Source: Inonotus obliquus
Lineage: Eukaryota; Basidiomycota; Agaricomycetes; Hymenochaetales; Hymenochaetaceae
DNA length: 64,000 bases
NCBI GenBank assembly: GCA_032164295.1
Contig: JAJHTX010000010.1
Location: 62,001-126,000, forward strand
Direction of reading: 5' to 3'
Part shown: positions 1-64,000 of the stretch, in pieces
How positions within the stretch are numbered: position 1 is the stretch's first letter
Layout of the letters: each line of letters starts with the position of its first letter
Position numbers and translations under genes: made by a program
The notes under the pieces: generated by a model
Database searches by the model: none
What the model was told of the DNA's origin: nothing
The model's input: only the letters and a program-made list of their open reading frames with translations

Positions 1-82
1 ATTGGAATATCCGCAGAACAAGTACGTAGCACAAGAACATCGCCAGAGCGGGGACTGAACAACACCAGGATACGTCACTCAC

Positions 83-725
83 TTGGATCAACTCCACTTT
101 CAACAGTTTTGTATACACCAGCGCCACCGCGTCCCATCCTCGTTTTTACGACTTTCTCATCGTCTCCGTCGGATACCTGCCCCAATAACCTGCTTTCTTC
201 CTTTGCACGCTCTTTCGCAAGGTGCTTCCCCAACGCTCGTTGACGAGCATCAGTTTGTAGATGTAAGGCGTATTCCGCGCTCGCACTTACGATGGGTTTC
301 GACCTACCCTTCCCTTTTGTCCTCCCCGATGTTGGGGTTGGGGAAGGGATCGAGGCCGATAATGGTGATCCGGGATCAGAAAATGCAACGTAATCTTCAC
401 TTGTTCCAGACGATCCGGACATGACCGACGCAGCACCTGATCCGACGGTCGCTGCGACGGAGTCGATATTTGAATATAAGCTCGACGGGCTCGACATGGT
501 GGAGTTTGATCCGACGGAAAACACCCTACGGATCCTAGAGGTTGATGAGGTCGAGGTGGATAGTCTACTGGAAGCTGACGATGGGCTTTGCACGGATGCA
601 TTCTTAACCTCGAGCATGGACTGCTTTCTTGCACGTATGTTACCCAGACCGCCTCTACTAGAGGCGGGGACTTGTTTCTGAGAGGAATCAGAGTCGTCGT
701 CATCAGTATGATAATCCATAGTCAT
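83..725 (-). CDS. DUF3602-like serine-rich protein, 5' exon (partial, runs off left edge)
   Basis: The first coding exon runs from an ATG at 725 (MTMDYH) to a GTGAGT donor at 82-77, so the gene continues beyond position 1. The roughly 214 visible residues begin acidic (DDDDSDSS), then carry SSRGGLGNIR near residue 25, a long Ser/Thr/Pro-rich stretch, a basic helical stretch (KHLAKERAKEES) and GRGGAGVYK near the end. The two RGG(A/L)GN-like motifs are the hallmark of fungal DUF3602 proteins, whose function is unknown. The family call rests only on these motifs. A farther upstream in-frame ATG at 767 exists, but the MTMDYH start gives a typical acidic N-terminus. No membrane segment or signal peptide is seen. 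Confidence 0.6.
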
Positions 726-2860
726 AGAAGGTGAGAAATGAAAGGTGGGGATGCAAAGGGGGATCACGCGGAAATATAAGCAATGATGCAGGCAAAAAAT
801 AACTCGGTCGGATACGTGGATATATAACAGATCTAGAGAGAAGAAGACGAAATTGAATTGGTGTGAACTTAAATATTGCGTAAGCGATCACAGCGGAATT
901 GCGAAGTGAAGAATAGAACGAGGACGGGCCGCCGTAACCAAAGGCAGTCCTAAGGTTCGAGAAGTGGCCATCGGAAGCATTTCCAACCACCAAACAAGCA
1001 CATGGCTTGCAGAGCAAGGAACCGAAAAATGAAAAGGAGAATGATGGCAAAAGATCGAAGCTCTGAAAAAATTCCGGCTCATCCCAACCGGGAACAGCGC
1101 GGAAGAGATGTAGAAGAGAATTCTCGGACATAGCGGGTGGCCTGCGATAGTGAAAATACCCGGACCACAAAGCGTACATAAGTCGGGTCAATTGGGGAAG
1201 GTGTGACGAAAGCACAGCGGGTGAGTGAGAATTCAACTTACCCGTCGCTTCTCCTTCACAGGAGCAGGTGAGATCTGTAACTCAGTCGCAAATGGCGAAA
1301 GCGTCAGTGGCGGAGACAGCAGGGGAGAGTCTAGACGTGGCTGTGCAAACACATATTGCGAATGCGATGGTGAAGGTGAAGGCGAAGGTGACACAGGCGG
1401 AGCGATACGCGCGCTTAGCATTCCTAAATAACGAGGGTCGTGGAATCTTCAGAAATTGACAACGACGTCGACAGAAAGAGTTGCAGAGGAGTCGGGAAAG
1501 AAGGGGGTGAAGGAGTAGAGATGGCAGCCATAAGTAATGCGTTGAAAGCGGAATTGGAGTAAGGTTCCGAGAGGATGCAGATGGGAAGAGGTCTGGAGCT
1601 ATTGAGTTTGAAGCCGCACCCAAGATAGACCCAGAGGTGGGAAGTCTTGCGACGTTCGCTGTCGAGAGGATGATAAGCGTGTCTTCTGCCTTTTCGCCAA
1701 GTTTTCTTTCCCCCACCGCGTAACAGAGATTTATGATTCTATGAGAAGTTACTTATCGGACGCGTCCGTTGGTTAGAAAAGGCACCGAGATCACTCACTG
1801 AGCGGATTCGCGGGGAGTCATTCAAGCACATGCCTAAGAGCATGCGAGGAGCGACGGCTTGAGAATTGAGAACCTGGTCCACCGCGGAGATGGACTGCGC
1901 CTGAGAGACGAGCCCGACGCGGCTGAGGTAACAGCGAGCGCCGATCACCGCAGATACAAAACACTTGACCACTGAGTTTGATAGATGGCTGATTTGAATC
2001 AGCTCTGCGCTCCAACTCAATCTTCTCGCTTCACTCAAATAGCTGTCTCCCCTGTCCGAGCCATACTAGCCAAGGACTTCTTGTCCTGGAAGAGCACGCT
2101 GGTCAGTCCAAGGGACTTTACTGCGGGTAGTAGCGATTAGAATTCATTCCGATTATTATCCATTCGATGAACAAATCACGCAGGCAAAATGACAATGACA
2201 GGCCTGGAGAGAGAAAAGAAGGCAGAGATCAATGGATCGCACTTACAGAACTATCATCATTCCAAGTTCCTGAACCTGTTTTCATTTGCCACAGATTGCA
2301 GCCCAGATAACGAACGTAACGTTGGAAGGCGAATCAGGCAATGCCTGGGTGATGCGGCCGATGGACGGCATGATTTCTGTCCATAAGGTGTGATTTCGTC
2401 TCGGTTGGGTCGGGTCTTGCGCGTCCACGCCAAGGGATCCGTGAAAAGAGAGATGAGAGGTAGAGCGAAAATCCGAATAAAAGCCGGTGCAGCTAGCCAA
2501 GTGCTGGCCCTCAGTGGCGCATCTATTCTCGTGACCGTGGAAACATTATTTGCCCACCACCAAACTTCATCTGCGCTACGCTGTTCTCGTAGGTGCCGCA
2601 CATACAGGCAGAGGCTGTGATATCCATATGCCATGCTTATACAGTGCGGTACTTTGCATCCATCGCCTCGCATGCGACCATATCATGACTTGTCCACGCT
2701 GTCATTAAGAAATCTTCGACGCTGGGCAACACTCGCATATATTGTCCCTTCTTCAGCCTCGTCTTTCCCATCGCTAATTTAGCAATGTCTCACTGGCTCT
2801 AGCATTCTAGAGAGCCTGATTCGCCTCATGTTCACTTGACATCGCATTCTCGTTGCCGCC
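726..2860. other. Gene-poor stretch with unassigned open frames
   Basis: This holds the upstream region of the DUF3602-like gene and about 1.6 kb where no recognisable protein could be built. On the minus strand, frames at 1282-1716 and 1739-2038 are open, and a good donor (GTGAGT near 1800) lies at the end of the second, so a small unknown two-exon gene is possible. On the plus strand a short Ala/Val/Lys-rich frame lies at 1268-1459. None has a domain I recognise, and the frames overlap on both strands, so none is called. Confidence 0.3.
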
Positions 2861-3286
2861 ATGATCATAGTTCCAGACGCTTTCAAATGGAAGGGTAGGC
2901 AGTTCTGGATGGAGGTGGTGTGCTTTCAACGTACTCGATCTGGATATCGTCTGGTTCTTTCAGCTCGATTGCAAGTCACGCTTACAACCGGGTCTCGCGT
3001 GATTATCAAAGTCTCCAGTAATCTCTACAGTTGTGTAGTCCCTTACATAGCTACAGAAACTATGTTAATCTACAGAAATGATAGCTTTGTGCAAATGCAC
3101 TCTGTATCGTTATGCGGAACCAAGGTTCGTCTCAAAAGCGCACATTGCTCAGACGATGTTACGTCAGTTGCGTTCTCAACCGATGGCATGCGAATCATTA
3201 CTGGATTTGGTGATTGCTTGGTCAGAATCTACGACATTACACAAGAGCAGATGGACCTCTGTCAGCGTTGCAAGACCCAGCAGTAG
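2861..3286 (+). pseudogene. WD40-repeat relic, probably of a fungal NLR-type protein
   Basis: The last 45 residues contain a clear WD40 blade: an AHC-SDDVTSVAFSTDGMRI core followed by TGFGDCLVRIYD, which ends in RIYD where WD is expected. The preceding residues lack repeat periodicity apart from a degenerate CGTKVRLKSAH blade end, and there is no start context or further blade downstream. The pattern resembles blades of the NACHT-WD40 (NLR-like) proteins common in basidiomycetes, but no NACHT domain is present. I read it as a decayed fragment immediately outside the array boundary. Confidence 0.5.
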
Positions 3287-3814
3287 CTTTCTCCTCTGAA
3301 GTGGACTCCCGTCTACGGCATATCCACATGATGACTCCCAGGACTCCAACGAGACTTTGGGCCTGTTTCGTTTCGAAAATGAATGAGGCGTGAAATCATA
3401 ATAAGATTTCTGTCTCACTACTTTTATACAGTGCACCACTTACAAAGATCCAGCCCGTTGTTTCGGCCCTATTCGAGCATCAAGACGAATGGAGCGGGAG
3501 GCAGGAGATAATGTTCACTGTTGGACAGTCTCGATAATATATGTATCCGACCATCCGTGTTCGCACAAAAAAAACGAAGATGATACGCAGGAGGATGACT
3601 ATGAAGCTGGGGTAGATTGCTCTTGCAGTTATGCAGATACGCCTCATCGCCGCTCGAAAGGCGGAGATCGGAGCGGTCATCATGACACACCCTCCCTTTT
3701 TGCAAGGAGTTAGATGCGCAATGCAATTCACACACGTTTCACTTCCTAACATGCGCAATACTCACAAGTGGCTGCTAAACAACAGCAAGCCGGGTGAGAT
3801 GAGGATGTCTCAAT

Positions 3815-4915
3815 AACCATTTTCCAGATGTGTACAGAATGACTCGCAAACCCGCCATCTGTGAGGAGCCCCATGAGTATAAGAAGGAAAGCATAGTACG
3901 GACCAACACATTCCACAGATGTACACACCGCAGCCCTTGGAAGAAGGTGCTACCCGAAGAATGACTCTGTTACTTTCGCGACTCTCAACTTGTAACTCGC
4001 AACCGGTCTGTCGTCCTCCTCCATGGTCACGCAGCGTGCTCACCGGACTGGACGCGTACATCCAGCCCCGTCAACGATCCCAGGATAACCTACCAAGATC
4101 CGTCAGATCCATATACGATTGAATGACAGCCCGAGGCGATCGGTAGAGAGTTATGTGATTGAGAGAGAGACGCCTGACACGATCATTCTCCCCAGGCCTA
4201 TTATCCATGGTAGATGCACGGGAACCGAATCAGGGCCTAGGTATGGCATGTGAGAGACAGAATATTTGAATGTAGCGGTGAGGAAGCCATTAACAGGGAT
4301 GAAACCATTCCGTCGCTCCCAAGCCCCAACAATGAGACGTCGAATTTCGAATTGCATTGCGGCTGGATCGTAACCCTTGCAGGTGCTGTATGTAGATGAT
4401 AGCAAAGATTCGAAGAATTAGACGCAGGTACTCTGGATTGTGCTGCTATGATGGATCAAACCGTTGTACAGGGTGAGGGAGTGAAGAAGCCGTAGACGAT
4501 GGCGAAGGAGGGTATACACCTATGTGTTCGGTCCACGGTGTCGGAGCTTTGCGAATTTCGAATTAGCCACTGCGGGCAACGACGGCATTTCCTTCAAGTT
4601 GTACTGATCATTTCGGATGGGATTGTGGACCAGTAAGTAGCTGGAGACGGAGGGCGAGGAGGGCGAGAATGTGGTGTGACACGTCTTCTCTCGCTGCCGA
4701 TGCAAACAAGTAATATTGTAATGTATCAAATGCAGCTCGCCTACTTTGCAACATCAGTTCTTATCAGCAAACACTACATGCGAGTACTAGTTCTCCTAAA
4801 ATTGGGAATCGGTCTGCAGAGTCCCAAGGATCCTGGTGGCGTTCAGCTCGCAAAGAACGTTATCATATGTCACACACGTTTGACATGTCATGATACTTTG
4901 CATCAAGCTACAAGC
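3815..4915. repeat. Conserved ~1.1 kb spacer upstream of gene A1
   Basis: This block recurs upstream of each A gene (also 6725-7885, 11892-13119 and 17461-18755). It is near-identical between R1 and R2 and diverges by small indels in R3 and R4. Open frames on the minus strand are short and are shifted between copies by indels, so most of the block looks non-coding. It ends in the TATA box of the A gene. Confidence 0.65.
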
Positions 4916-4923
4916 TATATAAA
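4916..4923 (+). promoter_or_regulatory. TATA box of gene A1
   Basis: TATATAAA sits 100 bp before the chosen A1 start codon, inside a conserved CATCAAGCTACAAGC context. The same box lies at 7886, 13120 and, as TGTATAAA, 18756 upstream of the other copies. Confidence 0.6.
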
Positions 4924-5015
4924 CGCCCTCCCTTTCGCCCCAGGTATGCTTCCTCCAATAACAACGTACACTCAAAGCACCTACCTAGTGATCACCGCTG
5001 CTTTCCAAGGCATAA

Positions 5016-6270
5016 ATGTCCGGAGCCCGAGCCCGAGCAACGGGAAGTGACAGGGTCAAACTCGTGCGTGAGGACAGGACAAAATATATAAATGAAATGG
5101 AAGAAATAAACCCAGACGAATATAATACCCTCGTTAATTGTCTGTATCTTCTCAGTTCTTCTAGTTTGAAGGGCTAACATACTATTTCAGATGCTAAAAA
5201 CAATGAATACACCCTTCAAGCTGGTAAGGTCCAGGACGACTCGGAAGAAGAGAAGTTCGCGGTTTTATTACTAAGTGGCTCGTACCAATTGAAGCATGGG
5301 AGGGGTGTAGAACGTACGTTGAAGGATGCTATGGCTGTGCTCGTCAAATGGACAGAAAAGACCCCATGCGGTACTATCATCTCAGTTTCTCCTAATTTGA
5401 ACAGGGGCTAACATAAGAAGCAGCGGAGTCCAGACTCAAACGTGTAACTGATCGTAAACTTCTAGACAAAATGAAAGCCTTCGAAACTGAAAGGTTAAAA
5501 GAGAGTTTGTATCATGTCATTTTCTACTGATTTGAATAGGAGCTAACATACAACTTAAGTTGCTAAAGTGAAAAACTGGACACTTTGCCTTTATGAATGT
5601 GAGGGAGGGTCCCTGGTGGTTCAATTTAGAGATAGTTATCGCAAAAAAGTGGGCACGGAGGGTTCAGGCCGTACAGTGGAGGAAGCGATAGACTCGATTG
5701 ACTTGGTAACCTTGGATGAGCAATTGGCACGCCAGCCGAAAAAACCCAAGAAGAGTGCCAGTGACACGGGAGCGCGTGAAAGTCGTTTGACACCGAATGC
5801 ACCGGAAGCACCCCAAAAAGGCAGGACATCTGTATCATCTCTCATTTGAGTAGGGGCTGACATACCACTAATGAAGCCCTGAACAAGACATCCGAGTCAA
5901 TGTCCCAATCCTTCGTGAGATTGGAACATTGGAAGAAACCGGTATCCAAAAAGGATGAACAGAAAATAAATAATCACAAACATATCAAACATCTCAATGC
6001 AGGTCTGTATCATCGCAGTCTCTCCTGATTTGAATGGGGGCTAACATATATACCACTTCAGTCGCTAAATCGAGAGGATTAGAGTTTGATCACTATTGGG
6101 TCTATGTGAAGGAGGTGCGGAAGACGTTCGAGGTCTGTTTTACCAAGAACAGTGTTGAGCTGCCTGGAACCAGAGTTTCAGCCTCCACAGTGGCGGACGC
6201 TCTTGATAGGCTCAACAGCGCGTCATCTTTGATCAGCGCGTCGATCTTACCCAATGTAACTCCTATATAA
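5016..6270 (+). pseudogene. Gene A1, modular-exon family member with a damaged splice junction
   Basis: Exons read: 5016-5139, 5191-5370, 5424-5504, 5560 to about 5825, about 5875-6002, and 6062-6270. All intact junctions are phase 1. Exon 1 begins MSGARARATG and already ends in the YINEME tail seen at the ends of modules in A2-A4. Exons 2, 4 and 6 each carry the family module: hydrophobic strands followed by a helix (ERTLKDAMAVL, GRTVEEAIDS, ASTVADALDRL). After exon 4 the usual GTCTGT donor reads ATCTGT and the TTCAG acceptor is lost, so readthrough would stop at 5849. Exon 5 stays in phase only with a shifted acceptor near 5874. A1 is therefore probably truncated or decaying, although alternative splicing could rescue it. 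No known function is recognised. Confidence 0.6.
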
Positions 6271-7885
6271 TCTATTATGATTCATATGTTTTCTCGTCTT
6301 CGAATATTGCTTCCCAACAGTATAATCGACCTGTCTTGTTTCGAAGAATAAGAGATTTCCGTCTCACTGCTTTGTATCAAAGTTCGAGCTCGCCGTTTTG
6401 GCCCTATTCGAGCATCAAGACGAATGGAGCAGTCTCGATAAGATATGCATCCGACCATCCGTGTTCGCACGAAAAAAAACGAAGATGATACGCAGGGAGG
6501 ATGGCGATGAAGTTGAGGGATCCTTAGACCGAACAGGATAGATTGCTCTTGCAGTTATGCAGTTACGCCTCATCGTCCGGAGCGGTCATCACGACACACC
6601 GTCCCTTTTTGCAAGGAGTTAGATGTGCAATGCAATTCACACACATTTCACTTCCTAACATGCGCAATACTCACAAGTGGCTGCTAAACAACAGCAAGCC
6701 GGGTGAGATGAGGATGTCTCAATAACCATTTTCCAGATGTGTACAGAATGACTCGCAAACCCGCCATCTGTGAGGAGCCCCATGAGTATAAGAAGGAAAG
6801 CATAGTACGGACCAACACATTCCACAGATGTACACACCGCAGCCCTTGGAAGAAGGTGCTACCCGAAGAATGACTCTGTTACTTTCGCGACTCGCAACTC
6901 GCAACCGGTCTGTCGTCCTCCTCCATGGACACGCAGCGTGCTCACCGGACTGGACGCGTACATCCAGCCCCGTCAACGATCCCAGGATAACCTACCAAGA
7001 TCCGTCAGATCCATATACGATTGAATGACAGCCCGAGGCGATCGGTAGAGAGTTATGTGATTGAGAGAGAGACGCCTGCCACGATCATTCTCCCCAGGCC
7101 TATTATCCATGGTAGATGCACGGGAACCGAATCAGGGCCTAGGTATGGCATGTGAGAGACAGAATATTTGAATGTAGCGGTGAGGAAGCCATTAACAGGG
7201 ATGAAACCATTCCGTCGCTCCCAAGCCCCAACAATGAGACGTCGAATTTCGAATTGCATTGCGGCTGGATCGTAACCCTTGCAGGTGCTGTATGTAGATG
7301 ATAGCAAAGATTCGAAGAATTAGACGCAGGTACTCTGGATTGTGCTGCTATGATGGATCAAACCGTTGTACAGGGTGAGGGAGTGAAGTAGCCGTAGCCG
7401 ATGGCGAAGGAGGGCATACACCTATGTGTTCGGTCCACGGTGTCGGAGCTTTACGAATTTCGAATTAGCCACTGCGGGCAACGACGGCATTTCCTTCAAG
7501 TTGTACTGATCATTTCGGATGGGATTGTGGACCAGTAAGTAGCTGGAGACGGAGGGCGAGGAGGGCGAGAATGTCGTGACAGTTGTGGGCTATTCTGCTG
7601 GATAGCCAGTTGTGTCCCGACAGTGACACGTCTTCTCTCGCTGCCGATGCAAACAAGTAATATTGTAGTGTATCAAATGCAGCTCGGCTACTTTGCAACA
7701 TCAGTTCTTATCAGCAAACACTACATGCGAGTACTAGTTCTCCTAAAATTGGGAATCGGTCTGCAGAGTCCCAAGGGTCCTGGTTGGCGTTCAACCAGCA
7801 CTCGCAAAGCACGTTATCATTTGTCACACACGTTTCCCTAGCTGGCATTTGCTATGGCGCCACATTGCATGATCAAGCTACAAGC

Positions 7886-7893
7886 TATATAAA
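7886..7893 (+). promoter_or_regulatory. TATA box of gene A2
   Basis: TATATAAA lies in the same CAAGC context as in A1, 62 bp before the A2 start codon. The shorter distance reflects a deletion of the CCCTTTCGCCCCAGG segment present in A1 and A3. Confidence 0.6.
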
Positions 7894-7947
7894 CCCGTCC
7901 TCCAATAGCAACGGACACACCCTCCTATACATCACCACTGCTTTCCA

Positions 7948-9345
7948 ATGCCGCGCACAAATGAAGAGCGAAATAAGTATTATCGTGAACGAAGGGCGCT
8001 CCGATATTGTCTGTAATCATCCCAGTTTCTCCTACTTTGAATAGAGTGCTAACATACCACTTCAGTTGGTTACAAGCACAAGTATAGGCTCGTAGTAGAG
8101 TATCGGGACAAGAAAACGTGTGTGTGTGAATTTATACACAAAGGAACCGTGAAGCATACTGCTTCAGGCATGACAAAGAATGAAGCTCGTGAGATGCTCT
8201 ACATTGAAGTACGAGAACAGTTAGAGAAGGAAGTGAAAGAAGGATTGCTGTACATCCTCGAAGATGTGAAGGATGAAGATTGTATAAATGAAATGGAGAA
8301 CCATGATAATTATGATTTATTCTCGAAGTGTCTGTATCATCTCATTTCCTCCTAATTTGAATAGGAGCTAACATACAACTTCAGTTGCTGATAAGATTAA
8401 CTATACACTTAAGCTTTGTAAGGTTAGGGATGAGGGTGATTGGTTCGTGATTCTATTTAGAGATAAGAAAAGCAATATAATGGGCGAGGAGGGTTTAGGC
8501 GATACAGTGACGGAAGCTATGGATTCGAAAGAGCTCCTAGGTTATGTAAATGAACGGATGGGAAACCCTGAATCGAAAGAGGAGCAGACATCAGACAGTA
8601 AATTGACACCAGAAAGAGGAGCATCAAATAAGCAAAAGGGAGAAATGTCCAAAGGAGGAAAGCCGACATCTAGTATGATCTTCTCAGTTTCTCGTCATTT
8701 AAATAGGGGCTAACATACCAACTTGAAGCCAGTATATTGACACCGGAAGCGGGAATTAAGCGTGTCAGTAGATCGACGCCACCAGGAACGTCCAAAAGAG
8801 GAAAGCCGACATCTAGTATGATCTTCTCAGTTTCTCCTAATTTCAATAGGGGCTAACATACAACTTCAGCAATGACGTCCGGCCGAACTAACCGTGACCG
8901 GCGTGACAGTCGTCAGACATCAAACCGACAGAAAGCTACTCGTACTAGTAAGGGTAAAGAGAAAATACGTCTGTATCATTCAATAAGGGCTAACATACAA
9001 CTTCAGCTGCGACACCGGGAGCAACAACGTCGGATAACAAGACACAAGAGCAGTTCGAGGATGATCTCGCAAATAGTGAGGCCGCCGCTGAGTGTCTGTA
9101 TCATCTCACTTTCTCCTCATTTCAATAGGGGCTAACATACCACTTCAGTTCTTCGCCGTCATCATGGATATGAAATTAACATCTATCAGGACGACCACGA
9201 TAAGCTCTTTTATCAAGTAGCATTTCCCAATCCCAGATTAAAGCCAGACCAACAATGTTGGGATTTTTATAGCCTCAAGGAGCTCGAGGACTGGATAAAT
9301 GAAGGATTCCGTGTAGAGGGTAATACATATATCGAGGGACTGTGA
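7948..9345 (+). CDS. Gene A2, modular-exon family protein
   Basis: Exons as read: 7948-8008, 8066-8329, 8385-8672, 8728-8815, 8870-8968, 9007-9093 and 9149-9345. Exon 1 is short and basic (MPRTNEERNKYYRERR). Exon 2 has the clearest module: alternating hydrophobic strands, then HTASGMTKNEAREMLYIEV, ending in the INEMENHDNY tail. Exon 3 has GLGDTVTEAMDSKELLGYV and an SKLTPE linker. Exons 4-6 are short, Thr/Ser/Lys-rich linkers. The last exon (LRRHHGYEINIYQDD onward) is another strand-helix module ending at TGA 9345. Introns are phase 1 except that I could not confirm the frame across exon 4. The fifth intron is only 38 bp. The product is probably soluble; no signal peptide or membrane segment is seen. 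Confidence 0.55.
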
Positions 9346-9754
9346 TAGTTCAGATCCTGGATTGGTTTCATCGGGTTGATAACATTCTCATTTCTATTGA
9401 ATCTAGAATTATTTATACCGCCGCGAAGGTTTTTGCACGCGCCCCAGGCCTAGGGTGACGTTTTTCCCTTCTGTCTAATCGGCGAGTCCGTGAGCTCTAT
9501 TTATTTAGTTATGCCTTTGTAGTTACATCAGATTACGATGTTTTAGTTACTTTTTCAACTAAATTGGTCGATCCTGTCACGTCGATCTTACCCTTTCTTT
9601 ATACACAGGGTGACAATATAAGGTTTCTCTCGTCTTCGAATATTACAATCGACCTCTCTCGTTTCGAAGAATAAGATTTCCGTCTCACTGCTTCAAGTTT
9701 GTACCGTGCACCACTTTCAAAGTTCCGGCCAGAAGGAGGAGATCAGGTTGATCA
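9346..9754. other. Intergenic spacer between A2 and the USO1 fragment
   Basis: This AT-rich downstream sequence of A2 leads into the repeated TTTCGAAGAATAAG / CCGTCTCACT segment that marks the start of unit R3. No gene is seen. Confidence 0.5.
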
Positions 9755-10556
9755 CCATGCTTAGATTGAGAAGACTAGAAAATCGAGGTGGATCGACTCG
9801 ACTCGCGAAAAGCGACTAAAGAAGCGTGACGACATCAAATACTTGCTGATCAAAGGCTCTTGAAGGGCCGGAATATAGGACTTGGGTCCATTTAAACAAT
9901 CGATAATATGTACACTCGTCGCATGACACACGGAAGAGCGGTTTTCATTCCTTTTCGTAGTACGAAGGAGGTACTGGATGAGCCGTCCTTCCGGCGAACT
10001 GCCTTTATCCTTATAGTCCATCGGACTAGTAGAGTGATTCAAGAGAAGAATTTCAGGCTGTGGTGCTGAACTCACTTCAGCAGAAAGGTCGCCAACAAAA
10101 TTGGCACTGCCTCGCGTCTGCGTGGGGAGTATCATTAACATGAGATATTGGCGGCATACAGAGGAGTAATCCTTATACAGGCTGAAGCGAGTCGTAAAGT
10201 GGCTTTAAAGGCCGTATATCGACGATGATCGGGCCAAGCCTACGACTCTAAGAGAAGAGGTCTCGAAGAAGTTGGATCTTTTCCTGGAATATTACTATGT
10301 AAGCTGCTGAGGTCGTCCACGAGTCCAAATGTGGCGAATGCTGTGTTATTTACAACCGGAACTGCACAGGGTCCTGATATAAACTAAAAAAGGCTGCCAC
10401 ATAGCTGTTCAACTGTATCGTCAACGCTCACTAATGCAAACAATCGACGATGCTCTCGTGTGCGCGTGAATGGTGTACTGCTTGCCATGCACAGTGTAGA
10501 ATGACGACAAGTTGATACAAAAACACGTACAAAGGATCAACGGGACAGACTATAAT

Positions 10557-11891
10557 TCATTCTTCGTCATCATCATCGCCATCTCCTTCATCCTCCGACA
10601 CTTCCAGTCCAGCCTTCCTCATAGTCTCCTTATCTCCTCTCCTCTTCGCACTCAGCTCGTCCAGAAGCACAAGGAGATCCTCGTGCTCTTTCTCCACGTC
10701 AGCGCTCTTCTGCTTCGCGTTCTTCAGCTCCGCTCTTAATGATTCGACCTGCGACTTCAGATCGGATATCTGAATACCCAAATGAATGACTTCGTGAGTT
10801 AATGTCGTGTTCTGTACAAGGAAGAGTAATCTTCACCTCAGCAGACGAAGCAGCAGTCGCAGATGCGATCCGTTTCTGGATATCTCCCGACTATTATCAA
10901 TTATCAGTACAGGGTAGATGAAGAACGGAGAGAAACAGTGACGTACCTCGGTCTGTTTGGTCAACTGAGCGGAACTCAGTTGCCGTTGGAGCTCCTCTAT
11001 CTGAGCAGCCTGTTTCCTTATAGCATCTTGCGGGGAGGCGATTTGCATGGCTGATTCCGCATTTTCTCCTTTTCTTCGAGTTAGATTTTCGCAAGAACAA
11101 GAAAAATAGGAAAAATAGACCTGATGTCGCGCTGAGAGTATCGGGATCCAATGTAACAGCACGCTGGATTGTATCTATAACCAGACTATGCTGAGTCGAT
11201 GTAACTTCAATAAGAATCACAACGGACGTACAATAGTTGCTCTTCCAAAAGTCAACAAACGGCCAGTCTACCCAGATCTCAACTTCCGGGTCTTCCTGAC
11301 CGTCCGGTCGGGCGGGTGCTGAATGTAACGCTGGAAATCGGTATGGAAGGATGATTTCCTCAGGTCCAATCGCTTTGAAACGCTCATCCTCGCGAACTCG
11401 TGCCATACATCCATTAAGCGCGTCGGCACTCAGTCGTGATATTATTGAGTGAATTGTTGGCCTATGAACGGGCAAGAGTAAGCAGTCGGGACTAGGAAGC
11501 CATTCAGGTCAGCATTCAGGTCGGGGAAGCGCACCGAGTGATCTCGCCGGATTCACGGTTGAACTCATAGCATATGCCGAGCAGGAAGGCGCACAGGCCT
11601 TGGACGAGGGGATCTACGTTGCTAGTCTGATTAATCGACTCCACGAGCTAGGATTCGGATGAGAACATGGACATCAAACAGAAAACTCCACCCACCGTAC
11701 CAAGCCCTCCACTTTCCAGGAAGTCACGGACTGCCTTTGGATGATCCCAAAGCCATTGTGAGAAAAGCGCAAGATATACGACGATCAACCGAACCCACTC
11801 TCTAGCGTCTCGCTCGGTCTCCGCTGATGCCGCATGTGCCCGGGAGAGGAACACGAGCGACAGGTGCTCAGCCAGCAAGACAATGAGCGTC
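10557..11891 (-). pseudogene. USO1 3' fragment, copy 1 (promoterless)
   Basis: The sequence is nearly identical to 21857-23179 of the complete USO1 gene. It retains the end of the armadillo-like head (LFSQWLWDHPKAVRDFLESG, VDWPFVDFWKSNYC), the coiled coil (AAQIEELQRQLSSAQLTKQ) and the acidic tail (EDEGDGDDDDEE). It starts abruptly at 11891, after CAATGAGCGTC, where unrelated spacer begins; the N-terminal half and promoter are missing. Exon reading frames and splice sites still look intact, which suggests a recent duplication. It is non-functional as USO1, although a truncated transcript cannot be excluded. Confidence 0.8.
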
Positions 11892-13119
11892 AATCACCAT
11901 TTTCCAGATGTGTACAGAATGACTCGCAAAACTCGTCATCTGTGAGGAGCCCCATGGTACGGGTCAGCACAGACCACAGATGTACACACCTAAACCCTTG
12001 GAAGAAGGCATCACCCGAAGATTGACTTTGTCACTTTCGCGACTCGCAACTCGCAATCTGTCTGTCGTCCTTCTCCAAGATCATGCAGCGTGCTCATAAT
12101 ACTGAACGCGTACATCCAACCCCGTCAACGATCCCAGGGTACCCTAGCAAGGCCCGTCGTATCTATTCACGACTGAACGGCAGGTGGTAGAGAGTTTTGC
12201 CTACGTACCTATTCATAACCCGTAGGACGGACAGGTAGTCGCAACGGAGAGACGAAGGCATGTGACGATCGATCGGGCCAGGCCTACTATTCATGGTAGA
12301 TGCACGAGAGCCGAATCAGGGCTTGGGTATGGTTTCAGCATGTGAGAGACAGAATATTTGAATGTAGCGGTGGGGAGGCCATTACAGGGGATGAAACCAT
12401 TCCGTCGCTCCCAGCAATGAGACGTCGACTTTCGAATGACCTTGGCTGATAGCGTGAATTGGACGCAAGCCTGCAACAGCTTCCGCTACCAGGATGTCCC
12501 AAACTACTGAGCAGGGCGAGTGAAGGGGCCGGTAGTGAAGGATGGTATACATCTGGACGTACGGTTTACAGTGTCGGAGCTCAACGAATTTCGAATTAGC
12601 CACTGCGGGCAATGGTCCAAATGAGAGTTGAAAAATGACGCACCAGGGGAACACTGCTCCTCGGCCCGTTCGCAGTTTCGACAGCGACGGCATTTCCTCC
12701 AAGTTGTAATGATCATTTCGGATGCGATTGTGTGATTAGGATGATTTTGCATTGTAGCTGGAGAGGGCGAGTTCCAAGGAGTGAGAGGGAGAAACACGAG
12801 AGTGTCGAGCGGGCTATTCTGTCGAGTAAGGCTGTTCATTACTACAAGAGTCATCTAATCATTGATGGTAATACCTGTGATGGCATGATGCCCCAGATGT
12901 GTCGCCACAGTACTGTCACGACTCGCTGCCGATGCAATATTGTAACGTACCAAATGCAGCTCGCCTACTTTGCAACTACACTACTTGCGAGTACTAGTTC
13001 TCGTCAAATCGGTCAGGAAACAGGAAATCGGTCTGCAGAGTCCCAAGGGTCCTCGCAAAGCACGTTATCTAATTTTGCACGTGCCACGTACTTGCCATAC
13101 TTTGCATCAAGCTACAAGC
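11892..13119. repeat. Conserved spacer upstream of gene A3
   Basis: This is homologous to 3815-4915, 6725-7885 and 17461-18755. Compared with R1/R2 it contains about 75 extra bases around 12620-12690, which extend a Cys-rich minus-strand frame (see separate entry). Confidence 0.6.
12504..12752 (-). CDS. Small Cys-rich frame, divergent from gene A3 (doubtful)
   Basis: From an ATG at 12752 (MQNHPNHTIASEMIITT) the frame gives about 82 residues with CRRCRNCERAEEQCSPG, a spacing like the second half of a Zn2Cys6 cluster (C-x2-C-x6-C), and further cysteines downstream. The counterpart in R4 (18102-18383) keeps the same cysteines and adds one (CRKCRRCRNC), though its C-terminus is shifted. In R1 and R2 the core is deleted. 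It lies about 460 bp upstream of the A3 start on the opposite strand. It could be a degenerate remnant of a zinc-cluster gene or a chance frame. Confidence 0.3.
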   Translation of the reverse strand: MQNHPNHTIASEMIITTWRKCRRCRNCERAEEQCSPGASFFNSHLDHCPQWLIRNSLSSDTVNRTSRCIPSFTTGPFTRPAQ

Positions 13120-13127
13120 TATATAAA
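13120..13127 (+). promoter_or_regulatory. TATA box of gene A3
   Basis: TATATAAA lies in the conserved CAAGC-box context, 97 bp before the A3 start codon. Confidence 0.6.
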
Positions 13128-13216
13128 CGCCCTCCTTTCGCCCCAGGTATGCTTCCTCCAATAACAACGTACACTCAAAGCACCCTCCTATACATCACCA
13201 CTGCTTTCCAACACCA

Positions 13217-15034
13217 ATGGTTGAAAGGGAAACATACAACAGGTATCGTCGTCAATATAGGGCGCTGAATAAATGTCTGTAATCATCCCAGTTTCTCCTA
13301 CTTTGAATAGAGTGCTAACGTACCACTTCAGATGGTAAGGAGAAGGGTTATGAACTTCGAGAATATTCAGTCAATGAAACGCACGTGTCTGAATTTGTAT
13401 TAAAAGGAACCCATGATGTGAAGCATACTGCTTCAGGTGAGACAAAGTATGAAGCTTGTGCGGGACTCTGCGATCAAGTAGGAGTACAGATAGAGACGAA
13501 GACGAGGCCCATACTCCAAGCTGTGAGGAGTCCTTGGCTTGAAAATAAAATGGAAACCCATAAGTATTATGAAGCCTTCAAGAAATGTTGTATCATCTCA
13601 TTTTCTCCTAATTTGAATAGGAGCTAACATATAACTTCAGTTGCTGATGCGAATGATTATGTGATTCGCCTTTATGATCCTGAGGGTGAGGAAGGGTTCC
13701 GGGTTCTTATTAGAACTCAGAAAAAATCCTCAATAGTGTGCGGGGGGTCAGGCCCTACAGTGGAGAAAGCTATGGAATCGAAAGAGCTCGTAGATTATGT
13801 AGATGAAAAGACGGGATTCCTAGAAACACTGAGAAAGGAAAGGGCGCAGACATCAGCCAGTAGATCGACACCGGAAACGTCCCAAAATACCAATAAGCGT
13901 ACCAATAATAGTTTGACACCACCACAGGAAGCAAGACCGTCCAAAACAGGAAAGTCGACATCGGGTAAAAAGAGTATGGAGAGAGAGACTAGTCAGCATC
14001 ATCTCAGTTTCTCCTCATTTGATAGGGGCTAACATACCGACTTCAGATGAGAAGAACAAGACAATGCCCCGAACTGGCAGATCAACCATGACGTCCACAA
14101 AAATAACTACACAAGAAAGACATGAGATGATGGATAATCCTCATTATAATGAAACCCTCGAACCATGTCTGTACCAGTTCTCCTAATTTGATTAGGGGCT
14201 AACATACCACTTTAGATCGTGAAGAGAAAAAGTATAAGCTCGTTCCTCTTCGGAACGATGTGGGCGACTTCGAGCTTAGATATGAGACCGAACGTGGCCA
14301 TCTAGTGGCGAGTGGATCAGGGACTACAGTGGCGGATGCTATTGAAAATCTCTGCAAGTGGGTTAAGGGTGCCACGAAGAAGACATTGGTATCCTTGAAA
14401 AAGGGGAATAAAGCGGTATCCGAAGAGGATAGACAGGAAATAAAGAATTACGATGACATCGGCCAAATCAATTCATGTCTGTGTCATCCCAGTTTCTCCT
14501 AATCTGATAGGGGCTAACATACCACTTCAGTTGTTAAACCGAGAGGATATAAATTAGGTTGCTATTGGAATTTCATGGATGAGTTTGTGGTCTTCTTTAA
14601 AACCAATACCAAATCTACAGTGAAGGACTCCATAGTTATAGGCTTCACAGTGAAGGAAGCTCTTGATAAGCTCCTTAATTGGGTTAATAAGGAGAAGGAG
14701 AAGGAAGCCAGTAGATTGACACCGGAAGCAATATCAACGGCCATGATGGACAATACTAAGGATAAAATGGAGGAACATTTGCATTTTCGTACTTACAAGA
14801 TCAATAAATGTCTGTATCATCTCACTTTCTCCTTATTTCAATAGGGGCTAACATACCACTTCAGTTCTTAGCAATAATCCTGGATATGCATTTGAGCACT
14901 TTCGCAGAAATGGAAAGCTCGTGCTTCAAATATTAGACATCACCGGCACTCCAGTAAAGGTAGGTGAGGGGTTTTCAGATAAAGAAGCCATTAAGGATCT
15001 CGAGGACAAGATAGATGATCCGTCTCCATGGTGA
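13217..15034 (+). CDS. Gene A3, intact modular-exon family protein (about 497 aa)
   Basis: Seven exons: 13217-13274, 13332-13586, 13641-13991, 14047-14166, 14216-14476, 14531-14809 and 14865-15034. The joined frame is open throughout, every internal exon is a multiple of three, and all introns are phase 1 and 49-57 bp. Exon 1 is unique (MVERETYNRYRRQYRALNK). Exons 2, 3, 5, 6 and 7 each carry one module: a Tyr-x-Leu strand, an F-x-V strand, and a Gly-rich turn leading to a helix (HTASGETKYEACAGL, GSGPTVEKAMESKELV, GSGTTVADAIENL, GFTVKEALDKLLNWV, GFSDKEAIKDLE). Exon 4 is a Thr/Lys-rich linker. SRLTPE-type linkers follow several modules. The module outline loosely recalls the beta-beta-beta-alpha half of a dsRNA-binding domain; that is inference. 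No signal peptide, membrane segment or enzyme motif is seen. Confidence 0.75.
13275..14864 (+). repeat. Near-identical intron family in gene A3 (six copies)
   Basis: Introns at 13275-13331, 13587-13640, 13992-14046, 14167-14215, 14477-14530 and 14810-14864 share a GTCTGTATCATC start (with variants), a TTTCTCCTAATTTGA core, and a GGGGCTAACATACCACTTCAG-like end holding a CTAAC branch site. Copies of the same intron family occur throughout A1, A2 and A4. The intron identity exceeds that of the flanking exons by eye. Confidence 0.85.
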
Positions 15035-16116
15035 AGGAAAGGATCAAAAAAAATGATTATATCATGTGATACTTCAGATCCTGTCTTATGTCATACTTGA
15101 TCGTCAATATAAATTATTCAACAACAAATTGCGTAGTGCCATTTCATGGTATCATAAGTGAGATTGCATGACAGTACTGCTTCGTACCGTGCACCACTTT
15201 CAGAGATCCAGGCAGGACATAATGTCAGCTGGCGGTCTAATGTATCCAACCATCCGTGTTCGCAAGAAAAACATAAAGATGATACGCAGGAAGATGACTA
15301 TGAAGTTGGGGTGGATTGCTCTTGCAGTCATGCAGATACGCCTCAACGCCTTTCGAAGATGAAGGTCATGATTGTGAAGTTACGGGTTAGGGGTACCTTA
15401 TTACATAACCAATCAGGGTTGAGTTGTGCTTCGTCGCCTTGATCACCATGCTTAGATTGAGAAGACTAGAAAATCGAGGTGGATCGACTCGCGAAAAGCG
15501 ACTAAAGAAGCTTGACGACATCAACTACTTGCAGGTCAAAGGCTCTTGAAGGGCTGGAGTATAGGACGTCTGGGTACACACGCATACGGAGGAGGTACTG
15601 GATGAGCCGTCCTTCCGGCGAACTGCCTTTATCCTTATAGTCCATCGGACTAGTAGAGTGATTCAAGAGAAGAATTTCAGGCTGTGGTGCTGAACTCACT
15701 TCAGCAGAAAGGTCGCCAACAAAATTGGCACTGCTTCGCGTCTGCGTGGGGAGTATCATTAACATGAGATATTGGCGGCATACAGAGGAGTAATCCTAAT
15801 ACAGGCTGAAGCGAGCCGCAAAGTGGCTTTTCGGCCGTATATTGACGATGATTGGGCCAAGCCAACGACTCTTAGAGGTCTCGAAGAAGTCGGATCTCGG
15901 CGATTGCTGCGTTAATTACACCCGGAACTGCACAGGGTCCTGATATAAACAAGAAAAGGCTGCCACATAGTTGTTCAAATGTATCGTCAACGCTCACTAT
16001 CAATCAACGATGCTCTCGTGTGCGCGTGAATGGTGTACTGCTTGCCATGCACAGTGTAGAATGACGACAAGTTGATACAAAAACACGTACAAAGGATCAA
16101 CGGGACAGACTATAAT

Positions 16117-17460
16117 TCATTCTTCGTCATCATCATCGCCATCTCCTTCATCCTCCGATACCTCCAGTCCAGCCTTCCTCATAGTCTCCTTATCTCCTCT
16201 CCTCTTCGCACTCAGCTCGTCCAGAAGCACAAGGAGATCCTCGTGCTCTTTCTCCACGTCAGCGCTCTTCTGCTTCGCGCTCTTGAGCTCCGCTCTTAAT
16301 GATTCGACCTGCATCTTCAGATCGGATATCTGAATACCCAAATGAACGAGTTCGTGGGTTAATGCCGAGTTCTGTACACGCAAGAATAATCTTCACCTCA
16401 GCAGACGAAGCAGCAGTCGCAGATGCGATCCGTTTCTGGATATCTCCCGACTATTATCAATTATCAGTACAGGGTAGATGAAGAACGGAGAGAAACAGTG
16501 ACGTACCTCGGTCTGTTTGGTCAACTGAGCGGAACTCAGTTGCCGTTGGAGCTCCTCTATCTGAGCAGCCTGTTTCCTTATAGCATCTTGCAGGGAGGCG
16601 ATGAGCATGGCTGATTCCGCATTTTCTCCTTTTCTTCGAGTTAGATTTTCGCAAGAACAAGAAAAATAGGAAAAATAGACCTGATGTCGCGCTGAGAGTA
16701 TCGGGATCCAATGTAACAGCACGCTGGATTGTATCTATAACCAGACTATGATGAGTCGATGTAACTTCAATAAGAATCACAACGGACGTACAATAGTTGC
16801 TCTTCCAAAAGTCAACAAACGGCCAGTCTACCCAGATCTCAACTTCCGGGTCTTCCTGACCGTCCGGTCGGGCGGGTGCTGAATGTAACGCTGGAAATCG
16901 GTATGGAAGGATGATTTCCTCAGGTCCAATCGCTCTGAAACGCTCATCCTCGCGAACTCGTGCCATACATGATACATCCATTAAGCGCGTCGGCACTCAG
17001 TCGTGATATTATTGAGTGAATTGTTGGCCTATGAACGGGCAAGAGTAAGCAGTCGGGACTAGGAAGCCATTCAGGTCAGCATTCAGGTCGGGGAAGCGCA
17101 CCGAGTGATCTCGCCGGATTCACGGTTGAACTCATAGCATATGCCGAGCAGGAAGGCGCACAGGCCTTGGACGAGGGGATCTACGTTGCTAGTCTGATTA
17201 ATCGACTCCACGAGCTAGGATTCGGATGAGAACATGGACATCAAACAGAAAACTCCACCCACCGTACCAAGCCCTCCACTTTCCAGGAAGTCACGGACTG
17301 CCTTTGGATGATCCCAAAGCCATTGTGAGAAAAGCGCAAGATATACGACGATCAACCGAACCCACTCTCTAGCGTCTCGCTCGGTCTCCGCTGATGCCGC
17401 ATGTGCCCGGGAGAGGAACACGAGCGACAGGTGCTCAGCCAGCAAGACAATGAGAGCGTC
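16117..17460 (-). pseudogene. USO1 3' fragment, copy 2 (promoterless)
   Basis: This is a second partial copy of the USO1 C-terminal half. It has the same content and breakpoint as the fragment at 10557-11891, plus small differences: an extra AG near the breakpoint (TGAGAGCGTC) and a 6-bp duplication (ATACATGATACATCC) at about 16970 that alters one exon. It keeps the coiled coil and the EDEGDGDDDDEE tail. It lacks the N-terminal head and any USO1 promoter. Confidence 0.8.
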
Positions 17461-18755
17461 AATCACCATTTTCCAGATGTGTACAGAATGACTCGCAAAA
17501 CTCGTCATCTGTGAGGAGCCCCATGGTACGGGTCAGCACAGACCACAGATGTACACACCTAAACCCTTGGAAGAAGGCATCACCCGAAGATTGACTTTGT
17601 CACTTTCGCGACTCGCAACTCGCAATCTGTCTGTCGTCCTCCTCCAAGATCATGCAGCGTGCTCATAATACTGAACGCGTACATCCAACCCCGTCAACGA
17701 TCCCAGGGTACCCTAGCAAGGCCCGTCGTATCTATTCACGACTGAACGGCAGGTGGTAGAGAGTTTTGCCTACGTACCTATTCATAACCCGTAGGACGGA
17801 CAGGTAGTCGAAACGGAGAGACGAAGGCATGTGACGATCGATCGGGCCAGGCCTCTTATTTATTAGATGCACGAGAACCGAATCAGGGCTTGGGTATGGT
17901 TTCAGCATGTGAGAGACAGAATATTTATATGTAGCAGTGGGGAGGCCATTACAGCGGATGAAACCATTCCGTCGCTCCCAACAATGAGACGTCGACTTAC
18001 GACTTGTGCTGCAGCTGGATCGTGCCCGCCTGATAGCGTGAATTAGACGCAAGCAACAGCTTTGCCGTCACTGGTACTCTGGTTTGCGCTGCTATGATAG
18101 ATCAAAACCGTTGCACAGGCGAGACTCCGACGTGGTGTGAGGGAGTGAAGTAGCCGATGGCGAAGGAGGGTATACACCCATGTGTTCCGTCCACGGTGTC
18201 GGAGCTCAACGAATTTCGAAATAGCCACTGCGGGCAATGGTCCAAATAAGAGTTGAAAAATGACGCACCAGGGGAACACTGCTCCTCGGCCCGTTCGCAG
18301 TTTCGACAACGACGGCATTTTCTGCAAGTTGTAATGATCATTTCGGATGCGATTGTGGAACAGTGATTAGGATGATTTTGCATTGTAGCTGGAGAGGGCG
18401 AGTTCCAAGGAGTGAGAGGGAGAAACACCGAGAGTGTCGTGACAGTTGCAGTGCTCAGTACTAAAGGCTGCTCTACAACGATTCAATGATGCCCAATTGT
18501 GTCGCCACAGTGTCACGTCTCGCTGCCGATGCAAACAAGCAATATTGTAATGTACCAAATGCATACGTTTGTTGACACTACTTGCGAGTACTAGTTCTCG
18601 TCAAATCGGGATCCCTATCCGTGCTCGCTCAGGAAACAGGAAATCGGTCTGCAGAGTCCCAAGGGACCTCGCAAAGCACGTTATCTAATTTTGCATATGT
18701 CACACACGTTTGACTGGTCATGCGTACTTGCCATACTTTGCATCAAGCTACAAGC
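17461..18755. repeat. Conserved spacer upstream of gene A4
   Basis: This is homologous to the spacers of the other three units and closest to that of R3. It holds the R4 version of the Cys-rich minus-strand frame (18102-18383). Its 3' end carries the CATCAAGCTACAAGC box and TATA element of A4. Confidence 0.6.
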
Positions 18756-18763
18756 TGTATAAA
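18756..18763 (+). promoter_or_regulatory. TATA-like box of gene A4
   Basis: TGTATAAA stands in the position of TATATAAA in the other copies, 96 bp before the A4 start codon. One base differs from the others. Confidence 0.5.
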
Positions 18764-18851
18764 CGCCCCAGGTATGCGTTTTCCAATAACAACATACACA
18801 CTCTCCTATAGATCACCACTGCTTTCCAAGACATCAATTCCCAAAAACATT

Positions 18852-20941
18852 ATGGATAAAAAGGTGTATCAATTTCATGGGCGGGCACTCGATAAATGTC
18901 TGTAATCATCCCAGTTTCTCCTACTTTGAATAGAGTGCTAACATACCACTTCAGATTGTGCCGAGAGGGGTTATAAACTTTTGAAGGACAGGAATGCAGA
19001 CGGAGATCATGTGCTTAGTCTTCAACCCAATGATTTTAATCGGAATAATTATACTGCTTCAGGCAAGACACAGTATGTAGCTCGTGCAAAACTCTACGCT
19101 CAAGTAGAAGAACAGATAGAGACGATGAGGAAGACGAAGCCCAATCTCAAAGCTGTGAAGGATGAAGATTGTATAAATGAAATGGAGACCCATGATAATT
19201 ATGAGTTATTCTCGAAGTGTCTGTATCATCTCATTTTCTCCTAATTTGAATAGGAGCTAACATACAACTTCAGTTGCTAAAGAGAGAGAATTGAAACTTA
19301 TGCTTTATGAGCTTGTGGAAGGGTTCACTATTCAATTTAAAACTAGAAATAGACATAGAGTGGGCCCGGAGGGTTTAGGCAATACAGTGAAGGAAGCTAT
19401 GGATTCAGAAGAGCTTGTAGATTATGTAAATAATAATAGATTGAAGGAAGAAGCATCAAAGCCCAAAGTCAAAGCTGTGAAGGACCCAAAGTATATAAAT
19501 GAAATGGAGACCCACAATAATTATGAGTTATTCTTGAAGTGTCTGTATCATCTCATTTTCTCCTAATTTGAATAGGAGCTAACATACAACTTCAGTTGCT
19601 AAAGAGAGAGAATTGAAACTTATGCTTTATGAGCTTGTGGAAGGGTTCACTATTCAATTTAAACATCAGGACACTCATAGAGATAGACGTAAAGTGGGCC
19701 CAGAAGGTTTAGGCAATACAGTGAAGGAAGCTATGGATTCAGAAGAGCTTGTAAAGTATGTAGATAAAAGGGCACAGACATCAGCCAGTAGATTGACACC
19801 AAAAACATTCAGAGGCCAAGAAAAAGCATCAAATAACCGTACCAAAACAGGAACGTCAACATTGGGTACTACAGGTAAAAAAAGAATGGAGAGAGAGACT
19901 AGTCAGTATCATCTCAGTTTCTCCTCATTTGATAGAGGCTAACATACCGACTTCAGTTAAGAACAAGAGATCCGAGATAATGCCCCAAACTGGCAGATTA
20001 ACTGTGACGTCCACAAAAATAACTACGCAAGAAAGACATGAGATGCTGAATGATTCTTGTTATAATGAAACCCTCGAACCATGTCTGTACCAGTTCTCCT
20101 AATTTGAATAGGAGCTAACATACCACTTCAGATCGTGAAGAGAAAAAGTATAAGCTCATTCCTCTTCGGAATGATGTGGGCGACTTCGAGCTTAGATATG
20201 AGACCGAACGCGGCCATCTAGTAGCGAGTGGATCAGGGACTACAGTGGCGGAGGCTATTGAAAATCTCTGCAAGTGGGTTAAGGGTGCCACGAAGAAGAC
20301 ATTGGTATCCTTGGAAAGGGGGAATAAACTGGTATCCGATCAGGATAAACAGAAAATAAAGAATTACGATGACATCGGCCAAATCAATTCATGTTTGTGT
20401 CATCCCAGTTTCTCCTAATTTGATAGGGGCTAACATACCACTTCAGTTGTTAAACCGAGAGGATATAGATTAGGTTGCTATTGGAATATCATGGATGAGT
20501 TTGTGGTCTTCTTTAAAACCAATACCAAATCTACAGTGAAGGACTCCATAGTTATAGGCTTCACAGTGAAGGAAGCTCTTGATAAGCTCCTTAATTGGGT
20601 TAATAAGGAGAAGGAAGCCAGTAGATTGACACCGGAAGCAATATCAAAGGCCATGATGGACAATACTAAGGATAAAATGGAGGAACATTTCCATCTCATT
20701 ACTGACACAATCAATGATTGTCTGTATCATCTCACTTTCTCCTTATTTCAATAGGGGCTAACATACCACTTCAGTTCTTAGCGATAATCCTAGATACAAA
20801 TTTGAGCACTTTCGCAGAGATGGAAAGCTCGTGCTTCAAATATTAGACATCACCGGCACTCCAGTAAAGGAAGGTAAGGGGGTTACAGATGAACAAGCTA
20901 TTAAGGATCTCGAGCAAGAGATAAATGATCACATATGGTGA
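18852..20941 (+). CDS. Gene A4, intact modular-exon family protein (about 569 aa)
   Basis: Eight exons: 18852-18897, 18955-19218, 19274-19540, 19596-19901, 19957-20082, 20132-20392, 20447-20719 and 20775-20941. The joined frame is open throughout, with phase-1 introns of 49-57 bp. Exon 1 is unique (MDKKVYQFHGRALDK). Exons 2, 3, 4, 6, 7 and 8 carry the strand-strand-helix module (e.g. ASGKTQYVARAKLYAQV, GLGNTVKEAMDSEELV, GSGTTVAEAIENL, GVTDEQAIKDLEQ). Exon 5 is a Thr-rich linker. A4 matches A3 exon by exon except for its extra exon 3. That exon begins like exon 4 (identical for about 65 bases) and ends like exon 2 (the INEMETH tail), as expected from unequal crossing-over. Its 3' neighbour is USO1 in convergent orientation. 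Confidence 0.75.
18898..20774 (+). repeat. Near-identical intron family in gene A4 (seven copies)
   Basis: Introns at 18898-18954, 19219-19273, 19541-19595, 19902-19956, 20083-20131, 20393-20446 and 20720-20774 belong to the same family as those of A3. The first intron of each A gene is a distinct subtype (TAATCATCCCAG start, ACTTTGAATAGAGTGC core), so intron identity partly tracks position. Confidence 0.85.
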
Positions 20942-21856
20942 AGGAAAGGATCAAAAAAAAAATTATATCATGTGATACTTCAGATCCTGTCTTATGTCAT
21001 ACTTGATCGTCAATATAAATTCAACAACAAATTGCGTAGTGCTGTATCATGATGTCCACTGGCAGTCAGTCTCGATAGGGTATGTATGATGTATCCGATC
21101 ATCTGTGTTCGCAAGAAAAACATGAAGATGATACGCAACTATGAAGTTGGGGTAGATTGCTCTTGCAGTCATGCAGATACGCCTCAACGCCTTTCGAAAG
21201 ACGGAGATTGGAGGAAGATGGTTATGATTGTGAAGCTAGGGGTTAGGGGTACCTTATTACATAACCAATCAGGGTTGAGTTATGCTTCGTCGCCAGGTGG
21301 GTTGATCACCATGCTTAGATTGAGAAGACTAACAAATCGAGTTGTGTACACTTGTCGCATGCCACGGAAGAGCAGTTTTCATTCCTCATAGTCCATCGGA
21401 CTAGTAGAGCGATCGAAGAGAAGAATTTCAGGCTGTGGTGCTGAACTCACTTGAGGAGAAAGGTCGCCAACAAAATTGGCACTGCCTCGCGTCTGCGTGG
21501 GGAGTATCATTAACTTGAGATATTGGCGGCATACAGAGGAGTAATCCTAATACTAAGAGGTCTCGAAGAAGTCGGATCTTTTCCTGAAATATTACTATGT
21601 AAGCTGCTGAGGTTGTCCATGAGTCCAAATGTGGCGAATGCTGTGTTATTTACAACCGGAATTGCACAGGGTCCTGATATAAACTAAAAACGGCTGCCAC
21701 ATAGCTGTTCAAATCTATCGTCAACGCTCACTAATGCAAACAATCAACGATGTTCTCGTGTGCGCGTGAATAGTGTACCGCTTGCTATTCACAGTGTAGA
21801 ATGACGACAAGTTGATACAAAAACACGTACAAAGGATCAACGGGACAGACTATAAT

Positions 21857-24800
21857 TCATTCTTCGTCATCATCATCGCCATCTCCTTCATCCTCCGACA
21901 CCTCCAGTCCAGCCTTCCTCATAGTCTCCTTATCTCCTCTCCTCTTCGCACTCAGCTCGTCCAGAAGCACAAGGAGATCCTCGTGCTCTTTCTCCACGTC
22001 AGCGCTCTTCTGCTTCGCGCTCTTCAGCTCCGCTCTTAATGATTCGACCTGCGACTTCAGATCGGATATCTGAATACCCAAATGAATGAGTTCGTGAGTT
22101 AATGTCGTGTTCTGTACAAGGAAGAGTAATCTTCACCTCAGCAGACGAAGCAGCAGTCGCAGATGCGATCAGTTTCTGGATATCTCCCGGCTATTATCAA
22201 TTATCAGTACAGGGTAGATGAAGAACGGAGACAAACAATGACGTACCTCGGTCTGTTTGGTCAACTGAGTTCCGCTCAGTTGCCGTTGGAGCTCCTCTAT
22301 CTGAGCAGCCTGTTTCCTTATAGCATCTTGCAGGGAGGCGATGAGCATGGCTGATTCCGCATTTTCTCCTTTTCTTCGAGTTAGATTTTCACAAGAACAA
22401 GAAAAATAGGAAAAATAGACCTGATATCGAGCTGAGAGTATCGGGATCCAATGTAACAGCACGCTGGATTGTATCTATAACCAGACTATGATGAGTTGAT
22501 GTAACTTCAATAAGAATCACAACGGACGTACAATAGTTGCTCTTCCAAAAGTCAACAAACGGCCAGTCTACCCAGATCTCAACTTCCGGGTCTTCCTGAC
22601 CGTCCGGTCGGGCGGGTGCTGAATGTAACGCTGGAAATCGGTATGGAAGGATGATTTCCTCAGGTCCAATCGCTCTGAAACGCTCATCCTCGCGAACTCG
22701 TGCCATACATCCATTAAGCGCGTCGGCACTCAGTCGTGATATTATTGAGTGAATTGTTGGCCTATGAACGGGCAAGAGTAAGCAGTTGGAACTAGGAAGC
22801 CATTCAGGTCAGGGGAGCGTACCGAGTGATCTCGCCGGATTCACGGTTGAACTCATAGCATATGCCAAGCAGGAAGGCGCACAGGCCTTGGACGAGTGGA
22901 TCTACGTTGCTAGTCTGATTAATCGGCTCCACGAGCTAGGATTCGGATGAGAACATGGACATCAAACAGAAAACTCCACCCACCGTACCAAGCCCTCCAC
23001 TTTCCAGGAAGTCACGGACTGCCTTTGGATGATCCCAAAGCCATTGTGAGAAAAGCGCAAGATATACGACGATCAACCGATCCCACTCTCTAGCGTCTCG
23101 CTCGGTCTCCGCTGATGCCGCATGTGCCCGGGAGAGGAATGCGAGCGACAGGTGCTCAGCCAGCAAGACAATGAGCGTCTGAGGCTCGTCTTCGGCGGCT
23201 CCCTCTTGAGGAGTAGATTCCTGCGCAGTTGACGGAGGACCATCGGCTGGTACGAAGAACTGGTGCGTGGACGATGCAGAGCTTGTTGCTGGCTTCAGTT
23301 GCGTAGCTAGCTGCTTACACCGTGAAGATGATCGGATCAGAGAGGTGAACAAGAACGTTGCAAGTTGAGTCGATAACAGAGAAGATGGATTTAGTGGTGA
23401 AGTCGGTGGTATTGCAAGCGCTTGTATCAGGGAAGGAGTTGGACGGGCAGCGTTCGGGTCTATGATGGACATTAATATCGGCACCTCATAGTGCAACAGT
23501 CACCACACACCTTCGTTCGGTAACATCGCTTGCAGAATCATAAGTCTCAGATCCTCTTTCCGGGTATAGTTCTAGTAGATGTTTGCAACAGTCTCGTTTC
23601 GATTTCAGTTTCCACGTACCTCAAAGACAGTAGCACCGGCCGTCCGCAGCACAAGGGTTTCTTTCGCTTTCTGCTTTGTCTCAACGGCGGCGCTCGTTCC
23701 ATATTCACCGAGGACCACCAGGTCAATCAGGGCATCAAGCGCGACGATAGGTTCTAATCGATCCCATTCCTCGCCGCTCGTGTCGGGAACGGGTAAGTAC
23801 GGCGTTAGCATATGCGAGATTAACGGGAAATATAGGTTTGCTGGAAGAAGTTGAAGAGCCTGATTGGCTAGATTAAGCAGCTTCAGACGAAATCGATGAA
23901 GTCATCCGTACCTGAGTTTTCACAGAGGTAGGGGCGTTCGAAGCGAGCGAGAGCTCGACAAAACACCTAAGCAATGTGTTGGTTTCTACTTCCTGTGTGT
24001 CTTTAGAACAAGATAATTGACGATCATTCGAGCTCTTAGACGCACATTGGAACCTTTCGAACCGATCAACAACCCAAGAATTCCCACGACTAGCTTCACG
24101 TTTGAAGCTTTCTGTGTGTCCCAGAATTGCAGCGCAAACTCCTGTGGGGCGGGTTCTTGAGGTGGAAGATTTAGGGGAAAGAGGAGTTGAGAGGTGAGAA
24201 ACCCGACTAGCCCGGTTTCGCGAAAGAACGTTTGGTTGGACAGGTTCAGACGCAATAACCCATCGACGCACGTCAGACAGTCTCGAACAGTTGGCCCGCC
24301 ATCAATACCTCCTTCCTTTTGTATCAGACCAAACAATTTGTCGAACGCGCCTTCGAAGGCAAGAAGCTTCTGGATGTCGGGGCTTTGCGAAGTAAGCAAC
24401 TGTATGAGAATCAATCCCTCTACAAAGCATGAGCATACTATCGATCTATGCCTCTTCGACTTACCGTTACGGATTATTTCCCTCCGGTTATCCAGCGTAG
24501 TCAACACATTGGCTGGTGCGTCCTGCGCTTTGAGGAAATACGATTGAACGAGTTGCCTGCGATTGTGCAAGAGCGTGGCAAGCAGCTGAAGAGCCGCATA
24601 CTTCACGTAGAAGTTCTGGTCGCCCAATAGTACAAATAGCTTTTGAGCCGGTTTCTCGGTTTTGAGCACCTCGTCCGAATACTTGAGGGCAAGTGCTTTG
24701 CTTTCCGCTGGAGGACTCGCATCGCCCACGTCACATAAGGCATGCAAAGTCTCCAAGACAGCCTTTGCGATCTCAGAGTCAATTTCAGCATCATTCCCGA

Positions 24801-25011
24801 GCACCTCGAGAAGGCCAGAAAGGGCCTGCTCTCCCACTTCAGCCCTCCAATCTCGCGACAGGCCCTTGAGGGACAATACGGCGGCACGTCGGTCCGCTAG
24901 CAACGTGGACGGTGATAGACGGCCCGCTAATCGTTGGATGGTCTCCAGAGGAGACTGGGGAGCCCCTGTTGGCCCTCTGAGAGCATTATAGGTCTGGGAG
25001 AAGAAGTCCAT
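21857..25011 (-). CDS. USO1: General vesicular transport factor Uso1/p115
   Basis: This complete gene encodes the golgin-type tether that captures ER-derived COPII vesicles at the Golgi. The start at 25011 (MDFFSQTYNALRG) matches the family N-terminus; an in-frame upstream ATG at 25062 gives an atypical extension. The head has armadillo-like helices (RRAAVLSLKGLSRDWRAEVG, NFYVKYAALQLLATLL, GLLRLNLSNQTFFRE, LALFSQWLWDHPKAVRDF, FVDFWKSNYC). A coiled coil follows (AAQIEELQRQLSGTQLTKQ, VESLRAELKSAKQKSADVEK), then the conserved EDLLVLLDELSAKR segment and an acidic tail (EDEGDGDDDDEE). At least ten exons are apparent, e.g. donors after 24465 and 23605. The coiled coil is far shorter than in yeast Uso1, closer to animal p115. 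Its 3' half is the source of the two fragments in the array. Confidence 0.92.
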
Positions 25012-25294
25012 CCTTGCGAGTTGCGTACCAGGACAAGCTGAGAGCACCGTGTTACCGATCACGAAGGTTGACGTCGATCATATCCTTTTTGGGTTCGAGA
25101 ACCGCGTCTGAATTTTATATCTAATCCATACATAGGTACAAGTACAACAGAGATTCATAAAAATACAATCCCGCCGAAAAAATTGATTTTGGTACATGGT
25201 GTTGTTTTACTTTCCGAGTTGATCATCGTACATCCGCTCGCGATCAAGTCACCGAATGAAGAAAGGAATAAAGAAAGAGATTAAAAAAGATATG
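25012..25294. other. Intergenic region between USO1 and the MoCo sulfurase-like gene
   Basis: This short gap holds the USO1 upstream region and the 3' flank of the next gene. No element is recognised. Confidence 0.4.
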
Positions 25295-27313
25295 TCAATG
25301 CCGACCGTGAGCTTTTGATGCTATCCATTTATTCCACATGAGATGCCTCTCTTCCTCGATCGACATAGATCGCGCAAACTCCAGGACCCGCCAAACATCG
25401 ACAAAATTGCTTGCTAGGCCAAGACTGATGCGAACGACCCCCAGCTCGTGCCCAACACGAGTTTCAAATTCTCTCAAGGTTACACCCTCATACAGTTGTT
25501 CCATGTCGCCCTCAATTCCGATAATCGCGGCAGCACCACCGGGATTACATACACATCCCGTTCGAAGTGAGATTTTGTGTTGTGCCGCCGCATGTTCGAT
25601 AAACGAAAGGGGGAGCATTAAGCCATCAGACTATCCAAATCAAATTCAAGGACCGCAGTCAGCATCCAATGAATCAAGGCAAGCTAGACCAAGTTCTAAC
25701 TCACGTCCAGAAAATGCATTGAGACCGTTGATCCGAAGTTGGCTTGTTCCCCAATCTCTCGCAGGCGGCGAGTCGGTAGTCGGGATAAAATTTTAACGAC
25801 ACGGGCGCCGTTGATGTCATGCCGCAAGTCATTCAAACCATCGACGAGGTAATGAAGAAGGGATGATAACCGCAAAGGAAGGAACGGAAGGTACAGCTTG
25901 AGGAAGCGAAGTCCATGCGTTATAGCAGGGAGACTAAGATAGTTGATGGTGCCATCCTTCATTAAGGGGTTCGGTTAGACGGTGTCTACATAAGGTGTTT
26001 CAGTGAGAAATCGCACCTGAAATTGTTCAACGAGATCGTCTGCCATAGTAACAAGCGAGCCTGGTACCTGCACGACATCCACAGTCCCACCGGAGAACCA
26101 TGGTCGACGGAGAATGCGCAGGAAATCCTCCTTGACCACGAGAGCGCCCACTCCAGTGGGAAATCCTGTCATCTTATAGAAGCTAACACACATGGCATCA
26201 ACGGGAGTCTCCGTAAGATTAATTGACGATGTTGCGGCGAGTGCAGCCGCATCAAGAAGCGTATGATAGCCCAGTCTCTTAGCGTAGGCACAGATAGCAA
26301 GCGGGTTTTTGGTATTCGTAATATTTGAGAGGCCCGTGAGCGCCAGAAGACACGGAGGGCCTCCCGAAGAAGGCCGATTCTCATCAAGGACATTCTAAAC
26401 CGGACAGGAAGAAGCAATAGGTTATCACCCGACCGTAATTCTTACTAAGAAAGCTACAAACCTCAGTCTCAAGTAAGTCTACGCCGCCACGGCTTCCCGC
26501 TCTCAAGTAAACAACTTTCGCGCCGGCTTGAGATGCAAAACGCCGGATCCCATTGACGCTATTATGCGAGTCCACTCCTAGAACAAAGGAACCACCTTCA
26601 CGGAAAGGATAAGATTCTCCGACAAGCTTCAGAGCCCCAGTGGCATTCTGAGTGAAGATTACCTAATAAATATTCAGCATGCTTTCCGTACATCCACCGA
26701 ACTGATCTACTCACAGTGTAACCGGGAGGTGCCTTAAAGAAGTCCAGGACTGCTGTTCGTGCCTCAAGAGCAAGATTTGTCGAAGTTTGAGAACTGTTCA
26801 AGCGATGAAGTCAGCTATTCAACAACTAGTAACAATCACAACATGAAACATTGATGATTACCTGTTGCTGACGGAGTGGGTATTACCCATGATGTTTCGT
26901 GAAAGGAAGTCCGCGTGGATCTGGACAAGGCTTTCGGGAAAGAGGCAACCACCCATGTAGTCAACGTACGTCTCGTCGGTACGAATCAGACGGGTGTAGT
27001 CACTTCGTCTGAGTGAATCAACTATCCATGTCTGACGATATTCGGGATAGGAATCGATGAAGGAGTCAAAAGCCTCTTTGAGGTCAGGTAATGTATCGAT
27101 CGCGTGGTCATCAGGTTTGGCGAGAGTATGTTGAGTGACGGCGGCGCTCTTCTCGTTCCAGTGTGTGTCACTACTGAACGAGCTGCCCGAATGAAGTGAC
27201 TCTTGGGAGGGGAAAGCAGTGATACATGAGAGCTTGTGCGCCATCCTAGGACGTTGCGGCGCTGACGGACGACTGGCAGTGGCGCCAGACTTGGAACTGT
27301 GAGCGTTGCCCAT
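25295..27313 (-). CDS. Molybdenum cofactor sulfurase-like class V aminotransferase
   Basis: This is a PLP-dependent enzyme of the cysteine desulfurase fold, multi-exon, starting at MGNAHSSK (27313). After a Ser-rich N-terminus come YVDYMGGCLFPESLVQIHAD, NTHSVSN, LEARTAVLDFFKAPPGYT, VIFTQNATGALKLVGESYPF and DSHNSVNGIRRFASQAGAKV. Next are the PLP-contacting LLDAAALAATS and the Schiff-base region SFYKMTGFPTGVGALVV, with its Lys. SGGTVDVVQ and RTGCVCNPGGAAA, which matches the conserved C-terminal cysteine of Mocos N-terminal domains, complete the order. MoCo sulfurases add a terminal sulfur to the cofactor of xanthine dehydrogenase and aldehyde oxidase. Here the protein ends soon after the PLP domain (KAHGRH), with no MOSC domain, so the substrate is uncertain. 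Confidence 0.88.
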
Positions 27314-29683
27314 TGTACGACGTGAGAGAGATGGGGGGATTGATGAAGTCCACAGGGCTGCCAGACCGCATTTTTATCCATCCCAGAGGACCTGATTGCC
27401 GGTCTTATGTTATTGTCTGTACTTGCTCAGGGAGGAGGACAGGAGTGTGAAGCCGAAGCGTTGGCAAGAACTAGGCTTACGGGATGATCTAAGATCACAC
27501 CGGTCCTACACCTGAAAACACAAAGTCCGTCTGGGGATGTGCAATTCGAAACTTCGTCACTCCGCCGATGTGTTGCAGAACCGTCAGCCGCCCGGTAGGT
27601 TGTGGCTGGGCATATCGTTATCGTTGCTTGAATTGACAGCAATCAAATCCGGGATTACTCGAAAGCCGCTAAAGTCTTGTTGGGCATGAAGCTGGCGTAT
27701 CGAGTGATCGGACAGAACGCACTAGCCTAGGCGTTTCGTGCCGTTTAGCAAACGGAAGAATAGCACGCTTAGTCCATGCCTAAGGAGTCACAGGGTAAGC
27801 TGTCAATAACATTTCTCCCTAGAACGGCACATCCAACCTGATTCTGAGACGGCCTTGACTGGAGCGCGGAGACAAGTGTCAGTAATACCGTCTGTCTTTG
27901 TCTGCTCGCTGGCAGGCCAACCTGGGCGGTTTACCTCGGCAAAGTCTTTGATGAGCACAATAGCAAGCTTTTGGAGAATTGGACTTCGCGAAGTAACGAG
28001 AAGCGAAGTACCACAAGTGAAGTTGAGAAGAAGTGTAAAGTAAGTGTAGTGGATTGACGCGACGCGTAAGGACTGGGCTGAACCAGCGCAGATCGCAAAA
28101 TTAAATCTCCGATATTTCCTATCTCGGCTCTGATGGAGCTGGTGCTTAAGCGTGCTTGCTTCAAAACAATTGACATTCTATTCACCACAAAGAACTCATC
28201 ATTTGTTCACAATTATATCGTTGTTTGTGCAGCGGCAGGCCGTGCTCAATGGTGTTGTCCCTTTAGCGGAATGTTCCAGTAGGGTAGGTGATCATTTCGT
28301 ATAAGTTATTTTATAATCCGTTACATCCGATCAACCAAGACACCGATAGTCATCTCCAAACTCGTGCAATGCGTCCCGTTAGCGATGCATCCCTGTGTGA
28401 CAAACACGCTCGGATAAGAATATGTTAATACGAGCCTTTCACTCCGTTCCGCCCGGTTAACCAAGGTACTAGAGCTGGCTGTGGCTTTCTTGAGCACGGA
28501 CTAATCTCCGTTTTCCAACACCACCATCTGGCATTCTGCACCCAAATCAGCTATGGTATCATGAATGCCTGGTCGACAAATATCTGAAAATCGTTATTCT
28601 CAAAACGTAAAAGTATTGGAAGCTATCATTCTAAAGATTCCGGGATATCTGAACAATGGAAGGGAGGATCTTCAAGCTTAATCTCTACCTAGACTTTTGT
28701 AGATCGTAAGGGTGCGTAGGCGTGCTTCATTAGTCAAAGATCATCATAGTGTGTGCTGCTGTGCGTCTTCCCGATCATTCCCGATGCATCCCTTTATTGC
28801 AAGGTGTAAAGGCATTGCCATCCGAATCAGTATGGTGTACATACATTGGAGGCCCCTATTGCGCTTGAGAATAATCCTTGCGGCATCCTGTTTCAACCTC
28901 GCTAATGGGGTCAATCAGAAGCGTTAGCGACGGTTTTAAGTTGAGGGAAGATCGATTTAGCCATTGAGATCTGCCTTCGACCCGCCTGGACGACGATTCT
29001 GGTACGTACTCACACAATGCGAGTACAATTGAAGATCCTTCTCTAGCATTTAAACGACAACCATGGCAAACGCTATTCAATTCGTAATTCGAGCCAGTCT
29101 CTCACAGGGTACAGACAGAAGATCGTCTTGATCTAGGATAGATCATGACGGTAAGCTTGCCCTGTATCAGAAAACAATTTCTCCATGCATGTCTTGAACC
29201 GAATGACATGTTATGCCACCGCACGGCGCTCCAAGATTGTGGAGAAGAGCTTAACCAGAGCCACTGTAATTGCCGAACAATAGCGTTAAACTTACTGGAA
29301 TATCTTACTATAACCTCTCGAGTAGAGCAATCAGTGTACCACCCGATCAATCTGATGCACCAATATATTACGTCTCGGCTTCCTTGGTCCACAATATCAT
29401 TGGATTGCATATATCGGCGAGGATCGTCGCCGGTGCTATCCTCCTTGCGTGAAAGTAGGTCCAATTGCATGATATTCTTTCAAGTGATAGACGAAGTGGT
29501 GATATTCGGTCGTTCCACATGAAGCTTGTGAGAGCCGAAGTGTCCGAAAAACAACAGATTGAAAAAACACTGGGAGGAAACATGAGGATCAATATCAGTA
29601 TTGTGATCCTACGTCAGGTTAACTGTTCCTGGTTACTCTGAGAATTCAACAAAGGGATCTATTACGGCCGCGAAAGAATTACC
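27314..29683. other. Gene-poor intergenic region
   Basis: No convincing gene, RNA or mobile-element terminus was found in about 2.4 kb. Short frames occur on both strands (for example 27855-28043 plus) without domains or consistent splice sites. Confidence 0.4.
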
Positions 29684-30105
29684 TTGATGAGCCAATCACG
29701 TAAAAGGAGAGCCAAAAGAAGAGCGCAGCTTCTCGAGCCCATTTGTTGTACAATAGGTGAGAAGACACTATGGGAATCCAGCTCCGGTAATTGTGAAGAC
29801 GAAGATGAGCCGGTTCTCCCAGGCCGTAAGACGGGCACACAAATGGCTCAGTCTCGTCAGTCCCTTCCCGAAGCTCCTATAACCGGGAATTGTCAAAACA
29901 CCACAAAGATGATCTACCGGCACTGTCGCATCGGAGCTCGGGCCTCAACTTTTTCACTCGCACACCGTGGAATTCATGGTCGACATGGGATCCGGTGTTC
30001 GGGAGTACTGACTCCAAAAGTATTGAACAAACAAGCCTGCGGATGCGCGATGGGATGGAGTTCATCATAGCGAGTTCCTTCAAACAAAAGCTTCTTGAAT
30101 TGTAG
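29684..30105 (+). CDS. Possible small hypothetical gene
   Basis: A coding-like 3' segment reads SYNRELSKHHKDDLPALSHR, then LNFFTRTPWNSWSTWDPVFG, and ends SSFKQKLLEL at a TAG at 30103-30105. A possible upstream exon begins MSQSRKRRAKRRAQ (29687) in another frame and would need introns near 29752 and 29826 to join. The aromatic-rich TPWNSWSTWDPV stretch is not low complexity, which favours real coding sequence. No family is recognised. Confidence 0.35.
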
Positions 30106-31056
30106 TAACCTAATTCTTAGTCAGCGGCGGAGTATAACAGGAAGTCAGGCAAAGCATATCTTCATAGGCCACACAAGCGTGGATTGGAGCCTGTTCTCCG
30201 GAAGCGAGAACCTATGAACAAAGTATAAGCATTTGTATTCGAAGGACAAGGCTGGTGCTGTGACATTTCCGAGGGCTGGATCCCCGCGTCACCGGACAAA
30301 CCCGGTGGTAAGAGTGCCTCTGTTGTCCGGACTGAAGGGTAGCGCGCCACTCAGAACAAAGAGATCAGCAGTTAGTACAAGAGCGAGCCTATTGCCTCGG
30401 ACGAGATGACTTGTTAATTTGGTGTGACATAACATCACCAAGGTCAAATCGAGGCGACACCCCGGATGTTAGGATCTCGTGGATCTAACCGCCCATCTAA
30501 CTTCGCCCGAGCTGTAGCCACATAGACCGGTGGGTAGATCCCATAATCAACGATTTGTGCCACTGAATCATCCAGTAGCATAGATCAAAGCGATCACGAA
30601 GCTGGTGCCAAACATACTAACGCCACCTTCGACCGCGGGATATACCGATCTTCATCCAGACAGGAATGTATATGGCCACCTATGGGCACCATCAATATAT
30701 CCGTTCCTGCTAGATGTTGTTCCGCCAAATTTCTATTGACGAACTATGTCGACCTCTCGCAACTTTTGCCTTCCGAAGCCGCGGCGACCTCCAAAAAATC
30801 TCGCACGAAGAGAACGTAAGTTTGACTTGCTCTGTCCGATCGCTGGAGAATGTAGCTCTTCATCGAGGCCTCCAACATCATGAACGCTTGATGTGATAGT
30901 CTGTTCCCGTTGATAGAACAGCTAGCTTCTCAGGGACCCTGTGTAAGACCTCGGGTGACCTGCACGGTTACCGAGGCAGAGGCAGAGGCTCTCATCATCA
31001 TTCCGAGATTGAAGTATATAAATGGATACGCTGCTGCTAGAATTACATTGGAGGTA
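30106..31056. other. Intergenic region downstream of CWC15
   Basis: This is the 3' flank of CWC15 (minus strand) and of the hypothetical gene. No feature was recognised. Confidence 0.4.
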
Positions 31057-32058
31057 CTACTGGAGTCGGAGATACAAGTGAGTAAAATACGGACCGACCA
31101 ACATAGATGTACAACTTACCTTAATGAACCTAGACATGAACTTCTTATGGAACTCTGTCCGTAGGAGATCATTCACAAATTGTCCCTGGGGTTTCCCTGA
31201 GGCGGTTGCTTGATTCTTAAAGATCAAGTCTGTACATAAATTAGACCATGTAGCCGTCCATCGATGCTGGATATCACGCACCATCGTCCCAACGTCGCTT
31301 GACCGCGAAAGTGCCAGGAGCTGTCGTATTCACTCCAGTACTCTGTCCTAGTGCAGCAGCTAGGTTAAGTAGTGGGTTCGCTGTTGCAATCTGCTCTTCC
31401 CGAGCCATCTGTGCGTTGGCATTCTGTTCCCGCTCTAGCCTTTCTTTTTCCTCTGCACGCTCCCTCTTTATTCTTGCAAGCTCACGCAGCAGCTCAGCAG
31501 TGTCATCTTCTTCCTCAGACTCATCATCATCTCTGCGAAGAGAAGATAAGTCAGACGGTGTGCGACTTGGGAGTAGACTGCCACGTACTCATCATCACTG
31601 CTGGACTTGTCACCTTTCCCGTCACCATTTACTTCACCTTCACTCTTCTCGCTTGAGCTATCGTCATTATCATCATCCTTATCAAGCTCAAGTGCTTCCT
31701 GAAGTAGTTTTCGTCGTTTATTCGCCTCATCATCTTCTACAGGTGGTGCAGTTGCGATCGCAGACTCGTCTTCGAGTACAGGCTGTCCTTCTGCCTTCCT
31801 TTTCTTCTCGCGGGCTGCCCGCTCAGCTTCCAAAAGCTCAGCTCGTAGGTCACGCTTGGCTATTTCTGAAGTAGAAGTCTGTCCTGGTTGACTGATGCCT
31901 TCTTAATAGACAACTAGGTGACAATGTTGGTTGAAAGAAACACACCGAAACTTTAGCTTGGTGTGCGATGGGACGTCTCGCACAGAGATTTGACGTGAGC
32001 CGCCTTTAACATCCTTTGCCTGAGCAGGGTCCCATGTTGGCCTATGAGCTGTGGACAT
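31057..32058 (-). CDS. CWC15: Pre-mRNA splicing factor Cwc15
   Basis: Cwc15 is a component of the NineTeen/Prp19-associated (Cwf/Cdc5) complex of the spliceosome. Exons: 31946-32058, 31589-31891, 31282-31532, 31120-31229 and 31057-31059, giving 259 residues. The N-terminus MSTAHRPTWDPAQAKD and the QISVRDVPSHTKLKFRQPGQ block are diagnostic. A central charged region (AERAAREKKRKAEG, acidic DKDDDNDDSS) and the coil ELARIKRERAEEKERLEREQ follow. The C-terminus has NPLLNLAA, FAVKRRWDDDLIFKN and VNDLLRTEFHKKFMSRFIK. The last exon consists only of the stop codon TAG after the CTCCAG acceptor; readthrough of the fourth donor would otherwise add an unrelated tail. The start codon is 87-186 bp from that of the divergent PUS9-like gene. 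Confidence 0.92.
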
Positions 32059-32244
32059 TTTTCAAGTGTGTGGAGACAAGTCAACAGCGTGGACCTTGGA
32101 TCGTATGTACGTGACAAGGGATTACACGTGACTCTGTCTTCTGCAATGCGCTTAGTACAGGTACTGCTCCTTCGTCTTCACGCATTACTTCGAGTGCTAC
32201 CTTCCTCTGGACTAAACATAGGGGTACAAGTGGCATGCGATAAT
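32059..32244. promoter_or_regulatory. Bidirectional promoter between CWC15 and PUS9-like gene
   Basis: The two genes are divergent and their start codons are at most 186 bp apart, so the region must serve both. A CTAAAC branch site and ATAG acceptor near 32220 suggest a 5' UTR intron on the PUS9 side. No TATA box is seen. Confidence 0.45.
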
Positions 32245-34710
32245 ATGGAAGTGTCAAAGCTAGGTAATATCGCGTCCAATGAGTCTGGCGAAGGACTGGA
32301 ACTCTCCAAAACTCGACCGCGTCTCAAGAAGGTTGCACCGTATTGGTACCCATATAGGACGAATGCCAAAGCTCGTTGGTTTGATAGGGAGATCCTTGAA
32401 GTAATATCAACGGAGTTTAGGGATAGGAGTGTAGAGTACTACGTGCGTACGTCAAACTTCACCTGTACATCTCTGAGGTACTATCAATCGTCTTGCTTGC
32501 TCAGCGCTACGCTTTGCAATCTGGCGTAACCACAATCAATGGAAAAATTGCACGCCCCGGAACGCTCATTCGCAATGGGGATACACTGGAGTATGCAACG
32601 TTCTCCATGTGTACTTCCCAGCTGACGAGAACCCTGAAATCTCCAGAAACATCGTACACAGACATGAACCACCAGTCACGTCAACGCCGGTCGAAGTTCT
32701 GCATCACGATCTCCAACGAGAGTTCATTGTCATTAACAAGCCTGGAAGTATCGTAGGTCTTTCTCTGGCTTTCTGCCACAGCGAAATATTCATGTCAATT
32801 TTCTAGCCCGTCCATGCAGCTGGCAGGTACTTCAAGAACTCTCTCGTTGAGATTCTTAAGAATGACTTTGGTATTCCAAATGTGTATAGTATGTATACAC
32901 CAGCGACTATCATCCTCATTTGATTGACTTGTCTGCGGATAGCTGTTAACCGGCTCGATCGATTGACCTCCGGGCTCATGATCATCGCACTGTCATCGGA
33001 CCGAGCGCGGGCCCTTACAAGCGAATTTACATCCGGAACTATCCAGAAAGAATACGTCGCGCGCGTACGCGGAAAGTTTCCGGAGTGAGTAAGCTAGCGT
33101 CCATGTCTAATGACCCGAATCTAACTTTGGATGGTACGCAGGGAGGTGATTACGTGCGAGGAGCCCCTGTTGACGGTCGACCGACAGATGGGGCTGAATA
33201 TCGTACATCCGGAGGGCAAAGTATGTGCCTTTCAGTTTTGAGGAGACGGAGCTTACCAAGCGTTAGGAAGCAAAGACAATCTTCAAGCGCATGCATTACG
33301 ACGAGAACACGAATACTAGTGTTGTTCACTGTGCGTTTTCCCTGCATGCGGTTTGCGAGTTAACTCATTGGTTTCTTTGCACTTAGGCAGGCCCATCACC
33401 GGAAGATGTATGTTGACCTCTTTTCGTTGTCTCGTCGTAATCTGATGGTGTTATGTAGCACACCAGATTCGCGTTCATCTACAATTCTTAGGACATCCAA
33501 TAGCCAATGATTCTGTCTATGGGGATGCAAAAATTTGGGTGCGTTCTACGTACTTTATATACAATGTCATTTCCCTAATCCTTTATCCGGCTACGATACC
33601 CTCCTCCGTTGCACAATCCTGCGCATTGCAAGCAGGGATGTCGCGTAGCAAAGGGCGGCATCGACATTACGCCGAGTGAAGAGCGCCAAGCGCCGCGCCC
33701 TCCGCCTGTATTGGAAGATTCAACAGCGGAAGGCCACGGGCGCCATCAGTCAAGAGATACTGCCCCGGCAATACTCATGGGTCTAACGAACTCTGTGGCG
33801 CACAACGAAGATCATTGCGAGCGGCTATCGCCGCAGAAATTGGAATGGGAACGAAGGATGAAAAGGCGAACCGAGAAACGACGGAATCCTGCGTGGCGCA
33901 CGAAGGAAGAGTCAGCCGCGTTAACCGCTAACCACACTGGAACGGAGCCAGAACCAGGCGCGTTACCCAGGGAAACTGGGCATGACATTGGTCTAGGCTC
34001 TCCTGTTCCACTTTCAAGGGAGGCCGTGGATATAATTACCAGATTGCGGAATCAAAAGGTGTTGTACATTCCTCTAACAAATACTTATCGTCTCTCAGAC
34101 AAGGTTTGGATAGGACGAAGATGAAGATTGGGGACGATGGCGCGATGTCGTGTTTCGTGCGAAAGGTGCACTCGCTCCAGATGCAGTGCGGCTCGCATAC
34201 GCTGAGCAACATGTTCCGCCGAACCAAGGTGGGAAAAGAAAGGGAGACAAGAGGAAGGACAAAAACAGAGTCGAAAGCTGCAAAACTTCTGCTTCATCGG
34301 ATCATGCCACTGATTCCCGTTTTGCACCTTTTCGTACGCTCCCCTCCTGTCAGATCGCGGACGCACAGGATATTTCGCTTCAGCCTCGTGATGCGGATAT
34401 CCCATCCAGTCTTTTATCAGACCCTGCGGAAATAAAATCCTCTGCATCAGCGGAGCCTCCTGAACATACCAGTAATACTCTCGAAAATGAGTTGCCGCTA
34501 CCACTAGAAGTATCGATTGCAACGGGGGCCGAATCGTCATCCGATGCTCACTATTGCCCAGAGTGCTATTTACCTCTACGCCCCGACCCCAGACCCGAGA
34601 AGCTCTACATCTTCCTGCACGCGCTGCGTTATACTAGTGCAAGTCTAGGATCTTTCGAGACTCGGCTCCCCGAATGGGCTGCAGAAGGATATGTTTGGGA
34701 ACGGGATTAA
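32245..34710 (+). CDS. PUS9: RluA-family tRNA pseudouridine synthase (PUS9-like)
   Basis: It isomerises uridine to pseudouridine in RNA; Pus9/Pus8 act at tRNA position 32. An S4-like N-terminal region ([20 protein letters not shown]) is followed by [24 protein letters not shown] and PVHAAGRY. The catalytic-Asp motif is [12 protein letters not shown], then [45 protein letters not shown] and [12 protein letters not shown] roughly 300-residue C-terminal extension, rich in charge and Ser/Pro, holds [17 protein letters not shown] near its end, a possible Cys-pair. At least nine small introns were read, including 56 bp after GDTLE. The start is uncertain: ATG 32245 (MEVSKLGN) is preferred because a 5' intron-like signal precedes it; an in-frame ATG at 32146 is the alternative. 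Assignment to PUS9 rather than PUS8/RIB2 is by overall layout; no deaminase domain is present. Confidence 0.87.
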
Positions 34711-35887
34711 CACTGGAAGCCTTGGTTTCACCACCACCCCTTATTCCCGTCAACAATAGCAGTAATGTCTTATATTCATATATATCCCGTCCTTTTCTTC
34801 CTTGCCAGGATAGTGAACTTCATCTATTTTTTCTTTCATCCATCACAACACTCATGTGACCAGTGACCGGCCCTGAGCTCTTAGGCGCCGCGTTAGATGC
34901 ACGTGCAGTGATTATTAGGCTTATGTTGCAAATTCAAACTGCAACCGCAGCAAGTCACACGTCCAACATTTTTCCATCATACGCCTCTGTCAGTCATTCG
35001 CGACATATGGAACGCTGAGCCAGCGCGCGCAGCCTCGCCTTTTTTTCGTTCTGGCATATCTTCTCGACCTCTCTTGGAATTTCGCGGACTCGAACAGTCG
35101 TACGACCGAGGTCCACCTCAATTATCTTGCCCGAAGAATCAGAGAATAGACGAATTCGTAAGTTTAACCTTTAAAGTTGAGTCCCATTACCGCGCACCTC
35201 CCTTCCACTTCTTTCGCCAGCAAAAGAGCTCATGTCATCCCAACCCATTCTGGGCTCTGGATGAGCAGCATTCCATGTGATTGCAAACCTTTCGCCCCGC
35301 AAAATTCGGTTTCCCACTCATACTCGCTGCTCATGTCAAAGCAACCACATCGTGCCTTCTGACAGTCTTCCTTGTCAACTATGGTGTACACTCGTATCGG
35401 AGGGATCCCTAGATTGGCCGGGTAATCTTCCAAAAGAAACCTCATCGGGACGACGAGCAAACAAATAAGTAGAAATGAAGCAACGTGTTTAAACTTTCTG
35501 AGTCTATGACTTTACGCTGGCGCCGCAACACTACCTCGCGCTCGTACATGCGGTCTCATATATCACTCTCTGGAGTCATCCCTGCGAGGCGGAGACGACG
35601 CATGCCCGGGTTTCAGCGTGCTTTGACCGAATGGGGTCGGCTTTCGAGCTGCGTTGGATTGACTTACGCTCTTCAGTGCTTCTTTCGCAGTTGTCTTTAA
35701 ACAAATGAAGACGTCAACTGTTGATGGTATCCAGACGATTGTGGGCGGGGTCGCAATTGGGGTGGAATGACAAAATTTCTTCGAGGGGGATAAAAGGTCA
35801 AGTAGGCATGAGTTCATACATCCAGACTTCACTTGAGCTCTCCAGTTCTGCTCGGAAACATATCCCATCTCATCCGTCGAATCTACC
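34711..35887. other. Intergenic region
   Basis: This is the 3' flank of the PUS9-like gene and the upstream region of the secreted repeat protein. The final 70 bp before 35888 include TTCACTTGAGCTCTCC. No TATA box or other gene was identified with confidence. Confidence 0.35.
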
Positions 35888-36357
35888 ATGAGGATACACA
35901 CCATTGTTGCTACACTTTGTTTCTGCCTGTATTCTATTGCGGCACCGACAACCATTATTTCAAGAGTAAGTTCTTTCGCAGCTATTCATCCAGGTTGCAA
36001 CTAAGCTCACCTCACAGCTCGAATCATCAACCGACTTGAACCGTCAACAAGACACCGAAACACTTCAGGATACACTCCCACGGGAGGTTGTGTCATTGTC
36101 CGGTGCATTTCGACGAGACGCTGAACCACTGGCAGACACGTTCAGAAGAGACGCCGAGCCTCTAGCCGATACTTTCAAGCGTGATGCTGAGCCGTTAGCA
36201 GACACGTTCAAACGTCGGCACTCGCTCGATAAGAGTGACTTACATCAAAACATACCGCTTCCTGACACGTCAGAAGGGTCATCTCGTTCTGGTACGTACT
36301 TCATTCCTCTGCCTCGTTTGTCTGAGTTAATCAGAACCTTCGTCGTTGTTCGTTTAG
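35888..36357 (+). CDS. Secreted Kex2-processed repeat peptide precursor
   Basis: Three exons (35888-35965, 36018-36291, 36335-36357) give 124 residues. The first exon encodes a signal peptide (MRIHTIVATLCFCLYSIAAP) with a likely cleavage site soon after SIAAP. After a spacer with a PRE site come three exact copies of DAEPLADTF, separated by the dibasic pairs RR, RR, KR and KRR, which are Kex2 sites. A tail (HSLDKSDLHQN, SEGSSR) follows. Kex2 cleavage and carboxypeptidase trimming would release three identical nine-residue acidic peptides. The organisation matches fungal KEP proteins, which include alpha-type pheromone precursors and dikaritin RiPP precursors. The peptide contains no Cys or Tyr, so an ustiloxin-type Tyr crosslink is unlikely. 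No modifying enzyme (UstY/DUF3328, tyrosinase) lies nearby. The function is unknown. Confidence 0.8.
36126..36224 (+). repeat. Three in-frame tandem repeats encoding DAEPLADTF plus dibasic site
   Basis: Each unit is 33 nt and encodes 11 residues (the nine-residue core plus RR or KR). The three cores are identical in protein but differ at several synonymous positions, so the peptide sequence is conserved while the DNA has drifted. Confidence 0.8.
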
Positions 36358-37355
36358 CGTGACTTTCCCTTTATACCCTGTAGAGTAGACCCTCAGTTAT
36401 CATGCTTTTATGACTTTGTCACTTTTTCGCTCTCTTTGACCCAGTTCTATTTTTTCTCCGAAAGATTATTTCCTACAATTCAACTGATGAATTAATCCAT
36501 GTACCGGAAGAAACCTGATAGACTAAAATTTAGTGGGCCTGACATCATTCTTCCCATGTACCGCGCACCCCTAAACTACTCCCGAACACCGAACAAATAA
36601 ACTCACACTTGGAAGTCTTCCTCTCAATCGGGATTTTTGAACTACTCGCGGTGATCTCGCTTTCCTGACTGCTTCCCTGTCCCCAGCTTGGCGTTGAGCA
36701 AGTGTTTGTCCTGGAAATTGGACCAGCTGAAAACGTGGAATACCTGGTGATCACTCCTCCCGTACAAGGCCAGAATATGTGAATCTAAGCAAGCCAAAAG
36801 TGAAATTTGGCTGGTGTCACCTTAACTGAAAATCACCAATGCTCGTACATAAGTATCAGAATGATATGTCCCGTTGACGGTAGTCCCGAAAAATGAACCT
36901 TATCAGTCCAAGTCGCCAACTGGATAATATTTGGAACCAACGTTCTTCGAGGCCGGGACGAAAGTGATTATCATCAATACAGTTAGTTTATATAAAGTTA
37001 TAGAAATATAGTACAATATACGCTTTGTAAAACATTAGGTACATATTGCATCATTACATATACTTGAGCATCATGACATGGTGATTCGTGGAAATATACT
37101 CATACAAATAGTCATAACGTTCATAAGAGAGTGAATAAGGGGGCATATTACCAGGACGAAAAACATACGAAGAATCATAATGGATAATAGATACAGACCA
37201 GCTGCAGCATGATAAAGGGATAGGCAATTGAGAAAAAGCCTAATATGTAGGAGCTTGAAATCACCGATAGCAAATATTCAACGGATTTCATCGTAAAAAC
37301 TGCTAAAGATCATTAGCTATCAGTCACACTATAAATTATAGAAAAAGGAGAACAC
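36358..37355. other. AT-rich intergenic region
   Basis: This gap lies between two convergent genes. It contains an AT-rich stretch at 36960-37260 and no recognisable gene. A minus-strand open frame at 36545-36754 has no domain. Confidence 0.4.
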
Positions 37356-38312
37356 TTACAACTTATCCGGATTCTCTTCATAGCAACGTATCAATTTCAA
37401 CACATCTTCATCCGAAATATCTTCATCTCTCCACTGGACGTTTGCCATCTGGACCAAGTCTGCCTGAGATAGGTGAGGCGATGCGTAACGGTATTCTTGG
37501 GTGACAACTTGAACGCCGCCACCCGGAGGAGAGAACGAGGCATGCGCATGTCCAATGATATTGTTTGGAGGTCCTGTATGATATGGGTTCGTAAAAGTTT
37601 CAACAACTCCCTGAGCGAAGCATCATTCCAGTTTATGCTCATTTAAGAGGATCCCACTATATAACCTACCACAACGTAGTTTTCTTGATCAGTTTGAACG
37701 ATAGCCGCCTAAAATACCGAATCAGAAGTGGTATACATGATTGTTCAAGCAAGTTACCCACATGCTGCTCGTGCTGATAAAGAGATTGATCTTGTGAATT
37801 AGAAGGCCAAGCGATAGGCTCCAGATGTTGAGCGGGTATCGCTGGTGCTATCATCCGGCGCGCTGGAGGAACTTTTCTGCGAGGTCTATTTTGCTGTCTA
37901 GCGCGATCGTAATCTTCTATAGCCTCCACGACAATCTGGAACTAAGCGGTTTATACAGGATCAACAAAAATAAAGATTGTCTGAAGTTGAAAGAAACGTA
38001 CATTGCCCTTGACGTTTCTCTTGCTCTCTTTTCCAGGGGCGCACGGCTCGTCTCTCTTTAGGCATCTTTCACAGTGTCCATTCGCCCCCTTACGACACTG
38101 TAGGTAAAGCGACTGTTTTGTGAACTATCGGTTTGGAGCGGAATCGGATGGAAAAGTACCTTTTGTTTGTCTCGTTGGCAAGGGGCGCATGGCCGGAGAG
38201 TCCTATCTCTGGCCGATTGCGCCCTCTTGCTCGGGACATCGGCAGTCATTTCGGTTTGTATAGCGAAGTGGGACACCGCGGCGCCCGACAGATGATTAGG
38301 GCCAGAGTTCAT
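37356..38312 (-). CDS. Zn2Cys6 zinc-cluster protein Z1 (238 aa)
   Basis: Exons: 38160-38312, 38002-38097, 37762-37935, 37670-37708 and 37356-37610, all joined in phase 0. The N-terminus MNSGPNHLSG leads to a basic stretch and a complete binuclear cluster, CAPCQRDKQK then CRKGANGHCERCLKRDEPC (C-x2-C-x6-C-x7-C-x2-C-x6-C), with the intron exactly before Cys3. A basic linker (RPRRKVPPARR) follows, and the C-terminus is rich in Pro/Gly and acidic residues (QWRDEDISDEDVLKLIRCYE). Zn2Cys6 proteins bind DNA as fungal transcription regulators. This one lacks the usual large fungal-specific regulatory domain and is short. The start is the first in-frame ATG giving about 40 residues before the cluster, as in its relatives nearby. 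Confidence 0.75.
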
Positions 38313-41003
38313 TGAGGAGAACGGCGGGGAACAGGCGGGGAAAGCGGGCAAAAAAGCGCTGTAAAGCTGGGGTATTGCTGAAAAGCCTCGCACTCATACT
38401 TCTTAGGCAGAGACCTTAAATCACAAACGACACAAACATAGAACCGATCTCAAAAGAAAATATCCACGACGGAAGGAGAGAGGACAGGCGAGAAATCGAC
38501 GTTGGCTAGCAAAACGTTGTGCTGGCTCTACTACTCAGCCGAACACGAAACATACCTTCAAAGCGTTCATTCTTTCGGTAGGAGCCAATTTTGGTAGGAA
38601 CAAACGATAATGAGTTCCTCGTTGGCTGATTATGTTCACCCGTAACTTGCATTAGGGAAGCTATTCGTTCCGTGTTTCTCGAAATCCGAGATGTTGGTAG
38701 GTGTTTGAGGCGATGGTCACAGCAGCTGATAGCAGCATCGCGGCACACTGCTCCTTTGGCCACACTGGCAGTAAAGGAATGCAGCCAAACTCTTTCCACG
38801 ACCACGAAGTTGAATCAAAGCGGACCCTGAGGGTTTGACCCGAACTCCAAGTATGTCATCAACCTCGAAATCGACCTCAAGCCTAAATTAGAAAGCGAAA
38901 GCCGTTTCATTGCGGGTAATGCGGTAAACAGCAGGAGGAGGACAACAGAGAGGCAATGTACCACCGTGGTTCGGGACAAGAAAGTGGTGACTGCAGAACG
39001 ACGATGTCTGATTAGCTCAGCTTCGCACATCACTGAGTTTGGAATGGATTTGGAGCCAGACACGACTTCTGTCTTCGCCGCGCAGGATATACGGACGTGC
39101 ACAGTTGCCAGGTAAGAGAAGGTTGAAGATCAATTTGAACGCCCGCCTTTCGCAGTCACCCAGGAGGAAGGAGGAAGAAAAAATCGGATAGAATAAGAAA
39201 GGGTAAATATTATGTAATCATAAGATTTTTGTCCTTAACCTTGGCGAGCGACCTTCAATACGACCGAACCGCTGAATACCTTCTTCCCACCGAAGGTGTA
39301 TGAGCAAGGATGAATCGATACTCGGCATGGTAGTCGATTGTGCAACGTCTACTCTGCACCTGTCCACCAACGCAAGCGCCTGAAGGAACCCACCTTCAAA
39401 AGTCAGTGTGTTCAAGCAGGATATAGGATCGTACGAGCGGTGCCGCCGGTGCGTAGGGCTTGTACTCACCTTCACACTCAGAACTGATCTAATTGATGCC
39501 ACAGTAGATTGGCTGGCTCATTATCCCACTGAGATGGCGAAAAGCATTGTCCCCCTGAATTCGCATTGATCGTGGCAAGAGCAATCTCATCTGGCCATTA
39601 TCGTACGAGCCAATCGCTGGAGCGATTATTGCATGATAAAGATCATGGAGACACTTGACAAGAACAGTCGCAAGCCGATATGTGAAACGACGAATCTTTC
39701 GCAAATTTAGGACGCAGGCATCTTCAAGTCGGTTCTCGTTCATTGAGAGACTAAGGTGTAAGACCAAGAATTTCGTCGGACGCCTCACGATAGGCACCTG
39801 CATGAGGTGAAGTAGGTGTCCTGACAAGATACATCTCGTGCGTCGTCATCTGTTCTTTGTCTCGTCTCCACGAGTTCCGCTGATTAGATGCATGCAGGGT
39901 ATCTCCGGTGAATGAACGGTGTCAAGTGGTCGTTGGAGAGTAACATCGAATGATTACGTTTTGTCCTTGATTTTTTGAATCGGAAGCTATGTTGCTGATC
40001 TCATTTCGATCCTGACTGTTTGTCGAGAATCATATCAGGCAACGCCGCTTCTGATTCTCCCAATTTACGCTTGCGTGTCGCCTTATTCACACCACCTCGC
40101 TCAGGCAAACGACCATCTTGCTTGCTTATCGATCTCAATCCTACCGGTTTCTCGATGAGAGCCATTACTTGTTTTTGGTAATGGCATGGTGCGATCTCAG
40201 AACGTCAAGAAACAAGACTCTCAAATCCAGTTCAACACCGTTCTCTACAAGATTTTATGTGGCTTTCTCAAAGGATTCAGCATACATATGGAAGGTCATG
40301 GAGAATTGAATCGCTTTGGGCCCAGCTTGTTACACTACTGCACGCAGAAGCAGTGTAACGGCTCAACGACCTAGTTGCTTCCATAAAAGGAAGGTTTCCA
40401 ATTTTCTCCTGAAATAGTGTACGAATATTGTCCGTATTCGATAAATGCTCAAGTTTCCTGGTTGGCATAACTTCCTCTTTCGGAGGCCAATTCGTACCTA
40501 TCGTCTCCATCCGGTATCTGGTCTAAATTAGTTGTCTAGGATCTCCCATTCGGCGGACCATACACTAGTACTGCCTCTTCTCGCGTACAAGGTTGAGGAA
40601 TTATTTCGAGTTTTCATTTTGGAATCCTTAAATTGGTATTTACGTGATCACACGTGACGCTTTGGTTTTCATTTCAGTGATCTGATCTGCTGGATCCTCT
40701 TCTCTTTATGCTTCTTCTCTTGGTCAACTTCCTGGTTAGACAACTAACCTCACTCCTCCTCAAACGTACATACTTGTTGACGACCTCGCCGAAATGTACT
40801 TCGAGTCATGCCGTCCCGTCGCCTTGCTGCGCCCCAGCAGGTGGTTCCCCGCATATGTTTTCTGTCCCAATATGTCCTGAGGTAGAAACAGGGATGCTAC
40901 CTTTTCTCGAGCGGCGCTAATTGGGTATATATTGCGCTGGATACGCAGTGGAACGTTCTCTCTATTTTCCCTTTACTCGTCATTTTTCTTCTCATTCACG
41001 GAC
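38313..41003. other. Gene-poor region with possible gene remnants
   Basis: Coding-like but unassigned stretches occur at 39218-39827 on the minus strand (two frames, joinable only across a stop or unclear intron) and at 38820-39112 on the plus strand. A minus-strand frame at 40277-40510 starts METIGTNWPPKEE. None shows a known domain or a convincing exon structure. Confidence 0.3.
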
Positions 41004-42448
41004 ATGGATTCCAACATGCCAAGCATCCAGAAGCAATCTTCTCGCCGCAGGAAGAAAGCAGATCCGAATGGCCCTCGAGCTAAGGCGGCTCGTGAAAGGA
41101 ACAAAAATCCGTGTCGGGAGTGCAAACGGAGTAGGCAGAAGGTGATGAGTTCTCATTCAGTGATCAGGAGACGCGCGAGAGCTGACGGACCACGCAGTGC
41201 TTTGGTGGTACACCATGTTCGCGGTGCTGGTCGAAGAGTACCCTTTGCGAGCCTGGGGAAGGCATTAATTCTGAGGCGACGATGGTCTGTGCGCTCTCTA
41301 TATACGCTCGTCTTTCTTCATGCCTTCTGTTATATACAGCCAGTATTTGTTTTTGAAACTGGTCAAGGGTGAGCTCAGGTTATCACTTTATTAGTTCATG
41401 GTCTGAATTGATCACTTTCTGTAGTGGCACCAAGGGACGTCCACGCAGCAACACTGTGGCAACAGACGTCAGTATCAATAGCCCCATTAACGAGGCGAGC
41501 GGGGGACAAGATTATGTATGTATTTGAAGTAGGTTATGAAGTCACTTCGTTTTGATCATTTCTTTTCCTATCACATCAGATCGTGTCGCCCGTATCTCCA
41601 ATAAGCCAGCCTCCTGTCATGCCCGATATCGCACATGTCACGTCTCCGACTACAGAGGTAACGGATTTGTGTTTAATCGGTTGTTTCAGCTTGCTGAGAT
41701 GTTTGAAGTTGAGCGTCGAGTTTGCTGGTCTAAATGTTGACCAACCTAGACCGTTGATGGAAACCCTTTCCCTCGTAACTTCTGATATCATGGGTGACAG
41801 CGTTCATCACGAGCAAGCGTTATATTCGGAAACCGGGACCAAACATAGCCACCTGGTATGCCCTCTATTTGAACCAGTTGGATCTAGCACTGAGTCGAAA
41901 TCGTTTCCAGGATGGTCATGCGACTTTGTTTGCGGGTGATGGTCCCCGACCCCACGAGGATTCGCTAGCCATCGCTTCTGAATCCCTCTTTCTGTCGATA
42001 CCAGGAGACAATGATAACTCAAATATGTCTCTTTTGGATCCCTCGCTCGCTTGTGGACCAGCTGGTAGCGCCATCTCCGCCGAGTTTAGTGTCCAGGTGC
42101 CTCAAGATGCCTTCAATCAAACCTCGGTTGCTGGGAACTCGGATCCTACTGCACTGGGTTTCGATAGTTCACACATTGTAAGGTTGCTTTTTCTCACTAT
42201 TTCTGCATGTCCTGACAGGATTCAAGGATCAATTTCGTCCTTATGTACCCGAAGTGCCGTTCGAGGGCTTTTCACCTATCACTGACCCTGATATGTTACA
42301 ACGACTGGTTGATCAATCAGTCAATCCGAACCCCAACCTTAGTGTCTCAGGAAGTCAGACCAATTTCAATAGTGACTTGTCCTGTTGGCTTCAGGAGTTG
42401 GCTTCTCCGGTCTGGTTTCGCTCTATAAACTTGATTTATTACAACTGA
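41004..42448 (+). CDS. Zn2Cys6 zinc-cluster protein Z2
   Basis: Exon 1 (41004-41141) begins MDSNMPSIQKQSSRRRKK and ends in CRECKRSRQK; exon 2 (41198-41284) continues CFGGTPCSRCWSKSTLCEPG. Together they make a perfect C-x2-C-x6-C-x5-C-x2-C-x6-C cluster with the phase-0 intron before Cys3. A small exon (PVFVFETGQG) and one with GTKGRPRSNTVATD follow in phase, then YIVSPVSPISQPP. The middle (41640-41800) could not be joined with certainty. Later frames carry Ser/Asp-rich activation-like sequence (SIPGDNDNSNMSLLDPS) and end FRSINLIYYN at 42448. It is probably a nuclear DNA-binding regulator. It is convergent with Z3. Confidence 0.65.
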
Positions 42449-42753
42449 CGCATCACCTTTTCAACCTTCAGATTGAGTATCTTCTCGCGGTAAACCCACT
42501 ACAACAACATTATCCATACCCGGTCTGAAGGAGAAATGGGGAAGGAATAATAGAATGGGGAAGGAATAAAGAAATGAGGAAGAAAGGACGAGGGCTTTTG
42601 ATTTTCTTCAACAACTCTCTGTATTGCTATCCTAGCACGATTCCAAATCACAAACGTACAATTTATATCTATTTTATGACACACCCTCTCAAAGGCCGTT
42701 TGTTTTAGTCTTATAACAGCTGGAAGAATTCCAATACTTTCAAATACAAAATC

Positions 42754-43104
42754 CTAAGCGATTGACGGTGCTCGCGCCTTCTGTATCTCGGGGATCCTCT
42801 CGTCTAGGAAATACAGGAAGTCGAAGAGATACGCATACTTGAGCAAGGGACTTTGTTTGATAGAAATGTAGTCTACTGACCACACGAAATTCCCTTTTTC
42901 CGACAAGACTTGCAGATTTTGCCTACGTCGCTGCGCATGCACTGGATAATGACATATGAGATCGAACAGATACTCAAGACAAGAAAGAAACTCTCGTACT
43001 TTACGGCGAGCATTAAAGCACGGGACACACGCAGGCTTCCTCTTCTTGACGCCCTCCATCTTTCTCATTAATTCGGGAGTAAGAATCTGCGCCCACTCGA
43101 CCAT
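42754..43104 (-). CDS. Zn2Cys6 zinc-cluster protein Z3 (start and end uncertain)
   Basis: The exon from 43104 to 43000 encodes MVEWAQILTPELMRKMEG, then KKRKPACVPCFNARRK. After a phase-0 intron, the exon from 42941 gives CMRSDVGKICKSCRKKGISC, completing C-x2-C-x6-C-x8-C-x2-C-x6-C. If no further intron is spliced the protein stops at 42873, directly after the cluster. A GTCAGT donor there could instead lead to the open tail FDFLYFLDERIPEIQKARAP ending at 42754, though I could not join it in phase. An upstream exon (minus strand, near 43200-43260) ending in a GTGAGT donor may also belong. The gene may be a degenerate, cluster-only relative of Z1, Z2, Z4 and Z5. Confidence 0.5.
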   Translation of the reverse strand: MVEWAQILTPELMRKMEGVKKRKPACVPCFNARRKVREFLSCLEYLFDLICHYPVHAQRRRQNLQVLSEKGNFVWSVDYISIKQSPLLKYAYLFDFLYFLDERIPEIQKARAPSIA

Positions 43105-45339
43105 GGTTCGCAGACACATAATGCGCTATGAGAGGAAGAACAGACGAGCGTTTAGATGTCTATGGTTAAGTAGATGAAGGGTGATGATGTACTCACGACG
43201 GAAGCATATTTAAGTCCGCGTTTGATGAGGCGAGTACCATAGCGGACTATGCAGCCTATTGCTCTTTCAGTGGCTATCAGACGAAAAACGTTTTCGCCTG
43301 TATCTACCTGAGAGACGTCGACTACCGCGTGTCTTGATCCTCAGGTTTCGAGATGAGCGTGCCACGCGGCCAGAGTCAACCGCAAAGTTCTGTTGGACCC
43401 ACAATCATATGTTACCACCGATTCCGGATTCATCTAATCGCGCGAGTTGGGGCTTTAGACGCGTTATCGTTGTGAAAGGGTTTGTGAATTGAACTGGATT
43501 AATCTTCTGATATGAATTCATATAGAATGAAGAAAGTTTGGGTTGAAGATTCCAACAGCTTCTACCATCGACTTCACCTTCGCGTGGTCAGTTCCTTGCT
43601 CTAAAACACAACGCTGAGGATGCGCTCGACCTAATAAGCGAAATATCAGATACGGATTATCTGAAACAAAGTGAAGGGACTACCTGACCGTGTAGAGCGT
43701 TTGGGTCGACCACGAGTCATACACGAGGACCCCGGTGGCCACAAATGAGCGACCTACTTTCATGATTCGCGATCAGATTTTCATGAAGAGGCTCCATGGA
43801 AGCGATATAACGGGCATACTGACCTTATTGAGGAATCAAGCCGATACACGATAGAGATTACGTTTATCCGCACATACGTGCACTTCCTTGCAAAGGAACA
43901 GATACAATTTCGGTCGGAGCACCGGCGAATGTACTGTGCGCTGGCTGCGGTCGTGAACTTGAGACATCTTCGTGCGCACGAGGCAGTGCCTATTCTTCGG
44001 CTCGCAAACTTGTTACGATAACAAACAGTCCGTCCTAACGCACCTGAACCAATAAGATTGTGATTCACTCGCCTCAACAATCATTTTCCCGACAGCATAT
44101 TAGACTCGGCTGGACAAGCGTAGCGGATGTAATCAGTAATCTATACCAGCTGGGACGGACGAACATCGCGATACCTAGGCCTATCGCTACCGACTCATCG
44201 CACCCCGGCGCTGCGAGCTTTACGATTCCGCCAAGGAATCATCCGTTATGTGCACGACGATTTTTGCCGCCATGAAAGCATGAGTTCGATTCGAAACGTA
44301 TCTTCGTTGTTTGCTTTATACAACTATTGATCATAGCCCTGTCTGATCAGTTGATGAACCCGAAAAAATGAATTGATCGTTTCTCACCACCAAATTTGTG
44401 AAATGAACCCGATTTTTGAATGCAGAGAAGGGAAAGGATGCGGGTGAGCAATACGCAACAAGCAAGAGCCCTTTCAAGGGCTGGAATCATTTTTGTGAGC
44501 GCGACCGAAGGAGGTTGGGTGCCATGTGCGGGGAAAGACGAGGTTTGGACCAACACAAGAAGAAAGATGGAATTTGAAAAGAACGGTCATGTGTTGTGGT
44601 AAGCCAGGTGAGATAGTGTTATGTAATACTGGGATTTCTTGATTGGGGAGTTAGCCGGAACCGTCTTCATTCCTCAACCAACCATATCTCATGTGTCGCA
44701 ACGTCGTCGCTCGACTGTCTGCTCAATCTACGCTGTATCTCGGCGAGCTGGAATCGGCCAGTTTTCTCTCGCCGCACGTACAACTATCGGCTAAACATCA
44801 TGGTATTGCATAGTAAGGGCGGTGCGATTCACCACCGCCTCGCCTCTCACAGTAGCAAGCGGTGAGCCGACCGTGTGTGTCTTCCGGCTAAATCTGCTGT
44901 ATTAGGACCCATATCATATCTTTCGCGTCGACATTCCTGGCTATACTGGCGGCGATTGCCTTTATTGGCTTGAATCTGTTTTTTGCTTCTATCCAACTTT
45001 GGGAGAAATCTGTTCTGCAGCGGTTTCTACTCCTCGTTTTGGGATGTTACCTTTAGATTCGTACAGAAAAGCCACAAGATCTTGCTTCCATGTACAACTT
45101 AGGTTGTGCTGAATTGCTCGCCGTTACGTTTCGCCCATGTCTGGCTTCTTCGGCGGGTGATAGCTAAATGTATGGATGGATTCAACACCGACTTGGTACG
45201 TCGCCTTTAAAAACCCTCCAGAGGAATCGGCATCCTCATCCTCATACCCGCACTCTACCTTACAACCTGGCTTGTCATCAGAAACTTAGGCACCTGCTTT
45301 CGATCCTCTTCTAAAGGCATTTACCCTGTCGACGCAAGT
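43105..45339. other. Intergenic / degenerate region
   Basis: It holds possible 5' exons of Z3 (around 43200) and several short frames without domains. The last 150 bp before 45340 are the upstream region of the Ser/Pro-rich gene. No RNA gene was recognised. Confidence 0.3.
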
Positions 45340-46732
45340 ATGGCAAGCAGACGTGCTACAAAGGTGAGGTTCTATTTTTCACTACTCTATCCAAATCCCT
45401 TCGTTGAATAATCCTTGGCTTATTTGCGCGCGATAACCGCTAACAATTACTCTTGTATTTCTCTATAGACTCCTCGCTCGAAGAAATGCGAAGGAGGCCC
45501 TATAGAACTTCAGTTTTTCCATGAAACAGGAGTGGAAGTACGTCATATCTAGTGTTCTTTGAATTATTTACTTAGAGCAACGTGTCTTATCCTCCAGTAT
45601 CGACCATTCATTGATCCTGGGCGGATCGCAGCCAATGACGCGAAGAAATCCAGCGCTCATGACATGCGAGCTTACGTAAATGGAGTACCGCAAGAGTATC
45701 TTGGTGTGATGACCACAGGAGAAGTATGCCTATTTCTCTGGTTCTGCCTATGACTTCGACTAACGTTGTCGGTCACAGAAGGAACGTGCATCTAAGCGCG
45801 TGGCTCGGGAACATCAAAACAATGCTCCCACGCTGGATCCCGGCTCTTTCGAGGACATCGACAAAGCACCCTACCCCGCCTTGTCTGTTGATGGATTTGT
45901 CACCCAGGCTATGGATCAGAATGACCACTACGTTCCAGAGCAGATCACGACTAAATGGTCGCATGTCACAATGATGCCTCCATCGCTACGTGTCTCGATT
46001 CCCGAGGATACTGCACTTTCGTCCTATCAGGATCCACATCAATCAACTTCAGCTGTGTCTCCTGCACCGTCATGTCCTTCAGCTATCCATCAGACGCCCA
46101 CCAGCGCTTGTCAACCCCCTTTCACCGACCTTACCCTCCCATGCGCCTTAAGTAACCAGATGGGCCGCGATTACGAGGAAAGGGATGCAGAGACCCTATT
46201 CCCGGCGTTCGAGCAGATGGTTAATGCAGGCTTTGCATCTCTCACCAGTGAACCTGGATCGGACTATAGCTTCTCAACCGGTTCTCCCGAGTCCAGTCTT
46301 GACTCTGCTTCTCCCGAGTCTGATATGTCCATTACTTCGCCATACACGCCAACTCCCGAGCTCCATAATGAAGGGCACATCTCCTTCGTGGCGCAACCAT
46401 TTGATGAAAACCTTGTCGCGTCTGCTCAGCCAGCGTTTGATCAGCAAATTTCGGACGACAGCTTCAGGCAGCTTTCTCCCCAGATTTCTTATGCACACGG
46501 ATACGACATTGATTATTTTGTCTCGGAACTGTAAGGACATGCAATACACCTGACCTTCCCCACCATTTCACTGACCCTGGCTTTTAGTTCGCAGAACATG
46601 CAGTTAAATTCCGAGGACCTACGATACGTGGACGAAGCTATTAAACGCGACCATCGCATCTCGCCGCATGGTGATCCTCACGTATTCATGGCGTCATACG
46701 ACGAAGGAATTATCATGTCAGAGCCTATCTAG
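45340..46732 (+). CDS. Hypothetical Ser/Pro/Thr-rich protein, probable regulator
   Basis: Exons: 45340-45363, 45469-45537, 45598-45723, 45779-46530 and 46588-46732, all joined in frame to a TAG at 46732 (371 residues). A basic N-terminus (MASRRATKTPRSKKCEGG) is followed by ELQFFHETGVEYRPFIDPGR, AHDMRAYVNGVPQEYLG and KERASKRVAREH. A long Ser/Pro/Thr- and acid-rich segment (SFSTGSPESSLDSASPESD) follows, ending DLRYVDEAIKRDH. There is no zinc cluster, although the gene lies among five genes with one and its acidic C-terminal half resembles theirs in composition. It could be a relative that lost its DNA-binding exons or an unrelated nuclear protein. No family is recognised. Confidence 0.55.
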
Positions 46733-48590
46733 ACCTTCTCAACGTTGCTTAGGATAATATATATAAGGGGCTTGTAACTCTCCCTGGCGATCATCATTAT
46801 ACCCGTTTCCTGCTCATTTCTTCTTGGGACAATTGTACTTTAACTTACTCTCATCCTCACCGCTTTTATGCTTTCCCAGTCTTCATATCCTTACTGAGCT
46901 AGATAGCGGAGTTTGGAGGACACGTGTATATTAACTGCTAAAGGCGATGGTTTCGTCAGGTACGAAATAAAGAATAGCGCCAATTTGATATCAGAAGTCC
47001 CGACACCTTCGGAGTTTACAAGCGATGACCATGTTTGGTTCACGTTAAGTACATACACAGTATACCTCTTGAATGTAAGTTATCGAAGGTTCTTTGGCGG
47101 TAGCATTTCCATCTCCCTTCAGGACATTGCAGAAGAACTCGGTGAGCTTCGAAGAAGCACCAATGTGTTGTAGAGATCTGAAAATACCAATACTCGGAAG
47201 ATGATGATGGTAAACGCATCTCAGTATAGTTAAATCTCACCTGGCAGAGGTAACGAGAGGGTAACGAACATCCAGTGGCCATGGAGAATTACTGATCGGC
47301 TATGTTTATCCTGATAGCTTACTGGAGTGATTATTCTGAGAGGATAGTTTCAATGCAGAGATATTGCTCTAGTACAGAACACCTCGGATAAGTCCTTCAT
47401 CTGCTGACGTATGGCTCCGCAGAGTTGCCTATAATGCATCGTAGAGCTCAAAGAACTTGTTCTCGGAGTTAACAAGTTGTGTGCCTAGACTTCAAATTCA
47501 ATCGGAGAGAGTATTACGGTATACCCGTCATACATGCTATCACGTAGGTATGATGGTTTGGTGTTTGACTGAGATAGATGAACTGATCATCGTCAATGGT
47601 CTGAGCTATCTAAAGCCCCTCCAGACTCCCATCTCGTAATTATGATGCGTAAACTTCGGTGGAGTATCGATTATGAAGTTCTTGATGCCAATGGACCGTT
47701 CTGTCGGACTTGAGTGATGAATCTATTATACTTTACCCTCAGCGCTGTGCCCCAGTGGTTCCATAAATTTTTCATTGTAGTCTAAGTAAAGATCTCTCTT
47801 TCAGCGTGAAAGCGAACCATCATTGCGAGACCTTCGGAGTGATTTTAGATTTCGCGATACTTTCGGGTAAACTACTTTCTAAAGCTCCGTACAGTCTACC
47901 TCAAACGTTGTTTGCTCGAGGGACCGCCACGAAGCATAGTACTCGAGGCGCAGTGAGTGCATGATCCGCGCTCATCGAAAGCGAGACATCTCAGCGGATC
48001 AAGTACAATAAGGTAGGTTCTGCGGAATTTATAGAGTAAACAGGCGGTGGATCTTTTAGCATCGGCAATTTCCACTGTGTTTTTAATAATGCCATTTTGC
48101 AAATGCAATGTATCTAATGGGTCAAACGCTAAAGGTGTAGTCAAAATGCTCAGAGAACGGTTAGATAACCAAATGCCATAAGTCGAAAGCATCTGTCAGA
48201 CCTGAGCTTATATAAAATCCGTTTTCGAGTTCTGTTTGTAACGATCATTATAAGACAGAACCAATCTATCATTCTATGATCCCATTTCTCTTCATCGAGA
48301 AGTGAGAGCCACAGTGGTCACTGATGGGTATCAGAACCGAGATACGTAAACGTCTTGCTTTGTATTCTATCAGAAGTCAGTGGTTCGTGCTCCACTAGCT
48401 CCCATGCATGTGTGAGATCCCGACCATAGAAGGGATTAATATTCTGTCCTATCAACGACAAGTATCCATAAGATATCAAGAAATACAGGGCAGATTGGAC
48501 GAGCAAACGAAGCACAAATTTACACATGAATATAGACAACGGCAATGCATAAGGTAGTTTTGAAACTCCGGAAGAACGACAAGCTACACT
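46733..48590. other. Gene-poor region
   Basis: An open frame at 46913-47173 (plus, MEDTCILTAKGDGFVRYE) and antisense frames cover part of it. Nothing has a recognisable domain. A hydrophobic minus-strand frame at 48318-48545 (LVQSALYFLISYGYLSLIG) may belong to the membrane-protein relic to its right. Confidence 0.3.
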
Positions 48591-49860
48591 GTTTCATTAA
48601 CATTTCAGCCCACGATAATCTCCCTCAACTTCAACAAGGATCTCCATAACATGGAGGCGAAGTAAAAAGAGAATAGTAAGACAAATAAGAAGAAGCATAT
48701 CAAAGGCGTCAAGACGCCAACTTCTAGAAACATGGATAACAGCGTGCTCCCTATTAGTAGGGCTATAGAAGCGTGGCCCAGAGCGATAGTCCGTGGGAAA
48801 CGGCCTGTATCCCCGGTAGAATAACATGAGGATTCAGAAGCAAGGTGAGTACGGAAATGCAGCCGATGAGTACATTAGGGAGACGTACCTTCAGTAGTAC
48901 ACGACTGTCGTTCAATATCCGAGGGAGTGTTCGACGCGGTCAGTGTCGTGTCGTGAATCGAGCGTATTCCCAAAAAGGAGACCGAGAGCATCAAGAACAG
49001 CAAAACCATGACCACTTCAGTACCTTTCGTTGTCGGTAAGGAGGAGCCCTGGGTCGTCATACACAGTGTTGAGCCAGCAATACCAATATTAGACTGAAAT
49101 TACGTGATTGGATTAGCAGCGTCCTCTGAGGTGAAGTGTCAAACGTACCATGAATATCGCATACCAACTTGATGCTGAATCATCGCGAAAATATCGGCAA
49201 GGACACGCAGATGCTCTCGGTTCTTTACAAAGCCAATGTTAGCCCTATGAGCCGCACTGTATCAGGGATTGGCGTACCAGTCTCAGTTTCATCCGAAGAT
49301 TTCAAAGATTTCTGGGTTGCTGGTGATATTTGAAATTAAGTGGAAGATCAATCACTACCACATGGTGACGTGAGTTACCGTTGCAAAAGTGATGTGCACT
49401 GGTCCGTACAGTGTCCATGAGTTGGGGGAAAGCAAGACAGGCAAAGGGAATGGGCATCTTTTCGGATGTCATCAAGTCGCTGAGTGGCTCTTCCGTCGGG
49501 CATGTAGGTATTGGGCAAGAAGGGGGAATCAATGCAGACTAGGTCTTCAAGTTGCTTTATACTTACCACTCCGAGTCGTTTGCTGGAAACACATCGAGCA
49601 AGCAGCCTCAACGAACCATCTCTCGGCTGGTTATTACGGGACTGACGGGACTGTAACCATAGGCGACCGTCACAATGCTCTTTTGCCACGCATTTGGGTT
49701 GATACCGAATCAGGCGTCGGTTCATGTTAGGCGCCTTTCATAGCTGTAAGTATTGACAATCGTAGTTCTAAGAAGGTGCCGAGAGCCGGCCACCTGCACC
49801 AAGCTCCGCTCAGGGGATCGTATTGTAGTTCATCGGTATCCTTGGTTGTCGCCATGTTCA
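48591..49860 (-). pseudogene. Probable membrane-protein gene relic
   Basis: Several minus-strand stretches encode hydrophobic segments, such as VVMVLLFLMLSVSFLGIRS near 48990 and FDMLLLICLTILFLLRL near 48670. A possible start exon lies at about 49855 (MATTKDTDELQYDPLSGAW), with donors and acceptors scattered between. The pattern of short TM-bearing exons resembles the multi-pass membrane proteins of unknown function that are abundant in basidiomycetes, but I could not assemble one continuous frame. Confidence 0.3.
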
Positions 49861-50252
49861 AGGTTGTGATAGATCGGCAGTCGGCAATTGGGTCCATAGA
49901 AATACATGTATTGCTTGCTAATACTACGCTGATCCGAATGCCAAATATAGAAGTCCAATCAAAGAAAGAATAGTAATTTATTTCGATGTGCCACCTTCTT
50001 CATCGCCGAGAGGTCAGCGAAAGAGTTCTCTTCCCAATCAGTTTCCCGAAGATTGTGTGGGAGCGACTCCGCAGTCCCGACATCCTCCACTCGCGGGGTA
50101 TCTCTTACTCTGTTACATTTACGTACTCCAATGCCCAAGGCTGTACATGGGATACCGTCCCCCCTCCCCACGAGGGGATGGAAGAGAGGGCCTTCCCAAC
50201 CAACTTTATCTAAGTGAGGGGAGGTCGCCGAGTGTGGCGGGCCCTGCCCACA

Positions 50253-51745
50253 TCAATACGACCACTCATACACGTCGTTACCGTAAGCGGACGGACTTGG
50301 GTTCACCGAACTGGAATAGCTGCCACTGAGAGGCGGGGACACAGGCCCGTTCATCCAATGGTCATGGGAGAAGCTCGGTGATGGGAGATCATGCAATGTC
50401 ATCCCAGAGGTATGTCGTCTCGTACCGGTGGAAGCCAAGCTTGTGAAGTTGTAAGGTCGTGATTCTACTGAGCTTGGAGGGTGTTCGTTATGAGTGGGCA
50501 TCGAATAGCCCGGGATCGTTCCAGCATTGGACTGCGGATTCTGTGGCGCATGTAATGTAGTTGCTGGGAGACCCTCATGGGAAGAGGCGATGCCGTTTGC
50601 ATGAACTTGCGCGAGCCATTGAGAGTATGTGTTAGTCGCGTATTCAGAGTTTCGCGAATACCCATTAGCCACTGAGGTTGATACCGCGCCATTGGAGCTT
50701 CGAGACGTCGCGTATTGCCGAGGGTCATATATCTGATCATTAAATTGCAAGTTTACAGACTCGGATGATGCGAGAATAGAGGCTTGTTGTTGAGCAACAC
50801 GCGCCTCTGAGATCTGCTGACATTGCCGAGCTGGAATGTCGAAGAAAGTTCTAGATTCCGCGCTTCGCTGCCCGACGAAATCTTGTTCCCGGAATGTGAT
50901 GTCACATTGCGTCGATAGATAAGCCGCAGTCAGAGACCTATTAGCTTCTTCCGTGTCAAAAGGGCTCGACGAATTTGTCCTGAGTTCTACGGCACTGAGA
51001 GGTTGTTGGACGAATCTGCGCGGGAGGGAAACGGATAACGGATATGAAGAGAATTCGGTTGCCGGTGGAGACGGCGTGACTGTAGTCGCACAAGAGAAAT
51101 TTGGAAGCGAAGACGAGCGATGATTATAAGTATCGCGAACGCGCTGAGCTGTTTCCGGTGAGCAAATGATCTCAGATTCATATGAATATGCTGGGAGTTC
51201 GAGGACCGCGTTTTGTGCTGAGCCGAACCGAGTGTCTTGGCCAAGGTTCGTGGGTGGCGGAGTGTTAAGCGCCGGCTCAGACCCACTCGGTGACCGATCC
51301 GGAGACGTTGTTGCCGACCAGGTGTGAAAAGAGCTCAAGGACGCTGCATAAGAAACATTGGTAAAGATAGTGCAAGATGCAGTAATACAATACGTACAGT
51401 CAGCGAAAACGAATACATCTGGAATGGAGGAATCCCCGCGCCCTTCTTCACCTTGACCGATGCATAGACACTGATTCCTGCTCTTGTGAGGAGTGTATGT
51501 ACAAAGTGTCCCATTCAAATAGCAGCGCCGACACAGTGGCTTATCACCGTCGCACTAAGTTGATCGTCCATCAGATGACTGAGCGATTAAGTAGAAGTAA
51601 GTCTGCGTACCTTCTTCTGCGATCGCCTGCATTCATCGCATGCATGCTTTGTACGTGCTCGTTTCGCTTTCGCGGAGTCAGTCGGGCTGGACTTTGGACC
51701 GTGGCGAAGAGCGTCCGAAGAGCCAGAATCCGATTGTGTGACCAT
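50253..51745 (-). CDS. Zn2Cys6 zinc-cluster protein Z4 (about 460 aa)
   Basis: Exon 1 (51611-51745) runs from MVTQSDSGSS through a basic stretch (KAKRARTK) to CDECRRSQKK. Exon 2 starts at 51554 with CDGDKPLCRRCYLNGTLC, completing C-x2-C-x6-C-x6-C-x2-C-x6-C, again with the phase-0 intron before Cys3. A 54-bp GT-AG intron (51344-51397) is a multiple of three and could be retained. The remaining roughly 360 residues are Ser/Thr/Pro/Asn-rich (SPDRSPSGSEPALNTPPPTN, RSSNGAVSTSVANGYSRNSE) and end YGNDVYEWSY. Such proteins are DNA-binding transcription regulators. No fungal-specific middle domain is visible. It is the longest and clearest of the five zinc-cluster genes here. Confidence 0.8.
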
Positions 51746-54700
51746 TGTCTGCAAAGACGGGATGCCTAGGCACTTTAGAACGGAGAGGTGGGGCAATGGA
51801 GTATGGAATGCGGCCTATGATCATGCTTTTATACAGTAGTTGATAAGTATAGCACCAAAGCCTGGGCGTTTCGAAAAAGGTATTGATTTTCGATGAATTA
51901 AAGGAAGAAAAAAGAAGGTTTGAAAAAGATGTAATGATCCGATGGGCATTGCAACTTCCAGGGCGACTCGCTTCGAGGATGATGCCGGCGTGTCTTTGAG
52001 TTTTCGGGCTGCTTCCCAGGGCACTGAGTTCTGTGCGGCTCAGGTCCAGAGAGGTAGGCCTAAGTGCTAAGACGCCTTTGGTAGGTAGTAGCCAAATTTA
52101 TAACATTATATATTACGTAAGCAAGAGTACAACAAGTACCTAATCGCGTCGGTCCACTGATATCGCGCAGTTTTTTTTCTCTCTCCTCGCTGCCATTACC
52201 GCGTTTCCCCACGGATTTTTACTCTCACCTAGAAGGATCATTCATGCACAGCCTATCTCGCTAGCGATGTTAGATCGCTGATTGTCTCAAAACGCGATCT
52301 GTCACGATGTTGCAACTACTCGCTGCTTTCTGACGCGTAGTACCCACAGGCAGGAAAGCGCTGCCTGTTCACTCTTTCATGTTCATCATGATCAACTGCA
52401 TGTTGCCTGCCTCTGCCACTCAGCTGAGAAGTCCCCGTGATGGAACCGCGCACATGGTACCACTCCTTCGAGAAGGGCCGTACAATTCACGGGGTTCATG
52501 GTCCAGATCTTCTGGTCCTTTCATAACCGTTGATGGGGTACGTTCTTCATCAGGGCAGTTTTTCATCTATACAAAATGTTACCGTTGACTGCTATAGACA
52601 AGTTCATCGAACTTGGAGGGGCTTGGCAGCTGGTGTATCGTTTGAGTTCAGAGAGCCGGATTGTTTATCCCCACCTTCAGGTACACCATGCCATTAGTTG
52701 GATATTCAGAGCGGAATCAAAGGAAATCCGACCCCTAGACTCGGTCGCGGTACCTTCAATGCAGATGCTTGACTTGAATGTATCGTAATCAGGACGGAAG
52801 GTGCGCCCAGGACACTGAGACTAAACCCTTGTACTTCACCCACGAGGAAATTTGACAGGAGAGCGCGGACGAACTCTCGTTGATGTTCCCGCCGATTGGG
52901 TCAACGACTACTAATTTGATTTGCCATAGAATTTCTTTGAGCTTAGGCTCCGCCCTTCTAACAACTATTTCACCGGGGCGACACGAAACATCTAAAGCTG
53001 CAATCGTTAGCAGGATATCTCGTAAAGCGATTATCCGGATATGATTCGAGAACGTTCATTCATCGGTTAACCCAACCCTAGCTATCCCATTCAAAGGCCG
53101 CTTTATCTTTCCTCCATCATCCTCCCGCGTATTCATCATCCCCCTGAAGACCTATGTGTATTCGAATTCCCGACAAAGCAACGCGACTCTAAAAATAGCA
53201 TCCTTGTGAACGCCGATCGGAATTCTATCGACGTGCTGCTCCCTTAGCTACTTGAGTCTGGTTCGAAGCACTACTCGGTCCTGACGTCCAACTTGTTCCC
53301 TTCTATGCATGGATTCTGAGATGCGGTTGAAACTTTCATTCTTGCCATTAATTCGGCAGGCATTCACTTCCTTCTGGGGAGGCAAGGTTTAATAAAGTTA
53401 TTTCGTTATCGTTGTCGGCAGGTGCGGAAGATCTACTACAGAGCTTCATCCTTCGCGTCGATCAACCAATACATCGTTATTCTCGTTCGCGCGGCGCTAG
53501 ACGTCGTGATCGCAGATTGTTAATCCATTCTCATGTATCTTCCACGAGCATGAGTATCAATGCCGGTATATCGGCACACCTCCTTCTCGGCCCGGATTAG
53601 GGAGCTATCTGCGACTGTATCTGCTGTAGCTGATTTCACGACCTCCATCCTGGTGTAGCCGGAACACTCCTGAAGCACTACTTTCTTGCTATTGGCGTGG
53701 GTGTTGCCCATAAGACTCCGGAACTGCACAGCCCCTCGCTCTCAATCAACCCCTCTTCATATTTTGGAGGAAGGCGTACGCTAACTGCGCATTCTATATG
53801 CTTCTGCCACTGGGACCTAAAACTCCACGGTTCGTGGCTCGAATACGTTTTTCAAACACGGGGCCTAAATTACAGCAGAACGTGCCACTAGCTCACTCTA
53901 TGGGGTAATACTGTTGTATCAACAAAGATTATATTTTGAATTATGCAACAGGCTACGATGGAAGGTGGTACGAGGTACTATTTGTTTGATTCATGGCTTT
54001 CTTTATGAAACTCGCGGCCCGAACCATGGGTTTTTTGCACGATCATGTCTAACATCCTGGTTGGACAGCGAAAGCTCTCTGGTACTCCCTATACGTACGA
54101 ATAAACGAGTGCGTTAAATCGGGGAGCCGTCTTGTATTTGATGCAGGGTCGAGTTGCCTGTCGGGGATGCATGCCATATCCCAGAATTCTTACATGGAAC
54201 TTGCCTCTCTAGTGAAACTTATCGCGGCATTCTCAATCGATGGGTGGAATCCCGTAACACGATGGTGTCCGCTCTCCAAACCCTCGGGAAAACGCCAATC
54301 GGGCCGATGGATTAGATACTTCGCGGTTCACATTGTTTTGAAACGAGCTTCCCCCGTCATCCGGTTCTCACGATAAGCATATTCAAACTCATAAATAGCA
54401 TGTTCTATGCTCTATGCCGGGTAGATGTGCATAGTCTTGGTTATTTTACTTCGATGGCAGGAGACAGCCGATCCGGTCGCGAGTCCAATTCAAGTACCTT
54501 TTCACAGGTTACGATATAATTCATTTGCACTGGGACCCTCGAGTGTCGGCTAGCATTTCCTAAAACCTAATGTTGCCAGGTTCGGTGTTGTTCGCATTAC
54601 AGCAATTGGTAGACGATGCAGCTCTCTATTCACACAATCTCTTTAGGATAGTCCTCACGGTAGGAAGTCGCCTACGGTCTGCAAGATGTATTATTAACGC

Positions 54701-54835
54701 AACCCGCCATGAGTCTATCTCCTCTTTTCACACATCGTTCTCTGTACGGCCACAGGTCGATTTGCCTTGACTGATCCAAAGCACTTCCCGTTGATATAAA
54801 TCTGAGACTGAGATTCTCGCTTTATTGTATCAAAC
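51746..54835. other. Gene-poor interval
   Basis: About 3 kb without an assembled gene. Short frames at 52379-52588, 53412-53600 and 53914-54117 show no domain or family. A tTGATATAAATC element near 54792 lies shortly before the Z5 start and could act as its TATA-like box. Confidence 0.35.
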
Positions 54836-55500
54836 ATGGATTGTCGCACAAATATTGACAACCCAACCCTCGATAACCGCACTGTCGCGCATCTCACAGC
54901 AACGCCATTTATATCGGCTCCGGTCGCCGAACAGCTGCAGCCTAAACCGAAACGTACAAAAGCATGCAATTCATGCCGGCACCTGAGATGCAAAGTCAGT
55001 TCTTTTCCAAATAGCGTGGAAACTCTAGTCACACGAGTCTTCGCCGTGAATACAATGTACTAATCCTATTTTATCTCATTAGTGCGTTTGGAGAAGCTTA
55101 CACACTTGCGAGACCTGCGATAAGCGAAAGCGGGAATGTTCGGGACCGACGGAGACTCCAGAGAAACTAGCGAAGATGAAGGAAATATTTTTGGGAGTAA
55201 AAAAGACCGTCAAGTAAGAAGTGTTACCGTGGTCTTCGTATCAATTCTGACTTCTGACTTCTGACTTGCTAATAGACGCCGTCGCGTCAGGCCTAAAACC
55301 AAAACATTCGCACACCGAGCGCCTGTTATACCTGTGGTAAGGGGACCAGTGGTGCTCAGGATCAGCTACTGAAACTGCCGTTTACGTTGCAGGTCGAGCA
55401 GGTACCGCTCGAAAAGGCTAATGCTCAGCAGCTCATCGGTGACACGATTCAGGTGCAATCAGGGGGTGCATTCTGGCAAAGTGATGGTGATCACGAGTAG
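54836..55500 (+). CDS. Zn2Cys6 zinc-cluster protein Z5 (152 aa)
   Basis: Exons: 54836-54994, 55083-55213, 55276-55336 and 55393-55500, ending at TAG 55500. The N-terminus MDCRTNIDNPTLDNRTV leads to KPKRTKACNSCRHLRCK, and exon 2 opens CVWRSLHTCETCDKRKREC, making C-x2-C-x6-C-x7-C-x2-C-x6-C. As in Z1-Z4, the intron is phase 0 directly before Cys3. A basic helix (EKLAKMKEIFLGVKKTVK) and a basic stretch (RRRVRPKTK) follow. At 152 residues this is little more than a DNA-binding domain, so it may act as a competitor or partner of larger factors; that is inference. Confidence 0.7.
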
Positions 55501-56460
55501 GCGTTCTTAGTGAACGTTATGAGAAATATCTACGATAAGATGGTAAGTCATGAACGGTGATCGAGGAAAGCAACCTGTACTCACTTATACCCCTGCAGAG
55601 AAATGAGATGCACACGTTCACTTTTACGTCCCCATGCAGCAATCCTATACAAACCCGCTCGACCAGGCGGAGTCTTGAGATGACATGAAGCAACAACTGG
55701 ATGCAAACCCAGATATAGCGAGGTAAGTCGTACTTGAAGAGAATGCGCGACATGCACCATGAGCAAGAAGAAGCTCAGAACCTGAAGGGAGACATTTCTC
55801 AAAGAACATGAAGACCGCTGCTGTCGTTATGACCGTTTAGGGATACATACAGCCGGACGCTCGAAAGGCATGATTTACTGAGTCATTTGCCATACTAGAA
55901 TTATTTCCTAGGTAGGATGCAGCTTAAGTGGGACTTTATCCAGAAGTAGAAGCATACATTACGCAACGTGGCAAATGGTCTTGTCCTTGGGATCACACAA
56001 CTTTCTACACGTGGCAAATCTTAACGGTACAAGTGGCACAAGTAAAGACTTCCGTCACGCACCAGAGTGCTTCATCTTCCGCAGATGACTCTGGATCGCG
56101 GACGAGGCGGTCTGGAGGCATGTGCGCTTATGTCACCACCGTAACAGGCAGCTCTATAGACAGGAAGAGGACATCAACGCGGTAACGAAAGAATGGCTCG
56201 ACTCCTCCTTGGAAGCGTGGGAAGAATATCTATTTCGGCTCGATTCCCATAATGGGTAACACACGTAAAAGGTACTCCCACGCCACGTCTACATGAATAC
56301 ACAGATAAAGAAATTACCGACAATGGTGTTCCTACCACATCCATCCACACCTTCTCTTCAAATCCGTCCGCCTTCCATATACAATGAATAATTCGGAATA
56401 TATGGTATAAAGTACGTATGGCTGCTATGTCTTGAATCAGGCTTTCATCCATCCACTGAC
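55501..56460. other. Possible remnant exons downstream of Z5
   Basis: A good donor follows MRNIYDKM at about 55542. Short coil-like plus-strand stretches (MKQQLDANPDIAR at about 55684; MRDMHHEQEEAQ at about 55747) follow, but they sit in incompatible frames. They may be broken 3' exons of a longer ancestral Z5 or of another lost gene. Confidence 0.3.
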
Positions 56461-57315
56461 ATGAGTCCTGTCGACTTCCTTCCAGTCGAGACGATCATAG
56501 CACAATCTCAACATGACACCGTCGCTGGCAAGCCCGCGAAATTTTCTTTCATTAGATCCCGCGTACGCCCCGCTCACAAGAAAAGGGGCCCTTCGTATAC
56601 TTCCTCGGGCTCCTTTATTGAGAGCTCGGCCATTGTTGAGGAGGGAACTGAGAAATACGAGGTCCGTCTCTTATGCCCATTGTTCGGTACTCGTTCCCAT
56701 GATTGACGTGCTGTATCAGGATATGGTACCTCCACCTTTATATTCAGCTGTTTCTAGTGAGTATCTCATAGACGATGCGTACCATAGGTAAAGTTACCGA
56801 ACGATCTGTTAATGGACACCTGCTAATTCTCTTACAGACCTCCCTCGTACCAGGAGTCAACACGGGATTCCAGGTTACATTACATGCCCCGTAATATCGA
56901 GTCGCACATTCCTCTTTGGAATCATCTCCCTACCGAAGCTTCGCGTAGTAGTTCTTATCCTAACACGGTTGTACTGTAAGTGCCCCATGCATTTTATTCT
57001 GAGAAAAATAATCTTACGGATACAACAGAGAATACTCAGAACCAAACTCACCGGCTCTATCCAACAGATCCCGTTCTTCTACACTTGTAAGCACGGAAGG
57101 TCGGTCCGTTGCGGTACACGACGAAAAATGCGAATCAACACTCCAGTGCTCCAGAGAAACACCGGGAATCCTGGTCTGGTGCGATGGGTGTAAACAGTCT
57201 AAATTCGTATCTATAGAATGTTGGTCCGAGGCAAATCACGGTAGGTCATCAAAACTTCCAACGCCGTTTGGGCGCAATAGGTCGTCGTGGATTCGCTCCT
57301 TCCGTAATTCCTTGA
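56461..57315 (+). CDS. Hypothetical PPxY-containing protein
   Basis: Exon 1 begins MSPVDFLPVETIIAQSQ (56461) and ends about EEGTEKYE. An exon near 56720-56789 encodes DMVPPPLYSAVSS, then DDAYHR. After a GTAAAG-TTACAG intron the next reads PPSYQESTRDSRLHY. A further exon gives EYSEPNSPALSNRSRSS, then VWCDGCKQSKFVSIECW. The frame can end at TGA 57313-57315 after a short last intron. PPLY and PPSY resemble WW-domain-binding motifs, and the CDGC...C cluster recalls a fragment of a zinc-binding loop, but no family is recognised. The first junction is uncertain. Confidence 0.5.
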
Positions 57316-58978
57316 GATCCTGCTTATTGTCAAGTATTTTTGTTCCCTCTTTCCCAACCAAAATGTCCGAGGTTACCGCCAATCAATCCTTCCTAGACAT
57401 GAGGAGAAACCTCTTGTTCTAGCTTTCTTAAAAGATATCCGCCCTCAGTAATTTATACCTGCTCTCATTTGAAGAGAATCTCAGAGTGTGGGAAATGTGT
57501 GATGGTATCAAGATGTCTGACGTAATATGTTCCTGATGTGTTTTTGGACACAATCAACCAAAGGATAAAAGCGATTGCACGCAGGCAACCGAACAGCTCG
57601 AGTCCTGTACCTCATCGCCAATAAGCCTCTTGATCCGCCGTGTGCGCTTGTACCTCACGGCGCATCAACTAAGTACGTCTTGGGTTCTGGAATGGAAAGA
57701 AATTTGTCTGACACATAGATGCTCGAACGAGGGAGCAGAACTGCCTCAACTAGGCTTGAGTCGTTGCCCTAGAGAAGGCCGGGTTGAGTTAGACGTAACG
57801 AGATATTATTTTAGAAAGGGCATCAAGACGTGAGGTACCTCTATGGGGCAATGTACGTTTCTGTCCTATCCCGCCAACGCGACGATGACTGTATACTAAA
57901 CAAGATAGGTCGTCGGAGCGACTTATTTGTTCCACTTCTTTTCTCATCAGAGAAAGGAATACTAGTCTTCGTGTTGTGTTGTAAAAGTTTGACTACCGGT
58001 TGCTAAACTTCCACATGGTTTTGTCCCGAAGAGTTGATTCGAAGATAGTCGAAATATAGAGTAACTGAATAGCGCGTAGTCCAAAGAACAGATGAATTTT
58101 TAGCATCAATGTGGCGAAAGAAGACTTTTTATTAATGACTTACGTCTAAGTTGGCGAAGGTTGGCGACAAATAAGCGCCCAAGGCTGCATGGAAGAGTTG
58201 GAACCGAGTTGACAAGATCAGAATAAGGAATGAGAAGGGTGTCATGCATAACTTTGCTCTCAGAGTTCTGCATGGAGAAGCAAGCAATCCATCTCATTTC
58301 GAATTGGTTTAGAAGTTCTTGATACTGAACAGTAGAATTGCTCCCTCTCTGTCCTGAGCTCGTGTACGTTGGAGGATCCGGGACTTATCTGGACGGGGAG
58401 AGGTAGAGGAGAATTGACGATAGGTTGAATCTTTTCTGGCGGAAAAAATCAAGTTCATCCGAGAAGATCCTAACAAACCAAATATGTAATACGCTGATCT
58501 GAAAGGAAGTGATAATAGGAAATGCATGAGCGATAACTTGCATGACGCAGTGGGTCTGGTTACCATTTAGGGCAGGACTGCCCATCCTTCGGCTCGGTTA
58601 CATTCGGTCCGAGCTTACATAAGACCCCACTAACGTAACTAACATAACAAATTTCGTCCAATGCCAAGGTCACAAGCCCAAGCCAAAAGCTGTACTGTCT
58701 GTCGTAAACGTCGTTTACTTGTTGCCCAATCTTGTGCGCATGGTAGCTCGAATCGTCTGCAAGTCGTGTCCCTGAAGAAGGTGAAGAAGCAACTACTGGC
58801 GCGGCAATGTTATTGTCATGGTTCCGCCGCTCGCGCGCACTCCACACCCGCTAAGCCTTTCAATTAGATTCTACTCTTCTTCTCGGAATATTCACCCCTC
58901 CCTCGCACTCATATAAATCCGTCCAGTACCTGGCTACATCAGTATCCAACTCGTCTTAACCTTCTCCTTCCTCCATTC
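57316..58978. other. Intergenic region with a possible zinc-cluster remnant
   Basis: Mostly no recognisable coding sequence. At 58661-58720 (plus) the frame MPRSQAQAKSCTVCRKRR resembles the first half of a Zn2Cys6 cluster. A GTTGCC donor and a GGTAG acceptor follow, and a CKSC pair appears shortly after in another frame. This may be a dead sixth member of the family. The 60 bp before 58979 form the leader of the FAD oxidase gene. Confidence 0.35.
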
Positions 58979-61900
58979 ATGTCTACTACACAATCCACCG
59001 CACCCGCTTCGCCTCCTCCCTACGAAAGCCGTCAAGCACATCCAAGCGGTGTCTCTGATGGAAACTACCCATCTCTTCCTGAGACGCTCGTTCAAGAGCT
59101 GAGAGACTCTGTTCTTGGGAAAGTCTTCACGAGAACTGACAGGGAGTAAGTGTTGACACAGGATCTCTCCCTTTGCATTGCATTCCTATGCCACTCATTT
59201 CTGCCACAATTCAATCCAAACATCAAACTAAGACTGTGCTGGTCGAATTTGTTCCGTGCATGTGAAATTCACTGATACCGGGTTCTGACCAATGCGTTTG
59301 CTCCATAGCTTTCGTCACCACACGACTATTTTCAACGGAAATGTCGTAACACCCGCAAAAGCCGTAGCAACCCCAACAAGCACAGCGGACGTTAGCAGGT
59401 GGGTTTTAGCTGGCCGTATGTTTTCTTCGTGCAATCTTTCGGGGTTGAAAGTGGCGTTCACATGATGTCCCAAACTTTGTCGAGCTGGTCGAGATTGAGA
59501 TACTCAGCTAGACTAGCCAGCTTGGGACAGGAAGTCGAAGCTATTCATACTGTCATTGATAAATTCAGGTCTTGGCTGACTGAGTTTTCGTTCCTTAGCA
59601 TCATGAAATTCTGCACTAAGCATAGCCTTTACCCATCTATCAAAGCGGGCGGTTATGGAACGGCTGGATGGGCAATCAATGGGGACATAGTTGTTGACCT
59701 TCGAAAGCTTAATGGAATCCATATCGAACCTCCTCTGCCGGGCGGTGGTAAGGCGTTTACAAGCTTGAGGGACACGCCTGTGCTAGGGACCAACGGGAAG
59801 GGAAAGGCAAGAGCAAACTCTCCTACCGCGGACCATATGGATGTTACTCCTGACAAGACAGACGGTGATGTTAATGATAGTGATGGGAAGATTTTCACAG
59901 GCAAGAGAAGACGCAGTACTGAGTCTTTGCCATCATTCGACTCTGGTCAGAATGAATTACCGCGCGATCCTCTTGTCGCTAAGTTTCTGCACGCGAGCGG
60001 CCCGGATCTGCCGTCACCGGCCGTCAGACGCCGGCTTGACAATGTCGATCATGCGCCAGCTTCGAATGCAGATACCTGGACGTCCACACCCAAGGTAGAT
60101 CTTGAATATATGCAGACGGATGGGAAGGAACATCACGGAGGATCGACCCGACTCGATACAATATCATCTCCCCAGCTTTCCTCCCAAGGTGAGAGCGGCA
60201 AGGTAATACGGGCGTCGTCGAATGACGGAAGCATTTCAACTTCGACCTCGGCCTCAACCATGCTCTCGGCTTCAAACTCAACTTCCGCCTCTACGACGCT
60301 GACGGATCCGAGTACGGCTCCTACTTCTCCGAGAACGGTGAGCAATGATTCGGAGAAATGCGAGGAAGCAAGCACGGAAGTTCAGGGGGAAGAAGAAACT
60401 CTCGGATTCATCTCGTCTATTCCGGCAGGAATGCATAACCAATCGGCACTCATGGCGTATCTACAGCAGAGGCAATCTGGCGAGGGTCTCGATTTCGCGG
60501 TACTAACTCCTCAAGCATTCGAAGAACCAGCCCCACCACTTTCCCGTACTCCGTCCTTCAATATCCGTACGGAGGATCCCTTTGGATACTTGAGCGCGCC
60601 ACCCAATGCGCCTGCTCCTGTGTCAGGACTGAGGTCTGGTGTCCATCCGCCAAGGGGATACGAGCAACCTGCATTCGATGTCGGGTCCCTAGGTCCGGAT
60701 GTTGGCCGCGCCGGTCCGTCCAATGTTTCATTATTGCCTGATGCTGTAAATACAGCTTCAATTTCAAGGTCAACATTCTTGTCAGATGTAAGTCTTCTTT
60801 TCTCCCAGAGTGTTTACGAGCCCGTTTGAATAACAAACTATTGTAGGCTATGTACCCTGTACACCCTCACGCATATGTCTCTTTCGGAGCTGGAGAGAGG
60901 CAGAAGGATATTGATATCTTCACCGCGGAACATCCTTTGCCTGCCGCCTCACCTTCCGGGAATGTCGGAGAGGTTGCCTACCATATTCCTTTGTGCGTTA
61001 AGCAACACCTTTATTTCGTTTCCAAGCCTCATCTAACTCTCATACTCTTGATTCACCTATTCTCATTCTCACAATCGGTGAAACTCAGAGCGGCGCATCC
61101 TGTAGGATCAAGTGTAATGCTTCTAGGAGGATTTGGTTTCCTCTCGCGACTTCACGGACTTTCGATAGATGCTCTAGTTGAAGTCGAAATGGTCCTTGCG
61201 GACGGCACAATCGTTTACGTGAGCGAGGAGGAGCATCCCGGTAATCTACGTTCTTCCTTGTCACTGTCGGGTAATGTTGATGATATTTGGCCCGATGTGG
61301 CTTTTCTAAAAAGATCTGTGGTGGGCGCTTCGTGGTGCTGGACCGGTGTTTGGAGTTGTGACAGGATACAAAGCGAAGGCCTACCCTGTGCCTGTCGTCT
61401 TTGCAGGAAATCTCATTTAGTGAGTTGTCTTATCTTTCGTGTTCCTGACCTTTACTGTCCTATCACTTATCATCTTCCCTTCCTCCAGTAACTTCCATGC
61501 ATCAACAGCGGCTTCTCTAATAAAGCACTTCCGTGACTGTGTGAAATCCGCTCCGCGAGAGCTCTACGCCAACGTCCTTCTCACGGCGGGTCCCGCTGAT
61601 AAGGGTTCTCTCGTCGTAGTCCAGTTATGCTACATCGGTAACAAGGAAAAGGGGAGGAAATTCCTTGAGGCTATTGCAAGTTGGGATGGGGAACCTTGCT
61701 TGTTGAACGAAGTTAGTGAAAAGAGTTTCTTGGCGCAACAGGATAGTGTAGCGCAGATCTTAAGAGGCAAAGGTACGTAATGATTTTCGGTGGAGGTGAT
61801 TGCTTGGATGTTGGATGTTGACTTGCGCCATTCGTAGCTGGCCGTCAATGGTTCATTCGTTCGGCGCTTATCACTTCGCTTCCGGATGAGATCATTCATA

Positions 61901-62556
61901 AGACTGTAAACGAGTTTGCAGATACTCCTGTTGGCTGTAGTAAGTACTTGTCTCATATCGCTCTCAGCAGGACCATCTGTGGCGAAAGGCGCTCACATTC
62001 TTTCTATTTAGCCTGGTTATTTGAGCTCGCAGGTGGTGCAGTGGGAGACGCAGACGATACTTGTTTCCCGAAAGCGCAGCGCGAAGCAGGTTTCACGATT
62101 GCGGCATTCCATCAGTGGGAGTTGGATGATGATGATCCGTTATGCGTTACTACTGCTGAACATGTGCGTATTCATCCCTGATGTTCCTACCCCAATTCCG
62201 CGTTCGCTGTGAGATAAAGCTACTTTAACATGTCCTTTCACATGTACTTAGTGGATTGAAGAGACTCTAGCACCAGTATCAACTGGCGGACCAAACCCAG
62301 CTGTAAGTACACGAATAGACACACTGACACGTCCTCACCTTATCCTTCTATCTAGTTCCTCGGTCGACACGAATCCGCATCGCGCGTCATCGGATGCTTC
62401 GGATCCAACTGGGAGCGCCTTGTCGAGCTCAAGCGTAAGTACGACCCAAACGGTCTATTCAGACATAACTTCTGGCCGTTGGATGTTGAAGGTCGGGTAA
62501 GCGAGCCATGCGAGCGTGAGCCAAAGTCGCCTATTATGCGTCCTAGAGTCGTATGA
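58979..62556 (+). CDS. FAD-linked (BBE-like) oxidoreductase with long internal insert
   Basis: A secondary-metabolism-type FAD-binding PCMH oxidase. Exons include 58979-59145, 59309-59398, 59599-60787, from 60847, and several more to TGA 62556. The FAD domain begins with FNGNVVTPAKAVATP and KFCTKHSLYPSIKAGGYGTA. The usual GGH is GGYG, so a His-linked flavin at that site is unlikely. It resumes at AHPVGSSVMLLGGFGFLSRL, MVLADGTIVYVSEE and LWWALRGAGPVFGVVTGYKA. The substrate-binding domain follows, and a BBE-like C-terminus (RKYDPNGLFRHNFWPL) closes the protein. Between the FAD halves (about 59735-60850) lies a Ser/Thr/Pro- and Asp-rich insert of some 350 residues (STSTSASTMLSASNSTS), absent from ordinary family members. 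No signal peptide is seen. Confidence 0.85.
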
Positions 62557-63769
62557 ATGGACTTTGAAGCTCTCATGTAATGTACCTGTGATGCGTGCGC
62601 ATTCTTGTCTTCTCACTGTGTTTCAGTTTGTTTCTTGCGAGTTATCTTGTTTCATATGAAACCTCCAATTGCTTCTTCTTGCTTTGTATGGGCACAATTT
62701 GACCCGATCTTCTTGTATCCCTCTTTGTCTGTAAAGATAGATACATCGACTCAAAACAAATTCTCTCTTCTCCGGGCTACGCGGTACCGACAGCATCGCG
62801 GACAACCCTTTTTTCCCGAGTCCTCGTCTCATCTCAGGTCAATGTTTTACTCATCTTTTTCAATGTTTCATTGCATCCTTCAGTTTCGTTCAGTTTCACT
62901 TTCTTTTTCCTTTACATAAGCTCTCGGGATAACAAAGACTCTGCCATTCGAGTGATTCGAGTAGGAGTCGTAGTCGGAGAAAGATCTTTCCGACATCGGT
63001 GAGTGATCGATCTTTTTGATCTCCGATTTAAACTGTAAGTCACGTTCATCAAAGCAGCACGTTGCACTTTGCTTTTCACAGTGTCATGTCGCACGAATGT
63101 CTTTGGTGAGAGACGACTCTGACGTTGACACTGAGAGGCGCGATGCGATATCTTATCCTGACCCTAACGTTGACTGGACTTCCTACTCAAGGTACTAACA
63201 CGCTTTGCCTTGTGCTCTTCCAGGTGAGAAAAAGATCAGAGTGAAGGGCGATTCTAGGCGAGGTGAAACCTATTTGCGCAATTTTCAAATTTGCCATTCG
63301 ATAATGCATCTCGTGTCGCTAGATGTGCTGCAATCTTTCTCTACCCCTACTCATACCTTCTCTTCATTTCAAGATACATACGTCGATTAAAACCGACTGT
63401 CGCATTTCAGCCTTCTATGTCCTCAATCAACAGACACTTGAACGGTTCTTGGACGGATGCCTTTCGCCATAACTACGTATTCAATCACTCCGAGATTTTT
63501 GGCCTGTTGAAGTTTATCTTACATGCACCGTACAACACGATGGCCGAAGAACAGATAGAAGAGTGTGGCATCATAAAAGGATAAGATCTCCAAAATGATT
63601 GATCAAGGGCACCTAGAGGCTAGCAAACATAGTACTAGTAAGGCTCAACCACCAATAAATTTATTCGCTATCTATGTATCCCAATATCCATATGATCTCT
63701 GCTACTCTTAAGCTCATCTTATAAACTGACATCTATAGAACCAACAACGTTGTATTACGAGGATGTCGA
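62557..63769. other. Intergenic region
   Basis: This interval lies between convergent genes. Short frames such as 62605-62919 (plus) have no domain. No gene is called. Confidence 0.35.
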
Positions 63770-64000
63770 CATTCATTTATGACTTCCTTGCTCAGCCCGT
63801 TTCCAATCCTCGATAGCTGCATTAACAGCACCGTGACCACCGCCATCCATATTGCTGAGATATGTATGTGCCGTCCTTGAAAGCCTTTTCACTGCATCAA
63901 AGTGAGTCTGCAAGTGGTATACGGAGAAGGGATAACTCACATGAGTTTCCACTAGTACCACCTTTTTTCTCCTTGGGCTTGGCTTTGTCACCCGGCTTGC
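63770..64000 (-). CDS. Unknown basic protein, 3' end (partial, runs off right edge)
   Basis: Reading in from the right edge, the frame KPGDKAKPKEKKGGTSGNS ends at a GTGAGT donor near 63945. After an intron with acceptor TTTGATGCAG, the last exon encodes LKRLSRTAHTYLSNMDGGGH, then GAVNAAIEDWKRAEQGSHK and a TGA at about 63770. It has a basic linker followed by a compact helical-looking C-terminus. No family is recognised; most of the gene is outside the window. Confidence 0.55.

Follow-up and report, generated by a model that had tools for sequence, protein, structure and literature searches.

A four-gene array of phase-1 exons in Inonotus obliquus as one site of a dispersed family with similar introns and rapidly changing exons

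Four neighbouring genes of the fungus Inonotus obliquus, A1 to A4, are built from short exons joined in one intron phase, which raises the question what kind of proteins such a design encodes and how its modules change. The genes lie on the forward strand of the window, the stretch of 64,000 nucleotides that was analysed (assembly GCA_032164295.1, contig JAJHTX010000010.1, positions 62,001 to 126,000), in which all coordinates below are numbered.

Gene models and the dispersed family

A3 (13217..15034 (+), 497 aa) consists of seven exons (13217-13274, 13332-13586, 13641-13991, 14047-14166, 14216-14476, 14531-14809 and 14865-15034) and A4 (18852..20941 (+)) of eight (18852-18897, 18955-19218, 19274-19540, 19596-19901, 19957-20082, 20132-20392, 20447-20719 and 20775-20941); for A4 a length of 569 aa was adopted, an upstream ATG giving 595 aa in an automatic scan. 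A2 (7948..9345 (+); exons 7948-8008, 8066-8329, 8385-8672, 8729-8815, 8870-8968 or -8947, 9007-9093 and 9149-9345) is open over 353 or 360 aa, given an AAG acceptor at 8726-8728 for exon 4; two candidate donors make its intron 5 either 38 or 59 nt long, in phase 1 either way. The maintained frame that the earlier note had described for A3 and A4 is thus found in A2 as well, and in all three genes every intron is in phase 1 and all internal exon lengths are multiples of three. Phase 1 was the sole stop-free forward frame in each of the 13 internal exons checked, out of 16 in A2-A4 (all but three short linker exons of A2). Within the window, splice sites had been picked manually and partly by frame, so that the window by itself is no independent test of this symmetry. 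A1 (5016..6270 (+); splice model and translation, exons 5016-5139, 5191-5370, 5424-5504, 5560-5760 with an uncertain end, 5877-6002 and 6062-6270) is open only if intron 4 is taken to be 116 nt long (5761-5876), with an atypical donor. The claim that every intact intron is in phase 1 stands for A2-A4; A1 may be decaying.

The four-gene array exists as described, but it belongs to a wider, dispersed family, of which we examined 31 gene loci on eight contigs (counted without L032, which is part of the window, and without the portion of L010 that overlaps L011). Most members have the TATA promoter and the 5' leader in common; their first exon is short, and between one and seven more follow. L029 (C6) has no family intron. 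Across the 31 loci a rule fixed the donors and acceptors, except for three hand-set window introns in A1 and A3; 52 of the 55 internal exons were multiples of three (binomial against 1/3, p about 1e-21), in line with the symmetric design proposed from the array. The family looks young and lineage-restricted, the latter as judged from word-based searches only.

Under the automatic rule 24 of the 31 loci were open; the other seven were defective, with an interrupted frame in five and no start found in two. The defective loci and the odd intron of A1 would fit a recently duplicated, non-functional family whose exons drift freely by neutral decay, whereas the large share of open loci argues against it.

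Similar introns and promoter elements between diverging exons

The family introns are mostly 49-63 nt long, in phase 1 and very similar to one another, with a mean identity of 84% for 82 introns from the eight contigs (of 85, three outside 45-64 nt having been dropped). Intron 1 of A3 (13275..13331 (+), 57 nt, GTCTGTAATCATCCCAG...GCTAAC...CAG) exemplifies the first-intron type; the other A3 introns (13587-13640, 13992-14046, 14167-14215, 14477-14530 and 14810-14864 (+)) were likewise located by nhmmer and alignment, as were, together with the gene model, A4 intron 1 (18898..18954 (+)) and the remaining A4 introns (19219-19273, 19541-19595, 19902-19956, 20083-20131, 20393-20446 and 20720-20774 (+)). 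In A2-A4 and at several further loci, intron 1 is of a subtype of its own that is kept across contigs. A genome-wide search for the intron motif, allowing at most three mismatches, gave 68 matches and none for the reversed control; family introns accounted for 67 of these, and for 40 of 40 in a second motif search, while the sole other match (C6) lies in a region without a family intron.

Near-identical introns could also be mobile, repeatedly inserted introner-like elements with exon symmetry as a by-product, and the identity level is as reported for such elements in the part of PMC4457414 drawn on here. We consider this very improbable: the motif is nearly confined to family introns, 52 of the 55 internal exons hold the same phase, the first-intron subtype fits inheritance by gene duplication, and the promoter element is common to the family too. 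This element was located at all four genes, as the TATA boxes noted before: at 4912..4927 (+) in A1 (AAGCTATATAAACGCC, an exact match to the family promoter 16-mer), at 7882..7895 (+) in A2 (from the sequence and a locus scan), at 13116..13131 (+) in A3 (exact match) and at 18752..18767 (+) in A4 (variant TGTATAAA, one mismatch). With at most one mismatch the 16-mer had 26 matches in the genome, versus three for the reversed control; 25 of them sit within 600 bases upstream of a family intron and the remaining one is a promoter remnant.

Between A2 and A3 lies a partial USO1/p115-like gene copy (10441..11880 (-), limits approximate), found among the repeat families within a tandem repeat unit, and between A3 and A4 a second one (16001..17440 (-), limits approximate), found by repeat families and flank comparison; the two are identical at 1420 of 1440 positions (98.6%). 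The A3 and A4 introns are similarly close (315/324 bases identical), set against 52-69% identity for exons 1-3 (exon 2, 163/255). The nearer flanks are 83% (12401-12916), 91% (promoter) and 89% and 80% (3' flank) identical, with many gaps; being less conserved than the introns, they indicate that the term fixed scaffold suits the introns, the promoter element and the distant flanks best.

Chief among the signals is an excess of amino-acid change, together with mosaic exons between conserved introns. Eleven exon sets chosen by hand all gave dN/dS above 1 (1.47-4.24; p < 0.05 in five), but pairs with dS > dN had been omitted from these sets, A4 exons 3/4 and the tandem pair of L010 among them. 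For this reason the test was extended to all pairs sharing 40% amino-acid identity or more, without selection. Among these 35 module pairs, which share sequences and are not independent, codon-model dN/dS exceeded 1 in 28 (median 1.82) and significantly so in seven; it was at or below 1 in seven, significantly below in one (A4 exons 3/4, omega 0.37, p 0.018, with tails of differing origin), and for most pairs the departure from 1 was individually non-significant. Average dN/dS values near 2 over whole exons are unusual and mark genes in open conflict. By NG86, dN was larger than dS in 16 of 22 pairs. A combined p of 0.0013, from six sets chosen after the results were known, is not relied on.

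Drift at dN/dS = 1 is compatible with most of the single-pair tests. The direction of the 28 pairs, seven of them significant, speaks against neutral decay, as does a hydrophobic module core that is retained (Ala in 66/71 modules, Leu in 93%) while other positions change, and we hold such decay to be quite improbable. Fast reshuffling, as in recognition or conflict genes, had been named in the earlier note as something the design would allow, and the codon-model values agree with rapid change of that kind; neither the amino-acid change excess nor the mosaic exons had been noted there.

The silent sites bear on a further alternative, concerted evolution, by which gene conversion or crossing-over would homogenise introns, promoter element and flanks while selection keeps old exons different; the family would then be older than its introns suggest. 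Exons 2 and 3 of A3/A4 have diverged strongly at silent sites (NG86 dS 0.47 and 0.53) and lie between introns that are 96-98% identical, silent divergence differs between exons 2+3 and exons 5+6 (Fisher p = 2e-9), and distant pairs have 0.36-0.38 silent differences per codon versus 0.17-0.18 at intron sites. Conversion tracts would, however, repeatedly have to end close to splice sites, the first introns retain their own subtype across contigs, and introns and silent sites have diverged to a similar extent in pairs above 60% amino-acid identity. Taken together, concerted evolution is a serious but doubtful possibility. The idea that introns are abnormally conserved relative to silent sites, suggested by near-saturated NG86 distances, was dropped since silent change at same-residue codons is far below saturation (about 4 of 110 in four pairs at 50-60% amino-acid identity; saturation expectation 61%). 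The excess of silent over intron change persists for A3/A4 exon 2 and the most distant pairs. In exon 2 silent changes were seen at 7 of 36 same-residue codons versus 2 of 111 intron positions (p = 0.0008), so that selection on amino acids alone is insufficient there; no donor of an exchanged A3/A4 exon 2 was found.

Predicted fold and possible role

AlphaFold2 predicted a beta-beta-beta-alpha arrangement for two exon modules, with a core topology as in dsRBD, HicB and HPF folds. In the first (20134..20391 (+)) strands are placed at residues 7-12, 18-23 and 29-35 and a helix at 38-51 (pLDDT 70-82 by blocks of ten for residues 1-50), and in the second (19276..19539 (+)) strands at 7-13, 16-22 and 28-35 and helices at 38-42 and 45-60 (pLDDT 86-94 by blocks of ten for residues 11-50). 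Of the dsRBD order alpha-beta-beta-beta-alpha, the last four elements are predicted in the single-exon folds, and the first helix would fall in the previous exon.

Consistent with the earlier note, in which no named family was recognised, profile searches, including those of single modules that had been proposed there, gave no credible match. This holds for Pfam with A3, A4, the first 204 aa of A2, 17 exon modules, 37 spliced modules (a subset of 71) and 11 first modules; E-values of single members, for instance 0.0021 for Staphostatin_A, were taken as chance. With the 37 spliced modules NCBIfam and PADLOC gave single weak members only (Csm3, 0.006). Among PDB sequence profiles only designed repeat proteins fell below E 0.01, with no stretch significant alone, and UPF0339 (0.11) and Loquacious (0.17) were non-significant. 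In a set of 5.8 billion proteins A4 (E<=1) and the 37-module alignment (E<=10) had no match. The neighbouring USO1-like gene had 269 matches at up to 85% identity, which shows that close relatives of a neighbouring gene are contained in this set; fast-evolving relatives could escape this search, which requires shared 5-residue words. A plasmid collection queried with one module gave no match, and a search for 5.8S rRNA gave none either. Among the papers listed by literature searches none described the family, and for conserved introns in fungi and symmetric exons in basidiomycetes nothing was listed.

The predicted core, and the frequency of dsRBDs among weak structural matches (Rnt1p, RDE-4, DCL4, TRBP and Staufen), could point to dsRBD-type RNA-binding proteins in RNA silencing or antiviral defence. 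A hallmark of the dsRBD is a KKxAK motif at the second helix, and in this the family differs: none of the 71 modules (from 85 intron-module records, 14 linker exons, broken joins and too-short pieces having been dropped) is basic at both KK positions or at all three, and two are basic at the first K and the K after Ala. The dsRBD family was absent among the Pfam-A matches listed for the 37 spliced modules (E<=10), the 11 first modules and the 17 exon modules. We regard a dsRBD-type function as unlikely. For YegP/DUF1508, HicB, HPF/YfiA and dsRBD alike the resemblance is one of predicted core topology only, and neither sequence nor structure comparison gave a significant match.

Effectors of the bicycle kind are secreted and carry a signal peptide. 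By a hydropathy proxy, neither signal peptide nor membrane helix was apparent in 23 open proteins (one of 45 aa was dropped), the 19-residue mean reaching at most 1.19, and 0.64 within the first 40 residues; the same proteins have few cysteines (0-6 each).

We lean towards the reading that the array belongs to a dispersed, apparently young family of intracellular binders re-selected against a changing partner. Transcripts would be expressed and spliced at the modelled introns, and the proteins would be strings of small beta-beta-beta-alpha domains with linkers, acting as putative intracellular binders. Their exposed surfaces would be re-selected repeatedly against non-self, a virus, a mobile element or a rival, and new strings may arise via domain duplication and exon exchange. 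Intracellular binding proteins in evolutionary conflict are the most likely role; a function in recognition, possibly of self and non-self, is putative. More tentatively, and on balance with some doubt, the family could be an undescribed fungal recognition repertoire of about 30 intracellular proteins of repeated dsRBD-like domains, each split by a stereotyped phase-1 intron, with promoter element, leader and introns as a fixed scaffold around exons that selection, exon exchange and domain duplication diversify into open-ended binding strings against viruses, mobile elements or non-self partners.

Among fungi, NLR-type recognition genes and secreted effectors are the best-known repertoires of the conflict type. 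A modular family that is apparently intracellular, has no recognised NTPase and combines diverged exons with very similar introns would solve the task in another way. In the sections of PMC2873952 and PMC1805685 considered here, the Podospora HNWD/NLR genes resemble it as a fungal family of intracellular proteins whose repeated modules diversify and are gained and lost; they encode STAND NTPases with WD40 repeats, whereas A3, A4 and the first 204 aa of A2 gave no NACHT/STAND NTPase or WD40 domain in Pfam, and the modules here are separated by introns. The 'accelerated segment switch in exons' of viperid three-finger toxin genes (PMC2474615, in part) is alike in that paralogue introns are highly similar and exon segments are replaced or changed while the fold is kept. 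Those are venom proteins with conserved cysteine positions and three exons, whereas the fungal proteins here have several modules, few cysteines and, as far as hydropathy shows, no signal peptide; the likeness is one of mode of evolution only, not of homology. Aphid bicycle genes, as far as the portion of PMC9168663 used here goes, are also sequence-novel, recognised via exon structure with many small exons and under strong positive selection; they differ in having unusually many small exons, the phase-2 exon number being a positive predictor (here about 80-480 nt, phase 1), in salivary-gland expression as putative effectors (here no apparent signal peptide), and in that the introns of the present family are themselves very similar.

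The stereotyped promoter element and intron are sequence handles by which members could be traced in related species, also when the proteins themselves cannot be recognised, so that birth, exchange and loss of modules become directly measurable.

Module gain in A4

The one clear case of module gain in the array lies in A4, where a unit spanning an intron was duplicated: copy 1 (19137..19433 (+)) comprises the tail of exon 2, intron 2 and the core of exon 3, and copy 2 (19459..19767 (+)) the tail of exon 3, intron 3 and the core of exon 4, with 278 of 309 aligned columns identical. Gain of modules, which the earlier note had considered possible, is borne out, but the breaks lie inside exon linkers and outside the introns, which leaves phase-1 introns as shuffling joints unsupported. 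The domain is probably not equal to the exon: the duplicated unit runs over tail, intron and core, and the helix that would open each domain probably comes from the end of the preceding exon.

Gene models and the dispersed family

Members of the family share very similar introns and a common promoter element, have diversified exons, with a domain duplication in A4, and are spread over eight contigs. For the four genes of the array, A1-A4 (+ strand), introns were picked by hand and a script verified the reading frames. Phase 1 holds at every intron of A3 (7 exons, 497 aa) and A4 (8 exons, 569 aa), and both genes are open. A2 is open too, given an AAG acceptor (its intron 5 works with either of two donors), and A1 solely if an atypical 116-nt intron 4 is accepted. 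Among the 16 internal exons of A2-A4, 13 are stop-free in phase 1, and their other two forward frames contain 3-14 stops each. Donors mostly read GTCTGT and a branch-point-like GCTAAC motif lies close to the acceptor.

In the genome (36.07 Mb in 30 contigs, the window being bases 62001-126000 of C10), the 3' part of the intron gave 68 matches at ≤3 mismatches (reversed control 0) and the 5' part 40 (control 0). Regions were taken around these matches (23 outside the window and one overlapping it), and 67/68 and 40/40 of the matches, respectively, fell on introns called by a profile trained on 22 window introns. Each region carries 1-9 family introns, except L029 on C6, which has none. Grouping yielded 31 gene loci on C2, C3, C4, C5, C7, C10, C11 and C12, of which 24 are open by an automatic rule (some short or with doubtful starts, and A1 included with its odd intron). 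Internal exons in the 31 loci are multiples of three in 52 of 55 cases (p ~1e-21). The promoter 16-mer AAGCYATATAAACGCC was found at 26 places at ≤1 mismatch (reversed control 3), 25 of them ≤600 bases upstream of a family intron, and so provides a second, agreeing route to the family found via the introns.

Conserved introns and changing exons

The 82 family introns have a mean pairwise identity of 84%, whereas the 71 modules have a mean amino-acid identity of 21% (2395 pairs). Between A3 and A4, compared with the single exon or intron rather than the single base as the unit, the six introns together are identical at 315/324 positions, the USO1-like flank at 98.6% and distant intergenic DNA at 98.1%. 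Exon identity is 52-65% for exon 1 (depending on the alignment), 64% for exon 2, 67-69% for exon 3, 87% for exons 4 and 7, and 95% for exons 5 and 6. Gene-proximal DNA is less conserved and gap-rich (83% at 12401-12916, promoter 91%, 3' flank 89% and 80%).

A codon-model census took in, without selection, all 35 module pairs with at least 40% amino-acid identity (median dN/dS 1.82). The ratio exceeded 1 in 28 of them, significantly in seven, and was significantly below 1 in one, A4 exons 3/4, where the two tails are of different origin. Since sequences recur among the pairs, these figures do not amount to independent tests. In eleven exon sets picked by hand dN/dS was 1.47-4.24 (p <0.05 in five). 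By NG86, dN exceeded dS in 16/22 pairs, the exceptions being A3e3/A4e4, A3e3/A4e3, A4e3/A4e4, A3e5/A4e6, the L010 tandem pair and L019e3/L021e3. At same-residue codons of four pairs with 50-60% amino-acid identity, silent differences were 3.6%, against 61% expected at saturation and 15% in the introns of these pairs. The most distant pairs showed 0.36-0.38 silent differences per codon versus 0.17-0.18 at intron sites. Amino-acid change thus makes up much of the excess in exons.

In exon 2 of A3/A4, however, silent change (7/36) is also more frequent than change in the introns (2/111; p = 0.0008), and exons 2+3 differ strongly from exons 5+6 in silent divergence (p = 2e-9). Either an exchange of exons or a homogenisation of non-coding sequence is needed to account for this. 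No donor for an exchanged exon was found, and both are candidate explanations.

The extra exon of A4 relative to A3 reflects a duplicated unit, with copy 1 at 19137-19433 and copy 2 at 19459-19767 (278/309 columns identical, 90%). Each copy runs from an exon tail through the following intron into the core of the next exon, consistent with a domain that has its first helix encoded upstream of the intron. The breakpoints fall in linkers, so the phase-1 introns preserve the frame but are not the breakpoints observed. Beyond 19767, exon 4 of A4 is similar to the tail of exon 3 of A3, making this exon a mosaic.

Possible role and parallels

The family proteins would act inside the cell as chains of small binding domains, with exposed residues that follow changes in a partner. 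On present data the candidate roles are recognition of non-self, defence against viruses or mobile elements, and drive-type conflict. RNA binding is possible, but in dsRBDs it is usually carried by the KKxAK motif, which is absent from the modules.

No description of this family was found in the literature searched; its members may carry the label of hypothetical protein in other annotations. Three known systems behave similarly but are not relatives: the viperid three-finger toxins, described with the same exon/intron contrast (PMC2474615), the aphid bicycle genes, alike in recognition by gene structure and in strong selection (PMC9168663), and Podospora HNWD, where gain and loss of repeats is known in fungal non-self recognition (PMC2873952).

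Genomic setting

No rDNA was found in the genome, which is probably that of a basidiomycete. Neighbours include an aminotransferase class V exon, a Cwf15/Cwc15 gene and, on the - strand, a USO1/p115-like vesicle-tether gene (PF04869, E 2e-7), apparently complete at ~21741-25077 (-). Two truncated copies of it lie in the tandem unit of the array (10441-11880 and 16001-17440, both -). Over the stretches compared, the copies share 98.6% identity, and their identity with the gene itself is 97.0%; the unit duplications look recent. Upstream DNA of A1 (3669-4600) and A2 (6578-7500) is 98.8% identical (914/925), yet their first exons align at only 24/57 bases. Directly upstream of the array, a WD40-repeat fragment at 2840-3286 (+; Pfam WD40 E 4.9e-7) could be the remnant of a WD40 gene.

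C10 and C11 hold 21 of the 31 loci, and some others lie close to where C4 and C5 begin. The 26th promoter place, L033 (C11:999000-1005000), has promoter and leader followed directly by unrelated, GGTCCGGTCC-type repetitive sequence; a similar-looking translated stretch precedes the first intron of L020 (C11:1011500-1018500), and the two are possibly one mobile or satellite-like insertion.
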